From contig JAKIML020000092.1 in NCBI GenBank assembly GCA_022702935.2, positions 62,001-126,000 on the forward strand: 64,000 bases of DNA, written 5' to 3'. Within the stretch, counting starts at the first letter, position 1. Each line of letters starts with the position of its first letter. Shown piece by piece: positions 1 through 64,000 of this stretch. The notes beneath the pieces are model-generated. The model saw only the letters and a program-made list of their open reading frames with translations, made no database searches and was not told where the DNA came from. Source of the DNA: Bacillota bacterium (GTDB lineage Bacteria > Bacillota > Clostridia > DSM-8532). A program made the translations under genes and the position numbers.

Positions 1-96
1 TCGCTGATTTTTTAGTTTTTATTATATCAATTCTCGAAGGGATTAGCCAGAGATTCACACAAATAGACATTGTCGTGGTTTCGGTTCAAAGGTTTC

Positions 97-3000
97 TCAG
101 CCCGTCCTTTGCTTTTTCATTTGTTCAAGCTGCCTGTCATACAGCTCCTGAATCTTGTCCTTGTCCTTATCGATAATGGCCGGGGGCACGGCATCGGGCA
201 ATATATCCTCCATATACCTGAGCGGCTTGTATTTTAAGCCTATGAAGCCCCAAATAAACTCGATAGCGCCAATGATGATAAACATCAGTCCCATACCTCT
301 TCCGGCGCCCGTTCCCACTAATCTTCCCAGACTGTCATAAAGCAGGCCGCCCTCTTTAAGCATGGGCTCAAAGACATTATCAGCAAGGGTTCCGGCCAGC
401 GCTGAAAAAGGAGCCAGTATGGAAGCCAGCATCTGATTGATGGAGAAAACACGGCCCTGCAACTCATAGCCCACCTTGGTTTGTATAATAATCTGCCAGT
501 GGGTGTTGATAAAGGCCACCGCAAGCCCCACACCAAACAGAGCAAGTGTGGTGAGTATGGCTGAAGGGCGCAGGCCAAAGAGGAACAGGGAGATGCCCGA
601 CAGCATAACAAAGCCAATCATTCCCTCCGCTCTTCTTTGGGTTCCACCCCAAAGGCTCATAATAAGGGAACCTAAAAGAAGTCCTGCACTCTGGGCCGCA
701 ACAATTATGCCGATTTTCCCCGCATCCAGGAAGGATAGAAGCAATGGCGTTATGAGGATTGAAGCAAAGCTTGCAAGGAAGTTATCGAAGATAAAGAATA
801 CCACCAGGGCAATCATGCTCTTTCGCTTAATAATATAATTCCAGCCTCCCAGAATTTCCTTCTTGAAGCTTTCCTCCTGCTTCCGATGCAGCGCATTGGG
901 GAAAGCCACAAAGGACAGGGTCAGGATGGAAATGAGGAAGGTAATAAAGTCTATCATAACAATCCCTGGAAGCCCCAGCACAACAACCAGAGCGCCACCC
1001 AGGGCCGGCGCAATCAGGGAACCCGCCGACAATCCCAACTGAAGAAAGCCATTGGCATGTCCCAGGTAACGCTTGGGGACAATTTGAGGAACAGCCGCCA
1101 TAAAGGCCGGACGCTGAAAGCTCCCTGCAATGGAGCCCAGTGTTGTAGCAATATAGATATGAACAACCTTTACTTCACCCATGAAGAGCATGGCGGCAAT
1201 AAGGAGTGTTCCGGCAGCAGCAATCATATCACTGAAGATCATGACCTTCCGCCTGTCATACCGATCGGCAACAAGTCCCGCAAGTGGTGCCAGAAGGATA
1301 CCGGGTATCATGGCAAAAAGGGATATTGTCGCATAATCCGCCACATTTCCTGATTGATGATAGACCCAGATGCCCATGGCAAAACCCGATAACGTGGAAC
1401 CAAGTATTGAGACAATCTGTCCGAATGCCACAATCCACAGGAGTTTGAGACTGGGTTTAACTCTTTTGGCAGGCTGGGATATCTTATCTGCTGATTTGAT
1501 TTGAACAATCTTTGCCTCATTATGCCTTTGCTCTTTTTGTCTGGCCCATTCCCTGACCTGTCCAACCAGGATATCTTTGAGTTCCCGAGTCTGATGCTTA
1601 TGGAAGAAATGTCCTCCCCCCTCGATCACCTTGAGGTTGACCTGATCGCTGAAAAGCTCCCATTCCAGATAACGTTCCGCATAAAACTCGGTAGTTCTGT
1701 CTTTCTCTCCAATAATACAGCATATAGGCGCTTTCAGCTTTTGTGGTCCCTCTTTAGCGTTGGCGGCTTCGGTGAAGAAATCCAGAGAAGCCTTTGAATC
1801 ATGCCGCATGCCCTTAAGCATAAAGGCCTGCTCTTCCTTGTTCAGGGTTTCGTCCCCTCCGCCTATGCTTTTGAGCATTTCCTTATAGACCTTATCAGAA
1901 AGGAAGCGTTCCTCCGGAAAGAGCTTATTGATTAGCGCGAACAATTTTCCCGGTAAGCGTGAATCAGGAAAATTGGCTGCCTGGAATACGCCAATAATCT
2001 CTATCTTCTCTTCCTCAAGTAGTTGGGCCAGCTTGATGGCCAGGGCGCCACCGACACACTGTCCATAGATGGCAATGGGTCCCCTGACCTTGGTCTTAAT
2101 CTCTTCAAGACAGATTTGGGCAACCTCATCCAATGGCTTAAGCTCCTTATTGGCGCTTAAATAGTCATGGCCCGGTACCTGGACAGCATAGAGCTTGTAA
2201 CCCTCAGGCAGTACATCGGCCAAGGGCTTGTAGGTGATGGCATTGCCGCCGCCATAAGGTATACATATGAAATTAACCTTGGCCGATTCATGGGTTGGCC
2301 TTGTTAATTCATAAAGAATATCCTTGGACTTCTCCCTGTCCTTCTGAGATAATAACTCTGCCATTTCTCTGATGGTCGGATGCCTGATGAGATCAATAAC
2401 ATTCAGGGTACTGTCCATGCGTTTTACAGCCTTAATGGACTTAAAGGATTCGCCGCCAAGATCATAAAAATTATCGTCTATACCGACCTTATTAACCCCC
2501 AACACTTCCGACCATATGTCGGCAAGTCTTTGCTCCAAAGCATTCCGCGGCGGTACATAGGTTCTGTCGGACAAGCTCTGAACCTCATTGATTTCGGGTA
2601 ATCTGCCCAGATCAATCTTACCGTTGGCATTGAGGGGGATGGCCTCAATTTCAACGAAAACAGCGGGAACCATGTAATCAGGAAGCCGCGAACGTAAATA
2701 CCTTCTCAAGGCATCATAATCAATGGTGCTGTCGCAATCCCGAACCAGGTAGGCCACCAGCCGTTTGTCCCCCTGTCTGTCGTTTTTGGTGGTCACCACA
2801 GAGCTTCGTATCCCTTTAAAGTGAAGGATAACCTCTTCAATGCCCTCGGGTTCTATGCGATACCCTCTTATCTTTATCTGGCGATCCACCCTTCCTGCAA
2901 TAAAGATATTTCCGTCGGGCAAATATTTGACCAAATCCCCGGTACGATAGAGCTTATACGGGTTATCTTTGTCAAAGGGATCATCTATGAATCGCTCCCG

Positions 3001-6000
3001 GGTCTGTTGGGGATTGTTCAGATAGCCTCTGGAGACACATGGGCCGCCAATATACAATTCCCCTAATACGCCAATGGGCACGGGTTGTCTGCTTTCATCC
3101 AGAACATAGGTTATTACATTGTCCAAGGGACGCCCCAGGGGAACTACCCCTTTAGAATCGTCCAGGGCTTCATCATCGACTCTATAGCATAGCGTAGATA
3201 CGGTAGTTTCGGTGGGCCCATAGTTGTTATAAACAGCACATTGAGGCTTAAGCCTCTTTACCTTCTTCACAGTTTCATAGGTCAGGGCCTCCCCGGCAAA
3301 GATGATGAGCTTGTTGGGAATGACAATGCTTGCATCAGGCAGTGCCTGCAAGGCCTCAAAATGGCTGGGAACCAATTTCATGGCATCGATAGAATAGCTT
3401 CTGAAATACTCGGCAAATTTTTCGGGATCAGAAGCCCGCTCATAGGAAAGAATATGAACCTGCCCTCCTGTGGTCAGCGGAACATAGACGTTGGTGCTGC
3501 CAAGATCAGCCGCAAAGGTTGTTACAATGGCAAAGCTCATGGGGCCTTGTATATCCAGCCTTCTGATAATGCCCTGCAGATAATTGAGGTATTGACGGTG
3601 CTCCACCATAACCCCTTTGGGCCTGCCCGTAGTGCCCGAGGTGAACAGGATGTACATGAGGTTTTCCTTCTCCACCTTTACCTCAGGATTACTGTCGGGA
3701 TAGGTTCTTAGCACATCCTCTTCCTTGCTCAGATTGAACACCTCAATGTGAGAAACCTGGGGGACTAGATTTTCGGTTTGATGATGGACGAGGACCATGG
3801 TCACCCCGGACTCAATGAGTACATCCCTCACCCTTTCCTGGGGCCAGGCAGCATCTATGGGCACATAGGCACATCCTGCCTTAAGCGTACCCAGGATGCC
3901 CACCAGAAGCTCCAATGAACGATCCATATAAAGACCTACACCCTGCTCGGGCTTAAGCCCCTTACCTATGAGATAGTGTGCAAGCTGATTGGCTTTACGA
4001 TTCAATGTGTCATAGGTATAGCATTGTCCCTCAAAATATACCGCCGCACCATTCGAATTCTTTTTCACCTGTTTTTCAAACAGATGATGGACAGCACTCT
4101 CAGCATAGGCTTCCTTTGCATGGGTCTGGTTAAAGTCCACCATGAGCTGATGCCATTCTGATTCATTGAGAAGGCTGATATCACCAATCCTTGCGTCCGG
4201 GTTTTCCAATACCTTGATTAATAGCGTCTTATAATGCTCGAGCATCCTTTTGGCTGTATCCTGGCGGAAAAGGGCCGTACAGTATTCCAGCCCCATGGTG
4301 TAGGCATCTCCATAGGCATGAATGCTCAGGGTCATGTCGAATTTGGCAATAGGATTATGGGCTCCAACGCTTTCAAGCTTTGCTCCGGCAAAATTCAAAG
4401 CACTGTCTCCGCTGCTCTGGAAGACAAACAGGGTATCGAACAGGGGATTTCTCGACATATCCCTTTTCAGCCCTATGGCCTCCACCAGTTCTTCAAAAGG
4501 ATAGTCCTGGCACTCAAAGGCTTTGAGCACCTTCTCCTTCATCTCCTGTAAGAATTCCGAGAACTTTTTACTGCCATCGGGCTTCCCCCTCAGGGCTAGC
4601 GTATTGACAAACATCCCCAGCATTTCTTCGGTATCCTTATGGGTTCTGCCGGATATGGGCGTTCCGACAACGATATCGTTCTGTCGGCTGTATTTACTGA
4701 GAAACACCATATAAACCGAAAGGAGGATCATGAACTCTGTGGTTTGGGTTTTTCTGGTCAGGGCCTTAAGCCTGCTGGTAACCTCACCAGGAAGCTCGGC
4801 ATGAACACTGGCGCCTTTAAAGCTGCGTTCCTTGGGTCTTTTATAGTCGTAGGGAAGCTCCAAAACCGGAACACTTTCCTTAAACTCATTGATCCAGAAG
4901 CTCTTTTGATGGGAAATGTCTCTTGTTCGCATCCATTCACTATAGTCTTTATATTGAAGCCGCAATGGCTTAAGCGTTTGTGCATTATAAAGTGCTGTGA
5001 GCTCATCCATAAATATGGTGTTGCTTATCCCATCACTGATAATATGGTGCATATCCAGAAGAAGGAGCCATTCCTCCTCCCGTTTGATCGCCTGCATGCG
5101 AATCAGCGGGGGGTTTCCAAGGTCAAAGGGCTTTACAAAGCGCTCGATGATCTTTTCATCGGGAATACCTGGATCCTCAAGGACAGCAAAATCGGGTTCC
5201 ATGGCATCATGGATTCTTTGGATGAGCGTCTCACCCATCACTGAAAAGCCCGTGCGCAGGATTTCGTGGCGCTGGATCATGCTCTTCAGGGCTTCTTTGA
5301 GCCTGTCAGCATCCAATTCGCCTTTGACTCTGAAGGCCTGGGGCATATTGTAGGTCGTGCCGTGGGACTCTAACTGATTCATCAGAAATGTTCGTTTCTG
5401 GGTTGAGGACATGGGATACCATTCCCTCACCTGGGCAGGAGGTATGGGCTTATGCATCTCATTGCTTTCCAGCAGCGATGCCAGACCTTCAACAGTAGGA
5501 CAGGAAAAGATATGCTTTAGGGTCAATCGAAGGCCTGTCTCGGCTTCAAGAGCATTGACAAGCTTAGCCGCCAGCAAGGAATGGCCCCCCAGTTCAAAAA
5601 AGTTATCGGTGATACTTACCTCTTGGATACCGAAAATATCGGAAAAAACCGAGGCGACTGTTTGCTCTTCTTTGCTTCTGGGCGCGATATATTGTTCATG
5701 AGCCTGGACCGTGATTTCAGGAAGTGCTTTTCTATCAAGCTTTCCATTCCTTGTTACAGGGATTGATGCAATTTGCATCATATAGCGCGGTACCATATAC
5801 ACAGGAATCGATTGATAGAGCTGTTCCTTTACCGTTGAAAGACTCAGGCTTTCATGGGAGACCAGATAGGCATGGATGGAAGGCTCACCGGTCTTGTCCT
5901 CCCTTACAATAACCGCCGCATCCTGAATGCCGTCAATCCGCCTTAAGGCACTCTCCACTTCTCCCAGCTCTATTCGATACCCCCTTATTTTAACCTGGTC

Positions 6001-8685
6001 ATCCACCCTGCCCAAAAACTCAATATTTCCGTCAGGCAGCCAACGGGCAAGGTCGCCGGTGCGATAAAGTCTACCCTCTCCAAAGGGGTTTTTGATAAAC
6101 TTCTGAGCTGTGAGCTCCGGGTTATTCAGATAGCCTCTCGCCAGCCCAACACCTGCTATACAGAGCTCGCCGGGCACGCCTATGCCGCAAAGGGATGTGC
6201 CTTGAAGGATATACACCTGTGTGTTTTGAATGGGCTTGCCAATAGGAATATTGACATATCCTTCTGCCAAGTGGCATTCATAAGCAAGGGCATCCACTGT
6301 AGTTTCTGTAGGTCCGTAATGGTTATATAATGCATAACCCGCTTTTATGATCTTGTTGCTGAGCTCGGTATTAAGCTTTTCGCCTCCTGAGATAACAGCT
6401 CTTATGGATTTGACAGCCTCAAAATTGGCGATTTCATTAGATATGCCATGGGGCAAATCAGCCACATGAATCTTGTGCTCTGTCAAATACTCTCTTAAAA
6501 GATGGGGATCGGTTCTTAGACTCTCATTGACGATATAAAGGGTTGCCCCGTGCAGGGTTGACGTAAAAAGCTGCTCAACAAAGGGATCAAACACATAATT
6601 GGTCATCTGCACCATTCTGGTATTGGAATCAATGGCATATTTCCGGGCAAACCAGCAGCATACATTGACAACACCGGAATGCTCCACCATAACCCCCTTG
6701 GGACGCCCCGTGGTTCCGGAGGTGTAGATAACATACATTAAGTCATTGGGCTGATTGACAGGCTCAGGATTTTCATAGGCCCCCTCCCACACATCAGCAT
6801 GGGCAAGATCCATGACGGGCAGATTCGTGTTGACATTTACCTGATAGGTCAGGACAAGCTTTGGCTTTAAATCATTGAGGATATAAGCAGTCCTCTCTGC
6901 GGGATTTTGCGGATCAATGGGCACATAGGCCGCACCTGCCTTAAGAATACCAAAAATTCCCGCAACCATTTCGAGGCTTCGCTCCGCCACTATGGCCACA
7001 AAGTCATTGGGCCCAATCCCTGCCTTTTTAAGCCTGGCAGCAAGTGCATTGGCTCTTTGGTTAAGCTGAGCATAGGAAAGCCTCTCCTTCTCATATACGA
7101 GAGCAATTTGATGGGGCGTTCGCTCCACCTGCTTTTCAAAGAGCTGGATTACCGTTTCCTCTTTTGGATAATCCGCATGGGTGGCATTAAAGTCATAAAG
7201 AATCAAATCCTTCTCTTGCTCCGTTACAAGAGGTATATCAATGATCCTTTCCGTCGAATGAGAAACCATTTGTTGAAGCGCTTCCTTGTAATGTCCAATG
7301 ATCCTCTCAATGGTCGAGGGAGAATAAAGATCGGTATTATACTCAATATGCCCTTTGACCAGATCTCCTTCCTCTGTGATGCTCAAAAGAAGCTCATAGG
7401 CTGCTGCTCTTCCACCCAAGCCATATTCTTGAACCATTAACCCTTCCAGTCTGAGGATCGTCTTTGGTACATTGACATAATTAAACATCATCTGAAAAAC
7501 AGGACTCCTGCTTGGATCTCTCTGTATATTCAACTCATCCACAATGCGTTCAAAGGGTATATCCTGATTTTCAAAGGCATCAAGCACTGTTTTTTTTACA
7601 GTCGCAATCAGTTCCTCAAAAGTCATTCCATCCTGCAGTTCAGTGCTCAAAACAATAGTATTGACGAAGTACCCGATAACATTTTCAAGCTCGGGTATAT
7701 TTCTGTTGGCCATGGGTGAGCCCACAATTATCCTGGGCGGGCGGGTATATTTGTAGATAAGAAACATAAAAGCGGCGAGAGCTGCCATGTACATGGTGCA
7801 GCCATGGGATCTTACAAAGCTCCTCAAAGCATCGGATTCATCCCTGGTCAGTTCAAAGAAAATCACATCGCCATTGCTCGTCAAAATGTTAGGTCTCGGT
7901 TTATCGGGCGGGATTTCAACCGGTGTAAGCGAATCGCCCAACTGTCCTTTCCAGTAGTTTATCTGCTTGTCCAGGGTGCCACTATGTACTCGTTCTCTCA
8001 GCCAATGGGCATAGTCCGGGTATTGAACCTCCAAAGATGGCAGTGCATAATCCCTATTCTTTGACCAGGCCTCATAGATCTGGAAAAGCTCATTGAGAAA
8101 AATACTCATGGACCATTGATCAAAAACAATATGATGTACGGTTACCACCAGAATGGTATCCTCGGGTCCCATGAGGATGAGCTTGCACCGAATAAGCGGC
8201 GGTGCCTGCAAATCAAAGAGCGTTACAGATTCCTTTCTAGCAATGATACTGGCTTTTTCCTCTCGCTCGGTGCTGTTATAGTCGGAAAGATCAATGGTCT
8301 CAATATTAAGTGCCAAGTCCGAGAGCACAATCTGCTTCGGTTCCCCATCGACTTGCCAGATGCATGTTCTTAAGGCTTCATGACGCTTAACAATCTCGTT
8401 AAGCGCCCTTTTCAGCAATTCCCTATCCAGCTTCCCCTTGAACCTGAGGCCAAAGGGAAAATTATAACCAAGGTTCTGGGGATCAATCTGGTCATTGAGC
8501 CAGAGCCCGTGTTGAACAAAGGACAAATGAAAAGGGGTCTCCCCAGGGTTTCGGGGTTGTATGTTGATTTTCCCTTCATCGTCCTCTGCTTTATTATCCT
8601 GTTTGATTCTTTTCTTTTCCAAAAGAGCCATCAGCGCAGCACGCTTCTCAGGCGTAAGCTGCTCCATAAGCCGCTGCTTGTTCAT
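97..8685 (-). CDS. Bimodular NRPS (C-A-T-C-A-T-TE) fused to an MFS exporter
   Basis: Assembly-line enzyme of about 2862 residues. Order read from motifs: N-terminal helix (LTPEKRAALMALLEKK); C1 with HHIVFDQ near 183; A1 (YTSGTTGRPKG near 653); T1 LGGHS near 1035; C2 with canonical HHIISDG near 1213; A2 (FTSGTTGRPKG near 1680); T2 LGGES near 2077; thioesterase from about 2135 with GQCVG near 2210; then from about 2410 a complete multi-helix MFS transporter (MFS_3/EntS-like look). By family knowledge it condenses two activated monomers onto an upstream unit, releases the product and probably exports it from the same polypeptide. The A1 pocket reads about D-P-E-D-I-G-H-V-D-K, whose acidic positions hint at a basic residue. 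A2 lacks the usual Asp. The ATG at 8685 is preferred over one 27 bases earlier because GGGAG lies just upstream. Last gene of a four-gene operon. The architecture is certain; the product is not. Confidence 0.95.
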   Translation of the reverse strand: MNKQRLMEQLTPEKRAALMALLEKKRIKQDNKAEDDEGKINIQPRNPGETPFHLSFVQHGLWLNDQIDPQNLGYNFPFGLRFKGKLDRELLKRALNEIVKRHEALRTCIWQVDGEPKQIVLSDLALNIETIDLSDYNSTEREEKASIIARKESVTLFDLQAPPLIRCKLILMGPEDTILVVTVHHIVFDQWSMSIFLNELFQIYEAWSKNRDYALPSLEVQYPDYAHWLRERVHSGTLDKQINYWKGQLGDSLTPVEIPPDKPRPNILTSNGDVIFFELTRDESDALRSFVRSHGCTMYMAALAAFMFLIYKYTRPPRIIVGSPMANRNIPELENVIGYFVNTIVLSTELQDGMTFEELIATVKKTVLDAFENQDIPFERIVDELNIQRDPSRSPVFQMMFNYVNVPKTILRLEGLMVQEYGLGGRAAAYELLLSITEEGDLVKGHIEYNTDLYSPSTIERIIGHYKEALQQMVSHSTERIIDIPLVTEQEKDLILYDFNATHADYPKEETVIQLFEKQVERTPHQIALVYEKERLSYAQLNQRANALAARLKKAGIGPNDFVAIVAERSLEMVAGIFGILKAGAAYVPIDPQNPAERTAYILNDLKPKLVLTYQVNVNTNLPVMDLAHADVWEGAYENPEPVNQPNDLMYVIYTSGTTGRPKGVMVEHSGVVNVCCWFARKYAIDSNTRMVQMTNYVFDPFVEQLFTSTLHGATLYIVNESLRTDPHLLREYLTEHKIHVADLPHGISNEIANFEAVKSIRAVISGGEKLNTELSNKIIKAGYALYNHYGPTETTVDALAYECHLAEGYVNIPIGKPIQNTQVYILQGTSLCGIGVPGELCIAGVGLARGYLNNPELTAQKFIKNPFGEGRLYRTGDLARWLPDGNIEFLGRVDDQVKIRGYRIELGEVESALRRIDGIQDAAVIVREDKTGEPSIHAYLVSHESLSLSTVKEQLYQSIPVYMVPRYMMQIASIPVTRNGKLDRKALPEITVQAHEQYIAPRSKEEQTVASVFSDIFGIQEVSITDNFFELGGHSLLAAKLVNALEAETGLRLTLKHIFSCPTVEGLASLLESNEMHKPIPPAQVREWYPMSSTQKRTFLMNQLESHGTTYNMPQAFRVKGELDADRLKEALKSMIQRHEILRTGFSVMGETLIQRIHDAMEPDFAVLEDPGIPDEKIIERFVKPFDLGNPPLIRMQAIKREEEWLLLLDMHHIISDGISNTIFMDELTALYNAQTLKPLRLQYKDYSEWMRTRDISHQKSFWINEFKESVPVLELPYDYKRPKERSFKGASVHAELPGEVTSRLKALTRKTQTTEFMILLSVYMVFLSKYSRQNDIVVGTPISGRTHKDTEEMLGMFVNTLALRGKPDGSKKFSEFLQEMKEKVLKAFECQDYPFEELVEAIGLKRDMSRNPLFDTLFVFQSSGDSALNFAGAKLESVGAHNPIAKFDMTLSIHAYGDAYTMGLEYCTALFRQDTAKRMLEHYKTLLIKVLENPDARIGDISLLNESEWHQLMVDFNQTHAKEAYAESAVHHLFEKQVKKNSNGAAVYFEGQCYTYDTLNRKANQLAHYLIGKGLKPEQGVGLYMDRSLELLVGILGTLKAGCAYVPIDAAWPQERVRDVLIESGVTMVLVHHQTENLVPQVSHIEVFNLSKEEDVLRTYPDSNPEVKVEKENLMYILFTSGTTGRPKGVMVEHRQYLNYLQGIIRRLDIQGPMSFAIVTTFAADLGSTNVYVPLTTGGQVHILSYERASDPEKFAEYFRSYSIDAMKLVPSHFEALQALPDASIVIPNKLIIFAGEALTYETVKKVKRLKPQCAVYNNYGPTETTVSTLCYRVDDEALDDSKGVVPLGRPLDNVITYVLDESRQPVPIGVLGELYIGGPCVSRGYLNNPQQTRERFIDDPFDKDNPYKLYRTGDLVKYLPDGNIFIAGRVDRQIKIRGYRIEPEGIEEVILHFKGIRSSVVTTKNDRQGDKRLVAYLVRDCDSTIDYDALRRYLRSRLPDYMVPAVFVEIEAIPLNANGKIDLGRLPEINEVQSLSDRTYVPPRNALEQRLADIWSEVLGVNKVGIDDNFYDLGGESFKSIKAVKRMDSTLNVIDLIRHPTIREMAELLSQKDREKSKDILYELTRPTHESAKVNFICIPYGGGNAITYKPLADVLPEGYKLYAVQVPGHDYLSANKELKPLDEVAQICLEEIKTKVRGPIAIYGQCVGGALAIKLAQLLEEEKIEIIGVFQAANFPDSRLPGKLFALINKLFPEERFLSDKVYKEMLKSIGGGDETLNKEEQAFMLKGMRHDSKASLDFFTEAANAKEGPQKLKAPICCIIGEKDRTTEFYAERYLEWELFSDQVNLKVIEGGGHFFHKHQTRELKDILVGQVREWARQKEQRHNEAKIVQIKSADKISQPAKRVKPSLKLLWIVAFGQIVSILGSTLSGFAMGIWVYHQSGNVADYATISLFAMIPGILLAPLAGLVADRYDRRKVMIFSDMIAAAGTLLIAAMLFMGEVKVVHIYIATTLGSIAGSFQRPAFMAAVPQIVPKRYLGHANGFLQLGLSAGSLIAPALGGALVVVLGLPGIVMIDFITFLISILTLSFVAFPNALHRKQEESFKKEILGGWNYIIKRKSMIALVVFFIFDNFLASFASILITPLLLSFLDAGKIGIIVAAQSAGLLLGSLIMSLWGGTQRRAEGMIGFVMLSGISLFLFGLRPSAILTTLALFGVGLAVAFINTHWQIIIQTKVGYELQGRVFSINQMLASILAPFSALAGTLADNVFEPMLKEGGLLYDSLGRLVGTGAGRGMGLMFIIIGAIEFIWGFIGLKYKPLRYMEDILPDAVPPAIIDKDKDKIQELYDRQLEQMKKQRTG

Positions 8686-8722
8686 TATTCTCCCGTTCCC
8701 TTCTCTAAGCATTAACCCGCTT

Positions 8723-10066
8723 CTAACTCCTGTTTTTCTTTCTGCTCATCAGGTATGCCCATACCTCAGAGGACAGATTTGGCCGCACAGATGACGTATC
8801 CTTAGGCCTTTGAGTGCTGAGCGCTTCAGCTCCAGAATTCTCTGCCATGTACGCATGGGATATGGCATAGTCCTTGTTTCCAGCATAGGCCTCCACTCTG
8901 TCACAAACCTCTGTCAAAGCATCATCTGCGGGAATCTCCTTCAAAAATTGATGGCATCGTGCTTTATAGTCCGGTTCGAGAAGCTTTTTTAGGGTATTGG
9001 CAATGAGTATCGGATCCCACCGTGAAGGAGGTAGGTATTCTCCTACGCCCAGACTTTTGATTCTACTGGCGTTAAGGGGACGATCCACATAACAGGCCAG
9101 GGCCAATTGTGGCACGGCTGCATATACTGCGCCGCTGGTGGTTCCGATACCACCATGATGGATAATGGCTCCCATATGAGGCAGTACTGCATCTAAAGGA
9201 AGATGGCTAAACCAGGTAATATTGGGTGGGAGCGTATGGGGCAAAAGTTCTTTATAGCGGGTGACAACAATGGTCTTCCTTCCAAGAAGCCCACAGGCCT
9301 CTATGGCCTTGATGTAGAAGTCCTGTCTAATCTGTTTGCTTGTGCCGCCGGAGATGATAATGGGTGCAGGATCATCCCTGACATACTTCAGGAACTCCTG
9401 ATTGTCCCGAGCCAAAACATCTTGCCTTCTTTCAAGAGGAAAACCAATGGGTTCAATGGTTCCAGGCCACTCTGATAACTCGTTTGAAAACCACTTGGGC
9501 CATAATGCCAACTGAATCTTGGGGCTGCTTTGCCAGGACAGCCAGCCGTCAATGGGTAAAAGCCCTACCCGCCTTCTTAACTGGTTCACTTCATTCTTAA
9601 GCCTTTCTTTATACAAGCTCTCGAAGTTCACCATACTTCCCGTTTCATAGGGGTTCATAAAGAATAAAATGAGCGGACACTGGTGGATTTCTGAGGCCAT
9701 TAAGGCTGCGATACTGGATCTGTTTTTTGCAAGCAGAATGGAATTTTCCTTCTGGCAATACCTTTGAACAATCTCTAATTCCTTAAGCCTGACATCTATA
9801 CTTTCATACTTTTCTCTGAAACGATGGATTTCCTCTGCCCCTGCCACTGTATCGCTGTAGCTTCCCATATCATGAATCATTTGCGCATACTGATCAGGGG
9901 AATCCCATGCAGCGAAATCAAGTCCTGCTTCCCTGGCCATTCTTTCATAAAAACAATGGGTAATGAGGGTGACGCTATGGCCTCTCCTTTTGAGCGTCCT
10001 TCCTATTCTGACGAAAGGAATAACATCACCATCTGTCCAATGGGTGGTTATGACTACATTTGCCAT
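8723..10066 (-). CDS. GT1/UGT-type glycosyltransferase (second copy)
   Basis: A 447-residue protein of the MGT/RhlB-like GT1 (GT-B fold) glycosyltransferases, which move a sugar from a nucleotide sugar to a small-molecule acceptor in the cytoplasm. The N-terminus (MANVVITTHWTDGDVIPFV) is the acceptor-domain start of this family. The donor-site signature is HHGGIGTTSGAVYAAVPQL near 320, followed by the usual ADRP-like stretch (here YVDRP) and LGVGEYL. GAGGAG precedes the ATG. It lies 24 bases after its paralogue and 37 bases before the NRPS, so it is co-transcribed with peptide assembly. The likely acceptor is the peptide or one of its residues, which is inference. The donor sugar cannot be read from sequence. 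No sugar-biosynthesis genes are nearby, so a housekeeping nucleotide sugar is likely. Confidence 0.88.
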   Translation of the reverse strand: MANVVITTHWTDGDVIPFVRIGRTLKRRGHSVTLITHCFYERMAREAGLDFAAWDSPDQYAQMIHDMGSYSDTVAGAEEIHRFREKYESIDVRLKELEIVQRYCQKENSILLAKNRSSIAALMASEIHQCPLILFFMNPYETGSMVNFESLYKERLKNEVNQLRRRVGLLPIDGWLSWQSSPKIQLALWPKWFSNELSEWPGTIEPIGFPLERRQDVLARDNQEFLKYVRDDPAPIIISGGTSKQIRQDFYIKAIEACGLLGRKTIVVTRYKELLPHTLPPNITWFSHLPLDAVLPHMGAIIHHGGIGTTSGAVYAAVPQLALACYVDRPLNASRIKSLGVGEYLPPSRWDPILIANTLKKLLEPDYKARCHQFLKEIPADDALTEVCDRVEAYAGNKDYAISHAYMAENSGAEALSTQRPKDTSSVRPNLSSEVWAYLMSRKKNRS

Positions 10067-10090
10067 TTTTATCTCCTCATTTCATGCCAT

Positions 10091-11431
10091 TCACTTTGCT
10101 TTGCTTCTCAAAATTTCCATGAGAAGCTGCTTCCTTTTTGATAATGAGGCACTTGGCAGGGCTTCCGGTGAAGCTGTGTCATTCTCCCTCTGAGTTACGG
10201 ACATAAAGGGCTTTATATCATGGCAGGATGGTACAAAGCTTGGATTATCAAGCATCTCCTCAAGGATGGTATTTAGCCTGTATACCGGATTCTCTCCATG
10301 ATGGATTTCACTGAGGCGCAAGCACATGGTTCTGCGTTCAGCAGTGTCGAGGGTGCTCAATTCGTGGGCCAGGACTTCGGCAGTCCATAGGGATTCAGGC
10401 AGGCTTTTGGCAACACCCAACTGTTTGAGTCTCTGGGCATTGTCAGGCCGATCAGCCATATGGGCCAGTATTAATTGTGGAATGGCACAGGCAACGGCCT
10501 CACAGGCAGTATTAATACCGCCGTGATGAATAATGGCACAGGCGTAAGGCATGAGCTGCCTAAGAGGTACATAAGTGAAATGTCTGATATATTCAGGCAG
10601 ATAGGTTGGAACAAATTCCTCAAAGGGTGATATCACAATGGCGGGCTGTTTGAGAAGCATGCATCCGTCGACAGCCACTTTGTAGAAGCGCGGATTAATC
10701 ATCCTGCTTGTACCGCCCGTTATAATAACAGGCTTTGAATATCTATCGAGAAAAGCTTGCAGTTCCGGTGAAAACACTTCCTGGCTTTGCCCCTCGTCAA
10801 CAAGAAAACCTGCTTTCACTAAGCCATCCAGCGCCTCATCCTCCTGATTCGCGTACCATTGAGGCCAAAGGGCTATCTTTCTTTTTGTGGAACACATCCA
10901 GTCCGTCCAGCATTGAATGGGCTCCAATCCCATGGTCTGCCTCACCCGGTTAATTTCCTCCTTCATGACCTTTCCAAAAAGCTCCTCATGAAAAGCCAGA
11001 TGAGAGATATAGTTGGGCGACAGGAAAACCGATGTGGCAGGCTTATTCATTGATTCAGCAGCTAATAGCGCTGAGACACTTGAACGGTGTCTGAAAAGAA
11101 GAATGGTATCTTTTCTCCTGCAATGGTTTTGGATGAGTTTCACTTCTCTCAGGCATCTCGTATGGCCGTGATGCTTCCTCTGAAAGTTAAGGGCTCCTTC
11201 AAGATTCCCTATGGGGTCCGACAGCAAAGGAAAATCCCTCACCATCTCCTGGTACTCGGTCATAGTATCCAGCGCCTCAAAATTTAAGCCCTTGCCAATG
11301 GCCTTATCCCTGTAAATGCAATGGGTAAAGATCGTCACATCATGACCTTGCTTATTCAAGGACTCTCCCAATTTTATAAAGGGCATCACATCGCCCGAGG
11401 TCCAGTGGGTGACCAATAGAATATTCGCCAA
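10091..11431 (-). CDS. GT1/UGT-type glycosyltransferase (first copy)
   Basis: A 446-residue GT1-family glycosyltransferase, clearly paralogous to the next gene: both begin MAN-(V/I)-L/V-(I/V)-TTHWT/VTHWT and both carry the HHGG donor motif (here HHGGINTACEAVACAIPQL near 316) followed by ADRPDNAQRLKQLGV. It starts with TTG at 11431 behind a strong AAGGAGG at 7-base spacing, and that site overlaps the stop codon of the upstream A-T gene, so translational coupling is likely. The family transfers sugars to lipids, macrolides and other small acceptors in the cytosol. Here a diglycosylated or sequentially glycosylated nonribosomal product is the natural inference. Tandem duplication with divergence suggests two different acceptor positions or donors. 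Confidence 0.88.
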   Translation of the reverse strand: MANILLVTHWTSGDVMPFIKLGESLNKQGHDVTIFTHCIYRDKAIGKGLNFEALDTMTEYQEMVRDFPLLSDPIGNLEGALNFQRKHHGHTRCLREVKLIQNHCRRKDTILLFRHRSSVSALLAAESMNKPATSVFLSPNYISHLAFHEELFGKVMKEEINRVRQTMGLEPIQCWTDWMCSTKRKIALWPQWYANQEDEALDGLVKAGFLVDEGQSQEVFSPELQAFLDRYSKPVIITGGTSRMINPRFYKVAVDGCMLLKQPAIVISPFEEFVPTYLPEYIRHFTYVPLRQLMPYACAIIHHGGINTACEAVACAIPQLILAHMADRPDNAQRLKQLGVAKSLPESLWTAEVLAHELSTLDTAERRTMCLRLSEIHHGENPVYRLNTILEEMLDNPSFVPSCHDIKPFMSVTQRENDTASPEALPSASLSKRKQLLMEILRSKAK

Positions 11432-11442
11432 AACGATCCTCC

Positions 11443-13299
11443 TTAGCTATTGATGAGCCTTCGCATTTCTTCTTCAGTAATCCCTTCCAGTTCGCTCATC
11501 ATTTCTTCCATATCTGATTCACTGAGAGTAGACAATAGCTTAATCTCTATGAGGCGGGACAGATCGGCTATAGTGAGACCCTCGGTCAGGAATTCCATCA
11601 AGGTTAGCCGGATATCATAGGTTCTGTTGATTCTTGCCAGCATACGATTTGCAAGCAGCGAATGACCGCCCAGCTCAAGAAAATTCTCATCAATACTGAT
11701 GCAGCTCAGTTCCAGCATTTCTTCCCATAATTGGGCGATTTCCTTTTCCAGGGGACTTGTGGGAGGTACATACTTATTCTGAGGCTTTTCCGGCTCAATC
11801 CCCATGGACATGAGACTTTTCCGGTCTATTTTTCCGTTAAGGGTCAGGGGGAATGCCTCCAATTCTGTGAGAAGGGACGGTACCATATATTCTGGAAGTT
11901 TTGATTTAAGATAAGTCCTAAGCACATCGGACTTAACAGGCTGAGCCCCTGACCTGGTGTAATAAACTGCTAAAACAGCATCGCCTGCTTTACTCTCCAA
12001 TGCCACTGCGACGGCCTGCTTAACCAGAGGATGCTTTTCCAACGTATTTTCAATTTCTCCTAATTCAATTCTGTAACCGCGAATTTTTACCTGGAAATCG
12101 GTACGGCCTTCATAGTAGACCAGTCCTTTCTCTCGCCGTGCCAAATCCCCGGTTCTGTAGATGCGCTCGGAGCCATCCGCCAGGGGATTTAATACAAATC
12201 GCTCCCCGGTAAGTTCGGGCCTGCCCAAATACCCCATGGACAGCCCATCTCCTCCTATATACAGTTCCCCGACCTCACCCTCGGCAACCTCCTCCATGGC
12301 TTCATTAAGAATATAGATTTGCGTATTGTCAATGGGCTTGCCGATGGATACAGGTCCTTCACCGTGCTCCACCCGATAGATCATGGACCATATGGTGGTT
12401 TCAGTGGGACCATACAGATTCCATACTGAAGAGCCCTTTGTCAGAAGCACTTCCGCCAGTTCCCTTGTAAGTGCCTCACCGCCGCAGAGAAGTTTCAGGT
12501 TTTGCTTTCCCTTCCAGTTGGTGTCTATCAGGATGCGATAGGTGGATGGCGTGGCCTGCATGAGTGTTACATCATGCCTGTCGATATACTCAGCCAGCTT
12601 GACGCCATCTGCAGCAGTCTCACTAGTGGCCATAACCATGGTGGCTCCGCTTATCAGGGGAAGATAGAGCTCCAGCCCCGAGATGTCAAAGCATATGGTG
12701 GTAATGAACAGCACTTTATCCTCAGCCGAAATGCCCGGCTCTTTTCGCATGGACATTAAGAAATTGACCACTGCTTGATGGGATATCTGAACCCCTTTGG
12801 GATTGCCTGTAGATCCCGAGGTATAAATAACATAAAGCCTTTTTGAGGCTTCGAACCGCAGCCCGGGATTGTCAGGTGAATAGCCGGGCAGCTTCTCATG
12901 AATATCCTCCAGGACAAGCTTCTGGGCAGGGATATTCTGAATGTCCGCAAGAAGCGAATTCTCGGTGATGACCAGTGCGATTTTTGCATCATTAATAATA
13001 TAGCGAATTCTATCATAGGGGTAGGACGAATCCAGAGGAATATATGTTCCGCCCATTTTTACAACCGCTAGTATGGCAGCCACCATGTCTATGGACCGAT
13101 TGAGATAGATACCTATGGGATACTCAAAGTTAATCCCCTGTTCCCATAGGTAATGTGCAAATCGATTGGCTCTTTCATTGAGCTCAGAATATGTAATAGT
13201 CTGTTGTTCAAAGATGATGGCGGCTTTTTGCGGGTTTATGCCTGCCTGTTCTTCAATGAGACAGTTAAGCGGAATCTTAGGGTAATCTTGAGCTTTCAT
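11443..13299 (-). CDS. Stand-alone NRPS A-T didomain, predicted glycine-activating
   Basis: A 618-residue adenylation-thiolation protein with no condensation or thioesterase domain. The A domain carries YTSGSTGNPKG (ATP loop), YGPTETT, GYRIELGEIE and NGKIDRKSL. The thiolation Ser is in LGGHSLL near residue 546. Pocket residues taken by alignment to the GrsA positions read D-I-L-Q-L-G-L-I-W-K, which I know as a glycine code. It should load Gly on its own carrier domain and pass it to C1 of the fused NRPS. The acidic C-terminal tail (SELEGITEEEMRRLI) resembles docking tails and could pair with the LTPEKRAALMALLEKK helix that opens the large NRPS. AAAGGA precedes the ATG at 13299. First gene of the operon, only 11 bases ahead of the glycosyltransferases. 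Confidence 0.92.
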   Translation of the reverse strand: MKAQDYPKIPLNCLIEEQAGINPQKAAIIFEQQTITYSELNERANRFAHYLWEQGINFEYPIGIYLNRSIDMVAAILAVVKMGGTYIPLDSSYPYDRIRYIINDAKIALVITENSLLADIQNIPAQKLVLEDIHEKLPGYSPDNPGLRFEASKRLYVIYTSGSTGNPKGVQISHQAVVNFLMSMRKEPGISAEDKVLFITTICFDISGLELYLPLISGATMVMATSETAADGVKLAEYIDRHDVTLMQATPSTYRILIDTNWKGKQNLKLLCGGEALTRELAEVLLTKGSSVWNLYGPTETTIWSMIYRVEHGEGPVSIGKPIDNTQIYILNEAMEEVAEGEVGELYIGGDGLSMGYLGRPELTGERFVLNPLADGSERIYRTGDLARREKGLVYYEGRTDFQVKIRGYRIELGEIENTLEKHPLVKQAVAVALESKAGDAVLAVYYTRSGAQPVKSDVLRTYLKSKLPEYMVPSLLTELEAFPLTLNGKIDRKSLMSMGIEPEKPQNKYVPPTSPLEKEIAQLWEEMLELSCISIDENFLELGGHSLLANRMLARINRTYDIRLTLMEFLTEGLTIADLSRLIEIKLLSTLSESDMEEMMSELEGITEEEMRRLINS

Positions 13300-13350
13300 T
13301 TTTCTGTTCCTTTCTCAGAATTATTGGACTCGAATTTGCAGAGCCCCTGC

Positions 13351-13370
13351 GCAATATGTTATGATATTGC
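13351..13370. promoter_or_regulatory. Inverted repeat, candidate operator of the NRPS operon
   Basis: GCAATAT and ATATTGC form a perfect 7-base inverted repeat around a 6-base spacer, 51 bases before the first NRPS-operon start codon, in the AT-rich gap that also carries the divergent phosphopantetheinyl transferase promoter. Size and position suit a dimeric regulator. A weak minus-strand promoter (TTAAAA, 17 bases, TATCAT) overlaps it. No regulator gene is adjacent, so the binding protein is unknown. Confidence 0.4.
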
Positions 13371-13522
13371 TTACAAATTTTAGTTTTAATGTCTAATCGT
13401 TGGTTATATTTTGTTTTTAGCGCATACATATATATGATAATATTTCCATATGTTGTTATTTGTAGAACTTAGTATGTCCTTTTTTGTTATATTATGGCTC
13501 TTAAAACAGTGAGGTTTTGCCT

Positions 13523-14161
13523 ATGATTTATCTGTATTTTGATATAGATGCCTTCAAAGACACTGATTATGACAATTTACTGAATCTTGCCTCACAGGAG
13601 CGGGCCGAATATTTAAGCCGATATCGGTTTATGAAGGATAAAAAAATAGGACTATTGGCCTATCTGCTTTTGCGCCTGGGTCTTAAAGAAGAGTTTGGCT
13701 ATAATAAAAAGCCTGTCTTTTATTATGGCGTGAACAACAAGCCCTATCTGAAAAACCCAGAGCATGTGCTTTTTAATCTGTCCCATTGTGCTTTGGGTGT
13801 GGGTTGCGGTATCTCAACCAATGAAATTGGAATCGATATTCAGGACATTGTCCCCTACAATGAGGATGAGGCCTCCATCGTTCTTTCCGAAAGGGAGAAG
13901 CATCTGCTGGCATCATGTGATAACAAGGATCTGACTTTTACTATATTGTGGGCGCTTAAGGAAAGCTATCTTAAATACAGTGGACAGGGAATTACAGAGG
14001 ATCTTACGGCCTATGACTTTTCGGCCTTTGACCTAAAGCCTTTCTGGCTCTTTGGCAAACGTTTTTCCATAAGCCTTTACAAGAATTGCGTTGTTTCGGT
14101 CTGCTCGGAAAGGGAAGAAAAAATCCGGATTGTATCGAAGTCTGAGTTATACACTTTGTGA
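13523..14161 (+). CDS. Sfp-type 4'-phosphopantetheinyl transferase
   Basis: A 212-residue enzyme that moves phosphopantetheine from coenzyme A to the carrier-domain Ser, turning the three T domains of the adjacent NRPS genes into active holo forms. Family signatures visible are NLSHC near 85, GIDIQDI near 105 (Mg-binding Asp) and the WALKESYLKYSGQG block near 150, the WxxKEaxxK motif of Sfp-group enzymes. Length fits the Sfp class rather than the short AcpS class. A TTG six bases earlier is possible, but GAGG at 13511 sits 8 bases from the ATG at 13523, so I use the ATG. It is divergent from the NRPS operon over a 220-base gap, so co-regulation is plausible. Confidence 0.93.
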   Translation: MIYLYFDIDAFKDTDYDNLLNLASQERAEYLSRYRFMKDKKIGLLAYLLLRLGLKEEFGYNKKPVFYYGVNNKPYLKNPEHVLFNLSHCALGVGCGISTNEIGIDIQDIVPYNEDEASIVLSEREKHLLASCDNKDLTFTILWALKESYLKYSGQGITEDLTAYDFSAFDLKPFWLFGKRFSISLYKNCVVSVCSEREEKIRIVSKSELYTL

Positions 14162-14210
14162 TACTATTCACTATGATACTTAAGGAAACTCAAATGTGAC
14201 CTTACAGGAA

Positions 14211-14249
14211 AAATAAAAAACCCTGAATGCTTTATACATTCAGGGTTTT

Positions 14250-14250
<1 letters not shown>
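14211..14250. terminator. Bidirectional intrinsic terminator
   Basis: A perfect 9-base stem (CCCTGAATG / CATTCAGGG, loop of 7) flanked by TTTTT on the plus side and a T-rich run on the minus side. It ends the phosphopantetheinyl transferase transcript from the left and the tRNA-Arg transcript from the right. Confidence 0.88.
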
Positions 14251-14326
<76 letters not shown>

Positions 14327-14331
14327 AGGTC

Positions 14332-14351
14332 ATGCGAGGTAACCCTCGCAT
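14332..14351. other. Small perfect hairpin between FAD gene and tRNA
   Basis: ATGCGAGG and CCTCGCAT pair perfectly around a TAAC loop. It lies 6 bases upstream of the tRNA on the minus strand and about 50 bases after the FAD oxidoreductase stop. No T-run follows on the minus strand, so it is more likely an RNA end or processing structure than a complete terminator. Confidence 0.45.
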
Positions 14352-14402
14352 TTAGGACTTTTTCATTATACAAACGACTTTCGCCTTTGTCAAGAAGTTA
14401 GT

Positions 14403-15722
14403 TTAGCTTTCTTCGCAATTCTCAAAATCAATGACAGCGCCCTGAGCCTTGAGTGTTTCAACCAGGAGATGGGTATCCATTTCGGTAAAGGCATACCCCT
14501 TCTCGACTGCAATGGCTGCGGCCGTTCCGGCAGCCTGTCCCATGGCCATACAGCAGGCCATGACACGCATGGAGCCAAAGGCCGCATCATCGGCGCAGAC
14601 ACATCTTCCCGCTGTAATCACGTTTACGCTATCCTTAGGTACAAGGACACGGTAAGGAATATTATACTCCTTCTTCAGCACCACAACCACCTGCTCTATG
14701 CTGTCGGGCTTATGGATATCAATGACATGGGCACCCTTGCAGACCGTGTCGGGGAAGGCCTTGGGATTGAGCACATCGTCGGTGGTCAGCTCATAGAGGC
14801 CCTCAATGCGGAAGGTTTCACGGACCCCTGCCTGGGCTCCGGCCTTGGCCAGCCAGCAATTCTTAAAGGCCGGGAACTCCTGGCGCAGGATGGGAATGAC
14901 CTTGAACAGATCCTCTCTCAAAACACATTCGGCACGGGTGAAGTCCTCGGGTGAGCTGGCATCGGTGCCCGTTCTCAAGAGATTGATGGTCACCATGCCG
15001 TCATGGAACTGCTTGCTTATCCATGGACCGCCGAAGATGGGCATTTTACCTTCCTTATTCAGTTCACCCAAGCGTCCGCGGATTTCCTCACTGATGGGCA
15101 TGACCCCATGCACCGCATCTTCAAAGAGGGGCTTTATGGCATCGGTATCCACGCCGCCAAGCTGCATCCAGAGGGTGGCCGGCTGAAGGGTTTCCTTCTT
15201 GGTGGTTTTAAACCCTGCCGCTCTGACGATATCAGCATCGCCGGTACAGTCCACAACAGCTTTGCAGCCATAGGCCGTCCGTCCTGCCTTATTCTGTACA
15301 ATGACGTGGGTGACACGTCCCTCCTCAGTCACGCAATCTGCGATAAAGGTATGGTAAAGAAGGGTCACGCAGCTTTCCAGCAGCATGCGTTGTGCAGCCA
15401 GTTTCAGGGCCTCATCATCAATAAACACATTGCCGCTTTCCAGGTTGGTGATAGCACCGCCCAGCGCTTCCGTCCGTTTCATCAGCTCAAAGGGCATGCC
15501 GTCAATAATCTGCTTGCCTTCGATACGGAATTCACTGACCGGGGTAACAAGGGCGCTGGAGGCCATGCCTCCCACAAAGCCATAGCGTTCGATTAAAAGG
15601 GTTTTCGCGCCATTCCGAGCCGCTGCCACTGCAGCGATGATTCCTGCCGGACCGCCCCCGCAGACAATGACGTCATAGCTTCCAACAACGGGAATGGCTT
15701 CTGATTCTCTTATAATGGTCAT
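14403..15722 (-). CDS. FAD-dependent oxidoreductase (FAD_oxidored type), paralogue 1
   Basis: A 439-residue flavoprotein. The dinucleotide fold opens with VIVCGGGPAGIIAA near 20, the E of LLIERYG binds the FAD ribose, and CTGDADIV near 170 is the conserved second motif. AGVRETFRIEGLYEL near 305 and AGRCVCADDAAFGSMR / GQAAGTAAA near 390 to 410 close the fold. The family oxidises alcohol or CH-CH groups of mostly unknown substrates; no activity can be assigned from sequence. It has no signal peptide, so it is cytosolic. It is the last gene of the minus-strand sugar operon, 73 bases after the FGGY kinase. It differs from the other four paralogues by RETF instead of RETR. Confidence 0.88.
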   Translation of the reverse strand: MTIIRESEAIPVVGSYDVIVCGGGPAGIIAAVAAARNGAKTLLIERYGFVGGMASSALVTPVSEFRIEGKQIIDGMPFELMKRTEALGGAITNLESGNVFIDDEALKLAAQRMLLESCVTLLYHTFIADCVTEEGRVTHVIVQNKAGRTAYGCKAVVDCTGDADIVRAAGFKTTKKETLQPATLWMQLGGVDTDAIKPLFEDAVHGVMPISEEIRGRLGELNKEGKMPIFGGPWISKQFHDGMVTINLLRTGTDASSPEDFTRAECVLREDLFKVIPILRQEFPAFKNCWLAKAGAQAGVRETFRIEGLYELTTDDVLNPKAFPDTVCKGAHVIDIHKPDSIEQVVVVLKKEYNIPYRVLVPKDSVNVITAGRCVCADDAAFGSMRVMACCMAMGQAAGTAAAIAVEKGYAFTEMDTHLLVETLKAQGAVIDFENCEES

Positions 15723-15794
15723 GTCGGTCTACCTTCCTCTCCTGTTTTTCAGAGGGTATGTTGTCTTTATCACCGTAAAAGCTCTATACAGCCC

Positions 15795-17315
15795 TTACAG
15801 ATCTCCCATGTCCTTCATGTCCTGTTTCAGGTTGTTATAGATCTGATGGTACATTTTATAGTACTTATTGTACTTTTCATGGGCCTCGGCATTGGGTTCG
15901 ATCTTGTCCCCCAGCACCTGCCATTTCTTTACATCCTCCAGGGTTAATAAGCCCGTACCCAGCCCGGCCAGCATGACATCGCCCAGATTGGCCTCAACAT
16001 CGTTAATGGGACAAACCATGGCATAGCCCGTCACATCGGCAAAGATCTGCTTCCAAAGCTTGGACTTGGCCACACCGCCGGCCAAGAGGATATGTCCGCC
16101 TAAATTCTCACCGGTGGATTCCATGGTATGGCGCAGCGAATAGGCCACGGCTTCGAGAAAGGCACGATAGATATGGGCTCGGGTATGCATGAGGGACAGA
16201 CCGAAAATAACGCCCTTGGCATTGGTATCCCATACCGGGCTTCTCTCCCCCATAAAATAGGGCAGCACCAGAAGGCCATCGGAGCCGGCAGGCAGCTTGG
16301 CCGCTTCCTCGTCCAGGGCCTTGTAGGCGTTCTTTCCGCCCTTTTCCTCTATTTCCTTCTCAAGCTGCGCAAAGGTGTCGCGGAACCATTTGACAATGGC
16401 TCCCGCTGTCGCGCCGCCGCCAAAGGAATAGGACAATTGCTTGGGATTGATGATATAGGGCCACTCAATGAGATTCTCTGCCTTAATGGGCTTATCGTGG
16501 ATCAGGGCCGCACACATGGAGGTCCCGATGGCCGCCACATATTCTCCTGGCTCAAATACCCCCAAGCCGAAGGATGCCACACCACAGTCTACGCCACCAG
16601 CGCAAACCGGTGTTCCTTCCGGAAGCCCCAGAGCCTCGGCAGCCTGCTTGGTCAGGCCCCCGACCACATCCTTGGACTCCACAATCTTTTCAGGCATCAT
16701 GGTTCTGGGAATACCCATATCGTCCATGAGCTCATAGGACCAGTAACGAGTGTTCATATCGAAGATTCCGCCAATGTTTCCGGCCGATGAATAGTCAATG
16801 GCCACATTACCCGTCAGTTCGTAAATCACATAGGCATTGGGCGGCAGAAAGAGCTTAATTCTCTCCCAGTTCTCGGGCTCATTGTCCTTTATCCAGAGAA
16901 TCTTCAGATAACCGTAATAGGGGTCGGTGCCGTTATGGGTAATGGCTTTAAGGCGTTCCACCCCGATATGCTCCTTCACCCATTGCTCCTCTTCGGTAGC
17001 ACGCCTGTCCATCCATATGAGACAGGGCCGAACGGGCTTCATTTCCTTATCCAGCGGTATTCCTGAACCGCCATAAAGACCGCTGATACAAATGCCGGCG
17101 ATGTCCGAAGGGTCCACCTTGGATTTTTTAACCGCATTGGCAATGGAGCGCTTGGTGGCCTCCAGCCACACCTGGGGCCACTGCTCGGCCCATAGGGGCT
17201 TGGGTGTCAATACGTCATATTCCTGCAGATCCTGGGCAATCAAATGACCCTGGGTATCCATAATGATGGACTTAGTTCCGGAAGTTCCTATGTCGGTTCC
17301 TATTAAATACTTCAT
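15795..17315 (-). CDS. FGGY-family carbohydrate kinase (xylulokinase-like)
   Basis: A 506-residue sugar kinase. The N-terminal phosphate-binding turn is IGTDIGTSGTKSIIMD, the catalytic Asp lies in CAGGVDCGVASFGLG near 250, and the second ATP-binding block is HILLAGGVAKSKLWKQI near 425. FGGY enzymes phosphorylate ketoses, polyols or sugar acids with ATP. Length and motifs resemble xylulokinase, but substrate cannot be fixed. It sits between an SDR and an FAD oxidoreductase in an importer operon, so it probably traps the last keto-sugar product and commits it to central metabolism. GGAAGAAGG precedes the ATG. Confidence 0.92.
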   Translation of the reverse strand: MKYLIGTDIGTSGTKSIIMDTQGHLIAQDLQEYDVLTPKPLWAEQWPQVWLEATKRSIANAVKKSKVDPSDIAGICISGLYGGSGIPLDKEMKPVRPCLIWMDRRATEEEQWVKEHIGVERLKAITHNGTDPYYGYLKILWIKDNEPENWERIKLFLPPNAYVIYELTGNVAIDYSSAGNIGGIFDMNTRYWSYELMDDMGIPRTMMPEKIVESKDVVGGLTKQAAEALGLPEGTPVCAGGVDCGVASFGLGVFEPGEYVAAIGTSMCAALIHDKPIKAENLIEWPYIINPKQLSYSFGGGATAGAIVKWFRDTFAQLEKEIEEKGGKNAYKALDEEAAKLPAGSDGLLVLPYFMGERSPVWDTNAKGVIFGLSLMHTRAHIYRAFLEAVAYSLRHTMESTGENLGGHILLAGGVAKSKLWKQIFADVTGYAMVCPINDVEANLGDVMLAGLGTGLLTLEDVKKWQVLGDKIEPNAEAHEKYNKYYKMYHQIYNNLKQDMKDMGDL

Positions 17316-17337
17316 ATCCTTCTTCCTCTCTCTATCT

Positions 17338-18114
17338 CTAGAAGCATGTAAATGCGCCGTCTATGACGAAGTCTGATCCAGTGGTGAAGTCGCTGGCGTC
17401 CCCTGCCAGATAAACCGCAATGGCCTGAAGTTCCTCAGGCCTGCCCAGCCGTTTTAAGGGTGACAGCCTTTCCCATTCGGCAATAAGGGGCTTCAAGGTC
17501 GGGGAATTAAGGGTAAGATCGGTTCCGATATACCCGGGACTGATGCTGTTGACCCGTACCTTTTTGGATGCCCACTCGATGGCCAGGGATTTGGTGAGCT
17601 GCACTACTCCGGCCTTGGATGCGTTATAGGCGCATTGGGGCTGAGGAATATTCACAATATGGGCCGACATGGAGGCCGTATTGATGATGGAACCTCCACC
17701 CTGAGCAATCATTACTTTGCCGGCGGCCTGACAGGTCAGAAAGACGCCTGTCAAATTGACATCAATGACCTTCTTCCACTGCTCCAGGGTCATTTCCTCG
17801 GCAGGTGTATTAATGCAGATACCCGCATTGCAGAAGGCCACGTCGATTCTTCCGAAATGTTTTAGAATCTCGGAGATCATATGGTCCACATCCTGGGGAT
17901 TGGTCACATCGGTCTTGACAGACAGGGTTTTCCGCCCGGTTTCCTGGGCGATGTGTTCTGCGGTTTTCCGGGCCTGATCCAGGTCCATGTCCACAATGGC
18001 CACATCGGCACCGGCCTGGGCCACGGCCAGGGCAATATTCATCCCTATGCCACGGGCCCCTCCCGTTACAAAGATCTTCTTGCCATCCAGGCGCATTTTC
18101 TCAAGAATACCCAT
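17338..18114 (-). CDS. Short-chain dehydrogenase/reductase (SDR)
   Basis: A 258-residue classical SDR. The cofactor-binding TGGARGIG is near 15, D of VDMD after the second strand favours NAD, NAG of FCNAGI is near 90, and the catalytic Ser-Tyr-Lys reads NTASMS...YNASK. The start is set at ATG 18114 because AGGAGG lies 6 bases upstream; an ATG 21 bases earlier overlaps the preceding stop and has no site. It is similar to gluconate or sorbitol dehydrogenase-type SDRs. It interconverts a hydroxyl and a ketone on the imported compound by context, between an FAD oxidoreductase and the kinase. Confidence 0.9.
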   Translation of the reverse strand: MGILEKMRLDGKKIFVTGGARGIGMNIALAVAQAGADVAIVDMDLDQARKTAEHIAQETGRKTLSVKTDVTNPQDVDHMISEILKHFGRIDVAFCNAGICINTPAEEMTLEQWKKVIDVNLTGVFLTCQAAGKVMIAQGGGSIINTASMSAHIVNIPQPQCAYNASKAGVVQLTKSLAIEWASKKVRVNSISPGYIGTDLTLNSPTLKPLIAEWERLSPLKRLGRPEELQAIAVYLAGDASDFTTGSDFVIDGAFTCF

Positions 18115-18134
18115 AGCGCCCCTCCTCTTTTCCA

Positions 18135-19442
18135 TTATTCAAACAGGTTTACACCACGTTCTAACAGAACCTTTTGTACGTCACGGTAATCCACCTGACG
18201 GGGCTCGATGCCCTTCTGAGCCGCTAGGGCCGCAGTAATACCCGAAGCCTCACCTATAGCCATGCAGATGGACATGACCCGATAGGATGCATGGGCACGG
18301 TGGGTACCCGAGATATTTCTGCCTGAGAGCACTAACCCATCTACCCGCTTGGGTATTAAGCAGCGCAAAGGAATATCGTAGGGTGTAACCTCCTCAGGCA
18401 CACCTTCGGCCTGGGCACTGCCTGAGGGGTTATGGATATCCACAATAAAGCTGGCCTTATGGACCACCACGTCCTCAAAACGGCGGCCATGGCGAAGATC
18501 CTCGTCATGGAGCTGATACAGGCCCATAAATCGGCGTGTTTCACGCACTCCGAGCGTATTTGCCGTACTCTTGACAAAGCAGTTCTGATAGCCGTCTACA
18601 TACTTTCTTAAGAATTCAACCACCTGATCAATCTGCTTGCGCAGATCAACTTCAGCTTTTTCGATATCATCGCTTAACAGAGCCGATATGCCATTGGCCT
18701 GTGTGGTATTAATGAGTCTTTCACCGGGAACTAAGGTACGGAAGGAGCGGACCGATGCCGCATTGGGCGGCAGATGGCCTTCCTTGCAGTGTCTCGTGGT
18801 ATAATCCAGGAAACGCTCACCCTTGTATTCCACATAGTCTACCTCGCCGATACAGGTGAGGGCATCCTCTTCCACCCCCTGGACACGGAACATAAGGGTA
18901 ACAGGCTGTACCAGGGAATCTCCGTCACGGCCCATCTCGTATTCAGCGCCTGCATAATAAGCCACGTCGCCATCGCCCGAGGCATCCACAAAGGCCTTGG
19001 CCTGGAGAATGCACATTCCGGTCTTTTGACCAATAACAATGCCTGTCACCTTATCACCCTGGGTGATGGTGTCCACCACGGGTGTTTGCAGATAGAGCTT
19101 CACACCGGCTTCATGGGCAAATTCCACCAATACGCGCTTGGCCAGTTCAATATCGTGGGACTGCTGTGTGGCGCCTATCTCATCGCTGTCAGGTACTCCC
19201 AGGCGCTCCACAAGCTCATCCCGGAGTGTGCCTTTTGCAACACTGCCGAGGATGGGCGATACCGCCCCATTGGTCAGGTTGCCGCCCAATGTGCCATAAC
19301 GTTCCACCAGGGCTGTTTTTGCGCCCAAACGCGCGGCCGAGACTGCAGCGCAAATGCCTGCCGGTCCCGAACCAATAACAATTACATCGTAGCTTGCCGC
19401 TACCTTCAGGGATTTTTGATATGAAACTGTATCCATTGCCAT
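18135..19442 (-). CDS. FAD-dependent oxidoreductase (FAD_oxidored type), paralogue 2
   Basis: A 435-residue relative of the other FAD_oxidored proteins here: VIVIGSGPAGICAAVSAARLGAK-like FAD fold at the N-terminus, E of LVERYG, ASGDGDVAYYAGAEYEMG near 175, LGVRETRRFMGLY near 300 and SGRNISG...ASYRVMS toward the end. The first glycine box is GSGPAG rather than GGGPAG. AAGGAGG lies 10 bases before the ATG. The stop overlaps the out-of-use upstream ATG of the SDR, so the two are coupled. Substrate unknown; a redox step in the locus pathway is inferred from context. Confidence 0.88.
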   Translation of the reverse strand: MAMDTVSYQKSLKVAASYDVIVIGSGPAGICAAVSAARLGAKTALVERYGTLGGNLTNGAVSPILGSVAKGTLRDELVERLGVPDSDEIGATQQSHDIELAKRVLVEFAHEAGVKLYLQTPVVDTITQGDKVTGIVIGQKTGMCILQAKAFVDASGDGDVAYYAGAEYEMGRDGDSLVQPVTLMFRVQGVEEDALTCIGEVDYVEYKGERFLDYTTRHCKEGHLPPNAASVRSFRTLVPGERLINTTQANGISALLSDDIEKAEVDLRKQIDQVVEFLRKYVDGYQNCFVKSTANTLGVRETRRFMGLYQLHDEDLRHGRRFEDVVVHKASFIVDIHNPSGSAQAEGVPEEVTPYDIPLRCLIPKRVDGLVLSGRNISGTHRAHASYRVMSICMAIGEASGITAALAAQKGIEPRQVDYRDVQKVLLERGVNLFE

Positions 19443-19504
19443 AATTAAACTGCCTCCTTGGAGTCCTGATAAGCTCCATGCTGATAAGTATAAACCTGAT
19501 ATCT

Positions 19505-19545
19505 ATAAAAGGATGCGCAGAACGGGCACTTCCGGTCTGCGCATC
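19505..19545 (-). terminator. Intraoperonic hairpin / weak terminator
   Basis: GATGCGCAGA and TCTGCGCATC (19512-19545) pair around a GC-rich loop. On the minus strand the stem is followed by CCTTTTATAG, a short T-rich tail. It lies between two FAD oxidoreductase genes of one operon, so it may lower expression of the downstream genes or protect the upstream mRNA. Confidence 0.5.
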
Positions 19546-19561
19546 TTCTTGAGCGATCTTT

Positions 19562-20929
19562 TTAGTCTCCCAAATAAGCGCCCTGCTCCTTTAAGAGGGT
19601 ACACAGCTTGTTCTCGTCGACGGCAGCGGGAAGCTTTCCTTCCTTGACGGCCATGGCTGCGGCGGTTCCTGCTGCCTGTCCGAATACGATGCAGCAGGGT
19701 ATCATACGGATGGCCGAACCGGCAACAGCATCAGCCGAAATAGCGCGGCCTGCAACCAGGAGATTGTCAATCCCCTTAGGCACCAGACAGGTGTAAGGAA
19801 CACCGAAGTAGGGTCCATTTTCCAGGGTATAGTAGGTTCCGCCCGGGTCACTCTTGTTGTGGGTATCCATATTGGTGGCCATGACTGCAATAGAATTCCC
19901 GGGAACCCGGCAGTTGATCACATCGTCCTTGGTCAGCCTGTACAGGCCTTCAATATGCCTTGTTTCACGAATACCAATGGATGCAGCCGTACCCATGAAC
20001 TTGGCGTTTTCAAAGCCCACAGCATGCTTCTTTAAGAAACTGAAGACCTTGTGCGCCTGCTTCATGCCCAGAAGCTCAGCCTTAGTTAAATCCTCGGCAT
20101 TAGTTCCGTCAATATCCAGAATACGGGTAACATTCAAGCGGAATTCTCCGGGCTCGGGGCTCTCAAACAGACAAACCTCGGCGCGGGGCACATCTCCCCA
20201 CTCCTCCTGCTTTTCCCTGATTAACCAACTGAAGGGGCCATAGAAAGGCCGAATCTCATTCTCATGTTCCTTGATATGGGCATTCAGACGCTCTGTATCC
20301 ACATTGCAGACCCTGAAGAACAGGGTTGCGGGCTGCATATTGCCGTCATGGATATTTCCAAGCTCATAGTTCACACCTGATCTTGCGGCCACATCCGCGT
20401 CGCCTGAACAGTCAATGATGATCTTTGCCCGAATCACCGACATCCCCGACTTATTGGCAATAACAACGCCGACAATCTTATTCTCTTCCTTGATCACGTC
20501 GACAAACTGGGTATGTAAAAGCAATTCAGCGCCGGCCTCCAGGATCATGTCGGTGGCAACCAGTTTAAAGGCCTCATGGTCAAAGGGACCCACATGGTCA
20601 TGACCAATGAGATAGTAGCCTGCCCGTGAGGTTTTTGAGCGAACCTCGCTGGGATGAATGGCTCCGCCAATTTGAATCATTCTGTCTACGATTTCCTCGA
20701 AAATGCCTTTGATAATCTGCTTTTCGCTTCTGGCGTCGTACACCGTCATAAATGGTCCTACAAGACCATTGGTAGCCGCGCCGCCAACACAGCCCGCACT
20801 CTCAATAACAAGGGTTTTGGCGCCATTTCTTGCCGCACAGATGGCTGCTCCGATGCCTGCGGGGCCTGCGCCCACAACCAGTACATCAACCTCACGGTAC
20901 AGGGGTAGACTTTTTGAATAAGCAAACAT
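19562..20929 (-). CDS. FAD-dependent oxidoreductase (FAD_oxidored type), paralogue 3
   Basis: A 455-residue flavoprotein that opens MFAYSKSLPLYREVDVLVVG. The FAD fold has VGAGPAGIGAAICAARNGAK and E of LVIESAG; CSGDADVAARSGVNYELG near 190, IGIRETRHIEGLYRL near 325 and AGRAISADAVAGSAIR near 405 follow. It shares the PFMT(V/C)YD block with paralogue 4 at 29771, so these two are the closest pair. The ATG at 20929 is chosen because GGGAG lies 9 bases upstream; a TTG 9 bases earlier has no spacing. It is first after the solute-binding protein and its hairpin. Substrate unknown. Confidence 0.88.
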   Translation of the reverse strand: MFAYSKSLPLYREVDVLVVGAGPAGIGAAICAARNGAKTLVIESAGCVGGAATNGLVGPFMTVYDARSEKQIIKGIFEEIVDRMIQIGGAIHPSEVRSKTSRAGYYLIGHDHVGPFDHEAFKLVATDMILEAGAELLLHTQFVDVIKEENKIVGVVIANKSGMSVIRAKIIIDCSGDADVAARSGVNYELGNIHDGNMQPATLFFRVCNVDTERLNAHIKEHENEIRPFYGPFSWLIREKQEEWGDVPRAEVCLFESPEPGEFRLNVTRILDIDGTNAEDLTKAELLGMKQAHKVFSFLKKHAVGFENAKFMGTAASIGIRETRHIEGLYRLTKDDVINCRVPGNSIAVMATNMDTHNKSDPGGTYYTLENGPYFGVPYTCLVPKGIDNLLVAGRAISADAVAGSAIRMIPCCIVFGQAAGTAAAMAVKEGKLPAAVDENKLCTLLKEQGAYLGD

Positions 20930-20962
20930 ATACTTCAATCTCCCTAATATACTCTTTTTTAG

Positions 20963-20992
20963 TTTGTAGCAGCCCCGAAGGACTGCTACAAA
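20963..20992 (-). other. UUCG-type stable hairpin after the solute-binding protein gene
   Basis: TTTGTAGCAG and CTGCTACAAA form a perfect 10-base stem. On the minus-strand RNA the apex reads CC-UUCG-GG, a very stable tetraloop. No T-run follows. It sits between the solute-binding protein gene and the first enzyme gene, the usual place for a 3' mRNA-stabilising hairpin that raises binding-protein levels over downstream products. Confidence 0.7.
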
Positions 20993-21009
20993 TCAGGAAT
21001 GACTATGTT

Positions 21010-22596
21010 TTACTTTCCGTAGAACTCGTTGTACCACTGCTGCAGTTCGTCACGAACAGCGTTGCCGCCCATGTTTTCCCAGTCCTTCTGGAAGGTGCTC
21101 AAGGAGTCAATCTTCTTGGTTCCGGCAATGAGCTGCAGGATGTAGTCGCTGGTGCTCTTAAACAGAGCCTGGTTGTACTTGGAGTAGTTCTGGAGTGAAG
21201 GCATGAAGGCGAAGGGGTTGTCAACGAAGATTTCAGGGGTTTCCTTGTTGGCCTTGATGGTTACAGCTTCGAAAGGAGCCCACATAGCGTCGCTCTTACG
21301 TACACGGGAAGGCCACTGCTGAGCAAACAGATCTTCGTCAGTGCTGTTGAGGTACCAGTAGGAATTACCGCGTTCTTCAGCAAAGATGGGGTTGATGGGC
21401 TTAATGGAGCCGTCAGTGTCAAAGGTAAAGTGTGTTCCCTCTACGCCGAAGTTGAGATACAACTGATTCTGCTGCTTAATGTTGATCCAGTTAACAACGT
21501 GCTCAGCATTCTTAGCGCTCTTAAGGATACAGGTTACCTGGTTGATAGCCTCGGTTCTCATATAGGTGTTGGTTCCGTCGGAGCCATAGAGAGAACCAAT
21601 GTAGCCCAGATCATCATAGGTCAGCTTAAGTCCGTCTGCTGCTGTCATAACAGGGGTTGTCACAAGGGTACCGGTACGGTTGGAGGTAGCGATGATGGCC
21701 TTTCCGGAGGACAGCTTTTCATTCACGGTGGTGGTGTTGTTCACTGCCCAGTCACGGTCGATAAGTCCTTCAGCCATGAGCTTCTGCATGAACTCCATCA
21801 GCTTGGGGAAGTTCTTATGCTCGGTCATGTAAATAACCTTGCCGTTTTCGTCAACCATCCAGTCGTTGTAGATACCAAAGGCCGAGGTAATGTTTTGAGG
21901 AATGTCCCAGCTTACCGAAGCCTCGGAAGCGGCACGGAACGGACCGGTAAAGATGATGTACTTGTCACCATAAGTGTTTTTCAGAGCAACAAGGGCATTG
22001 TAGAATTCATCAAGGGTCTTGGGCACTTCGTTGATGCCTGCGCCCTTTAAGAGATCCATACGAACGACCATAAAGTTGGTGATTTCAGTAGGATAAGGAT
22101 ATTTGTAAGGAATACCATAGATTTTGCCGTCTGAACCAGACATGGCTTTCCAGGAATTCTCATTAACACCATTCAGAATATCCTTACCATAAGTATCGAG
22201 CAGTTCAGTCAGAGGCTTCAGCGCGCCCTGGCCAAGGAGGGTTTGGAATTGGGGAACACTGATCTGAAGAACATCGTAGTCCGCACCCGAGGAAACTTCC
22301 ATCAGAAGCTTTTCATCGGCATTTTCAGCAGGCAGTACATTGTACTCTACCTTATAGCCGGTGACTTCTTCGTAGACCTTAGCCATGGGATCGGTATTGG
22401 GGTCAAAGCTCACGTTGTAGCCTAAATACTTAAGCGTGGGCTTTTCTCCGTCAAGGGGCTTGGCCTCTCCACCGGAAGACGATGGATTGCCTGAAGCTGA
22501 TGGAGTGGGGCTCGAAGATCCTCCGCTATTGCCGCAACCTGCAAAGCTGGAAATAACCATGAGTACCACTAGGAACATTGCGAATAGTCTCTTCAT
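21010..22596 (-). CDS. Sugar ABC transporter substrate-binding lipoprotein (LplA/YtcQ type)
   Basis: A 528-residue extracellular binding protein. A signal peptide ends in the lipobox SFAGC with lipidated Cys at residue 21, then comes a Ser/Gly/Pro-rich linker and a long two-lobed body typical of the large (about 500-residue) CUT1 binding proteins that work with LplB/LplC permeases. It captures a sugar or glycoside outside the membrane. Two permease genes follow upstream in the operon order and no ATPase is present. GGAAGGG precedes the ATG. Being the import receptor of the five-flavoprotein locus, its ligand would define the pathway. Confidence 0.92.
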   Translation of the reverse strand: MKRLFAMFLVVLMVISSFAGCGNSGGSSSPTPSASGNPSSSGGEAKPLDGEKPTLKYLGYNVSFDPNTDPMAKVYEEVTGYKVEYNVLPAENADEKLLMEVSSGADYDVLQISVPQFQTLLGQGALKPLTELLDTYGKDILNGVNENSWKAMSGSDGKIYGIPYKYPYPTEITNFMVVRMDLLKGAGINEVPKTLDEFYNALVALKNTYGDKYIIFTGPFRAASEASVSWDIPQNITSAFGIYNDWMVDENGKVIYMTEHKNFPKLMEFMQKLMAEGLIDRDWAVNNTTTVNEKLSSGKAIIATSNRTGTLVTTPVMTAADGLKLTYDDLGYIGSLYGSDGTNTYMRTEAINQVTCILKSAKNAEHVVNWINIKQQNQLYLNFGVEGTHFTFDTDGSIKPINPIFAEERGNSYWYLNSTDEDLFAQQWPSRVRKSDAMWAPFEAVTIKANKETPEIFVDNPFAFMPSLQNYSKYNQALFKSTSDYILQLIAGTKKIDSLSTFQKDWENMGGNAVRDELQQWYNEFYGK

Positions 22597-22654
22597 AATT
22601 TTCCCTTCCTCTTTTTGATGTTATATTTTTATCGGTCGCCCGATAAAGACTGAA

Positions 22655-23545
22655 TTAACCTTTTACAGAGCCAATGGTGATACCGGCAATCATATACCTT
22701 TGAACAAAGGGATACAGTGCCACAATGGGAATCAGGGACAGAACAACCACTGCTGCAATAACACCGTCGATGGAGACATTGGAATAGTTACCAATGACCA
22801 GTCGTTCCACAAGGGTTTGTGTATTGTTGACGGTATTATAGATAAATACCTGAAGGGTTTGCATTTTAGTGCTGTTGGTATACATCATGGCATGGAAGTA
22901 GTTATTCCAGTAATTGACCGCATATAGCATGGCCACTGTGGCCAGAACCGGCTTGGACATAGGACAGACAATGGAAACAAGGATTCTTAAGTCACTGGCC
23001 CCGTCAATTCTTGCCGACTCCTCCACACTCTCGGGAAGTCCTTCAAAGTAGTTCTTCACCACAAACATGTTGAAGTGCACAATGAAGAACGGAAGGATTA
23101 AGGCGGCATAGGTATCGATGATGCCCAGGGTTCGAACCACCATGTAGGCGGGTATCATACCACCGAAGAATACCATACTGATGATATAGAGCATGATGAA
23201 CACCTTACGGCCCTTGAACCCCGGCTTGGATAAAGGATAGGCTGTGGTGATGGTCACCACCATGCTGATCAGGGTTCCCAATCCGGTCACTATCACTGTG
23301 TTCTTAAGGGCCGGAAGGAAAGTGGTCTCGCGAAGCACATAACTCATCGTTTCAAACTGAATATTCACCGGCCAGAAGATAACGGCGCCTGCAGTAACCG
23401 CGTTGGCACTGCTGAAGGATTTGGATACCACATGCATGATGGGAAGAATGGCACACAGGGCAAACAAACCCATCACGATATAGGAAATAATCTCTATAAC
23501 CTTTTCACTGGTACTCAGTGCAATTCCATTGACTTTTTTCTTCAT
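22655..23545 (-). CDS. Sugar ABC transporter permease (LplC/YtcP type)
   Basis: A 296-residue inner-membrane protein with six predicted membrane helices, starting with IISYIVMGLFALCAILPIMHVVSKSF-like helix 1 (near 18 to 40). The EAA loop that contacts the ATPase reads ESARIDGASDLRILVSIVCPMSKP near 175. It belongs to the CUT1 carbohydrate family with the typical C-terminal QRYMIAGITIGSVKG. It pairs with the next permease. The missing ATPase is expected to be a shared MsmX-type protein encoded elsewhere, as is known for this transporter class. Confidence 0.92.
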   Translation of the reverse strand: MKKKVNGIALSTSEKVIEIISYIVMGLFALCAILPIMHVVSKSFSSANAVTAGAVIFWPVNIQFETMSYVLRETTFLPALKNTVIVTGLGTLISMVVTITTAYPLSKPGFKGRKVFIMLYIISMVFFGGMIPAYMVVRTLGIIDTYAALILPFFIVHFNMFVVKNYFEGLPESVEESARIDGASDLRILVSIVCPMSKPVLATVAMLYAVNYWNNYFHAMMYTNSTKMQTLQVFIYNTVNNTQTLVERLVIGNYSNVSIDGVIAAVVVLSLIPIVALYPFVQRYMIAGITIGSVKG

Positions 23546-23578
23546 AAATATCGTATCCCCTCATATACCCTATTTTCT

Positions 23579-24538
23579 TTACCAGATACTTCTATTGAGC
23601 AGCTTCTTGCTTACAGCGTTGGCACCCACAATCAGGATAAAGGCAACCACTGAGTTAAACAGTCCCAGCGCCGTTCCTAAAGAGAAGTCGGACTGTCCAA
23701 GGCCCATTCTGTAAACATAGGTCTGGATGACATCGGCCACGTCATATACCGTTGAGTTGTAGAAGACGAGGATTTGCTCAAATCCTGTATCGAGAATATA
23801 GCCCACCTTAAGAATCAGCATCAGTACAATGGTAGGCATTAATCCCGGTATAGTGACATGCCAGATCTGACGCATCTTTGAAGCGCCATCCACTCGAGCG
23901 GCTTCATAGAGTGTAGGGTCTATGCTGGTTATGGCGGCAAGATAGATGACAGTATTCCAACCGATTTCCTTCCAGCCCTCGGTGAAGACCAGAAGTCCGC
24001 GGAAGACACGGGTATCCGAGAAAAAGCTGATGCGTTCTATCCCCAGGGAAGCCATGAAATTATTGATGATACCATAGGTTCCTAATAATGAATAGAAGAT
24101 ACCGAAGACAACAACCCAGGAGAAGAAATATGGAACGTAAATAGCGGTCTGTGCAAGCTTTTTGTAGGTTCTGTGACGAATCTCATTGAGCATAATGGCA
24201 CAGATAATAGGAATGGGAAACAGGAAAATAATCTTATAACCATTGATAATCAGGGTATTTGCCAGAACCTTAAGGAAGGCAGAGCTTCTGAAAAGCCGTT
24301 GAAAATGTGCAAAGCCAACCCATTCGCTCTTGGCAATGGCATCAATGGGGTTATTCCCTGCAAAGATGCTGTAATCCTTAAAGGCTATGGTAATACCGTA
24401 CAAGGGTAAAAACTTGTACACGAACAGAAAAAATAAACCGGGAAGCAGCATGATATAAAGCAGATAATGATCCTTCATATAGGTTCCGAATTTTTTGAGG
24501 CTTTTAGTGGACGGTTTTTTTGATGCAACAATATTCAT
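23579..24538 (-). CDS. Sugar ABC transporter permease (LplB/YteP type)
   Basis: A 319-residue permease with six predicted helices; the first is LYIMLLPGLFFLFVYKFLPL near 25 to 45. The EAA loop reads EAARVDGASKMRQIWHVTIPG near 205. The N-terminus is a basic cytosolic stretch as in LplB proteins. The ATG at 24538 is set by AGGAG 8 bases upstream; an ATG 30 bases earlier lacks a site. It is the first gene of the minus-strand importer-enzyme operon, so the promoter should lie in 24539-24815. Confidence 0.92.
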   Translation of the reverse strand: MNIVASKKPSTKSLKKFGTYMKDHYLLYIMLLPGLFFLFVYKFLPLYGITIAFKDYSIFAGNNPIDAIAKSEWVGFAHFQRLFRSSAFLKVLANTLIINGYKIIFLFPIPIICAIMLNEIRHRTYKKLAQTAIYVPYFFSWVVVFGIFYSLLGTYGIINNFMASLGIERISFFSDTRVFRGLLVFTEGWKEIGWNTVIYLAAITSIDPTLYEAARVDGASKMRQIWHVTIPGLMPTIVLMLILKVGYILDTGFEQILVFYNSTVYDVADVIQTYVYRMGLGQSDFSLGTALGLFNSVVAFILIVGANAVSKKLLNRSIW

Positions 24539-24815
24539 AGCAACACTCCTAGCAGATGACCAATCCAATCAGAAATGGGATATGTTTTAAAATTGAAAAT
24601 AAGAGATTTTTTAGTCGAATTCTAACTAACATGTTGTAGAACCTTTACAAAAATGATTTTAAGTTTTCCTGGTATTTATATATTATCACCAAATGGGATC
24701 CAAAAGAATAACTCGTTCTTTCACTTTCTTGCCCGATACTGTTATTTTTGCCGCACATTGAAGGAATGTGTCAGATAACATAAGATTGAACATGGAAATG
24801 GCCTGCGGAAAGGCT
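24539..24815. other. Regulatory gap before the importer operon
   Basis: A 277-base AT-rich gap after the histidine kinase and before the importer operon. It holds a palindrome AACATGTT near 24630 and an imperfect hairpin at 24740-24780 (TGTTAT/ATAACA outside, CACATT/AATGTG inside). I see no convincing -35/-10 pair and no T-run terminator. It probably binds the neighbouring YesN-type regulator, which is inference only. Confidence 0.35.
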
Positions 24816-26639
24816 CTAAGAACTATATTTCATAGGCAGAGAGATCTTTATGGCAGTCCCTTTATGAAGGATTGAAGTTATATAAAGGCCGCAGTCCTCG
24901 CCCCCAAACAGCCGTAATCGCTCATCCACATTGGACAGACCATAGCCCTCGGTATTAAGATGCAGGTTATTCATGATATTGCTTACCTGCTCCTCGGTCA
25001 TACCGCAGCCATTATCCTCAATGACGATATTCATTCTCTCCTCCTGCCGCCAGACTGTAATCTTCAAATGGCCCTGACCGTTGCTGCTGTGCATAATGCC
25101 ATGCTGAAGCGCATTCTCTGCCAGGGGCTGGAGAGAAAGCTTGGGAATAAGACAGTCGTTGAGACTCTCGTCCACCACATAGTCCACAGTGAACCGATTC
25201 TTATATCTTTTCTGCATGATGCCAAGATAAGAACGCACCAAGTTGATCTCCTCAGCCAGGGTAACAATATCCCTTCCCTTGCTGAGGCTCAGCCTGAAAT
25301 ACTTGGAGATGGCATTGAGCATCCAAACACTGTCATCGGTCTCCCCCTCCAGGATCATCCACTTTATGGAGTCCAGGGTGTTGTATAGGAAATGGGGATT
25401 AATCTGAGCCTGCAAGGCTTTCAGATGATAATCCTTGGCCTTAATCTCTGCCTCATAATAGTCCTCAAGCAGTTCCTTCACCGTAACCACCAGGTTATTG
25501 GCATTGTGCTCAAAAACCGCCAGGGGATCCTTGCTGGCCGTATCCTGGCTGAAGAGACTTCCCACCTTTTCAATACCGTCATTATTGAGCTGGACAACTG
25601 CGGCATTAATACGTTTGACCGTTTTTTCAATGATGGATGAGTAAATCCATATGAGAGCAATGGCCAGAATCACCAGAATTGCTAAAATCAAAAGCATTCT
25701 GGACATATCAAAGGTAAGCATGTCGGAACCTGCCACCGCTGTATGGGGAATACGCATGACCAGATACCAATCCATGGCATCAAGTTTGGCAAAGGCTACC
25801 AAATCCTCATTTTCACTTCGATTGCCGCTCAAGTGCCCTGCCTGCTGATCCAGCACAACACTCAGTTCCGATGGCGACAAGCCTTTTTTCCCAATGCGGG
25901 AGTCATTAGCATGGGAGATGATGGTCCCGTTGATATTCACCAGATAGATTTCCTCATTGGCAGCAATACCGGCCGAATAAATTCTGCTCAGCTTGTTTTC
26001 CTCAATATCGAGCTGCAGCACGCTGGCAATTTCCTCATAATTGGTTCGGCTGGAGATGGTCATACGGCAGGAAATCACATTGGTTAAGCCACCACTCTCA
26101 TAAATGCGAGCACCATAGGTTTCTATCCAATGAACCCCCCGTTGAAAATAAAATCCGGCCTCTCCGTTTTGGAGCTGCTGGATGTCAGGCAAGGAATAAA
26201 AGGTATCCTGCTGATTGGCATAAATCTTATCTCCGGGTACGTACAGCCTGATTTTGCTGATCATATGCTTCCCTTCGTAGGCAGATACCAGCAGCTTAAG
26301 CTCTTTGTATTCATTAAGCTGCTCCTCCACATCGGTACTTCCGCTTCGAATATAGGGATAGGCCGTGCTCAATATTGCCAGGGAGCTTTCTCTGATCTGC
26401 TCAAAGCGATAGTCCAGATTGCTTTTAATCTGGTTTACCGCCAACTGCATATTGTTGGACAATTCGTTCTCGATAACGTCCTTGGAATAGTCGGAATAAA
26501 GCTGAAGAATGATGAGTATGGGTATCATCACACTGCCTATAAACAGAGCAACAGCACGTTTGGGCAAGCGCATTTTCTTCAGTATGAGTCTATCCGGAAA
26601 GTTGTCTTTGATCCTTTTAAGTATGGACCTTATTTTCAT
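24816..26639 (-). CDS. YesM-type sensor histidine kinase
   Basis: A 607-residue membrane sensor. Helix 1 (AVALFIGSVMIPILIILQLY) is near 25, then a large extracellular sensing region to about 295, helix 2 (MLLILAILVILAIALIWIYSSII), a linker, the His_kinase phosphorylation motif QAQINPHFLYNTLDSIKWM near 405 and an ATPase domain with N-box LAENALQHGIMH and DNGCGM. The family typically senses sugars with or without binding proteins. The ATG at 26639 with AGGGTG upstream is preferred over a GTG 33 bases earlier that overlaps the regulator gene. It is partnered with the response regulator upstream and lies directly before the importer operon it likely controls. Confidence 0.92.
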   Translation of the reverse strand: MKIRSILKRIKDNFPDRLILKKMRLPKRAVALFIGSVMIPILIILQLYSDYSKDVIENELSNNMQLAVNQIKSNLDYRFEQIRESSLAILSTAYPYIRSGSTDVEEQLNEYKELKLLVSAYEGKHMISKIRLYVPGDKIYANQQDTFYSLPDIQQLQNGEAGFYFQRGVHWIETYGARIYESGGLTNVISCRMTISSRTNYEEIASVLQLDIEENKLSRIYSAGIAANEEIYLVNINGTIISHANDSRIGKKGLSPSELSVVLDQQAGHLSGNRSENEDLVAFAKLDAMDWYLVMRIPHTAVAGSDMLTFDMSRMLLILAILVILAIALIWIYSSIIEKTVKRINAAVVQLNNDGIEKVGSLFSQDTASKDPLAVFEHNANNLVVTVKELLEDYYEAEIKAKDYHLKALQAQINPHFLYNTLDSIKWMILEGETDDSVWMLNAISKYFRLSLSKGRDIVTLAEEINLVRSYLGIMQKRYKNRFTVDYVVDESLNDCLIPKLSLQPLAENALQHGIMHSSNGQGHLKITVWRQEERMNIVIEDNGCGMTEEQVSNIMNNLHLNTEGYGLSNVDERLRLFGGEDCGLYITSILHKGTAIKISLPMKYSS

Positions 26640-26661
26640 TGCACACCCTATCTCTCTTGGC

Positions 26662-28281
26662 TTATTCTTCACTGGACGGTATGGCCATCGCCCTGTACTC
26701 GCTGGGGGTTATACCCACGTATTTCTTAAACAGGCGCGAAAAATAGCTGGGCGACAAATATCCCACCTTATAGCAGATATCATAGAGCTTGATGCGGGGA
26801 TCGGTCAAAAGCTTCTTGGCCTTTTCCACCCGGGTCAGGGTCAGATAATCATTGATGGTCGAGCCGGTGACCTGCTTGAACAGGACACAGAGGTAGGTTG
26901 GTGTTAAGTAGGCTTCCTCGGCCAGCGTATTGATATCAATCTGCTCCATATAACGCTCTTCTATTGTTCTTCTCACCTGGTCTATCAATGCATTGGAGGG
27001 TGTCTTGCTCAGGCTCTTCATGAGCATGACCACCTCGGTATAAAGCCGGTGAATGAGCTCGCACTGCTCCTGAAAATCGGCACAGCACAGAAACTGCTCC
27101 AATATCTCCCGATGATTGGAATACTGGCTCTTTTTCTTGACCTTCACATCAGTAATCAGATTCCCCGGCAAAAGCAGCAGGAAGATTAACAGGTTCTGCT
27201 GATCTTCTTCCTTAAATCTGCTGTTGATATCATCCAAAAGCTCGGCCAGAACCTGGCTTACCTGTTGGGTGTCCCCATGGCTTAACAGCTCAATAAGCTT
27301 CTTTTCAGCCTTCTCTTTAAATTCCTTGATGCTGTCATCCACTTCATATTTTTCAACCGAAATGGCCAGGGAGTTGTCCAGCACATAATTTTTGCTGATT
27401 GCATTGGAGGCATTTTTATAGGCATTCTTGATATTCCGATAGCCCTTGTATCTGTCACTGATACCAATGGCAATATGCGTATCCGAATTATCTTTAAGCT
27501 GCTTTTGGAGCTCCTCGGCCAATTTAAGAAGGGTTTCCTCATAGCCCAGCGCCTGTACTGACAGGATTATCACGTATTCACTGCGCATACTGTTAAAACA
27601 AATGGCCTTGCCGTACTGGGCAGCCAGTTCGGAACAGGCCGTTTGAATCTCCAGGCTTCTTAATTGGCGTTCCCTTTCTGTCATGGCATTCATAGTACTG
27701 TAATTACTATGAACCTTAACAACCAGTACAAAATAATCGTCATCCTCATTCAATGGAATATTAAAGAACTCCATTTGATCTCTGACGTTATAGGTGTTTT
27801 CAATGTCATCCTTGATCAATGTGATAAGAAAGCGTTCCTGCAAGAGCGGTATGCTCTGGTTTAAAAGCTTCTCCATATCGGCAAAGCTCTTTTTGCGTTT
27901 ATTCTCGGCGTCCATGATTTTTACCACACGGCTCACCGTTTCCTTGAGCTCTTCGAGATCAATGGATTTCAGTATATAGTCTACCGCTTCAACCTTCAGG
28001 GCCTTCTTAAGATAGGTAACATCATCATAGCCGCTGACAAAAATGACCTTGGTCTCAGGATAGAGCTCCCTGACGTTTTTGGCCAATGTGATGCCATCCA
28101 TATAAGGCATGCGCACATCGGTGACTAAAAGGTCAATGGGATTTTCCCTGACAAAGTCAAAAGCTTTCTGACCGTCCGGAAAATCTCCCAGAATATCAAT
28201 ATTGAAGCTTTGCCAGTCAAAATGCTTCCTCAAGCCCTTGGATACCAATTCTTCATCGTCCACGATAATTGCTCTGTACAT
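26662..28281 (-). CDS. YesN-type response regulator with AraC DNA-binding domain
   Basis: A 539-residue regulator. The receiver domain opens MYRAIIVDDEELVSKGL, the phospho-Asp is in DLLVTDVRMPYMDG near 55 and the conserved Lys follows in DYILKSID. A long middle region (130 to 430) has the usual variable YesN fold. Two AraC helix-turn-helices close the protein (INTLAEEAYLTPTYLCVLFKQ and LYDICYKVGYLSPSYFSRLF near 450 to 520). It is phosphorylated by the adjacent kinase and should activate the importer-enzyme operon. It is the first gene of the two-component pair; the pair is separated from the upstream alcohol dehydrogenase by a hairpin. Confidence 0.93.
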   Translation of the reverse strand: MYRAIIVDDEELVSKGLRKHFDWQSFNIDILGDFPDGQKAFDFVRENPIDLLVTDVRMPYMDGITLAKNVRELYPETKVIFVSGYDDVTYLKKALKVEAVDYILKSIDLEELKETVSRVVKIMDAENKRKKSFADMEKLLNQSIPLLQERFLITLIKDDIENTYNVRDQMEFFNIPLNEDDDYFVLVVKVHSNYSTMNAMTERERQLRSLEIQTACSELAAQYGKAICFNSMRSEYVIILSVQALGYEETLLKLAEELQKQLKDNSDTHIAIGISDRYKGYRNIKNAYKNASNAISKNYVLDNSLAISVEKYEVDDSIKEFKEKAEKKLIELLSHGDTQQVSQVLAELLDDINSRFKEEDQQNLLIFLLLLPGNLITDVKVKKKSQYSNHREILEQFLCCADFQEQCELIHRLYTEVVMLMKSLSKTPSNALIDQVRRTIEERYMEQIDINTLAEEAYLTPTYLCVLFKQVTGSTINDYLTLTRVEKAKKLLTDPRIKLYDICYKVGYLSPSYFSRLFKKYVGITPSEYRAMAIPSSEE

Positions 28282-28329
28282 TTATCCTCCTTAAACGGAT
28301 CTGCTACTGCCATAAATTTGCATATCAGG

Positions 28330-28380
28330 ATAAAAAATGACTAAATGCCGATACCGGAGTTTGACCCCCGGTACGGCATT
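28330..28380 (-). terminator. Terminator after zinc alcohol dehydrogenase
   Basis: On the minus strand ATGCCG-TACCGG pairs with CCGGTA-(A)-CGGCAT (28344-28380), a GC-rich stem with one bulged base, followed by TTTAGTCATTTTTTATCC. It lies 17 bases after the dehydrogenase stop and before the two-component genes. Confidence 0.7.
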
Positions 28381-28396
28381 GTCATCTATGGTTCAA

Positions 28397-29479
28397 TTAG
28401 AATTTTATGGCCACCTTAAAATCGCCATACTTGCCTGTGGCATATTCAAAAGCTGTTTCCCATTCTTCAAGGGAGAAGGTTCTGGATACAACCCCTGTTG
28501 TTTTAAGATTACCATTAGCAATGTTCTCTATGACAAAGGGATAGCAATAGGGGCTTAAGTGTGCGCCAAGGACATCCAATTCCTTTCGATCCCCGATAAT
28601 GGACCAGTCAAGGGATGTTGGCCCGCTGAATACTGAGAATTCCACGAATCTTCCCAGCTTTCTTATCATCTGCATTCCCTGGACCACTGAGGATGGGTGT
28701 CCGGTGGCTTCAATATAAATATCGCAGCCATAGCCGTCGGTCATCTTCATGATCTCTTCCACCACATTGACCTTGGAAGGATTCCAGACAATATCGGCTC
28801 CGAATTCCTTGGCCTTTTCCAATCTCTTGTCAATCATATCAAGAACAATGAGCTTCTTGGGATGGCGCATCTTGGCGTAGGTGACCATGCCCAGGCCCAA
28901 GGTTCCGGCCCCTGAAAGCACCACAATATCCTCACAGCCAATCTGAGCCCTGTCCACACAATGCTTGGAGCAGGAATAGGGCTCAATAAGCAGCGCCGAC
29001 TCAAAGGGCATCTCTTTGGGAACCTTGTGAATCATGGAATGCTTGGTTGGAATTCTGACATATTCGGCCATGCCCCCGTTGTATTCGCTGAAGAAGCCAA
29101 AGATTCTATGGGGCTGGCACATCCAGTACTTGCCTGTTTTACAGAAACGGCATTCGCCGCAGGGTGCGATTTGGTCAACGGCTATGCGTTCGCCAATTTC
29201 ATAGCCCTTTACATTTTTGCCTATATAGGCAATGGTGCCGAAAAACTCATGACCGGGAATAAAAGGAGGTTCTACCCAAGATGGCTGCGTCTCATCCCCC
29301 CAGTACATTGCTGCGCCGTGCTGGCATTTCAGATCTCCAGCGCAAACTCCGCAGCCCTCGGTCTTAATCAGAATATCATCATCACCGCATTCCGGAACAG
29401 GATACTCCGGCTCAAAGCGGTAATCGGTTGCACTATAGGCAACCAGAGCCTTCATGGTCTTCGGGTATGACATATCCAT
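28397..29479 (-). CDS. Zinc-dependent medium-chain alcohol/polyol dehydrogenase A
   Basis: A 360-residue MDR-family enzyme. Catalytic zinc ligands are Cys in GCGVCAGD and His-Glu in PGHEFFG. The structural zinc is held by CGECRFCKTGKYWMC. The Rossmann motif is GAGTLGLG near 195, with D of VLDMID favouring NAD. It oxidises a secondary alcohol of a sugar or polyol. The insert GAAMYWGDETQPSWVEPPF after the first zinc Cys resembles erythritol or threitol-type dehydrogenases, which I recognise only loosely. It is the first minus-strand gene of the divergent catabolic locus, transcribed away from paralogue 4. AAGGAGAGGGG precedes the ATG. Confidence 0.88.
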   Translation of the reverse strand: MDMSYPKTMKALVAYSATDYRFEPEYPVPECGDDDILIKTEGCGVCAGDLKCQHGAAMYWGDETQPSWVEPPFIPGHEFFGTIAYIGKNVKGYEIGERIAVDQIAPCGECRFCKTGKYWMCQPHRIFGFFSEYNGGMAEYVRIPTKHSMIHKVPKEMPFESALLIEPYSCSKHCVDRAQIGCEDIVVLSGAGTLGLGMVTYAKMRHPKKLIVLDMIDKRLEKAKEFGADIVWNPSKVNVVEEIMKMTDGYGCDIYIEATGHPSSVVQGMQMIRKLGRFVEFSVFSGPTSLDWSIIGDRKELDVLGAHLSPYCYPFVIENIANGNLKTTGVVSRTFSLEEWETAFEYATGKYGDFKVAIKF

Positions 29480-29600
29480 CTTCCCCTCTCCTTGCTGCTA
29501 TTAAATTTGGGCCCATGTCCATTATAGCAATCCTTAAAAACCAAAGGCAATGTAATAAAATTTCGAAACCTTTCACTTTCCTGCAATCTTACCAGAATTC

Positions 29601-29615
29601 TGTTGACTTTCAACA
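29601..29615. promoter_or_regulatory. Inverted repeat over the -35 box, candidate operator
   Basis: TGTTGA and TCAACA form a perfect 6-base inverted repeat around CTT. It overlaps the -35 box of the plus-strand promoter, so a bound repressor would block RNA polymerase. No repressor gene of LacI or GntR type is in the window; the binding protein may be encoded elsewhere. Confidence 0.45.
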
Positions 29616-29630
29616 ACCCCGTGCTATACT
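29603..29630 (+). promoter_or_regulatory. Sigma-A type promoter of the plus-strand catabolic operon
   Basis: TTGACT at 29603 and TATACT at 29625 are separated by 16 bases, each matching five of six consensus positions. The predicted start near 29637 leaves a leader of about 130 bases before the first flavoprotein gene. Confidence 0.72.
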
Positions 29631-29770
29631 TCAAATCAGTTCATTGTAAATATTGTAGTAAAATAAGTGATATTTTGATGGATTTTTATTCCTGTTTTTC
29701 CATTTGAGCTTTGAGCATTCTTCCGTTAAGTTTTGCCGTTCTGAGCTTTGACATTTAAAGGAGTGCTTCT

Positions 29771-31144
29771 ATGATTACTTATCATTACTCCAAAGACTTA
29801 AGTCCTTTTATCGAAACCGATGTTCTTGTTATAGGCGGCGGTCCGGCAGGATTTGGGGCTGCTGTCGCCTCAGCACGCAATGGCGCCAAAACCCTTATTA
29901 TTGAACGGGCCGGCATGCTGGGCGGTATGGCCACCGCCGGTCTTGTAGGACCTTTTATGACCTGTTATGACAACGACGCAAAAGAACAGCTTGTCAAGGG
30001 AATCTTTGATGAGCTTTGCCTGCGTACTGAAGCCCGGGGCGGCGCCATTCATCCTTCCAAGATTGAGGGCATGACCTCCTATTCCTCCTACTACTGGGAC
30101 AGCCACAGGCATGTGACCCCCTATCAATCTGAGATCCTGGCCGTTGTTATGGATGAGATGCTCTTGGAATCGGGGGCTGAGGTGCTTTTCAATGTTCAGG
30201 CCGCTGATTGTGTGGTCAGGGACGGTAAGATTGAATACCTAATTGTATCCATGAAGGAAGGCCTGCGTGCCATACGCGCCAAGCTTTACATAGACTGCAC
30301 CGGTGATGCGGATGTGGCCTATTATGCCGGCGTTCCCACATGGCTCGGTGACAAGGAAACCGGCGTCATGCAGCCCACCACCCTCTTTTTTGAAGTAGGC
30401 AATATCGACCGTGACAAGTTCTTAGGCGAGCTGGAAGCCAATAAGCATCGGCTGGATAACCATATCGCCAATTGCTTTGCATGGCATGTGGAAGAAGCTA
30501 AACGCAACGGGGACTGGACCCTGGATCGCAATGAGTTGGGCAATTATGAGCAGAATATCCCGGGAAGATGGAAGATCAATACCACCCGTATGGCTCATAT
30601 CAACGCCAGTGATACCCGTGATATCACCAAAGCCCTCATTGAGGGAAGACGCCAGGTTCAGGAGGTTGTGGCCTTCATGAGAAAATACCTTCCCGGCTGC
30701 CAGGATGTCCAGCTTCTGCAGGTGGCCACTGCCCTGGGTGTGCGGGAAACGCGCCATATCGTCGGCAAATATGAACTTACGGCCGAGGATATTCTTTCGA
30801 GGAAGCATTTTGATGATGCCATCTGCTCCTTTGGTTACGCCATTGATGTACATCATTCTACAGGCGGAGGGGTGACCTTTACCTGTGTCAATCAATACTA
30901 CAATATCCCCTATCGCTGCATGATCCCCGAAGGCTGTGAAAACTTATTGGTTGCAGGTCGCTGCATCTGCGGTTCATCAGAAGCCGCTGCCAGCTATCGT
31001 GTCATGCCGGCATGCATGGCCATGGGTCAGGCTGCCGGCACCGCAGCCGCCATTGCACTGGATTCAGGTGTTTCACCGGAAAACGTTGATGTTCAAAAAC
31101 TTCGCCGCACCTTAATTGAGCAGGGTGCTGTCATTAAAGATTAA
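29771..31144 (+). CDS. FAD-dependent oxidoreductase (FAD_oxidored type), paralogue 4
   Basis: A 457-residue flavoprotein. VIGGGPAGFGAAVASARNGAK and E of IIERAGMLGG bind FAD, CTGDADVAYYAGVPTWLG is near 180, LGVRETRHIVGKYEL near 325 and AGRCICGSSEAAASYRVM near 395. It shares the GPFMTCYDNDAKEQLVKGIF region with paralogue 3 and is its nearest relative by eye. AAAGGAG lies 7 bases before the ATG. It is the first gene of a four-gene plus-strand operon with another flavoprotein, a zinc dehydrogenase and a 3-epimerase-like enzyme. Substrate unknown; by context it acts on the same or a derived sugar-like compound. Confidence 0.88.
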   Translation: MITYHYSKDLSPFIETDVLVIGGGPAGFGAAVASARNGAKTLIIERAGMLGGMATAGLVGPFMTCYDNDAKEQLVKGIFDELCLRTEARGGAIHPSKIEGMTSYSSYYWDSHRHVTPYQSEILAVVMDEMLLESGAEVLFNVQAADCVVRDGKIEYLIVSMKEGLRAIRAKLYIDCTGDADVAYYAGVPTWLGDKETGVMQPTTLFFEVGNIDRDKFLGELEANKHRLDNHIANCFAWHVEEAKRNGDWTLDRNELGNYEQNIPGRWKINTTRMAHINASDTRDITKALIEGRRQVQEVVAFMRKYLPGCQDVQLLQVATALGVRETRHIVGKYELTAEDILSRKHFDDAICSFGYAIDVHHSTGGGVTFTCVNQYYNIPYRCMIPEGCENLLVAGRCICGSSEAAASYRVMPACMAMGQAAGTAAAIALDSGVSPENVDVQKLRRTLIEQGAVIKD

Positions 31145-31178
31145 TGCGAGAATTTATACAGCAAAGGAGTGTTCAACC

Positions 31179-32555
31179 ATGAGAAAATTACAAAAACAGT
31201 ATGATGTCGTCGTCATAGGCGGCGGACCGGGCGGTATTCCTGCAGCTCTTGCGGCGAGCAGAAACGGCGCAAAGGTATTGCTTGTTGAGAAAAACGGTTA
31301 TCTGGGAGGCAATATGACCATCGGCCTTCCCTTGTTAGGCTATCTGGATAAGGACGGTAAACAGGTTACGGCCGGTATTGCCCAGGAGTTTGTGGATGCC
31401 CTGAAAAAATACAATGCCAGCACCGATCACTATACCTGTCCCATGCATAATTCAGTAACCCTCTATGACCATGAGATGTTTAAAATTGTAGCCTTTGAAA
31501 AATGCCTGGAGGCCGGCATTGATATCCTTTTAAACACTGAAATCATCGACGCCAATGTGGACAATGGCCATATCCAGTCGGTGACCCTTTTTGGCAAGGG
31601 CCATCAAATAGAGGTTGAGGCCAAGGTCTTCATTGACGGTACCGGAGACGGCGATGTGGGTTATCTTGCAGGAGCCACCTATAATATGGGTCAGAAGGAT
31701 ACCGGCGTGCTCCAGCCCCCCACCTTAATGTTCACCCTAGGCAATGTGGACACTGACAAGACCATTGAGTATGTTGCCAAAAATCCTGATCAAATGCGTT
31801 TGTGCGATACCATTGAGGTGGATTACAATGTGCTCAATGCCGATTACTTCCGTGCCCACCCCGATCATCATGTCCTTGTAGGATTGCGCAAGCTTTTCCT
31901 TGAACTTAAAGCAAAGGGCGAGCTCCCCATTGATCGTGATACCATTATTTACATCAAGAGCCTTGTCCCCGGCGAAGTGCATATGAATTGTACAAGACAT
32001 CTGGGTATTGACGGCAGTAATGTGCTGGATCTCACCCGTGCATTAATTGAAGCCCATCTCCAAATCCCCAAGTTTGTTGAAACTCTCAGAAAGCATGTCC
32101 CCGGCTTTGAAAACTGCTATATCACACGCATCTTCCCCACCCTGGGAGTCCGTGAGACCCGCCGTTTTGCAGGCATCAGAGAATGCACCGAAGAAATGAT
32201 TCTCAAGGGTGAGATTCCTGAGGATACAGCAGCACTTGGCTCCTACATCATCGATATCCATGACGGTGAGGGCTCAGGAACCATTGTAAAGCGCGTTAAG
32301 CCCTATGGCATCCCCTATGGCTGTACCGTCAGCAAGGATATTGACAACCTGATGCTGAGCGGCCGCTGTGCTTCACTGGATGCCGTTGTCATGAGCTCGG
32401 CCAGAGTCATGCCCACCTGTATGGCCATTGGTGAAGCGGCCGGTGTTGGCGCCGCCCTTTCAGTCAAGCACAATATTCTTCCTGCACAAGTGAACGTTCA
32501 GGAAGTCAGGGATATACTAAGACAGGCCAATGTAATCCTTGAACCCGCTGAATAG
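31179..32555 (+). CDS. FAD-dependent oxidoreductase (FAD_oxidored type), paralogue 5
   Basis: A 458-residue flavoprotein. VVVIGGGPGGIPAALAASRNGAK opens the FAD fold with GGGPGG instead of GGGPAG, E of LVEKNGYLGG follows, then GTGDGDVGYLAGATYNMG near 170, LGVRETRRFAGIRECT near 330 and SGRCASLDAVVMSSARVMP near 410. The start at 31179 is set by AAAGGAG 9 bases before the ATG; the open frame extends upstream but overlaps the previous gene. It lies 34 bases after paralogue 4 and 25 before the zinc dehydrogenase. The DG rather than DA in the GDGD motif groups it with paralogue 2. Confidence 0.88.
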   Translation: MRKLQKQYDVVVIGGGPGGIPAALAASRNGAKVLLVEKNGYLGGNMTIGLPLLGYLDKDGKQVTAGIAQEFVDALKKYNASTDHYTCPMHNSVTLYDHEMFKIVAFEKCLEAGIDILLNTEIIDANVDNGHIQSVTLFGKGHQIEVEAKVFIDGTGDGDVGYLAGATYNMGQKDTGVLQPPTLMFTLGNVDTDKTIEYVAKNPDQMRLCDTIEVDYNVLNADYFRAHPDHHVLVGLRKLFLELKAKGELPIDRDTIIYIKSLVPGEVHMNCTRHLGIDGSNVLDLTRALIEAHLQIPKFVETLRKHVPGFENCYITRIFPTLGVRETRRFAGIRECTEEMILKGEIPEDTAALGSYIIDIHDGEGSGTIVKRVKPYGIPYGCTVSKDIDNLMLSGRCASLDAVVMSSARVMPTCMAIGEAAGVGAALSVKHNILPAQVNVQEVRDILRQANVILEPAE

Positions 32556-32580
32556 AACAGTATAGAAAGGAGCAATCACC

Positions 32581-33603
32581 ATGAAACAAGCCATTATGAC
32601 ATCACCCGGCGTTATTGTATATCAGGAAGTTCCCGTACCCGAAGTGGGGCCGGGCCAAATAGAAGTCAAGATGATGAATATTGGGGTCTGCGGTTCGGAT
32701 ATCCATGTCTGGCATGGCAAGCATCCCTATACTTCCTACCCCGTTGTTCAGGGCCATGAGGTCTCAGCCGTTGTGACCAAGGTGGGCTCGGAGGTCAGCG
32801 AATTTAAGGTTGGCGATAAAGTGACCATTCAACCCCAGGTGGTGTGCGGCGAGTGCTATCCCTGTACCCATGGCATGTATAACGATTGTGAGGTTCTCAA
32901 GGTCATGGGTTTCCAAACCACAGGTATGGCCAGTGACTATTTTGTGGTGGATGCCGCCAAAGCCCTTAAGCTTCCTGACAACATGAGCTTTGAACATGGC
33001 GCCATGATTGAGCCCCTGGCTGTGGCTTGCCATGCCATTCGCCGCTTTGGCGATGTGACCGGAAAAAATGTGGTGGTCATTGGCGGCGGTCCCATAGGAA
33101 ATCTGGTAGCCCAGACCGCCAAGGCCAAGGGCGCTAAAAATGTTCTTGTATCCGAAATCAGCGCCTATCGTCTGGAAACAGCTCAGAAATGCGGTCTTAC
33201 CACCCACAACCCCAAGGAAATAAGCCTCAGGGATGCCATTTACAACACCTTCGGCAGTGATGGCGCCGACGTTATTTTAGAGTGCATTGGCAGCCCCCAC
33301 ACCCTGAAGGAGGCCGTGGACATTGCCAGAAAAGGGAGCACCATTGTTGTCGTGGGTGTCGTTCCCGATCTCTGCGCTGTGAACATGGGCTTTGTCCAGG
33401 ACCATGAACTGAGTCTCATTGGTTCTGCCATGTATCGGGTAGAGGATTATATTGAAGCTATTGAACTGGTAGGGGCAGGACTCATTGAATTCGACGCCCT
33501 TATCACCCATCGGGTTCCCTTCTCTCAATATGCTGAGGCCTATCATCTTATTGAAGAGCAAAAGGATAAAGCCATGAAGGTCATGATAGAGATGGACAAA
33601 TAA
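32581..33603 (+). CDS. Zinc-dependent medium-chain alcohol/polyol dehydrogenase B
   Basis: A 340-residue MDR enzyme of the sorbitol/idonate/threonine dehydrogenase look. Catalytic zinc ligands are Cys in GVCGSDIHVWHG and His-Glu in QGHEVSAV; the structural zinc site is CGECYPCTHGMYNDC. The Rossmann motif is GGGPIGN near 170; the strand after it ends in VSEIS, so an acidic residue for NAD is present as E. It interconverts a polyol or sugar acid and its keto form. GAAAGGAG precedes the ATG. It lies between paralogue 5 and the epimerase in one operon. Confidence 0.9.
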   Translation: MKQAIMTSPGVIVYQEVPVPEVGPGQIEVKMMNIGVCGSDIHVWHGKHPYTSYPVVQGHEVSAVVTKVGSEVSEFKVGDKVTIQPQVVCGECYPCTHGMYNDCEVLKVMGFQTTGMASDYFVVDAAKALKLPDNMSFEHGAMIEPLAVACHAIRRFGDVTGKNVVVIGGGPIGNLVAQTAKAKGAKNVLVSEISAYRLETAQKCGLTTHNPKEISLRDAIYNTFGSDGADVILECIGSPHTLKEAVDIARKGSTIVVVGVVPDLCAVNMGFVQDHELSLIGSAMYRVEDYIEAIELVGAGLIEFDALITHRVPFSQYAEAYHLIEEQKDKAMKVMIEMDK

Positions 33604-33625
33604 TGTCCATCATGGAGGATTCCCC

Positions 33626-34492
33626 ATGAAGTTTGGTATATATTACGCCTACTGGGAAAAGGAATGGGGCGGCGACTTCATTCCCTATATCGAAAAGGTG
33701 AAAGCCCTGGGCTTTGATATCCTGGAGGTGGCCTGCGGGGACTTTCACAATCAGCCCGATGACTATTTCCGAGCACTGGGTCAGGCTGCCCGGGCAAGCC
33801 ATATTACCCTGACCGGTGGGTACGGCCCCCGTGCCGAACACAATCTGGCTTCGTCCGATCCTGCGGTCATAGAGCAGGCCCTCTCCTTTTACCGGGATAT
33901 CTTCCGGAAGATGGACATGGCTGATATCCGAAGCATTGGCGGTGCCCTCTATTCCTACTGGCCCGTGGATTACAGCAAGGATTTGGATAAGTCCGGAGAC
34001 TGGGAACGCAGTGTGGCAGGAATGCAGAAGCTGGCCCATATTGCCGCCGACTATGGGATCACCCTCAATATGGAGGTGCTTAACCGCTTCGAGGGCTATC
34101 TACTTAATGAAGCCAAAGAAGGCCTCGAGTATATCCGCGCTGTGGATAGGCCCAATGTGAAGCTGATGCTGGATACCTTCCATATGAACATTGAAGAGGA
34201 TTCCCTTGTAGAGGCTATTCGTCTGGCCGGTAAGGATCTGGGCCATTTCCACGTGGGAGAAGCCAATCGCAGGCCTCCCCGTCAAGGTCGGATGCCATGG
34301 AAGGAAATCGGTCAGGCCTTAAAGGACATCGGCTACAATGGCGCTGTAGTCATGGAGCCCTTTGTGACCATGGGCGGCAAGGTTGGAAAGGATATTCGCA
34401 TCTGGCGTGATATTTCAGGCGGTGCCACATTGGACCAGCTTGATGCCGATGTTCGTCAATCGGTGCAATTCTTACGAGAAACCTTCGACTAA
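33626..34492 (+). CDS. Sugar 3-epimerase-like TIM barrel (tagatose/allulose 3-epimerase family)
   Basis: A 288-residue xylose-isomerase-like barrel whose N-terminus, MKFGIYYAYWEKEWGGDF, is the hallmark of D-tagatose/D-allulose 3-epimerases. The metal and catalytic set is visible: Glu in LNMEVLNRFEGYL near 152, Asp-His in LMLDTFHMNIEED near 185, His in HFHVGEANRRPP near 211 and Glu in VVMEPFV near 246. The family inverts C3 of free ketoses using Mn or Co. Last gene of the plus-strand operon. It suggests that the locus handles a free ketohexose or a keto-polyol; the exact sugar is not readable. Confidence 0.9.
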   Translation: MKFGIYYAYWEKEWGGDFIPYIEKVKALGFDILEVACGDFHNQPDDYFRALGQAARASHITLTGGYGPRAEHNLASSDPAVIEQALSFYRDIFRKMDMADIRSIGGALYSYWPVDYSKDLDKSGDWERSVAGMQKLAHIAADYGITLNMEVLNRFEGYLLNEAKEGLEYIRAVDRPNVKLMLDTFHMNIEEDSLVEAIRLAGKDLGHFHVGEANRRPPRQGRMPWKEIGQALKDIGYNGAVVMEPFVTMGGKVGKDIRIWRDISGGATLDQLDADVRQSVQFLRETFD

Positions 34493-34570
34493 CCATAGAT
34501 TTTTGATATTGGCTCCTTTGTATCATTCCTGGGGGGATTAAGTAAAAATGAGCAAAGGGGCCTGATATGA

Positions 34571-34626
34571 CCCCATCCATGAGTGGATGCCTGGCATCGC
34601 ATTATGGATGGGGTATTTTCTTTTTG
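34571..34626 (+). terminator. Intrinsic terminator of the plus-strand catabolic operon
   Basis: CCCCATCCAT and ATGGATGGGG form a perfect 10-base stem around a 23-base loop, followed by TATTTTCTTTTT. Confidence 0.88.
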
Positions 34627-34751
34627 TGTAGAATAAATTTTACATAAAATTATAAAAACAGAAGAGACTTTATCTGTTCTCCATACTGTGAGATAATAAA
34701 GCCTAGGAGAAAAGTACCAGCTTGTTTGCTGATGGCGAAAAGAGGAGCACT

Positions 34752-35942
34752 ATGAAAGGCTATTCCCGTCATCAATGGGTATATAGAGCGCTGCGCTTTT
34801 TAATGGGGCCCTACTTAAAACACAAGTTTCAGTACACTTATGAAGAAGCCAAGGTCAAACACCGCCCCTATATTGTTCTTTCCAATCACAACACCGATTG
34901 GGATCCTTTTCTGGTGGGCTTAAGTTTCCCTGATCCCATGTATTTTGTGGCCAGCGACCATATTTTTCGCTGGGGATTAATCAGTAAAATCATCAAGTAT
35001 CTTGTCAGCCCCATCCCAAGAATTAAGGCCAATAAGGAAGTTGAGACCGTCATGCAGATAATGCGGCGGCTTAATGATGGGGCCAATATCTGCATCTTTG
35101 CCGAGGGCAACAGAAGCTTTACGGGGGAAACTGGTCAGATTTTCCTGTCCTCGGGTAAGCTTATCAAGCGCTGCCGCGCCGCTTTGGTTACCTATCGTCT
35201 GGAAGGCGGCTATCTGTCAAGCCCCCGATGGGCGAAGCGACTGAGAAGGGGTAAAATGAGCGGACGCATGATTCGTGAATACAGCCCCGAGGAAATTGCG
35301 CAAATGAGCGTGGATGAGATCAATGCTGCCATAGCACGGGATCTCTATGTCAATGCTGATGCCGATCAACAAAAGAATCCTGTTGCCTATATCGGAAAGA
35401 ATCTGGCCGAGAACCTTGAAACCGCGCTCTACCTTTGTCCTCGCTGCGGACAAATCAATACCCTGACAGGAAGGGGAAATACCTTTTCCTGCCCATGCGG
35501 TCTTAAGCTTAAATTTACGCCCTTTGGCCGATTTGAATCAGAGGACGGTACGCCGCCGCCATTCTCCACAGTTCTGGAGTGGAGTCGATGGCAGAGCCGA
35601 CAGATTGAAGAACGGGTCAGGCACCTTCCTCCCCATCCTGAGGTTATTACCTCGGATCAGGGTCAAAGCCTCTACCGTATTCACCGGGCCCGCAAGAATA
35701 CGCTCTTAGGCAATGGTCTCCTAAAGCTCACAAGCCAGCAGTTAATATTGGAGAGCAAGGACAAGACATGGGTCTTCCCCTTGGACCAAATATCGGATAT
35801 GGCCATTCACGGCTCCATGGTTCTGGTGTTCTCCACCACAGACAGGGAGACTTTTGAAATAAAAACGGATCATCCCAGAAGTGCGTTGAAATACGTTGAG
35901 CTTTTCAAAGCACTTAAGTCAAGCATCCAGGAAGAGGAGTGA
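34752..35942 (+). CDS. PlsC-like acyltransferase with zinc-ribbon and PH-like C-terminus
   Basis: A 396-residue protein. The N-terminal half is a glycerolipid acyltransferase: the HX4D motif is NHNTDWD near 45 and the substrate-binding FAEGNRSF is near 112. PlsC proteins usually end near 200 to 250 residues. Here a C-terminal part adds a four-Cys knuckle (CPRCG...CPCG near 230 to 250) and then a beta-rich stretch (LLKLTSQQLILE...WVFPLDQISDMAI) that looks like a bacterial PH/GRAM-type fold. It would acylate lysophosphatidate or a related lipid at the membrane. GAGGAG sets the start at 34752; an upstream TTG is weaker. Its stop overlaps the start of the symporter gene. Confidence 0.85.
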   Translation: MKGYSRHQWVYRALRFLMGPYLKHKFQYTYEEAKVKHRPYIVLSNHNTDWDPFLVGLSFPDPMYFVASDHIFRWGLISKIIKYLVSPIPRIKANKEVETVMQIMRRLNDGANICIFAEGNRSFTGETGQIFLSSGKLIKRCRAALVTYRLEGGYLSSPRWAKRLRRGKMSGRMIREYSPEEIAQMSVDEINAAIARDLYVNADADQQKNPVAYIGKNLAENLETALYLCPRCGQINTLTGRGNTFSCPCGLKLKFTPFGRFESEDGTPPPFSTVLEWSRWQSRQIEERVRHLPPHPEVITSDQGQSLYRIHRARKNTLLGNGLLKLTSQQLILESKDKTWVFPLDQISDMAIHGSMVLVFSTTDRETFEIKTDHPRSALKYVELFKALKSSIQEEE

Positions 35943-37336
35943 TTGAATTGGATTTCTCTGCATCCAATACGGCATTATGGAATTTTATCATTCAGATGAG
36001 CATTCTTGCGGGTACCATGCTATTGGCCAATGTGATTATGCGCAAAGTGGGCTTTGTCAGAAGGGCCTTGATTCCCACCTCGGTGCTGGCGGGCTTCATT
36101 GCGCTCATTGTGCGTTCCTTGGGCATACTTCCCATTGACGGGAACTTTTTGGAGATGATTACCTACCACACCATTGGTATCGGCTTTATCGCCCTTTCTT
36201 TGCGCATTCCTCAAAAATCCGAGGAGCAAAAAAAGGGAGATTTCGCAGCACTAAAAAGCGGTGCCCTCATTGTCAGCACCTACCTGATTCAGGGTATCGT
36301 GGGCTTAATCATCTCCATTGCACTAAGCTATACCCTCATGCCCGGCTTTTTTAAAGCCTCTGGAATTTTGCTGCCCATGGGCTATGGCCAGGGTCCAGGT
36401 CAGGCCAATAATGTGGGATCAACCTATGAACAGCTTGGTTTTACAGGCGGACAATCCTTTGGCTTGTCCCTGGCCGCAGCAGGCTTTCTGTGCGCCTGTG
36501 TGATGGGTGTCATCTATATTAATGTGCTGAGCAAGCGCCAAAAGCTGACACGGAATTACTATGAATACGTCTCTGGCTCTGTGACGGTGGAGGATTTCCA
36601 AAGCAAGAATGAAATCCCCATCTCCCAATCAGTGGATCGCCTTTCGGTGCAAGTGGCATTGGTGCTGCTTATCTACTTAGCAACCTATCTGCTTTCTTTA
36701 GGAATAACCTCCGCCATTTCGGCCAGTGCTCCGGGGCTTGGGAAAACCATCTCTCCCCTTATCTGGGGTTTTAACTTTATCATTGGCTCATTATTGGCCA
36801 TTGGCTGCCGGTTAATCTTTGTGGGGCTGACCAAGGCCAAGCTCATGACCCGTCAATACCCCAATAATTATCTTCTCAGCCGAATTTCGGGAACCGCCTT
36901 TGACTTTATGACCATCGCAGGAATCGCCTCCATCGATTTTAAGGATCTGGAAGGCTTATGGATACCCTTCCTGTTGATGGCTATTGCTGGCGGTGTGGTC
37001 ACCCTCATTTACTTAAAGTGGCTCTGTAAGAAGATTTATCCCTCCTACGAACATGAGGGCATGGTTTCCATGTATGGCATGCTCACCGGCACCATCAGCT
37101 CAGGGGTCCTGCTGTTAAGGGAGATTGATCCCTCCTTTAAAACACCCGCCGCCAACAATCTTCTGACGGGCAGCAGCTTTGCCATCGTGCTGGGCGCCCC
37201 CATGCTCATCCTCATTGGTATGGCTCCCGAATCCGATACCATGCTCTTTACAACACTGGGCCTGCTCTGTGTCTATATGATTCCCCTGCTGTTCATCATA
37301 CTGAAAGTAAGAAGCCGTAAGAATACATCATCGTGA
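35939..37336 (+). CDS. gltS: GltS-type sodium/glutamate symporter family protein
   Basis: A 465-residue membrane protein with about ten to twelve helices and two similar halves. The GltS signature YGQGPGQANNVGSTYEQLGF lies near 145 and the matching C-terminal half has EGMVSMYGMLTGTISSGVLL near 370. The family imports glutamate with sodium. The GTG at 35939 overlaps the acyltransferase stop by 4 bases; a TTG at 35948 behind AGGAG is an equal candidate. Coupling to an acyltransferase gene is unusual, and glutamate as substrate is inferred only from family. It converges, one base apart, with the next gene. Confidence 0.85.
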   Translation: MIELDFSASNTALWNFIIQMSILAGTMLLANVIMRKVGFVRRALIPTSVLAGFIALIVRSLGILPIDGNFLEMITYHTIGIGFIALSLRIPQKSEEQKKGDFAALKSGALIVSTYLIQGIVGLIISIALSYTLMPGFFKASGILLPMGYGQGPGQANNVGSTYEQLGFTGGQSFGLSLAAAGFLCACVMGVIYINVLSKRQKLTRNYYEYVSGSVTVEDFQSKNEIPISQSVDRLSVQVALVLLIYLATYLLSLGITSAISASAPGLGKTISPLIWGFNFIIGSLLAIGCRLIFVGLTKAKLMTRQYPNNYLLSRISGTAFDFMTIAGIASIDFKDLEGLWIPFLLMAIAGGVVTLIYLKWLCKKIYPSYEHEGMVSMYGMLTGTISSGVLLLREIDPSFKTPAANNLLTGSSFAIVLGAPMLILIGMAPESDTMLFTTLGLLCVYMIPLLFIILKVRSRKNTSS

Positions 37337-37337
37337 T

Positions 37338-39773
37338 TTATTGCCTGCCCAGAATTTCAATGGCATCTGATTCCACCAGGGGCTTGCTGAAGAGATAGCC
37401 CTGCATGTAATCACAATTATGGTCAATGAGATACTGCTTTTGGTTCTCAAGCTCAACACCTTCAGCAACCACCGTATGACCCAGTTTATGGGCCATTGAA
37501 ATAATGTCCCCGGTGATGGCCTCGTCTGGATTCAGAGTCAGGAGCTTATCCATGAAGTATTTATCAATTTTTATGCAGTTGACATTGAGCTCCCTTTCCT
37601 TGGCCAGGGATGAATAGCCCGTTCCAAAGTCATCAATGGCAATCCTTATGCCCATGGATTGAATCTCTTTCAGCTTCTCATTAATCAAGGTATAGTTGTC
37701 GGAGAAAATGGACTCGGTGAGTTCAATCATGAGCTTACGAGGATTGGCTCCCGTCTCTGCCAGCATGGCTTTTAAGTCGGGCAGAAAATCGTCCCGCAAA
37801 AGCTGTATGGATGAAACATTGAAGGACAGGCTGATATGACCATAGCCCAAGGCCTCAATCTTCTTCAGGAAGTTAAAGGCGTTTCTCATAATCTTCTTGC
37901 CCAGGGGGACAATCAACTGGGTCTTCTCGGCAACAGGAATAAACTCCATGGGCGAGATGAAGCCTATGGACTCGCTTCTATAGCGCGCCAGGGCTTCAAA
38001 ACCGCTGATCCGATTGGTTTTGAGATCAATAATGGGCTGGTACATAAGATACAGACAATCATCACAGCCATTATAGGCCGATTTGGTCAGCTCATTCTTG
38101 ATCTCGGCTTCCCTTAGGAGCCGCTTCTCCATTTCATTATCAAAGAAGCAATAGCTGAAGATCTGATTTTCCTCCGCATTATTGGCGGCTATGGACACAT
38201 TTTTCAAAATGGTCTCCACATCGTCCTTGGCCGGATCGATTTCAAAAACACCAATATCGGCACCAAAGGTCTGGGTGACATAGTTATTATTCATCATCTC
38301 TATGAGTCTTAAGCACAGCTCGGTGAGCTCTTCCTTGTCCTTGTAGTCCCTGACATACAATATAAAGCGATCCATGGACAGATGGAACAGGCTCAGCCTC
38401 TCATCCAATAAGGCGCTTAAGGAGCCCGCGATATCCCTGACCAGGGCCTCACCATTGGTATAGCCGAAGGTCAGATTGATCAGATTGAATTTTCGCAGCT
38501 TCATCAGAATGACGGCAAGCTTCCTGTCCTTCTTATCCTGCAGATCCTGCTGGACGGTTTCCTGGAAGGATCTGCGGTTCTTAAGGCCGCTGATGAGGTC
38601 ATGTTCATTGATATACTTAAGCTTTGTTTCCTGTCGTTTTCGGTGAGTGATATCAATAATCAGGCCTTCCAGAGCTATAACCTTGCCATCATCGTCGTAT
38701 ATGGCCTGTCCCTGCTCAAAGACCCATTTAACTTCTCCAGAGGCTGTAATAATCTCATATTCGGCCTTGAGCTTCTTCCTTTCCGAGACCACCTTTTCCC
38801 ATTGGTTCCACAGATACTCCCTGTACGCAGGAGAAATGATATCATTAAAGGCTATTTCCCTGTTGTACAGAAGGCTCTCGGGCTTGTATCCTGTCAATTC
38901 AAGGCAGCCCTCCGAGATAAACTGCATGGTCCAGTCCCTGTCAAAGGCGCAGCGATAGGCCATTCCGGGGAGATTATCCAATAGGACGGCCTTGCTTCTT
39001 TCACTGTCAAAAAGGATTTTCTCCATTTCTTTTCGCTCGCTGATATCCTCCACCATGCATATATGATTATCCATGCCGCTTTCCACTTGCAGCGGTGAAA
39101 TGATCATGCGTATCCATGTCTCGGAACCATCGGGGCGGATATACCGCTTCTCCATATCATATCCCGAGATCTTCCCGGCCTTGAATTTATTGAAATATTC
39201 TATATCCTGGGGCAAATCATCGGGATGGGTAATCTCCTTCCAGCTCATGGTCATGAGCTCTTCCTTGCTTCGGCCTGTAATAATCTCAAACATCTGGTTG
39301 ATAATGGGCCTGTCAAAAGAGGGTGAAACAATCCTGTCCCCCTGCCCAACGGCTATTCCGACGGTGGCCTGGTCAAAAATGGCACGAAACAGCTTTTCGT
39401 TTTCTCTGAGCCTGAACTCCGAATTTAGGAGCTTCTGTCTCTCGGTAATCAGCTCTCGATTGGATCGCTCCAATTCTTTATTCATTTTTCTTAAGGATTC
39501 CTCAATGGATATGATCTTTTTTATGGCGGAATAAAACAGCCCATAAATAAGCACCGCTGTGACAGCCACATAAAATAGGCCCTTAATGATGCTTGCTTTT
39601 ATAACACTTTCATAGTTAAGCACATTGGCCAGTAAATCGGTCAGAACAACCCATATAGCCCCAAATAAGAAATATATGGCCGAAATCCTGAAGGATTTGG
39701 ATAAAGCACTATTTTTAATGGACCGGGACGATTTATCTTTCTTTGCCGGTTCAGTATTTCCTTCATTGAACAA
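37338..39773 (-). CDS. Membrane PAS-PAS-GGDEF(degenerate)-EAL signalling protein
   Basis: An 811-residue c-di-GMP enzyme. Two helices (near 30 and 65) anchor it, a coiled coil follows (85 to 120), then two PAS/PAC domains (about 125 to 250 and 265 to 380), a GGDEF domain in which the active motif reads SMDRF, so cyclase activity is lost, and an EAL domain from about 555. The EAL domain keeps EALAR, FNVSS, LTES, DDFGTG, EGVE and MQGY, all the residues of an active phosphodiesterase. It should lower c-di-GMP in response to a PAS-sensed signal. The start is TTG behind GGGGGGTG. Convergent with gltS. Confidence 0.92.
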   Translation of the reverse strand: MFNEGNTEPAKKDKSSRSIKNSALSKSFRISAIYFLFGAIWVVLTDLLANVLNYESVIKASIIKGLFYVAVTAVLIYGLFYSAIKKIISIEESLRKMNKELERSNRELITERQKLLNSEFRLRENEKLFRAIFDQATVGIAVGQGDRIVSPSFDRPIINQMFEIITGRSKEELMTMSWKEITHPDDLPQDIEYFNKFKAGKISGYDMEKRYIRPDGSETWIRMIISPLQVESGMDNHICMVEDISERKEMEKILFDSERSKAVLLDNLPGMAYRCAFDRDWTMQFISEGCLELTGYKPESLLYNREIAFNDIISPAYREYLWNQWEKVVSERKKLKAEYEIITASGEVKWVFEQGQAIYDDDGKVIALEGLIIDITHRKRQETKLKYINEHDLISGLKNRRSFQETVQQDLQDKKDRKLAVILMKLRKFNLINLTFGYTNGEALVRDIAGSLSALLDERLSLFHLSMDRFILYVRDYKDKEELTELCLRLIEMMNNNYVTQTFGADIGVFEIDPAKDDVETILKNVSIAANNAEENQIFSYCFFDNEMEKRLLREAEIKNELTKSAYNGCDDCLYLMYQPIIDLKTNRISGFEALARYRSESIGFISPMEFIPVAEKTQLIVPLGKKIMRNAFNFLKKIEALGYGHISLSFNVSSIQLLRDDFLPDLKAMLAETGANPRKLMIELTESIFSDNYTLINEKLKEIQSMGIRIAIDDFGTGYSSLAKERELNVNCIKIDKYFMDKLLTLNPDEAITGDIISMAHKLGHTVVAEGVELENQKQYLIDHNCDYMQGYLFSKPLVESDAIEILGRQ

Positions 39774-39942
39774 TCAAAACACCCCCCTATGTCTTTCTCT
39801 CATCCCTATTGATTGAATCAATGATACTATAAGATCTTTTTACCATTGCTCAGGAGAAGCAAACACATAATATTTTACAAAAAAGAAGGCTCCCGTATCC
39901 TAGATGGACAGCATAATCACCTTGATTACGCTAATGCATTCA

Positions 39943-41364
39943 TTACAGGGCCGTCCTTGAAGCACTGGGCAGGACGATTTTAAATTCACATCCCCGAGTG
40001 ACGTCGGTCTTTAATGTAAGGCTTCCGCCATGGGCCTGAATCACCTTATGGGCGATGGAAAGCCCTAGTCCGCTGCCCCCTGTCTCCGAATTACGGGAGT
40101 TGTCAACTCTCACAAAGGGCCTAAATATATCATCGGTCAGTTGGGAGGGAATCCCCACTCCATTATCTGTAAAGAGAATGACTATCCGGTCTGATTCCAT
40201 GGTTAAGCGCACTGAGACCATGGTTCCCTTGGCATTATAACGAACGGCATTGTCGGCCAGGTTATAGAAGACACGGCTCATCTGCATTGGATCAATCATG
40301 GCATAAACGGCTTGTTCCGGAATATCAAAATCATAGTTAAAGCCTGCCTTTTCAAGCATGGGAAGAATCTCGCCGCAAACCTGTCTGAGATATTCACAGA
40401 CATTGGTCCTGACTGTCTTTAAAGCAAATCGCGGACTATCCAGCAAAGACAGTGCAAAGAGCTGATTTAACAGGTCTGCGGCTCTCCGACTGTTCTTATT
40501 GATGATTTCAAGATAACCCCTCGTATCCTCATCCAGGGACTCCCCTTTCTTTAAGCAAAGCTCCGCATAGCCTGCCACACTGGCCAGGGGGTTTTTCAAG
40601 TCATGGGAGACATCCAGGATCATCCTTTTGCGATCGTCCTCGGCCTGTTTCCTTAAGAAGGTTTCCTGCTCCACCTTCTCCGCCATTGTATTAAAGAGAT
40701 CTTCCAGTTCCTTAAACTCATTCTTTAGGCCCAGATCCACTCTCGCCGAGTAATCCCCCTCCCGCAGGCGTTCAGTTCCCTTGCACAATTTCTTCAGGGC
40801 ACTTGTGATACGCGCCGATGTGAGCTTTGAAAACAGCATGGCAAATACAAACAGCAACAGCAGATATAGGAGAAGAACGGCAAGAAAGGCTGCCGCTACC
40901 GGTTTTAAATCCCTGGACACGGCTTCCCGGTTATAAACCAGGGACAAATCAAGGCGAATGGAGGTTGGAAATGTGACCACCAGCCAAAAGTTCTGGTTTT
41001 CATTATAGAGCACATCCACATGGTAGGGTATACCCTTGGCCTTGCTATTGACTAAAAACTCGGTAAACTCACCCGCTGAAAGCTGTTTCTTGCCAATAAT
41101 ATCAAGCCCTTCCGAATAGACCACCCTATAGTCCCCATTGATAACCTGTACCCCACCGCCGTTTTGAATGACGGGAGCAGTATCAATGTCCCGGTAGTTA
41201 TCTTTCATCAGCAGTTTTGCAGGATACGTATTTTTCATCAGTGTCCTTGAAAGGATGCTGTCGGCAAAGGCCAGCAATATAAAGGCAAAAACTGCTGCCA
41301 CAATGGACAGAAGAAAGACGATGCAATAGTTCAGCAGAAACTCTCTGGATATTTTGCTTTTCAT
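39943..41364 (-). CDS. HisKA/HAMP membrane sensor histidine kinase
   Basis: A 473-residue kinase. Helix 1 (FLLNYCIVFLLSIVAAVFAFILL) is near 10, an extracellular sensor of about 120 residues follows, helix 2 (AAAFLAVLLLYLLLLFVFAMLF) is near 155 and then HAMP. The phospho-His is in ILDVSHDLKNPLASVAGYAE near 255. The ATPase domain has N-box NLADNAVRYN, DNGVGIP and GGSGLGLSI. The ATG at 41364 with GGAAG upstream is used; a GTG six bases earlier also fits. It overlaps or abuts the response-regulator gene. It probably senses a cell-envelope state by context with the divergent serine hydrolase. Confidence 0.93.
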   Translation of the reverse strand: MKSKISREFLLNYCIVFLLSIVAAVFAFILLAFADSILSRTLMKNTYPAKLLMKDNYRDIDTAPVIQNGGGVQVINGDYRVVYSEGLDIIGKKQLSAGEFTEFLVNSKAKGIPYHVDVLYNENQNFWLVVTFPTSIRLDLSLVYNREAVSRDLKPVAAAFLAVLLLYLLLLFVFAMLFSKLTSARITSALKKLCKGTERLREGDYSARVDLGLKNEFKELEDLFNTMAEKVEQETFLRKQAEDDRKRMILDVSHDLKNPLASVAGYAELCLKKGESLDEDTRGYLEIINKNSRRAADLLNQLFALSLLDSPRFALKTVRTNVCEYLRQVCGEILPMLEKAGFNYDFDIPEQAVYAMIDPMQMSRVFYNLADNAVRYNAKGTMVSVRLTMESDRIVILFTDNGVGIPSQLTDDIFRPFVRVDNSRNSETGGSGLGLSIAHKVIQAHGGSLTLKTDVTRGCEFKIVLPSASRTAL

Positions 41365-41366
41365 GC

Positions 41367-42062
41367 TCACACTTCCATCTTATGAAGTTTATAGCCAAGG
41401 CCACGTATGGTTTTGATGTATTCAGGGTTCTGGGGGTCCGTCTCAATTTTGTTGCGCAAATGGCTTATATGAACCATGATGGTGTTGTCATCGTAATAAT
41501 AGTTTTCGCCCCACACCGCGTTATAAAGCTGCTCCTTGGTAAAGACGCGCTCCGGATTCTCCATTAAGAGCAGCAAGAGCTTATATTCCTTGGCATTAAG
41601 CTCCAGAGGGATTTGGTCCTTATAAGCCGTGCAGGATTTCTTGTCTATGGTCAGTGCACCATATTCAATGACTTCGTTGTCCACCCACTTTTGCGCCTGA
41701 TATTCATGGCTTCTTCTGAGCTGCGCGCCGATTCTGGCAAGGAGCTCGTTCATTGAAAAAGGCTTCACCAAATAATCATCGGCGCCCAATCCAAGACCCA
41801 GCACCTTATCCATCTCATCCATTCTGGCAGTCAGAAAGATGACCGGTATGTTGCTTATGGTGCGTAATTTTCTCAGCAGATTAAAGCCATCCAGACCTGG
41901 CATCATAACATCCAGCACAGCCAGGTGAATCTCCTGGGATTTCAGGATTTCCCAAGCTTCAAGGCCGTCCTTGGCAGCAAATACCTTATATTGATTATCT
42001 TCCAGATTTATCTTGATAAGATTTCTGATATCTGTTTCATCTTCCGCAATCAGAATATTCAT
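41367..42062 (-). CDS. OmpR/PhoB-family response regulator
   Basis: A 231-residue regulator. The receiver domain starts MNILIAEDETDIRNLI, the phospho-Asp is in LAVLDVMMPGLDGF near 52, T in FLTAR and K in YLVKPF complete the active site. The winged-helix DNA-binding domain (about 130 to 230) ends in the usual DDNTIMVHISHLRNKIE and IKTIRGLGYKL. The downstream kinase is its partner. A tandem GGTAATTTAA repeat upstream of the divergent hydrolase gene is a good candidate target, as OmpR-type proteins bind direct repeats about one helical turn apart. Confidence 0.94.
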   Translation of the reverse strand: MNILIAEDETDIRNLIKINLEDNQYKVFAAKDGLEAWEILKSQEIHLAVLDVMMPGLDGFNLLRKLRTISNIPVIFLTARMDEMDKVLGLGLGADDYLVKPFSMNELLARIGAQLRRSHEYQAQKWVDNEVIEYGALTIDKKSCTAYKDQIPLELNAKEYKLLLLLMENPERVFTKEQLYNAVWGENYYYDDNTIMVHISHLRNKIETDPQNPEYIKTIRGLGYKLHKMEV

Positions 42063-42158
42063 GGGTCTTCTCCTACTCCTATGCAGTATTCAAAAATGGT
42101 TCTTCCTTTTCACTCTTCCATGATAGCAGATCATATCGAGGGATGAAATCAAGGAGGC

Positions 42159-42218
42159 GGTAATTTAAGGTAAATTTAATGTTTTCAAGAGGCTGGTTAC
42201 AGATAGGGCCGCTATAAT
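42159..42218 (+). promoter_or_regulatory. OmpR-type direct repeats and -10 box of the serine hydrolase gene
   Basis: GGTAATTTAA (42159) and GGTAAATTTAA (42169) are tandem direct repeats with 10-base period. TATAAT at 42213 is a perfect -10 box, but the -35 region has no consensus. The repeats centre roughly 55 bases before the expected transcript start, a class I activator position. Confidence 0.6.
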
Positions 42219-42246
42219 GCAATCAAAGAGATTGGAGGTGCTTTTT

Positions 42247-44007
42247 ATGCGTAAATTAATCAGCATGTTGATGATTCTTACAATGTTATTTAATCTTTCC
42301 TCAATACCCGCCCTGGCACACCAGAATATCCCTGATCTTTCTGAGGCAGTGGCGGAATCCGTGGCCCAGTGGATTGACCAGGGAAGGGTCAAGGGTGCCG
42401 TACTGTCCATTGTTCAGAATGGTGAAATAAAGCTCTGTAAAGGATTTGGATATGCCGATGAACTCAATGGCATAACTGCCCAGGGTGATAAAACAGCCTT
42501 CCGGATCGGCTCCATCTCCAAGACCTTCGTGGCAGTTGCCGCTCTCATAGTTGCAGAACAAGGTCTTTTGGATATGGAACAGGATATCGCCCAATACCTG
42601 CCTGAGGATTTTCCGGCGCTAACTTATCCCATCACCATGGGGCAGCTTCTCACCCACACAGCAGGCTTTGAGGATATGGTCACCGGCATGGCAGTGTATA
42701 ATATCAGCGATACTGAACCCCTTGCAGAGAGTGTGCGAAAATATAAGCCGCAACAGGTTTTCAAACCCGGTGAGGTCACCTCTTATTCCAATTATGGCAT
42801 CGCCCTTGCTGCCTATGTCATTGAAGCCATTACTGGTCAGGACTTCTCTGACTTCTGCCAGGACAATATCTTTCTGCCATTGGGCATGAAGCGAACAACC
42901 TTTGCGTTTACTTCCCCGGATATCTATATTTCCAAACCCTATTTCCCCAATGGCCAGGAAACCCTTGAGCCCTATATGAATCTCTACCCCGAGGGCTCGG
43001 CCGTCTCCACGGCAGAGGATATGGCCCTCTATATGCAATGGCTGCTTGACCCTGCCGATACCCGGGTTCTTTCATCCTCTGGGAAAGAAGCGCTGTTCGG
43101 CAAGCAATTTGCTATGGCCCATGAGCTGGAAGGAATGGGTTATGTTTGGAACAGACGAATCAGAAACCATGGACTCTATTTTGATAAGAAGGGTGAGACA
43201 CTGCATTTCTACAGCCGCATCGCCCTGTATCCCCAAATTAATACGGGAATATTTCTCTCCTTTAACACTTATCTGCCCGAAAAGGACATTAACGCCATTA
43301 TGGAAAGGGCCACTGAGCTGCTCTATGGGCCCCCGAACTATGAAGCAGGAACTGGCAGGGCGACACTGGACATCAGCGGCTTATATGTGAACCATTGGTC
43401 AAACTATACGACCCCCGAGAAGGCATTGCGCTATATTGTTCCCGGAAAAATCCTCACCATTGAGGGTAATTTGTCCCAGGGCTTTACCCTGAACGGCGAG
43501 GGTCTCATCCTCATCGGGGAGGACATGTACTTATCCTCCAAGGGTATCCTTAAGTTCATAAGCAAAGGGAACAGCATTGTCATTGGCACTGAATCGGCCA
43601 CCACCTATTCAAAGGTCCCAGCATGGCAGCATCCTGTTCTGTGGTTCTCGCTCCCCGTCTTCTTCTTTATCATGGCACTGGTCTGCTTCATCTTTGTGCT
43701 GGTGCTGCTGATACGCAAAAAAAGAGCAGGATCTGGCCGAGTTTACTTTGTTTTAACGCTTCTTCAGCTTCTTTCATTCTTGACCCTTTGTGTGCTTATG
43801 TACCGAGGCATAGCCGCCTTCTCCCTGCTCTCTTATTCGCTTCCTTTAACACTTTGCGGATGGGCCATTTGCATTACAGTCCTCTTTGGTTCTGTGCGTA
43901 CGATTTATGCAAAGCGCAAGGGTGAAAGACATATCCTCGTTCCAGCCCTCTGGAGCCTGGCTGGCATCTTGTTTTCGGTTTGGATGATCTGGATGCGCAT
44001 ATTATAA
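42247..44007 (+). CDS. Membrane-anchored serine hydrolase (class C beta-lactamase/PBP4* fold)
   Basis: A 586-residue protein with a signal peptide (MRKLISMLMILTMLFNLSSIPALA). The hydrolase domain (about 30 to 360) has the catalytic SISK (SxxK) near 80 and YSNYG (YxN) near 180, the set of class C beta-lactamases, DD-peptidases and esterases. A linker domain follows, then four C-terminal membrane helices (about 470 to 586). It acts outside the membrane, probably on peptidoglycan peptides or an ester; real beta-lactam resistance cannot be claimed. GGAGGTG sets the start at 42247. It is divergent from, and likely controlled by, the OmpR-type two-component system. Confidence 0.9.
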   Translation: MRKLISMLMILTMLFNLSSIPALAHQNIPDLSEAVAESVAQWIDQGRVKGAVLSIVQNGEIKLCKGFGYADELNGITAQGDKTAFRIGSISKTFVAVAALIVAEQGLLDMEQDIAQYLPEDFPALTYPITMGQLLTHTAGFEDMVTGMAVYNISDTEPLAESVRKYKPQQVFKPGEVTSYSNYGIALAAYVIEAITGQDFSDFCQDNIFLPLGMKRTTFAFTSPDIYISKPYFPNGQETLEPYMNLYPEGSAVSTAEDMALYMQWLLDPADTRVLSSSGKEALFGKQFAMAHELEGMGYVWNRRIRNHGLYFDKKGETLHFYSRIALYPQINTGIFLSFNTYLPEKDINAIMERATELLYGPPNYEAGTGRATLDISGLYVNHWSNYTTPEKALRYIVPGKILTIEGNLSQGFTLNGEGLILIGEDMYLSSKGILKFISKGNSIVIGTESATTYSKVPAWQHPVLWFSLPVFFFIMALVCFIFVLVLLIRKKRAGSGRVYFVLTLLQLLSFLTLCVLMYRGIAAFSLLSYSLPLTLCGWAICITVLFGSVRTIYAKRKGERHILVPALWSLAGILFSVWMIWMRIL

Positions 44008-44010
44008 AAC

Positions 44011-44054
44011 AACCGCTGGTACTTTTTGTGAAGGTATCAGCGGTTTTTGCTTTT
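44011..44054. terminator. Intrinsic terminator between convergent genes
   Basis: AACCGCTG and CAGCGGTT pair around a 19-base loop. The plus side is followed by TTTTTGCTTTT and the minus side by GTTTTAT, so it can serve both the hydrolase and the catalase genes. Confidence 0.75.
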
Positions 44055-44060
44055 AATAAT

Positions 44061-44753
44061 TTATTGGCGCGATGAATCGGGGGCATTGGGATTATTAAAG
44101 CTGGGCGGCTGCGGATTATCGGCATTGAAATATTGGCCCCCGGGTGTGGAAAGGTTGAAGTAGAGCTTGGAATCCTTAGTTATACCCCAATCCTTCAGCG
44201 AGCCCGTATCCTGTATCTTGTTGAAGGCTTCCCGGAACATGGTATTATGGGCTTCCTCACGATTAAGCAGGAAGTCTATGGCATCTCTTACCCCCTTGTC
44301 ATTGATTTGTCTGTAGAGATATTGGTAAACAACCTTTGCACGCTGTTCCGCTGCTATGTTGGACAAGATATCTGCCGCAAGGTCCCCTGTTTCGTTGACA
44401 TAGGCAGCCGTCCATAAATACCCGGAGGCATTGCTCAGCATGGGTGTTAGCCCTGTCAGCACATGGGCCTCAATATTTCCGACATCGGCATGCTTGGCAT
44501 CAGGTTCGTGTCCGTTAAGCATGTTGATCAGGGTTGCCACCATTTCCATATGGCTCAATTCCTCTGAAGCAATATCTAAAAACAGGTCCCGGATCTCGGG
44601 CTGCTTGATGCGATAGCTTTGTGACAGGTATTGCATGGCGGCTTTAAGCTCTCCCTGCGGGCCGCCCAACTGCTCCTGAAGCATGGCCGCATAATTTGGA
44701 TTCGGAGCATCTACACGCACCTGCTGAAGAAGGTTTTTATCATGTTTGAACAC
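44061..44753 (-). CDS. Manganese catalase family protein (CotJC-like)
   Basis: A 230-residue non-haem dimanganese catalase. The four-helix bundle carries metal ligands Glu in GGPQGELKAAMQY near 35, Glu-His in ASEELSHMEMV near 68, Glu in AAEQRAKVVYQ near 140 and Glu-His in NREEAHNTMFREAF near 172. It breaks down hydrogen peroxide. The length is nearer to the spore-coat CotJC proteins and short clostridial catalases than to the longer lactobacillar type. The start is GTG behind GGAGAG. It is monocistronic, between a terminator and the HDOD gene. Confidence 0.92.
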   Translation of the reverse strand: MFKHDKNLLQQVRVDAPNPNYAAMLQEQLGGPQGELKAAMQYLSQSYRIKQPEIRDLFLDIASEELSHMEMVATLINMLNGHEPDAKHADVGNIEAHVLTGLTPMLSNASGYLWTAAYVNETGDLAADILSNIAAEQRAKVVYQYLYRQINDKGVRDAIDFLLNREEAHNTMFREAFNKIQDTGSLKDWGITKDSKLYFNLSTPGGQYFNADNPQPPSFNNPNAPDSSRQ

Positions 44754-44917
44754 TGAAAATCTCTCCTTACTGTTTAAAATTTACTTCCTTTAATATCTGC
44801 CCTGTGGTTGTGAAATATTCTTTGCAATACTGCCTGTTTTTCCATTGGTCATTGACCGGGGCATAAATATACGACTATAATTAGGACGTGGCTGCTGCAT
44901 ATGTAAGGGGGATTATT

Positions 44918-45760
44918 ATGCCTGAACACGAGATCATTCACCTTATACAGTCATCAGGAAAACTACCGCCCATGCCTAAGGATTTTGGCGAGATTCTGGG
45001 ACTTCTCTTAAAGCCTACCGAATACGACGTGGATCAATGCGTTGAATACTTCTCTCAGTTCCCCAAGCTGGAGTCGCTTTTACTCGAGGTTCTCAGTGAT
45101 AACTCCAAGATAAAAATTAAGACCACCAAGGACGCCATTAATTATCTGGGTGCAAAAAAGGCAAAGCTGATCGCCATTGCCTATGCAACCAGGCTGCTTT
45201 TATCCTATGGGCGGGCCAAGATTTTTGATAAGGAGAAATATTGGAAGCACTGCTTGGGCACAGCCTTCGCCGCCTACATCATCGCTTCCGAGACCCAGCT
45301 TGTCGACAAGGACAGAATGTTCACCTATGGATTATTGCATGACATCGGAACCATTGTTCTGGATATCTGCCTGCCCGAGCAGCTTGATAAGATCGACGAG
45401 ATGCACCAAAAGGGAGTGCATCAAATCGTTTCCGAGAAGATAGTGCTCAAAGGTATAACCCATTCCGAGGTTGGGCAATGGCTTTGCAAGGAATGGGGCC
45501 TGCCCGATGAAATACTGGACATGGTGGCTTTACACCACTATCCCTTATTGGCCACACGGCTTACCAATGAAGTCAGAATCCTTCACCTGGCCGATGCCAT
45601 CAGCACTAATTACTATGAACGTTTGCTGGGCAACCATACCACCTTTGTCTATGCTGACAAGATGATGGAAGCATTGAATGTCAAAAGAGAGTTTATTGAG
45701 CATGTTATTGAGATTCTGCCCAAAGAGATTGAGAACCTCAATCGGATTATACATATCTGA
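44918..45760 (+). CDS. HDOD domain signalling protein
   Basis: A 280-residue protein that is almost wholly an HDOD domain, related to HD phosphohydrolases. The metal-type pair HDIG is present in YGLLHDIGTIVLD near 140 and a His-rich stretch VALHHYP near 205. HDOD proteins often act in two-component or c-di-GMP signalling without a proven enzyme activity. GGGGGA at 7 bases sets the start at 44918. It stands alone with no partner domain. Its role is unknown; proximity to the EAL protein and two-component genes is suggestive only. Confidence 0.85.
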   Translation: MPEHEIIHLIQSSGKLPPMPKDFGEILGLLLKPTEYDVDQCVEYFSQFPKLESLLLEVLSDNSKIKIKTTKDAINYLGAKKAKLIAIAYATRLLLSYGRAKIFDKEKYWKHCLGTAFAAYIIASETQLVDKDRMFTYGLLHDIGTIVLDICLPEQLDKIDEMHQKGVHQIVSEKIVLKGITHSEVGQWLCKEWGLPDEILDMVALHHYPLLATRLTNEVRILHLADAISTNYYERLLGNHTTFVYADKMMEALNVKREFIEHVIEILPKEIENLNRIIHI

Positions 45761-45819
45761 AGGAAGCATTGAGTCTGTCGAGCAATACTACTGCCTGCGC
45801 ATTTTACGGCTGTGTTCTG

Positions 45820-45850
45820 AAGCCCTTATTAACAATGTTCGGGGCTTTTA
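45820..45850 (+). terminator. Weak terminator after the HDOD gene
   Basis: AAGCCC and GGGCTT pair around a 16-base loop, followed by TTTT. The stem is short, so this is uncertain. Confidence 0.35.
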
Positions 45851-45961
45851 ACGGAAAGTTTTATGACTTCATAACATCCTGCCATCCTGTCGTCATGCTT
45901 ATGTAAATCATTATGTCTGACCGACATCATCAAAATGGCGCTTTTCTTTATGTGCAGCGGT

Positions 45962-46663
45962 TTATAGGCCCTGGCGTATTCTTTCGATGTTTCGGTTCAT
46001 GAGCTTGCGTCCAATGTTTTGATACATCCATTTTTTCAGCGGGGATAATGGCTGCGGGTATCTTTCAAAAAATGCATCGGGTGAGTCGAATACACCCAGA
46101 TCCTGATTAATGCCTTCCTTTTGAATATAGGTGTGGTTACCCTTCCAGTCAATTTGAGGTGTCTGAAATTGATTTGTGGCAACACCATAGCCGCAGAAGC
46201 TGGTCTGACATTGCCTAAATCTCCCCTGCAGCTTTGTTAAGTAGGGAATGTCCAAAATCAATCCTTCCAGGTTGTACCACTGGCCTTGATAGTGGACTTC
46301 CACCCAGGTATGAACGATATTTTTCGGCGCAAGCCAATAAATCAGCCCTGTCATGGCGCCCTTTTGCAGTTTTTTGTGTATGGTAAAGCCGTGTACTCGG
46401 CAGGGTATGCCCACAGCGCGCAAAAGTGCCATAAATAGGGTGGCTTTTGTATTGCACTGTCCATAGCCATCCATCAAAACTTCAACGGCCGATAGCGTGT
46501 CATCGGTGTTATACCCGAAGCGGATTTCGTCACGCACAAAATTATAGATTTTCTTAATCCTTTCAAAATCCGCTTCTTGTGCCCACTGTCTCTCCTTAAC
46601 AAGGGCCTGTATGGCGTCATGGCGATAATTCAGCATTCTGGTTTCCTGCAAATACTGGTTCAT
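45962..46663 (-). CDS. Transglutaminase-like cysteine protein
   Basis: A 233-residue protein with a transglutaminase/protease core. The catalytic Cys is in MDGYGQCNTKATLFMALLR near 75 and the His in NIVHTWVEVHYQGQWYNLEG near 125, with the following acidic residue completing the triad. Such proteins are usually cytosolic peptidases or of unknown activity. GGAGG 7 bases upstream sets the start at 46663, rather than at 46705. It lies 41 bases after the flavodoxin/AraC hybrid and may be co-transcribed with nrdDG. Function unknown. Confidence 0.85.
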   Translation of the reverse strand: MNQYLQETRMLNYRHDAIQALVKERQWAQEADFERIKKIYNFVRDEIRFGYNTDDTLSAVEVLMDGYGQCNTKATLFMALLRAVGIPCRVHGFTIHKKLQKGAMTGLIYWLAPKNIVHTWVEVHYQGQWYNLEGLILDIPYLTKLQGRFRQCQTSFCGYGVATNQFQTPQIDWKGNHTYIQKEGINQDLGVFDSPDAFFERYPQPLSPLKKWMYQNIGRKLMNRNIERIRQGL

Positions 46664-46704
46664 GGTGCAACCTCCTTTTTGATTACACTTTACCAGAACA
46701 GGCA

Positions 46705-47256
46705 CTAGAAAGCTTTCAAAAACTCGCTATCCTTTAATATCCCGGAGGCGGACATGCCCGTCATCAGCTTATTGGTATAGGCAAAATGAGACGGGCTGTT
46801 AAATCCGGCATTCAGGGCTGCCATAGTTATATTGTCACCGTTAAAAAGGGCGTCATAGGCCTTTTTCAGCTTTCGTATGACAGTATAGCTTTTCAAGGGG
46901 ATGCCGGTTTCCTCCATAAACAGATGAGCAAGGCGGCTCTGGGACAGGCTTACGCCTTGGGACAAGTCTTTGAGTGTAAGGGCTTCATCCTCCTTCCCTT
47001 CCCCTTCAAAGAGACTCAGTACCTTTTCAATGCGCTCATCAAAGCGTTTTACAGGACCGTAGGACAAAATCCCAATCATACTCTGCGCGAAGGAAAGATA
47101 TTGATCACGGCGCTTTAGTTCAAGCGCCTGAATTAGTCCTTGCCGCATGAGGGCGGCTTTTTCTTCAGGAAATACAAAAAAGGCTGGTTGGCAACTTTCT
47201 GTCAGTTTCCATGTATTACCCCTATGGGGACTGCCATTAAAGAGCAAGACTTTCAT
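46705..47256 (-). CDS. AraC-type HTH protein with a flavodoxin-reductase start (hybrid)
   Basis: A 183-residue protein. Its first 20 residues (MKVLLFNGSPHRGNTWKLTE) are the phosphate-binding start of NADPH-dependent FMN reductases/flavodoxins. The rest is not flavodoxin: from about 105 there are two AraC-type helix-turn-helices (LTLKDLSQGVSLSQSRLAHLFME and ITMAALNAGFNSPSHFAYTNKLM). A strong GGAGGAG before residue 1 would be the flavodoxin gene's own site. I read it as an in-frame fusion left by a deletion that joined the start of a flavodoxin gene to the end of a regulator. The frame is intact, so it may still bind DNA. It follows nrdG. Confidence 0.75.
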   Translation of the reverse strand: MKVLLFNGSPHRGNTWKLTESCQPAFFVFPEEKAALMRQGLIQALELKRRDQYLSFAQSMIGILSYGPVKRFDERIEKVLSLFEGEGKEDEALTLKDLSQGVSLSQSRLAHLFMEETGIPLKSYTVIRKLKKAYDALFNGDNITMAALNAGFNSPSHFAYTNKLMTGMSASGILKDSEFLKAF

Positions 47257-47321
47257 GCGCTCTCCTCCATAAATCGCTTGCATAAGTTCTGTCAAAAGGC
47301 TGGGGGTGTCCGCCATGATGC

Positions 47322-47843
47322 TTATTCGATTGTAATAACTCTATTTTCTTCCTTTGATCGTTTAACGTCAATCATCCTTTGATTTTCCGAGCCCCGGAAT
47401 TTTAACAGCAGATTTCGTTTATCGGCCTCATACCGGCCATCGATAAGGATATCGGTCCCATCGAGCAGGGCCTTCCAGCCTTTATGCTCCGCCCCATGCT
47501 CTATGATAAATTCATAGGTGTAACCGGTATAGGTCACTATGTCCAGATTAAGCTGCCTTGCTTTCCGAGCCAGTTCGGCAAAGGCTTCGGCCTGCTCAAA
47601 GGGTTCTCCTCCGCTGAAGGTAAGGCCATCAAGCAAAGGATTTTGCTTAGCCTGTTGGAGGATGGCATCTATGGTCATCCAGGTACCGCTCTCAAAGTCA
47701 TGGGTTTCAGGGTTGTGGCAGCCCGGGCATTTATGCTTGCATCCTTGGGCAAAGACCACCATGCGTATTCCGGGCCCGTCCACAATGGATTCATTGATAA
47801 TACCGGCAATTCTGATCACAGTTTCCACGCTTTCACCTGTCAC
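47322..47843 (-). CDS. nrdG: Anaerobic ribonucleotide reductase activating protein
   Basis: A 173-residue radical SAM enzyme. The 4Fe-4S cluster Cys triad is CKHKCPGC near 35, with GGEPF near 78 binding S-adenosylmethionine. It makes the glycyl radical on NrdD in the cytosol without oxygen. The start overlaps the nrdD stop by 4 bases (ATGA), so the two are translationally coupled. Confidence 0.95.
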   Translation of the reverse strand: MTGESVETVIRIAGIINESIVDGPGIRMVVFAQGCKHKCPGCHNPETHDFESGTWMTIDAILQQAKQNPLLDGLTFSGGEPFEQAEAFAELARKARQLNLDIVTYTGYTYEFIIEHGAEHKGWKALLDGTDILIDGRYEADKRNLLLKFRGSENQRMIDVKRSKEENRVITIE

Positions 47844-50182
47844 TTTGAAGAACAGCTCTGCCTGCGGAAGGACATATGCTTTATCCTGTCCCGCTCCTCT
47901 GCTCTTTTGGCATTATTGAACTTCTCAACGGTACCCACAAGATAGCCGGTGATTCGTCTGATTCTTTCAAAGGCCTTTTCCCCTTCCTGGCGTCCGCAAG
48001 CAGGGCATGTTTCACCGATAATGCCCGTGTAACCGCAGACCGGATCCCTGTCCACCGGGTGGTTAATGGAGCCATAACCGATGCCCGCTTCCTTCATGGC
48101 GCAGATAATCTTTTCAAAGGCCTGAAGATTCTGAGTGGGATCCCCGTCCACCTCCACATAGGTGATGTGCCCGGCATTGGTCAGCGCGTGATAGGGCGCC
48201 TCCAGCCTGATCTTGTCAAAGGCGCTGATGGGATAGTATACCGGCACATGGAAGCTGTTGGTGTAATAGGCTTTATCCGTAATCCCTTCAATTGCACCGA
48301 ACATCTTTCTGTCCATCTGGACAAATCGTCCCGATAATCCCTCGGCAGGGGTCGCAATCAAAGTAAAGTTCATATTGTATTTTTTGCTGGCCTCGTCCAT
48401 GCGCCTGCGCATATGTCCGACAATCTCCAGTCCCAGCTTCTGTGCCTCTTCGGATTCTCCATGATGCTTGTCCATCAAGGCCTTCAGGCATTCTGCCAAT
48501 CCGATAAAGCCCGTGGTCAGGGTTCCGTGCTTCAATACCTCCCTGACCTCGTCCTCCCAGTCCAGCTTGTCCGAGTCTATCCAGACCCCCTGCCCCATGA
48601 GAAACGGGAAGTTCTTGACCTTCTTTCGGGCTTGGATCTCAAACCGCTCCAGAAGCTGATCTATGACCAAATCAATCTTTTTATCCAGCTCGTTAAAGAA
48701 TGTCTGGATGTCCTTATTGCTTTTCAAAGCCAGTCTGGGCAGATTGATGGTGGTAAAGCTCAGATTACCTCTGCCATGGGTGATTTCTCGGGAGGGATCA
48801 AACGCATTACCTATAACCCTTGTCCGGCAGCCCATATAGGCAATCTCAGTTTCAGGTTGTCCGGGTTTATAGTACTTCAGATTAAAGGGAGCATCCAGGA
48901 ATGCAAAATTGGGGAAAAGTCTCTTGGCGCTTACCCTGCAGGCCAGCTTGAACAGATCATAGTTGGGATCCTCGGAATGGTAGTTGATGCCTTCCTTGAC
49001 CTTGAAAATATGGACCGGGAAGATGGGTGTCTCACCGTTGCCAAGCCCTGCTTCAGTGGCCAGAAGGATATTTTTAATAACCAGCCTGCCCTCGGGTGTG
49101 GTATCAGTGCCATAATTGATGGAGCTGAAAGGCACCTGGGCGCCCGCTCTGCTGTGCATGGTATTCAGGTTGTGAATAAAGGCCTCCATGGCCTGATAGG
49201 TGTTTCTGTCGGTCTCAACCTGTGCCTTTTGGGCTGCAAATTCCTGAGCCCTGACAATCGCATCCTTATCCGTAATATACTCACCAAGGTGTTTTTGCTC
49301 AAGACGTACATACGCCTCATTACTCTGCAGGGTTGGATAAGCCTTGTGCGTGTCTGCAATCTTATTGGATACTGAATTGACCAGATTAATGGCATCCTCG
49401 CAGCCAGTCAATAGCTCCAGAGCTTTGGCCAGATTTTGTTTGTAAAGTCTGGCATAGGTTTTAGCAACACCGGGAGCCATGCCGTAATCGAAATTGGGAA
49501 TGCTCTGCCCGCCATGCTGATCATTCTGATTGGACTGAATGGCGATACAGGCCAGGGCCGAATAGCTGTGAATATCGTTAGGCTCTCTCAAATGGCCATG
49601 CCCGGTGCTGAAGCCATCCTTGAAGAGCTTGATGATATCAATCTGACAGCAGGTTGTGGTCAGGGTGAGGAAATCCAAGTCATGAATATGGATATCACCC
49701 TCTTTATGGGCTCGGGCATGCTCGGGCTTTAAGATAAACAGCTCACCAAACTGCTTTGCGCCCTCAGAACCATATTTAAGCATGGTTCCCATGGCAGTGT
49801 CCCCATCTATGTTGGCATTTTCACGCTTTAAGTCATTATCTTTGGATTCTTTGAAGGTTATTTCTTCATAAATCTTCATAAGCCGGGTGTTTACTTCCCT
49901 GACGCGGGTCCGCTCGGCTCTGTAAAGGATATATTCCTTGGCCGTTTTGGCATGACCGCACTCTATGAGCACTCTTTCGACCACATCCTGGATCTCTTCC
50001 ACACTGGGAATCTTTTTGTCGGGATCATTATGTAATTGCTCCACCACTTTTTCGGTCAGAGCCATGGCGTTGGCATAGTTCTCTTCACCGGCTGCCCGAG
50101 TTGCTTTGAAAATGGCATTGGTAATCTTTTCAATGTTGAAGGGCACTTCCCTTCCATCCCGCTTCTTAATCTTTGTAATCAT
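47840..50182 (-). CDS. nrdD: Anaerobic (class III) ribonucleoside-triphosphate reductase
   Basis: A 780-residue glycyl-radical enzyme that reduces ribonucleotides to deoxyribonucleotides without oxygen. An ATP-cone regulatory domain is at the N-terminus (about 1 to 90; KKRDGREVPFNIEKITNAI). The large barrel follows. The C-terminal zinc site is CGYTGIIG...CPACG (about 711 to 726) and the glycyl radical sits in RITGYLVGT at Gly 746. GGGGAAG precedes the ATG. Upstream lies a cobalamin riboswitch with an intrinsic terminator, so it is shut off when B12 is plentiful. That implies another, B12-dependent reductase in this organism (inference). Confidence 0.97.
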   Translation of the reverse strand: MITKIKKRDGREVPFNIEKITNAIFKATRAAGEENYANAMALTEKVVEQLHNDPDKKIPSVEEIQDVVERVLIECGHAKTAKEYILYRAERTRVREVNTRLMKIYEEITFKESKDNDLKRENANIDGDTAMGTMLKYGSEGAKQFGELFILKPEHARAHKEGDIHIHDLDFLTLTTTCCQIDIIKLFKDGFSTGHGHLREPNDIHSYSALACIAIQSNQNDQHGGQSIPNFDYGMAPGVAKTYARLYKQNLAKALELLTGCEDAINLVNSVSNKIADTHKAYPTLQSNEAYVRLEQKHLGEYITDKDAIVRAQEFAAQKAQVETDRNTYQAMEAFIHNLNTMHSRAGAQVPFSSINYGTDTTPEGRLVIKNILLATEAGLGNGETPIFPVHIFKVKEGINYHSEDPNYDLFKLACRVSAKRLFPNFAFLDAPFNLKYYKPGQPETEIAYMGCRTRVIGNAFDPSREITHGRGNLSFTTINLPRLALKSNKDIQTFFNELDKKIDLVIDQLLERFEIQARKKVKNFPFLMGQGVWIDSDKLDWEDEVREVLKHGTLTTGFIGLAECLKALMDKHHGESEEAQKLGLEIVGHMRRRMDEASKKYNMNFTLIATPAEGLSGRFVQMDRKMFGAIEGITDKAYYTNSFHVPVYYPISAFDKIRLEAPYHALTNAGHITYVEVDGDPTQNLQAFEKIICAMKEAGIGYGSINHPVDRDPVCGYTGIIGETCPACGRQEGEKAFERIRRITGYLVGTVEKFNNAKRAEERDRIKHMSFRRQSCSSK

Positions 50183-50220
50183 CTGTACTTCCCCTTTTTT
50201 ATCAATGAGATGATATGCCG

Positions 50221-50253
50221 TAATAAAAACCTCTCGACAAAGGTCAAGAGGTT
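50221..50253 (-). terminator. Terminator of the cobalamin riboswitch expression platform
   Basis: On the minus strand AACCTCTTGAC pairs with GTCGAGAGGTT (one G-T wobble, loop CTTT), followed by TTTTATTA. It lies between the aptamer and nrdD, as expected for ligand-induced premature termination. Confidence 0.88.
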
Positions 50254-50311
50254 ATGATCATAGAAAACCTATGCACATCCTATACCCCTCCATCGCTCGT
50301 AGAGTTCATGG

Positions 50312-50485
50312 TATCATACTACAGGCAGGTCTTCTGACTCTGGGTCATCAACATTCCATGCCTTCCCGGATACTATCCAGTGGACCTGTATTGAAATGTC
50401 TCACCATCACAGCGGCGGGACCGTGCAGGATTCTCACCTGCTTCCCTTTTAAACTGCCAAAAACAGTCACCTGCAATAACAATAT
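50312..50485 (-). promoter_or_regulatory. Cobalamin (B12) riboswitch aptamer
   Basis: The minus strand carries the conserved aptamer elements in order: the G-rich entry and GGGAAGCAGGTGAGAATCCT segment, CACGGTCCCGCCGCTGTGA, a GGGAAGGC block and the closing GAGTCAGAAGACCTGCCTG. These are the well-known signatures of AdoCbl-type riboswitches. The aptamer ends about 60 bases before the terminator hairpin and about 130 before the nrdD start. Aptamer limits are approximate. Confidence 0.93.
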
Positions 50486-50554
50486 TTAGGTGTAATTGAT
50501 ATTATCATATACAACATATAGCGTCAATATCTTTCAGGCATGTTCCCCATTTCA

Positions 50555-50590
50555 TACAAAAGCAGCCCGCCCCTCCGGGACAGGCTGCTT
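50555..50590 (-). terminator. GC-rich hairpin upstream of the riboswitch
   Basis: AAGCAGCC and GGCTGCTT (50560-50590) pair around a GC-rich inner stem. On the minus strand the outer arm runs into TTTT. It would stop transcription from the remnant gene before the riboswitch. Confidence 0.55.
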
Positions 50591-50613
50591 ATCTTAATAT
50601 TCAGGCATTGACG

Positions 50614-50725
50614 TTATTTAAGGTTTTCTACCATGCGCACGGCAATAACAAGGGCCTGTTCACGGGCGGCGCTTGCATAAATAATGTAAATCTCCTCCTT
50701 ATTCTTTACCCTTCCGGGTGGTTAT
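50614..50725 (-). pseudogene. Short coding remnant without a start codon
   Basis: One minus-strand frame reads about 37 residues ending ASAAREQALVIAVRMVENLK-stop, after an in-frame stop. It has helix-like, protein-like composition. There is a good AAGGAGGAG, but followed only by ATT, not ATG/GTG/TTG, so I call it the 3' end of a decayed or deleted gene. It is boxed between two terminators, between the BtrH-like gene and the riboswitch. A real small gene with a rare start is the alternative. Confidence 0.4.
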
Positions 50726-50726
50726 T

Positions 50727-50767
50727 GAAAAAGAAAAAGTCCTAAATCAAAAACTTTGATTTAGGAC
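50727..50767 (-). terminator. Intrinsic terminator after the BtrH-like gene
   Basis: GTCCTAAATC and GATTTAGGAC form a perfect 10-base stem with a 9-base loop, followed on the minus strand by TTTTTCTTTTT. It lies 11 bases after the stop codon. Confidence 0.92.
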
Positions 50768-50777
50768 GTATTGGGGG

Positions 50778-51716
50778 TTAAATGCCTTTACTCATGATAT
50801 CCACAGCTTTTAATTCATGCTCATGGGCCGATTTCAACAGGCCTGCAATTTGGTCCCGAACCTCCATCTGACTGATATCCTGACTGGTTTTGAGACTGAA
50901 GGCTTTCTGCCATGCCTCATAGACAGCTTTGTAAATCGTAGCCAGCTCGGTCTGTTTCATTTTTTCAAAATACTTCCAGGCATAGTACTTTAAAGGTGCG
51001 TAGGTGCCCAGAAAATATTCCAGATTCCATGCAGCTTCAATGTTGAATCTCTCTTCGAAATGCCGGATCAAGGTTGGATAGGCTTCCAGCCCCTTGGCAT
51101 TCTCGCACCATTCCTCTCCCTTTAAGTGTGAGACAGCCAGTTTTAAGGTATCGGCCAGAATAGCCTCCTGGGACTTATCGCTCTTACCGGTCACTGTCAG
51201 CACCGACAAAATGGGAATCTCACGTTTTCCAAGCTGATCATAGGCCATTTGGGATCCATTGATTGAATCACCACATCCTTCATTGATGGCCAGGGTGGAA
51301 AACATTTGCATATTGTCATCATAACCGGTAATCAAACCCCATTCGGGTACGCCAATGTCCCAGGATATGGCAGGTATGCCCGCATCAATGGACTTTTTAA
51401 TATTGGCAATAGCCTCCAGCCTTTTTTTCTCTTCAATGATGTCCTGTCCCCAATAACGGCCCACATACTCACAGGTAAGGCCGCCGTTTTCCACCCATGG
51501 CTTCTGCATGTCAAACTGCCAGATGCTGGTGGCCGACGGACAGAGATCAGCCGAAACCCACATACGGAAAGCAAACCCGCTGGTGGCGACAATATCCTCC
51601 GCATACTCGGCCCAAGGACTGTTTTTTACGGCGCAGACCAAGGATTTTGCAAAGGAAAACAGATAGCCCGTACTGTCATAGACTCCACTCCAGGTGGTGT
51701 TAATCTTTTTCATCAT
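50778..51716 (-). CDS. Uncharacterised protein, BtrH-N-like (C39-like fold suspected)
   Basis: A 312-residue soluble protein without signal peptide or membrane helix. The first 170 residues (STGYLFSFAKSLVCA, AFRMWVSADLCPS, IDAGIPAISWDIG, EWGLITGYDD) look like the N-terminal part of butirosin protein BtrH and of C39-like papain-fold proteins: a helix at the nucleophile place, then 'GxPxxxWD' and 'xWGLIxGYDD'. I do not see the Cys where a protease would have it with certainty. The C-terminal half is helical. Its start overlaps the stop of the AraC/GyrI-type regulator, so it is regulated or used together with it. Function unknown. Confidence 0.7.
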   Translation of the reverse strand: MMKKINTTWSGVYDSTGYLFSFAKSLVCAVKNSPWAEYAEDIVATSGFAFRMWVSADLCPSATSIWQFDMQKPWVENGGLTCEYVGRYWGQDIIEEKKRLEAIANIKKSIDAGIPAISWDIGVPEWGLITGYDDNMQMFSTLAINEGCGDSINGSQMAYDQLGKREIPILSVLTVTGKSDKSQEAILADTLKLAVSHLKGEEWCENAKGLEAYPTLIRHFEERFNIEAAWNLEYFLGTYAPLKYYAWKYFEKMKQTELATIYKAVYEAWQKAFSLKTSQDISQMEVRDQIAGLLKSAHEHELKAVDIMSKGI

Positions 51717-52555
51717 TAAGCCTCCCTTTTACTTTTTTCAATGGGAATATAGATTTTCTCTGAAAACACACGGCTTTGCTCCACATAGCATTCAAACTCA
51801 TACCCACCCGCGTGTTTGTAGTCACTTTGCGGCAGCCAGACGGATTGAATGTACTTCCAGGATCGGTGAATAGTATTGACAAAGTCCTCATGCGTCGCCA
51901 CAGGTGTCCTGAATAAAGCATACAGACCGCCGGGTATGAAGAGCTCCTGGGCTCCCTCCTTATCACCTTCTGCTTCCTCGGTGCGAATGCCAATATAATA
52001 ATCCAGCTTATTTAAAGAAGCATCCCAACTGCTTACACCAAAATCCTCGCAGATTTTACCACCCGACAAACGCAGAGAGAGCTTTTTGGCATTGTATTTA
52101 TTCCAGAAATTTGGCGGGTTCTCCTCATCACTCTTATAAACGGTGAGAGAAAAACCGGGTATATCAATCACCTCAGGGATTATCTCAAATGGCTTTGTTT
52201 CAAAGGTTAAAGGCTCACAGAGCTTCAAGCTGTTCTGAGTCTGTCTGAATTCGGTGGGTAAAATATGATATTCATCCTTAAAGGCGCGGGTGAAGTTCTC
52301 TTTTGAATTAAAACCATAGGCGAAGGCTATCTCCGAAATATAGGCATCCTCTTTTATAATCCGCTTGGCGATCTCACTCAATCGCCTTTTACGGATATAG
52401 TCGGTGGGCGTCATCCCTGCCGCCTCTTTAAAAATCCGCAGAAAATAGTACTTGGAATAGCCACAGGCCCTTGCACAAGCTGTCAAGTCAATCTCATGGG
52501 CCAGATTCGTCTCTATGTATTCAACTGCCCTTGCAATATGTTCTTTATAGTCCAT
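51716..52555 (-). CDS. AraC-family regulator with GyrI-like effector domain
   Basis: A 279-residue regulator. Two AraC helix-turn-helices lie at the N-terminus (DLTACARACGYSKYYFLRIFKE near 25 and ISEIAFAYGFNSKENFTRAFKDEY near 75). The C-terminal 150 residues (ending in ECYVEQSRVFSEKIYIPIEK) match the GyrI/Rob-type effector fold that binds hydrophobic small molecules. This architecture is typical of drug- or stress-responsive activators. It is the first gene of a pair with the BtrH-like protein. GGCGGGG precedes the ATG. Confidence 0.9.
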   Translation of the reverse strand: MDYKEHIARAVEYIETNLAHEIDLTACARACGYSKYYFLRIFKEAAGMTPTDYIRKRRLSEIAKRIIKEDAYISEIAFAYGFNSKENFTRAFKDEYHILPTEFRQTQNSLKLCEPLTFETKPFEIIPEVIDIPGFSLTVYKSDEENPPNFWNKYNAKKLSLRLSGGKICEDFGVSSWDASLNKLDYYIGIRTEEAEGDKEGAQELFIPGGLYALFRTPVATHEDFVNTIHRSWKYIQSVWLPQSDYKHAGGYEFECYVEQSRVFSEKIYIPIEKSKREA

Positions 52556-52714
52556 AGGCCCCGCCTTTCCTGATTCAAATATACAACATATATTCCCATA
52601 AGGATTGATAAAAATTGCTATTTACAGAATTGCCACAGAGATTGCTGTGAATAGGTTTTAAGCATATTGGCAAAAATAAACCGCCAACATTATTTCTTTT
52701 GGAGGAGATTCATT

Positions 52715-53146
52715 GTGTTGACGGGTATCATACTTGCGTTGCTGGCAGGTTTATTAATGAGTGTCCAAGGGGTTTTCAATACAAGGGTCATGGATTCGTC
52801 CAGCATGTGGACCACAAATATCTGGGTGCATTTTTCCGCCCTCATCACCAGCCTGTTAATATGGTTTTTCACGGGCAGAGAGAGCTTATTGTCGGTGTTC
52901 CAGGTCAGTAATAAGCTCTACTTACTGGGTGGCATCATCGGTGCATTCATTACCTTCACCGTAATCAGAAGCATCTCGGATTTGGGCCCTGCCTATGCCA
53001 CCATGCTGATTCTGCTGGCGCAGCTCGTGGTTTCATGCTTAATCGAAAGCCTTGGTCTATTCGGCACAGAAAAGATGTGCTTTGAATGGACCAAGCTCAT
53101 TGGCGTAGCCCTGATGATTGCTGGAATTATCATCTTCAAAAAATAA
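52715..53146 (+). CDS. YdcZ/DUF606-like small DMT membrane protein
   Basis: A 143-residue integral membrane protein with five predicted helices beginning with LTGIILALLAGLLMSVQGVFNTRV. The VQGxxN start and the even spacing of helices are those of the YdcZ (DUF606) group of the drug/metabolite transporter superfamily. The substrate is unknown. The start is GTG at 52715, since GGAGGAG lies 7 to 8 bases upstream; a TTG directly after it is possible. The gene is divergent from the AraC/GyrI-type regulator. Confidence 0.8.
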   Translation: MLTGIILALLAGLLMSVQGVFNTRVMDSSSMWTTNIWVHFSALITSLLIWFFTGRESLLSVFQVSNKLYLLGGIIGAFITFTVIRSISDLGPAYATMLILLAQLVVSCLIESLGLFGTEKMCFEWTKLIGVALMIAGIIIFKK

Positions 53147-53195
53147 CAAAACCCCGCCATAGTTTTGCCTAAATAATCATGATGCCGTTAAAGCC

Positions 53196-54089
53196 TCATA
53201 TATCAGAGGTGACCTGATAGTCGAGAATGTCTATCAGCTTGCTTGAAGCCGCCGACAGGGGCATATCCTTGAGCCATGCAACACCCACATGGCGCGGCGG
53301 GATTCTTTCAATGGGCTTAATTTCATATAGTGCCCCTTTTTGGATATCCTCTTCAACAAAGTTTCGTAGGACACAGGCAATGCCAAAATCAAATTTCGCA
53401 AAATGCACTAAAAGGTCCATATTGCCTAATTCAAACGCCGGCGTGACATTTATAGAATGACTCAAAAGGTACTCATCTATATAGTGTCTGGAATTGCTGT
53501 TCTTCTCCAGCAACAGCATGGGGTTCTTAACAATTTCGCTGAGAGGCTGTAGCTGATAGGAAAGCTGTCTGAGCTTTTTCCCTGTTACAAAGCAATCCTG
53601 AACCTCCAATATGCTCTTGAAGCTGAGTTTGTCATCCTTGTAGGGCATGTTGATGATGCCAAGATCAATGCCGCCGCTTTTTAATAGATTGATAATTCCC
53701 GGTGTATTAGGACATGTCACATGGACCTTAATGCCCGGATAGAGGGTATTAAACAGCTTCAGGTAGGGCACCAGGTAATGCTTGCACAGCGTATCGCTGA
53801 CCCCCACACGAATCTCTCCGCTTTGAACATTTCTGACACTGTCAATCTTCTTCTCAGCAGTTTCAATAAAGTTAAAAGCCTGTTTCAGATACGTATAGAG
53901 AATCTGGCCCTCCTGGGTCAGCCTGACACCCTTGGGTGTCCGCAAAAACAAGGCGCATCCCAGCTCATCCTCAAGCTGCTTAATGGCTCTGCTCACGGCT
54001 GGCTGAGTAATATACAGAGACTCTGCAGCTTTCGAAATGTTTTCATATTGGGCCACATAATAAAAGGTCCTGTAGAACTCCAGATTCAT
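53196..54089 (-). CDS. LysR-family transcriptional regulator
   Basis: A 297-residue regulator. The N-terminal winged helix reads MNLEFYRTFYYVAQYENISKAAESLYITQPAVSRAI-type; the wing follows with ELGCALFLRTPKGVRLT. The substrate-binding domain spans 90 to 297. It is divergent from gapA across a 103-base gap, the classical LysR arrangement, so regulation of gapA is the simplest proposal, with a metabolite as effector. AAGGAG precedes the ATG. Confidence 0.93.
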   Translation of the reverse strand: MNLEFYRTFYYVAQYENISKAAESLYITQPAVSRAIKQLEDELGCALFLRTPKGVRLTQEGQILYTYLKQAFNFIETAEKKIDSVRNVQSGEIRVGVSDTLCKHYLVPYLKLFNTLYPGIKVHVTCPNTPGIINLLKSGGIDLGIINMPYKDDKLSFKSILEVQDCFVTGKKLRQLSYQLQPLSEIVKNPMLLLEKNSNSRHYIDEYLLSHSINVTPAFELGNMDLLVHFAKFDFGIACVLRNFVEEDIQKGALYEIKPIERIPPRHVGVAWLKDMPLSAASSKLIDILDYQVTSDI

Positions 54090-54130
54090 TGGTATAACTC
54101 CTTGTTATGGCTTATATTAGTTTTATGCAT

Positions 54131-54159
54131 TTTATTTATATTGTAGCACGTTTTATAAT
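54131..54159 (+). promoter_or_regulatory. Probable gapA promoter
   Basis: A perfect TATAAT at 54154 with a poor -35 (TTTATT, 17 bases away). It lies 34 bases before the gapA start, near the centre of the LysR-gapA gap. The weak -35 fits an activator-dependent promoter. Confidence 0.5.
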
Positions 54160-54180
54160 GAAGCTGTACAAAATATCTAG

Positions 54181-55212
<1,032 letters not shown>

Positions 55213-55228
55213 TTCTATCTTTACAAAT

Positions 55229-55274
55229 AAAAAGTGTGTGGTCCGGGGTTTGCACCTGAACCACACACTTTTTT
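55229..55274. terminator. Bidirectional terminator between gapA and ABC genes
   Basis: AAAGTGTGTGGT and ACCACACACTTT form a 12-base perfect stem flanked by A-runs on one side and TTTTTT on the other, serving both converging transcripts. Confidence 0.92.
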
Positions 55275-55288
55275 GATTTATAGAGGTA

Positions 55289-57196
55289 TTACTCCAGTTC
55301 AAAGGCACCCGTATAGAGCTGGTAGTACTGACCCTTCTTAGCCAGAAGCTCCTCATGATCGCCCCGCTCAATAATACGCCCCTTCTCCAGAACAATGATA
55401 ACATTGGCGTTCTTTACCGTTGAAAGGCGGTGGGCAATGACAAACACCGTTCTTCCCTCCATGAGCGCATCCATCCCCCGCTGAACAATGGCCTCAGTTC
55501 TGGTATCGATGGAGGAGGTTGCCTCATCCAGTATCATAACCGGAGGATCGGCCACTGCAGCTCTGGCAATAGAGATGAGCTGGCGCTGACCCTGGGACAG
55601 ATTGGCGCCGTTTTCGGTCAGCATGGTATGATAGCCCTCGGGCAGGCGTCGGATGAAATCGTCAGCCCCCACCAGGGTTGCCGCCCTGATACACTCCTCA
55701 TCGGTAGCATCCAGTTTTCCGTATCGGATGTTGTCCATGACAGTGCCGGTAAAGAGATTGGTTTCCTGTAAAACCATTCCTATGGCACGGCGGAGATCGG
55801 ACTTCCTTATCTTGTTGATATTGATCCCGTCATAGCGGATTTTACCGTCGGCAATGTCATAGAACCGGTTAAGCAGATTGGTGATGGTGGTCTTGCCCGC
55901 ACCCGTCGCTCCTACAAAGGCCACCTTCTGCCCCGGCTTGGCATAGAGGCTCACATCATGCAGTATTGTCTTCCCAGGCTCATAGGCAAAGTCCACGTCA
56001 AAGAGTCGCACATCGCCGGTGACCTTAGTATAGGTTACAGAGCCATCACTGCTATGGGGATGCTTCCAGGCCCAAATTCCCGTTCTTTCCTCGCATTCAA
56101 TCAGCTTTCCGTCCACCTCATGAACATTTACCAGGGTCACATAGCCTTCCTCCTGCTCAGGCTCCTCATCAATAAGGTTAAAGATACGCTGTGCACCTGC
56201 AATACCCATGACTACGGCATTGATCTGATGGGAGACCTGATTGATATTGCCCACAAACTGCTTGGTCATGTTCAGGAAGGGCACCACAATGCTGATGCCC
56301 ATGGCAAGCCCGGAAAGGCTCAGGTTGGGCGCATTGCTGATTAAAAGAATACCGCCGGTAATGGCAACGATAACATAAAGCACATTACCGATATTATTGA
56401 GAATGGGACCCAGAATATTGGCATAGCGATTGGCCTTTCTCGAATCCTCAAAGAGGGATTCGTTTATGCTGTCAAAAGCCTCTTTGCTCTCCTCTTCATG
56501 GCAAAAAACCTTAATGACCTTCTGGCCGTGCATCATTTCTTCAATAAAGCCCTCCATCTGGCCAAGGGCTTTCTGCTGTTTGATAAAGTATTTGGCAGAG
56601 CCGCCGCCCACTCTCTTGGTCACAAAGAGCATGGCCACAACCCCTAATACAACCACAATGGTCAGCCACAGACAGTAGTAAACCATGATGGAGAACACGG
56701 TAATGACCGTAATGCTGGACACCAGAAGCTGCGGAAAGCTTTGAGAAATCATTTGCCTTAAGGTGTCAATATCATTGGTGTAATGGCTCATGACATCCCC
56801 ATGATTGTGGGTATCCACATACTTTATGGGAAGGGTCTGCATCTTGTTGAACATCTTTACGCGTAATTTCTTCAAAGTGCCCTGGTTGATAATGGCCATC
56901 ATCTGGTTATAGGCAATGCCGCTGGCCAGGGACAGCACATAGAACACCGCCAGTATGCCCACAAAGGACAGGATCTTTCCGCCTACCCCATTCCAGTCGC
57001 CGGTTTTCCAGTTGGTTTCCACAAGAGCGATGATGTTTTGCATGAACACCGCTGGAATGGAGCTTATGGCCGCATTAAAGATGATGCAGGCTATGACCAC
57101 CGGGAACATGACCGGATAGAATTCAAGTATGGTCTTCAGCAGGCGAAGAATGAGGGATTTCTTGTTCTTTACTTCAACAGGCTTCATTGTCATCAC
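55289..57196 (-). CDS. ABC exporter half-transporter, catalytic subunit (BmrD-like)
   Basis: A 635-residue half-transporter: six N-terminal membrane helices (about 20 to 330), a linker with an extra stretch of about 45 residues (HEVDGKLIECEERTGIWAWKH), and an ATPase domain. Walker A is GATGAGKTT near 422, the signature is LSQGQRQ, Walker B is VMILDEATSSIDT with the catalytic Glu, and the H-loop His is in IAHRLS. It pairs with the next gene in a heterodimer; here the ATP site with Glu is intact. The start is uncertain: ATGs at 57196, 57193 and 57187 overlap the upstream gene by 10 to 23 bases. Exporters of this type move drugs, peptides or lipids. Confidence 0.93.
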   Translation of the reverse strand: MMTMKPVEVKNKKSLILRLLKTILEFYPVMFPVVIACIIFNAAISSIPAVFMQNIIALVETNWKTGDWNGVGGKILSFVGILAVFYVLSLASGIAYNQMMAIINQGTLKKLRVKMFNKMQTLPIKYVDTHNHGDVMSHYTNDIDTLRQMISQSFPQLLVSSITVITVFSIMVYYCLWLTIVVVLGVVAMLFVTKRVGGGSAKYFIKQQKALGQMEGFIEEMMHGQKVIKVFCHEEESKEAFDSINESLFEDSRKANRYANILGPILNNIGNVLYVIVAITGGILLISNAPNLSLSGLAMGISIVVPFLNMTKQFVGNINQVSHQINAVVMGIAGAQRIFNLIDEEPEQEEGYVTLVNVHEVDGKLIECEERTGIWAWKHPHSSDGSVTYTKVTGDVRLFDVDFAYEPGKTILHDVSLYAKPGQKVAFVGATGAGKTTITNLLNRFYDIADGKIRYDGININKIRKSDLRRAIGMVLQETNLFTGTVMDNIRYGKLDATDEECIRAATLVGADDFIRRLPEGYHTMLTENGANLSQGQRQLISIARAAVADPPVMILDEATSSIDTRTEAIVQRGMDALMEGRTVFVIAHRLSTVKNANVIIVLEKGRIIERGDHEELLAKKGQYYQLYTGAFELE

Positions 57197-58898
57197 CTGC
57201 CTTATTCTGTGAAATGTAGATTTCGCGATAGATGGCGTTTTCAGCCAATAACTGCTTGTGGGTACCTATACCGTTAATGGTTCCCTTGTCCATGACAATG
57301 ATCCTATCTGCATCCTGAACCGAGGCCGTTCTTTGGGCAATAATGATCTTGGTGGTCTCAGGGATATATTCCCGCATGGCCTTACGAATCCTGGCGTCGG
57401 TCTTGGTATCCACCGCACTGGTGGAGTCGTCCAGTATCAGGATTTTAGGCTTCTTAAGCAAAGCTCTGGCAATGCAAAGCCTTTGTTTCTGACCGCCCGA
57501 CAGATTGGCGCCGCCCTGCTCCACATAGGCATCGTAGCCTTGGGGAAGCTGATTGATGAACTCATCGGCGCAGGCCATCCTGCAGGCCTTGGCCATTTCC
57601 TCATCGGTAGCATCCTTCTTGCCCCAACGGAGGTTTTCCTTAATGGTACCCGAGAACAGAATGCTCTTCTGCAGCACCACGGCCACCTGGTTGCGCAGGC
57701 TATCCAAATCATAGCGCCTTACATCCAGCCCCCCAACCTTGACAACACCCTGTGTGGCATCATACAGGCGCGGAATAAGCTGAATTAAGGACGATTTGGA
57801 GGAGCCGGTTCCACCGATAATCCCAATGGTCTCGCCCGATTTGATCTCCAGATTGATATTGGACAGGGCCATTCTCTCCGCTTTTTCGGAATATTTGAAG
57901 CTTACATTCTCAAAGGAAATGGAGCCGTCCCTGACCTCATAGACGGGGTTCTCAGGATTGGTCAAGGTGCTCTTCTCACTGATGACCTCCACAATACGCT
58001 TGGCAGATTCGCCCGCCAGAGTCATCATCACAAAAACCATGGAAAGCATCATAAGGCTCATGAGAATCATAAAGCTATAGGTCAATATGGCCGAGAACTG
58101 TCCGATATCAAAGGCCAGGCCCTTGGTGGTGATAATGGTATAGGAGCCGAAGGACAGCACAAAAATCATGACCACATACATGCAGAACTGCATCAGCGGG
58201 CCATTAAAAGCCAGGATGCGTTCAGCCTTGGTAAAGTCGGCACAGACATCTTCAGCCGCAGCCTCAAACTTTTTCTGTTCATAATCCTCCCTTACAAAGG
58301 ATTTGACTACACGCATCCCCTTAATGTTCTCCTGGATGGATTTATTTAAGGCATCATACTTGGTAAAGACCTTTCTGAACAGCGGAAAGGTTTTTTTAAT
58401 CACCAAGATGAGGCCTCCACCCAGAACGGGGACCACCAATAAGAAGATCCACGCCATGCGTCCGCCCATGATAAAGGCCATGGAAAAGGCAAAGATCAGC
58501 ATCAGTGGCGACCGTACAGCCACTCTGATCAGCATCATATACGCGTTCTGCACATTGGTGACATCGGTGGTCATTCGGGTTATCAAGGAGGAGGTCATAA
58601 ACTTGTCAATGTTCTCAAAGGAGAAGTTCTGAACACTGTAGAACATATCCTTTCTTAAGTTCTTGGCAAAGCCGCAGGCCGCTCTGGCACTGGTTGAGCC
58701 TGCCACCGCTCCGAAGAGCAGGGACAGAAAGGCCAGAATGATGAGAATGCCCCCATATTTCAAAATGGTATTCAGATTACTCCCGGCCTTGATTTCATTA
58801 ACCAGATTGGCGGTGATAAAGGGAATGATACATTCAATTATGACCTCAAGGCTTATGAGTATGGGGGTTATGATGGAGAGGGTTTTGTATTCACGCAC
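57174..58898 (-). CDS. ABC exporter half-transporter, degenerate-site subunit (BmrC-like)
   Basis: A 574-residue partner subunit. Six helices precede an ATPase domain with Walker A GGTGSSKSS (the sixth position is Ser, not Gly), signature LSGGQKQR, and Walker B LILDDSTSAVD where the catalytic Glu is Asp. This is the usual non-hydrolysing site of a heterodimeric exporter. The first usable start is GTG 58898, but the frame continues upstream for ten more codons (ending IIKRLAQSV) that match the usual start of homologues, with no canonical start codon there. An ATG at 58929 is out of frame. So the start is odd, either a rare codon or a frameshift. Confidence 0.9.
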   Translation of the reverse strand: MREYKTLSIITPILISLEVIIECIIPFITANLVNEIKAGSNLNTILKYGGILIILAFLSLLFGAVAGSTSARAACGFAKNLRKDMFYSVQNFSFENIDKFMTSSLITRMTTDVTNVQNAYMMLIRVAVRSPLMLIFAFSMAFIMGGRMAWIFLLVVPVLGGGLILVIKKTFPLFRKVFTKYDALNKSIQENIKGMRVVKSFVREDYEQKKFEAAAEDVCADFTKAERILAFNGPLMQFCMYVVMIFVLSFGSYTIITTKGLAFDIGQFSAILTYSFMILMSLMMLSMVFVMMTLAGESAKRIVEVISEKSTLTNPENPVYEVRDGSISFENVSFKYSEKAERMALSNINLEIKSGETIGIIGGTGSSKSSLIQLIPRLYDATQGVVKVGGLDVRRYDLDSLRNQVAVVLQKSILFSGTIKENLRWGKKDATDEEMAKACRMACADEFINQLPQGYDAYVEQGGANLSGGQKQRLCIARALLKKPKILILDDSTSAVDTKTDARIRKAMREYIPETTKIIIAQRTASVQDADRIIVMDKGTINGIGTHKQLLAENAIYREIYISQNKAGDDNEAC

Positions 58899-59301
58899 AC
58901 TTTGTGCCAGTCGTTTTATGATAGTTCATCAGTCCTTTCCTCAATCCATTATTGCTTTTCCAAGACTGGATATAAAGCAACAAAAAATTTTTCGTTGCAA
59001 AAAATTCCCCTTTAATAAGTCCTGTGTGATGAAATATAGTCATTATACGGCTTTGAACCCTACGGGAAAAGACAATCATATTATGATAGCAAAAATCCGT
59101 GAAAATGTCTAATTGATTTTCTTTAAACCATCTTTTTAACGGATTTTTTTTGTTGTATAATCGGCTTGGAGCATCTTGGCGCAGCTTGGAATTCCAGTAC
59201 CGCTCTATCAAATTCTTACCTTATAATAACGTGATCCTTCTTAAGTATTATCCCATTGTTTTTAATTTCATCATTAATATAAAAAGGAGAACAGCAGTAC
59301 T
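58899..59301. other. Divergent intergenic region with likely GH43 promoter
   Basis: About 400 AT-rich bases without a gene. Minus side: the ABC exporter leader, with the shadow ATG at 58929. Plus side: a TATAAT at 59156 (poor -35, TTTTTA) could start the GH43 transcript about 140 bases before the ATG. I see no clear terminator or operator and no catabolite-control box. Confidence 0.45.
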
Positions 59302-60717
59302 ATGAAAAAGCAAGGTTTAAATCCCTACCTTCCCTCCTGGGAATATATCCCTGACGGAGAGCCCTATGTTTTTAACGGCAGAGTTTACGTCTACGGTTCC
59401 CATGATCGCTTTAACGGCTATGTGTACTGTCTGAACGATTATGTCTGCTGGTCTGCGCCCGTGGACAACCTGTGTGATTGGCGCTATGAAGGCGTCATTT
59501 ACAGGAAAACCGACGACCCCATGAATCCCGACGGCCGTATGTGCCTCTATGCGCCTGACGTAACCGTTGGACCTGACGGAAGGTATTACCTGTATTATGT
59601 ACTCGACAAGCTGCCCATTGTTTCGGTGGCGGTTTGCGACACACCTGCCGGGAAATTTGAATTCTATGGCTATGTCCATGATGTCAACGGCAGACGTCTG
59701 GGTGAACGTGAAGGCGACGAGCCCCAGTTTGACCCCGGTGTGCTGACCGAAGGCGACAGAACCTACCTGTATACCGGCTTTTGCCCCAGAGGCGACAAGT
59801 CCAGATCAGGCCCCATGGTCACCGTACTCGGCCCCGATATGCTCACCATTGTTGAGGAGCCGGTGTTCATTGCTCCCAGTGAGCCCTATAGCAAAGGCAG
59901 CGGTTATGAAGGCCATGAATTCTTCGAGGCTCCCTCCATACGCAAGCGCGGGGATACCTACTATTTCATCTATTCCTCCGTCGTCTTTCACGAGTTATGC
60001 TACGCCACCAGCAAGCATCCCACAAAGGGCTTTAAGTACGGCGGTGTCATTGTGAGCAATGCGGATCTCCATATTGATACCTACAAACCCGCACAAAAGC
60101 CCATGTTCTATGGCGGCAACAACCACGGAAGCATTGTGGAGATTAATGATCAATGGTATATCTTCTATCACAGACATACCAACGGTACCAACTTCAGCCG
60201 CCAGGGCTGCGCCGAACCCATTTACTTCAAAGAGGACGGCTCCATCCCACAAGTGGAAATGACATCCTGCGGCTTAAACGGCGGTCCCCTGACTGGAAAG
60301 GGTGAATACCCCACTTATCTGGCCTGTAACCTCTTCTGCAAGGAGGAATCCCTTTATACCGACTGGACCTGCTCCTGGATGAACAACCAATTCCCCAAAA
60401 TCACTCAGGACGGACGGGACGGCGACGAGGAGATAGGTTTTATCGCCAATATGAAGGATTCGGCCACCGCTGGCTTTAAGTATTTTGACTGCAAGGGCAT
60501 AACCAAGGTCAAAATCAAGGTCCGCGGCTACTGCAAGGGCCACTTTGAGGTGAAAACCGCATGGGACGGTGACGTGTTAGGAACCATTCCCGTAGATTTC
60601 ACCAATATATGGACTGAATACTCGGCCGATATTTCCATTCCCGACAGCGTACAGTCCCTTTACTTTACATACAGGGGCAGCGGCAGTGCAAGCTTTGGCT
60701 CATTTACACTGGAATAG
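59302..60717 (+). CDS. GH43-family glycoside hydrolase with C-terminal CBM-like domain
   Basis: A 471-residue cytosolic enzyme (no signal peptide). The five-bladed propeller begins with the PDGEPYVFNGRVYVYGSHD block. The pKa-setting Asp is in LYAPDVTVGPDG near 92 and the general acid Glu in HEFFEAPSIRKR near 212. From about 345 a jelly-roll-like domain (GFKYFDCKGITKVKIKVRGYCKGHFEVK) resembles CBM6/GH43 accessory domains. It should trim arabinose or xylose from short arabinoxylan oligosaccharides. The Shine-Dalgarno AGGAG is rather far (11 bases). It converges with the small Cys-rich gene. Confidence 0.9.
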   Translation: MKKQGLNPYLPSWEYIPDGEPYVFNGRVYVYGSHDRFNGYVYCLNDYVCWSAPVDNLCDWRYEGVIYRKTDDPMNPDGRMCLYAPDVTVGPDGRYYLYYVLDKLPIVSVAVCDTPAGKFEFYGYVHDVNGRRLGEREGDEPQFDPGVLTEGDRTYLYTGFCPRGDKSRSGPMVTVLGPDMLTIVEEPVFIAPSEPYSKGSGYEGHEFFEAPSIRKRGDTYYFIYSSVVFHELCYATSKHPTKGFKYGGVIVSNADLHIDTYKPAQKPMFYGGNNHGSIVEINDQWYIFYHRHTNGTNFSRQGCAEPIYFKEDGSIPQVEMTSCGLNGGPLTGKGEYPTYLACNLFCKEESLYTDWTCSWMNNQFPKITQDGRDGDEEIGFIANMKDSATAGFKYFDCKGITKVKIKVRGYCKGHFEVKTAWDGDVLGTIPVDFTNIWTEYSADISIPDSVQSLYFTYRGSGSASFGSFTLE

Positions 60718-60725
60718 TAAATGGC

Positions 60726-60977
60726 TTACCATTTAGGCACAACGGCAGGGCAGCGAGAAATCTTCTTCGCTGCCCTTGCTATTGCAAAACACCCGCACAC
60801 TCTGCATATGCCGTTCATGAGGCATTCGCATTTGTCACATTGGGTAAGCCGGTTCTGCAAGGTCTGGGAATCCACCTTCAGTTCCCCGGGAAGACTGTCC
60901 AGATAATCCTGGACAGTCTTTTCATATTCAGTTACAGAAATGCCTTCCAGTAGACACCTTTTGCAGACGGGCACCAT
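60726..60977 (-). CDS. Small Cys-rich protein (DUF6171-like)
   Basis: An 83-residue soluble protein. A N-terminal CKRCLL, then CDKCECLMNGICRVCGCF with six Cys in 20 residues near 50, then ISRCP. This is the pattern of a small zinc-binding protein found in Clostridia; I match it loosely to DUF6171. Function unknown. The ATG lies 2 bases after the GH51 stop, with GGTGGAG inside that gene's end as ribosome binding site, so it is translationally coupled to the arabinofuranosidase. Confidence 0.8.
   Translation of the reverse strand: MVPVCKRCLLEGISVTEYEKTVQDYLDSLPGELKVDSQTLQNRLTQCDKCECLMNGICRVCGCFAIARAAKKISRCPAVVPKW
60748..60775 (+). terminator. Hairpin after GH43, inside the converging gene
   Basis: GGGCAGCGA and TCGCTGCCC form a perfect 9-base stem with a 10-base loop, 30 bases after the GH43 stop; the tail TTGCTATT is T-rich but short. 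It lies in the coding end of the small Cys-rich gene. A second small stem, TAAATGG / CCATTTA, is at 60719-60736. Confidence 0.45.
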
Positions 60978-60979
60978 AT

Positions 60980-62455
60980 TTACTCCACCGTCAGAGCCAT
61001 CACGCTGCAGGCAGGAACGGTAAACTCCAGGCCATCCTCCAGCAACTTGTAATTCTTAAATTCGACGGGCTTAACCTTTTCCGGATTGTCAAAGGTGTTA
61101 TAGGCATTCATTTCCCCGGTAAGCACTCTGCCCGTTACTGACTTAATGGCTTTACCTGCAATCTCAGCGCGAATGGTACGGCTTTCAGACAGGGACAGAT
61201 TACAGATGGTGATATGGATCCGTCCATCCTTGTCCATGGATACCGATTCATGGAGACAGGGCACAGCTTCCTCTTCAATACCTACCAGATCGGTAGTCAG
61301 TGAGCTTTCAAGAAGCTCTGCATCCTGATGCTCCTTATAGAGATCGAATACATGATAGGTGGGCGTCAGAATCATGTTGGTACCCTCGGTCAGAATAACT
61401 GCCTGGAGCACGTTGACAGTCTGGGCGATATTGGCCATGACCACACGTTCACTGTGCTTATTGAAGATATTCAAATTGATGCCGGCCACCAAGGCATCCC
61501 GCATGGTGTTCTGCTGATACAGGAAACCGGGATTGGTGCCTGGCTCCACATCATACCAGGTACCCCATTCATCCACAATCAGCCCGACCTTTTTATCAGG
61601 ATCGTATTTGTCCATGACCCAGGAATGGCGGGTAACCAGCTCATCCATGTAAAGTGTCTTCCTTAATGTTCTGTACCAGTCTTTTTCATTAAACTCGGTA
61701 GCACTGCCCTTATGCTCCCAGGAATCATTGGGAAGGGTGTAATGATGCAGCGCCAGGGCATCCATAAACTTGCCGGCCAACTTCATGAGCACTTCGGTCC
61801 AGTTATAATCATCACCGGCAGGTCCGCAGGCCACCTTATAGATTTTATTGTTCCCATAGTTTCTTACATAGGTCTGATAGCGGCGATAGAGATCGGCATA
61901 GTATTCGGGACGCATGTTGCCGCCGCAGCCCCAGCTCTCATTACCGATACCGAAATACTTCAGATGCCAGGGTTCTTCCCTGCCGTTTTGCTTGCGCAGC
62001 TCGGCCATGGGTGAAACCCCGTCAAAGGTCATGTACTCCACCCAGCTTTGCATTTCTTCCACGGTACCGCTGCCAAGATTACCTGTGATATAGGGCTCGC
62101 ACTCGAGTTGACGGCAAAGCTCCATGAATTCATGGGTACCGAAGCTGTTATCCTCCACAACTCCGCCCCAGTGGGTATTAATCATTCTTTTACGGGTTTC
62201 CTTGGGGCCAATGCCATCCCGCCAATGATACTCATCGGCAAAGCAGCCGCCCGGCCATCTCAGAACAGGCACTTTAATGCGCTTCAGGGCCTCAACCACA
62301 TCATTTCTGATGCCGTTGGTGTTGGGTATGGGGGAATTCTCACCCACGTAGATGCCTTCATAAATACATCTTCCTAAATGCTCTGAAAAGTGACCGTAGA
62401 TTTCCTTATTAATTTTGCTCTTTTTGCGATTCGCATTGATATGCAGTCTTTCCAT
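60980..62455 (-). CDS. GH51 alpha-L-arabinofuranosidase, intracellular
   Basis: A 491-residue enzyme without signal peptide. Typical N-terminus ([21 protein letters not shown]). The acid/base Glu is in [15 protein letters not shown] near 173 and the nucleophile Glu in [12 protein letters not shown] near 293, both as in clan GH-A. It removes arabinofuranosyl side groups from imported arabinoxylan or arabinan oligosaccharides. AAGGAGAAGG precedes the ATG. It lies 130 bases after the GH39 gene and runs into the small Cys-rich gene; the three likely form one transcript. I see no regulator or transporter nearby. Confidence 0.95.
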
Positions 62456-62585
62456 ATTCCCTTCTCCTTCGACTCAAACTGAATGATCCCTCTGTGATAC
62501 GCAGTAAGCAATGACCTTAAGAAAAATCTATTAATTTACTTTATATTCTATCATCAATTACCTTAAACTTCCATGGATATTAACT

Positions 62586-64000
62586 TTAGCCTGGCACCTT
62601 GTTATCATCCAGCCCTATGTAGGTATGGGACTCATCCTCCATCTTCATGATCTCCACAAGGGTGACTTCATTCTTGCCAAGCTTCAGATTCAGCTTAAGA
62701 CAGTCTTTTTCCACATTCATTCTGCTTGTGGTAACCAGAGGCTTAGCCACCTCTTTCAAGATTTCCACGGCTTGCCTGGAGGGGTATCGAGGCCTGCCCA
62801 TCTCAATCCATGTCCGCCAGGGATTGCCGTATTGCTCGTTAATGGTGCTCTTTTTAACAAAGACCCATTCACAATCCAGGGGCAGCTCAATTTCTATCTC
62901 CTTTTCAAATCCCTCCCCTTTCTCCATGACATCATTCCATACCATGAGGGCAAAGGAGCCGTCATCCTTCCTGACAATGAGACTCTGCTCGTCCCTGTGC
63001 ACAACTTCCCCATCCATGTTCTTAAAGAACTTAAAAGCATAGAAGGTGGGCTTGGGTATGCCGTTTAAAGCCACAAGGCCAAATCCGCCATGGAACTGGG
63101 ACCGGGGTACATCACATTCCTCAAAGACATCACTGAATGTCCAGTAAGAGAATGAATCTACGTAATCGCCGCCCTCACTTAATATTCTGCAGAGATAGGC
63201 CGCATTGAAGACCGTGTCATGCACCGGATTAAGGGGATGCCATGAGGTATTGTATTCGGTGATATGAAATGGCAGATCGGAGAACGCTGATTGATCAATC
63301 ATCTGCCTTACCGTCTTGAACTCATCGAGCATATAGGTTTTATCATGGAGCTCCTGATAAAAGAAATGGGGTGTTATATCAGGCTGCTTGGAGGTATAGG
63401 CATGTCGGGTGACAAAGTCCAGGGGCACATTTTCTTCATGACAGAACTTCAGAAAATCGGTAATCCAATGGTCGGCTCCCCCACAAATGGCGGGTCCGCC
63501 CACCTTCAGGTCGGGATGGACTTCCTTGACAGCCCGTGCCGTATATTGATACAGCTTAAAATACTCATTCTTGTCAGCGTTTCGCCAGAACCCAGGGAGA
63601 TTGGGTTCATTCCAGACCTCAAAGGGCCATTTCAGAACCTCTTCCAGGCCATAACGCGCAATGAAATGTCTGATGGTGGCCTTTACCAGGTCGGTCCACT
63701 TTCCATAATCGACGGGTGGTGTGGTATGCCCTTTCCAGTAAAAGACGAAATTATCGCCATAGGATAGCCTGGATGGCATGAATCCCAGCTCTACAAAAGG
63801 CCTTATGCCTTTTTCCAAAAAGCTGTCAAAGATTCTGTCGATATAGGTGAAATTGTAAAAGGGTCTTTTTTCACCGTCTACCTCATCCTCTCTGTAGATA
63901 CCCACATCATCATGGAAGAGGCCGTGACCTCTGATATACTTGAAGCCAATTTCCTTCTGAACCATGTCAAGATGATCCTGATACTCTTTCTGGAGAGCAA
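62586..64000 (-). CDS. GH39 beta-xylosidase, cut at the window edge
   Basis: The open frame crosses the right edge: before the first ATG at 63965 it continues with family-like residues ([11 protein letters not shown]), so the true start lies outside. About 470 residues are visible. The acid/base Glu is in [13 protein letters not shown] near 128 and the nucleophile Glu in [12 protein letters not shown] near 236 (counted from that ATG). The C-terminal beta domain is complete. It removes xylose from the non-reducing end of xylo-oligosaccharides in the cytosol. It is likely the first of the three-gene unit GH39-GH51-small Cys-rich. Confidence 0.92.

Follow-up and report, generated by a model that had tools for sequence, protein, structure and literature searches.

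Glycosyltransferases encoded beside a starter carrier in a conserved but sporadic nonribosomal peptide synthetase operon of a clostridial bacterium

What do two tandem glycosyltransferase (GT) genes do between genes for nonribosomal peptide synthesis, and on which substrate do they act? The question is raised by a clostridial contig (JAKIML020000092.1, positions 62,001 to 126,000; this whole stretch of 64,000 nucleotides is called the window), in which a first-pass annotation had read a four-gene operon in the order A-T, GT, GT, nonribosomal peptide synthetase (NRPS). Pfam domains, strand and coordinates bear out this order, with all four genes on the minus strand. The gaps along A-T, GTa, GTb and NRPS are 11, 24 and 10 bases, the last becoming 37 bases with an internal ATG (MNKQRL) as the NRPS start, in which case the previously given range of 11 to 37 bases fits. 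The features are as follows, in window coordinates:

13517..14161, plus strand: PPTase, divergent, likely carrier activator (family match)
11443..13299, minus strand: A-T loading protein, 618 aa, free-standing, predicted Gly, T serine intact (Pfam, code)
10091..11431, minus strand: GTa (GT1a), 446 aa, GT1-type glycosyltransferase, GT-B fold (Pfam, tree, AlphaFold, Foldseek)
10097..10150, minus strand: C-terminal basic helix of GTa, residues 428-445, putatively docking-like (AlphaFold, tail profile)
8723..10066, minus strand: GTb (GT1b), 447 aa, second GT1-type glycosyltransferase, separate conserved subclade (Pfam, identity, tree)
97..8712, minus strand: NRPS, 2871 aa, C-A-T-C-A-T-TE-MFS (Pfam)
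7213..8535, limits approximate, minus strand: C1 domain, HHIVFDQ (Pfam, motif)
5719..7140, minus strand: A1 domain, code DPEDIGHVDK (Pfam, code)
4144..5427, minus strand: C2 domain, HHIISDG (Pfam, motif)
2593..4074, minus strand: A2 domain, code DLTKIANVSK, Asp/Asn-like (Pfam, code)
1600..2268, minus strand: TE domain, Cys at the nucleophile position, GQCVGG (Pfam, motif)
376..1446, minus strand: MFS transporter domain fused to the NRPS C-terminus (Pfam)

The PPTase gene diverges from the operon upstream and encodes the sole Sfp-sized PPTase of the genome, the other match to the family being a 128-aa AcpS-sized frame only. Genome-wide, there are no C domains beyond the two of the NRPS and no further GTs of the GTa/GTb kind. 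The cluster is complete on the NRPS side, as the contig runs on into a uridine kinase gene (udk). A tRNA-Arg (tct) gene at 14250-14326 separates the PPTase gene from a sugar-type catabolic operon (14403-22596) with three FAD_oxidored paralogues, an FGGY kinase, an SDR and a solute-binding protein. This tRNA gene lies just after udk in three sister genomes and 3.4 kb before udk in one; its closeness to udk in several sister genomes shows that the locus has been rearranged within the genus. The idea that the operon simply inserted between udk and tRNA-Arg was rejected, no clean empty site being present in the sister genomes compared. Rfam gave no riboswitch near the operon; a cobalamin riboswitch (119 bits) lies at 50307-50489 on the minus strand of the window.

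The loading protein contains AMP-binding (4e-85), AMP-binding_C and PP-binding (2.8e-12) domains and ends in an acidic C-terminal tail, LSESDMEEMMSELEGITEEEMRRLINS. Its specificity code, DILQLGLIWK, is read as glycine, this and the other codes having been derived by alignment to a GrsA segment that gives the expected DAWTIAAIC. The starter and final A codes are in line with those of a published survey, DILQLGMIWK for Gly and DLTKVGHVGK for Asp or Asn (PMC12283262), the latter code also belonging to a characterised hydroxy-Asp domain (PMC10391617). For A1, the acidic pocket residues alone suggest a basic amino acid, and the predicted peptide backbone would be Gly, a basic residue and an Asp-like residue. 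The NRPS has A, T, C and TE domains with HHxxxD and the T serine intact, and its TE has Cys, not Ser. A Cys-type TE with the same fused MFS domain is present in all six terminal NRPSs compared (window, L014, L027, L030, L033 and L037), which come from Clostridia, Paenibacillus and an actinomycete; a narrow literature search found no paper on such an NRPS-MFS fusion. The cluster has three A domains in all, in place of a vancomycin-type heptapeptide NRPS, and the glycopeptide-like product proposed in the first-pass annotation is, if taken in the vancomycin sense, unlikely for a predicted peptide of three residues. The glycolipid-like product proposed beside it finds no acyl-loading or lipid enzyme in the operon and a starter A domain that reads glycine, and is not supported on this gene content.

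GTa and GTb are 35% identical and both match EryCIII-like_C (2.3e-16 and 2e-21, respectively), GTa also matching UDPGT (1.5e-8) and Glyco_transf_28 N-terminal (1.4e-5). In the AlphaFold model of GTa (mean pLDDT 90.2), the GT-B core is predicted with confidence and a low-confidence linker leads to a helix spanning 428-445; the model's top Foldseek matches are all GT1 enzymes (E 1e-23 to 1e-18), the closest being UGT51, GtfB, GtfA and CalG1. Both proteins keep the nucleotide-sugar motif HHGGxxT and the GDV motif at the catalytic-base position, and G13, D14, H302, H303, G304, G305 and D327 are invariant in 28 GT sequences. By the GT-B fold of the GTa model and these motifs, both can be assigned to the GT1 type and are predicted to transfer sugars.

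Related loci were sought by scanning one genome per species in 84,980 species, and 80 loci were kept. Three further genomes (G364, L027 and L030) share the order A-T, GT, GT, C-A-T-TE-MFS, and the objection that it might not be kept in relatives fails. G364 belongs to the same class but to a different family; its A-T protein is 48% identical and a GT 46% identical to those of the window, and the second GT and the C-A-T-TE-MFS protein follow, with a polysaccharide deacetylase and a PLP enzyme downstream. The Clostridia MAG L027 and Sporanaerobium hydrogeniformans (L030) add a deacetylase and a PPTase. Polysaccharide deacetylases are found in G364, L027, L029 and L030; the window operon has none, the nearest homologue elsewhere in its genome being 36% identical. 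Paenibacillus athensensis (L033) encodes A-T, a single GT and C-A-T-TE-MFS, and Catelliglobosispora koreensis (L037) encodes FkbH-T, GT and C-A-T-C-A-T-TE-MFS with Gly-like and Asp-like codes. In Eremiobacterota (L038) and clostridial G245, the protein encoded after FkbH-T is a fusion of GT and C domain. FkbH proteins score above the NCBIfam cut-off in L037, L038, G245, L035 and L008, most with a T domain. In Lachnospiraceae L023 and Rhizobium rhizogenes L024, a C domain standing alone, an A-T and a GT (two GTs in L023) are encoded beside a thymidylate-synthase-like gene; no elongation module is in view in L023, L024 or G245. The thymidylate-synthase-like genes are located just upstream of the carrier-GT genes (L023 1084-2145, L024 4926-6511 and L016, from G245, 8307-10337), where L024 also has a nucleoside deoxyribosyltransferase-like gene and G245 a SLOG (LDcluster4) gene, an arrangement that recalls nucleoside-antibiotic pathways.

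In rumen-type clusters (L025, L026, L028 and L034), A-T is preceded by a multimodular NRPS and accompanied by one GTa and by a PPTase, the last checked with Pfam in L025 and L034. DISGLGVIYK, an unusual starter code, is found in most rumen relatives, so their starter may differ. On a plasmid of Streptomyces sp. NBC_00441 (L008 7867-26133), an ACP gene overlaps the clade GT gene by 4 bases, amongst genes for an FkbH-T protein, a lone C domain, an MFS protein and nucleotide-sugar functions. Closer to the window, the GT was not found in 13 genus relatives and an order-level search gave a single 26% match, in a short locus beside a TetR-like regulator, and the operon is therefore regarded as sporadic; a phylum sample of 398 genomes held no further match at 1e-50. 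The glyco-NRPS operon is real and conserved, but sporadic.

The most informative feature of these loci, and a new point that the first-pass annotation had missed, is the coupling of carrier and GT. With GTs of at least 31% identity taken as related, a sequence coding for a T domain immediately precedes the GT (at most 400 bp upstream, same strand) in 16 of 16 related loci (L023-L038) and in none of 45 weaker matches, by a T-domain profile built partly from the tested loci, with L028, L029, L031, L032, L034, L035 and L036 outside the profile. The carrier stop lies -11 to +17 bases from the GT start in 17 of 19 loci. The tree covers 50 GTs, with an outgroup that is unevenly sampled because the query patterns were taken from carrier-linked members; in it, the 27 carrier-linked GTs fall on one side of a branch with support 100/100, and eight GTb members form a subclade with support 100/99. 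The carrier-linked GTs, found in Clostridia, Paenibacillus, Rhizobium, Actinomycetota and Eremiobacterota, are thus both monophyletic and preceded by an adjacent carrier gene, and across their loci the loader varies (A-T or FkbH-T) and the GT is constant. Adjacency and coupling indicate a shared pathway, not a substrate. Together with the conserved A-T, GT, GT, NRPS order, this clade gives good support to the earlier proposal of a glycosylated nonribosomal peptide. A two-sugar product is plausible on the gene complement, since GTa and GTb remain neighbours and GTb branches as a subfamily with good support.

The C-terminal tails of these GTs suggest how the coupling might work. Tails resembling NRPS N-terminal helices score at least 5 bits in 9 of 24 clade GTs, against 0 of 45 outgroup GTs and 4 of 480 shuffles, by a docking profile built from eight NRPS N-termini only, with which scores are low. 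A net charge of at least +3 is found in the tails of 19 of 24 clade GTs, and all 19 carriers have a net-acidic C-terminal tail, often LS(D/E)EE, the baseline C-tail charge of all ORFs in carrier-GT loci having a mean of -0.4 and an SD of 3.7. In the fusions of G245 and L038, a segment similar to this tail joins GT to C. The tail of GTb in the window is basic, yet does not match the docking profile, and neither G364 GT matches it or has such a tail, so docking by a tail helix would not be universal.

Computation establishes which genes are present, the order of their domains, their conservation, the adjacency of GT and carrier, the GT clade, the motifs and a predicted tail helix; docking, the timing of glycosylation, the acceptor, the sugars and the product are inferred. 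The gene set probably builds a tiny peptide, adds up to two sugars and exports the product. Our preferred reading, held tentatively and at not quite an even balance, is a minimal pathway in which a carrier-bound starter is glycosylated on-line and a short peptide is extended, released and exported. The PPTase would activate the carriers, and A-T would charge its own carrier with a small starter, predicted to be glycine. GTa, then probably GTb, would be recruited to the starter carrier, dock on it and add one or more nucleotide-sugar-derived sugars to the thioester-bound substrate; this carrier is the most likely site of action since it is the only one common to all clusters. C1 of the NRPS would take the starter, a basic residue and then an Asp/Asn-like residue would be added, and the cysteine thioesterase would release the product for export by the fused MFS domain. 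In FkbH-T variants the acceptor would be the glyceryl hydroxyl. A glycine starter would offer its amine, which stays free because the starter serves as donor only, and N-glycosylation would be required because glycine has no hydroxyl. This is the weak point of the on-line mechanism: no precedent for glycine N-glycosylation was found. Within an incomplete literature coverage there was nothing relevant, and no biochemistry, on carrier-bound glycosylation or on FkbH with a GT. A broader version, that a GT lineage docks on NRPS loading modules via NRPS-type helices and sugar-primes peptides in several phyla, N-glycosyl-glycine starting an exported tripeptide here, is possible and is offered with greater reserve.

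It is less probable, though well worth weighing, that both GTs glycosylate the short peptide only after its release, in the manner of GtfA, GtfB and GtfD in vancomycin-type pathways. The solved GT1 enzymes nearest to GTa act on released, free aglycones; side chains of the later residues would provide other acceptors and avoid glycine N-glycosylation. Against this, the GT always stands beside the starter carrier and not beside the TE or last module, GT-C fusions exist, GT tails are docking-like, and no elongation module is visible in L023, L024 or G245. The thymidylate-synthase-like genes of these three loci, accompanied in L024 and G245 by nucleoside-hydrolase-like genes, would suit another scheme, in which the GTs glycosylate a different acceptor such as a nucleobase or sugar, and the glycyl or glyceryl unit on the carrier is then joined to this glycoside by the C domain; the polysaccharide deacetylases could likewise free an amine on a GlcNAc unit. 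However, the window operon has no thymidylate-synthase-like, nucleoside-type or deacetylase genes, and ordinary C-A-T elongation with TE release is present in the window, G364, L027, L030 and L033, making this scheme improbable. It is very doubtful that the GTs serve self-resistance, inactivating a toxic peptide in the cell in the way of macrolide-inactivating GTs, with export restoring its activity, as the matches to macrolide-inactivating GT models are weak and score far under curated cut-offs, the fused exporter already gives self-protection, and the operon encodes two GTs but no glycosidase. That the GTs are unrelated passengers has nothing in its favour except that operons can in general include genes of no shared function, and is scarcely credible given an order conserved across families and phyla.

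Nonribosomal peptides generally receive their sugars after release. If on-line glycosylation is correct, a GT family recognising a carrier-bound starter would provide a sugar-priming step useful for pathway engineering. A carrier gene followed directly by a clade GT gene would then be a simple genome-mining signature for glycopeptides not yet studied in gut, rumen and soil bacteria, and the TE-MFS fusion, an assembly line carrying its own exporter, offers a further handle.

The locus bears comparison with several known systems. The clade GTs share with the GT1 antibiotic enzymes (GtfA/B/D, CalG1-4 and OleD) the GT-B fold, HHGG(I/M)GT and the Asp of the N-terminal GDV motif; structural alignments to the GTa model give TM-scores of about 0.6 to 0.75 at just 13 to 21% identity, and the clade differs in having DRP or DGP for the usual DQP, a C-terminal helix tail and a constant carrier neighbour. 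Known FkbH units load glyceryl carriers that feed polyketide or tetronate pathways; the relatives L037, L038, G245, L035 and L008 share FkbH, but in clade loci it precedes a GT, and the window uses an A-T loader instead. The TE of ObiF uses a Cys, the residue also present at the nucleophile position of the window TE, and the A-T-TE stretch 1828-2391 of the NRPS matches holo-ObiF1 (6n8e); however, in the window an MFS domain is fused after the TE and a beta-lactone product is not indicated. Among NRPS docking domains (COM, PAX and beta-hairpin), the PAX-type N-terminal domain is a single helix ahead of the C domain (PMC9113145). In the clade loci, single basic helices stand before C domains and at the ends of GTs, with the difference that the helix, whose docking role is putative, is carried by a glycosyltransferase.
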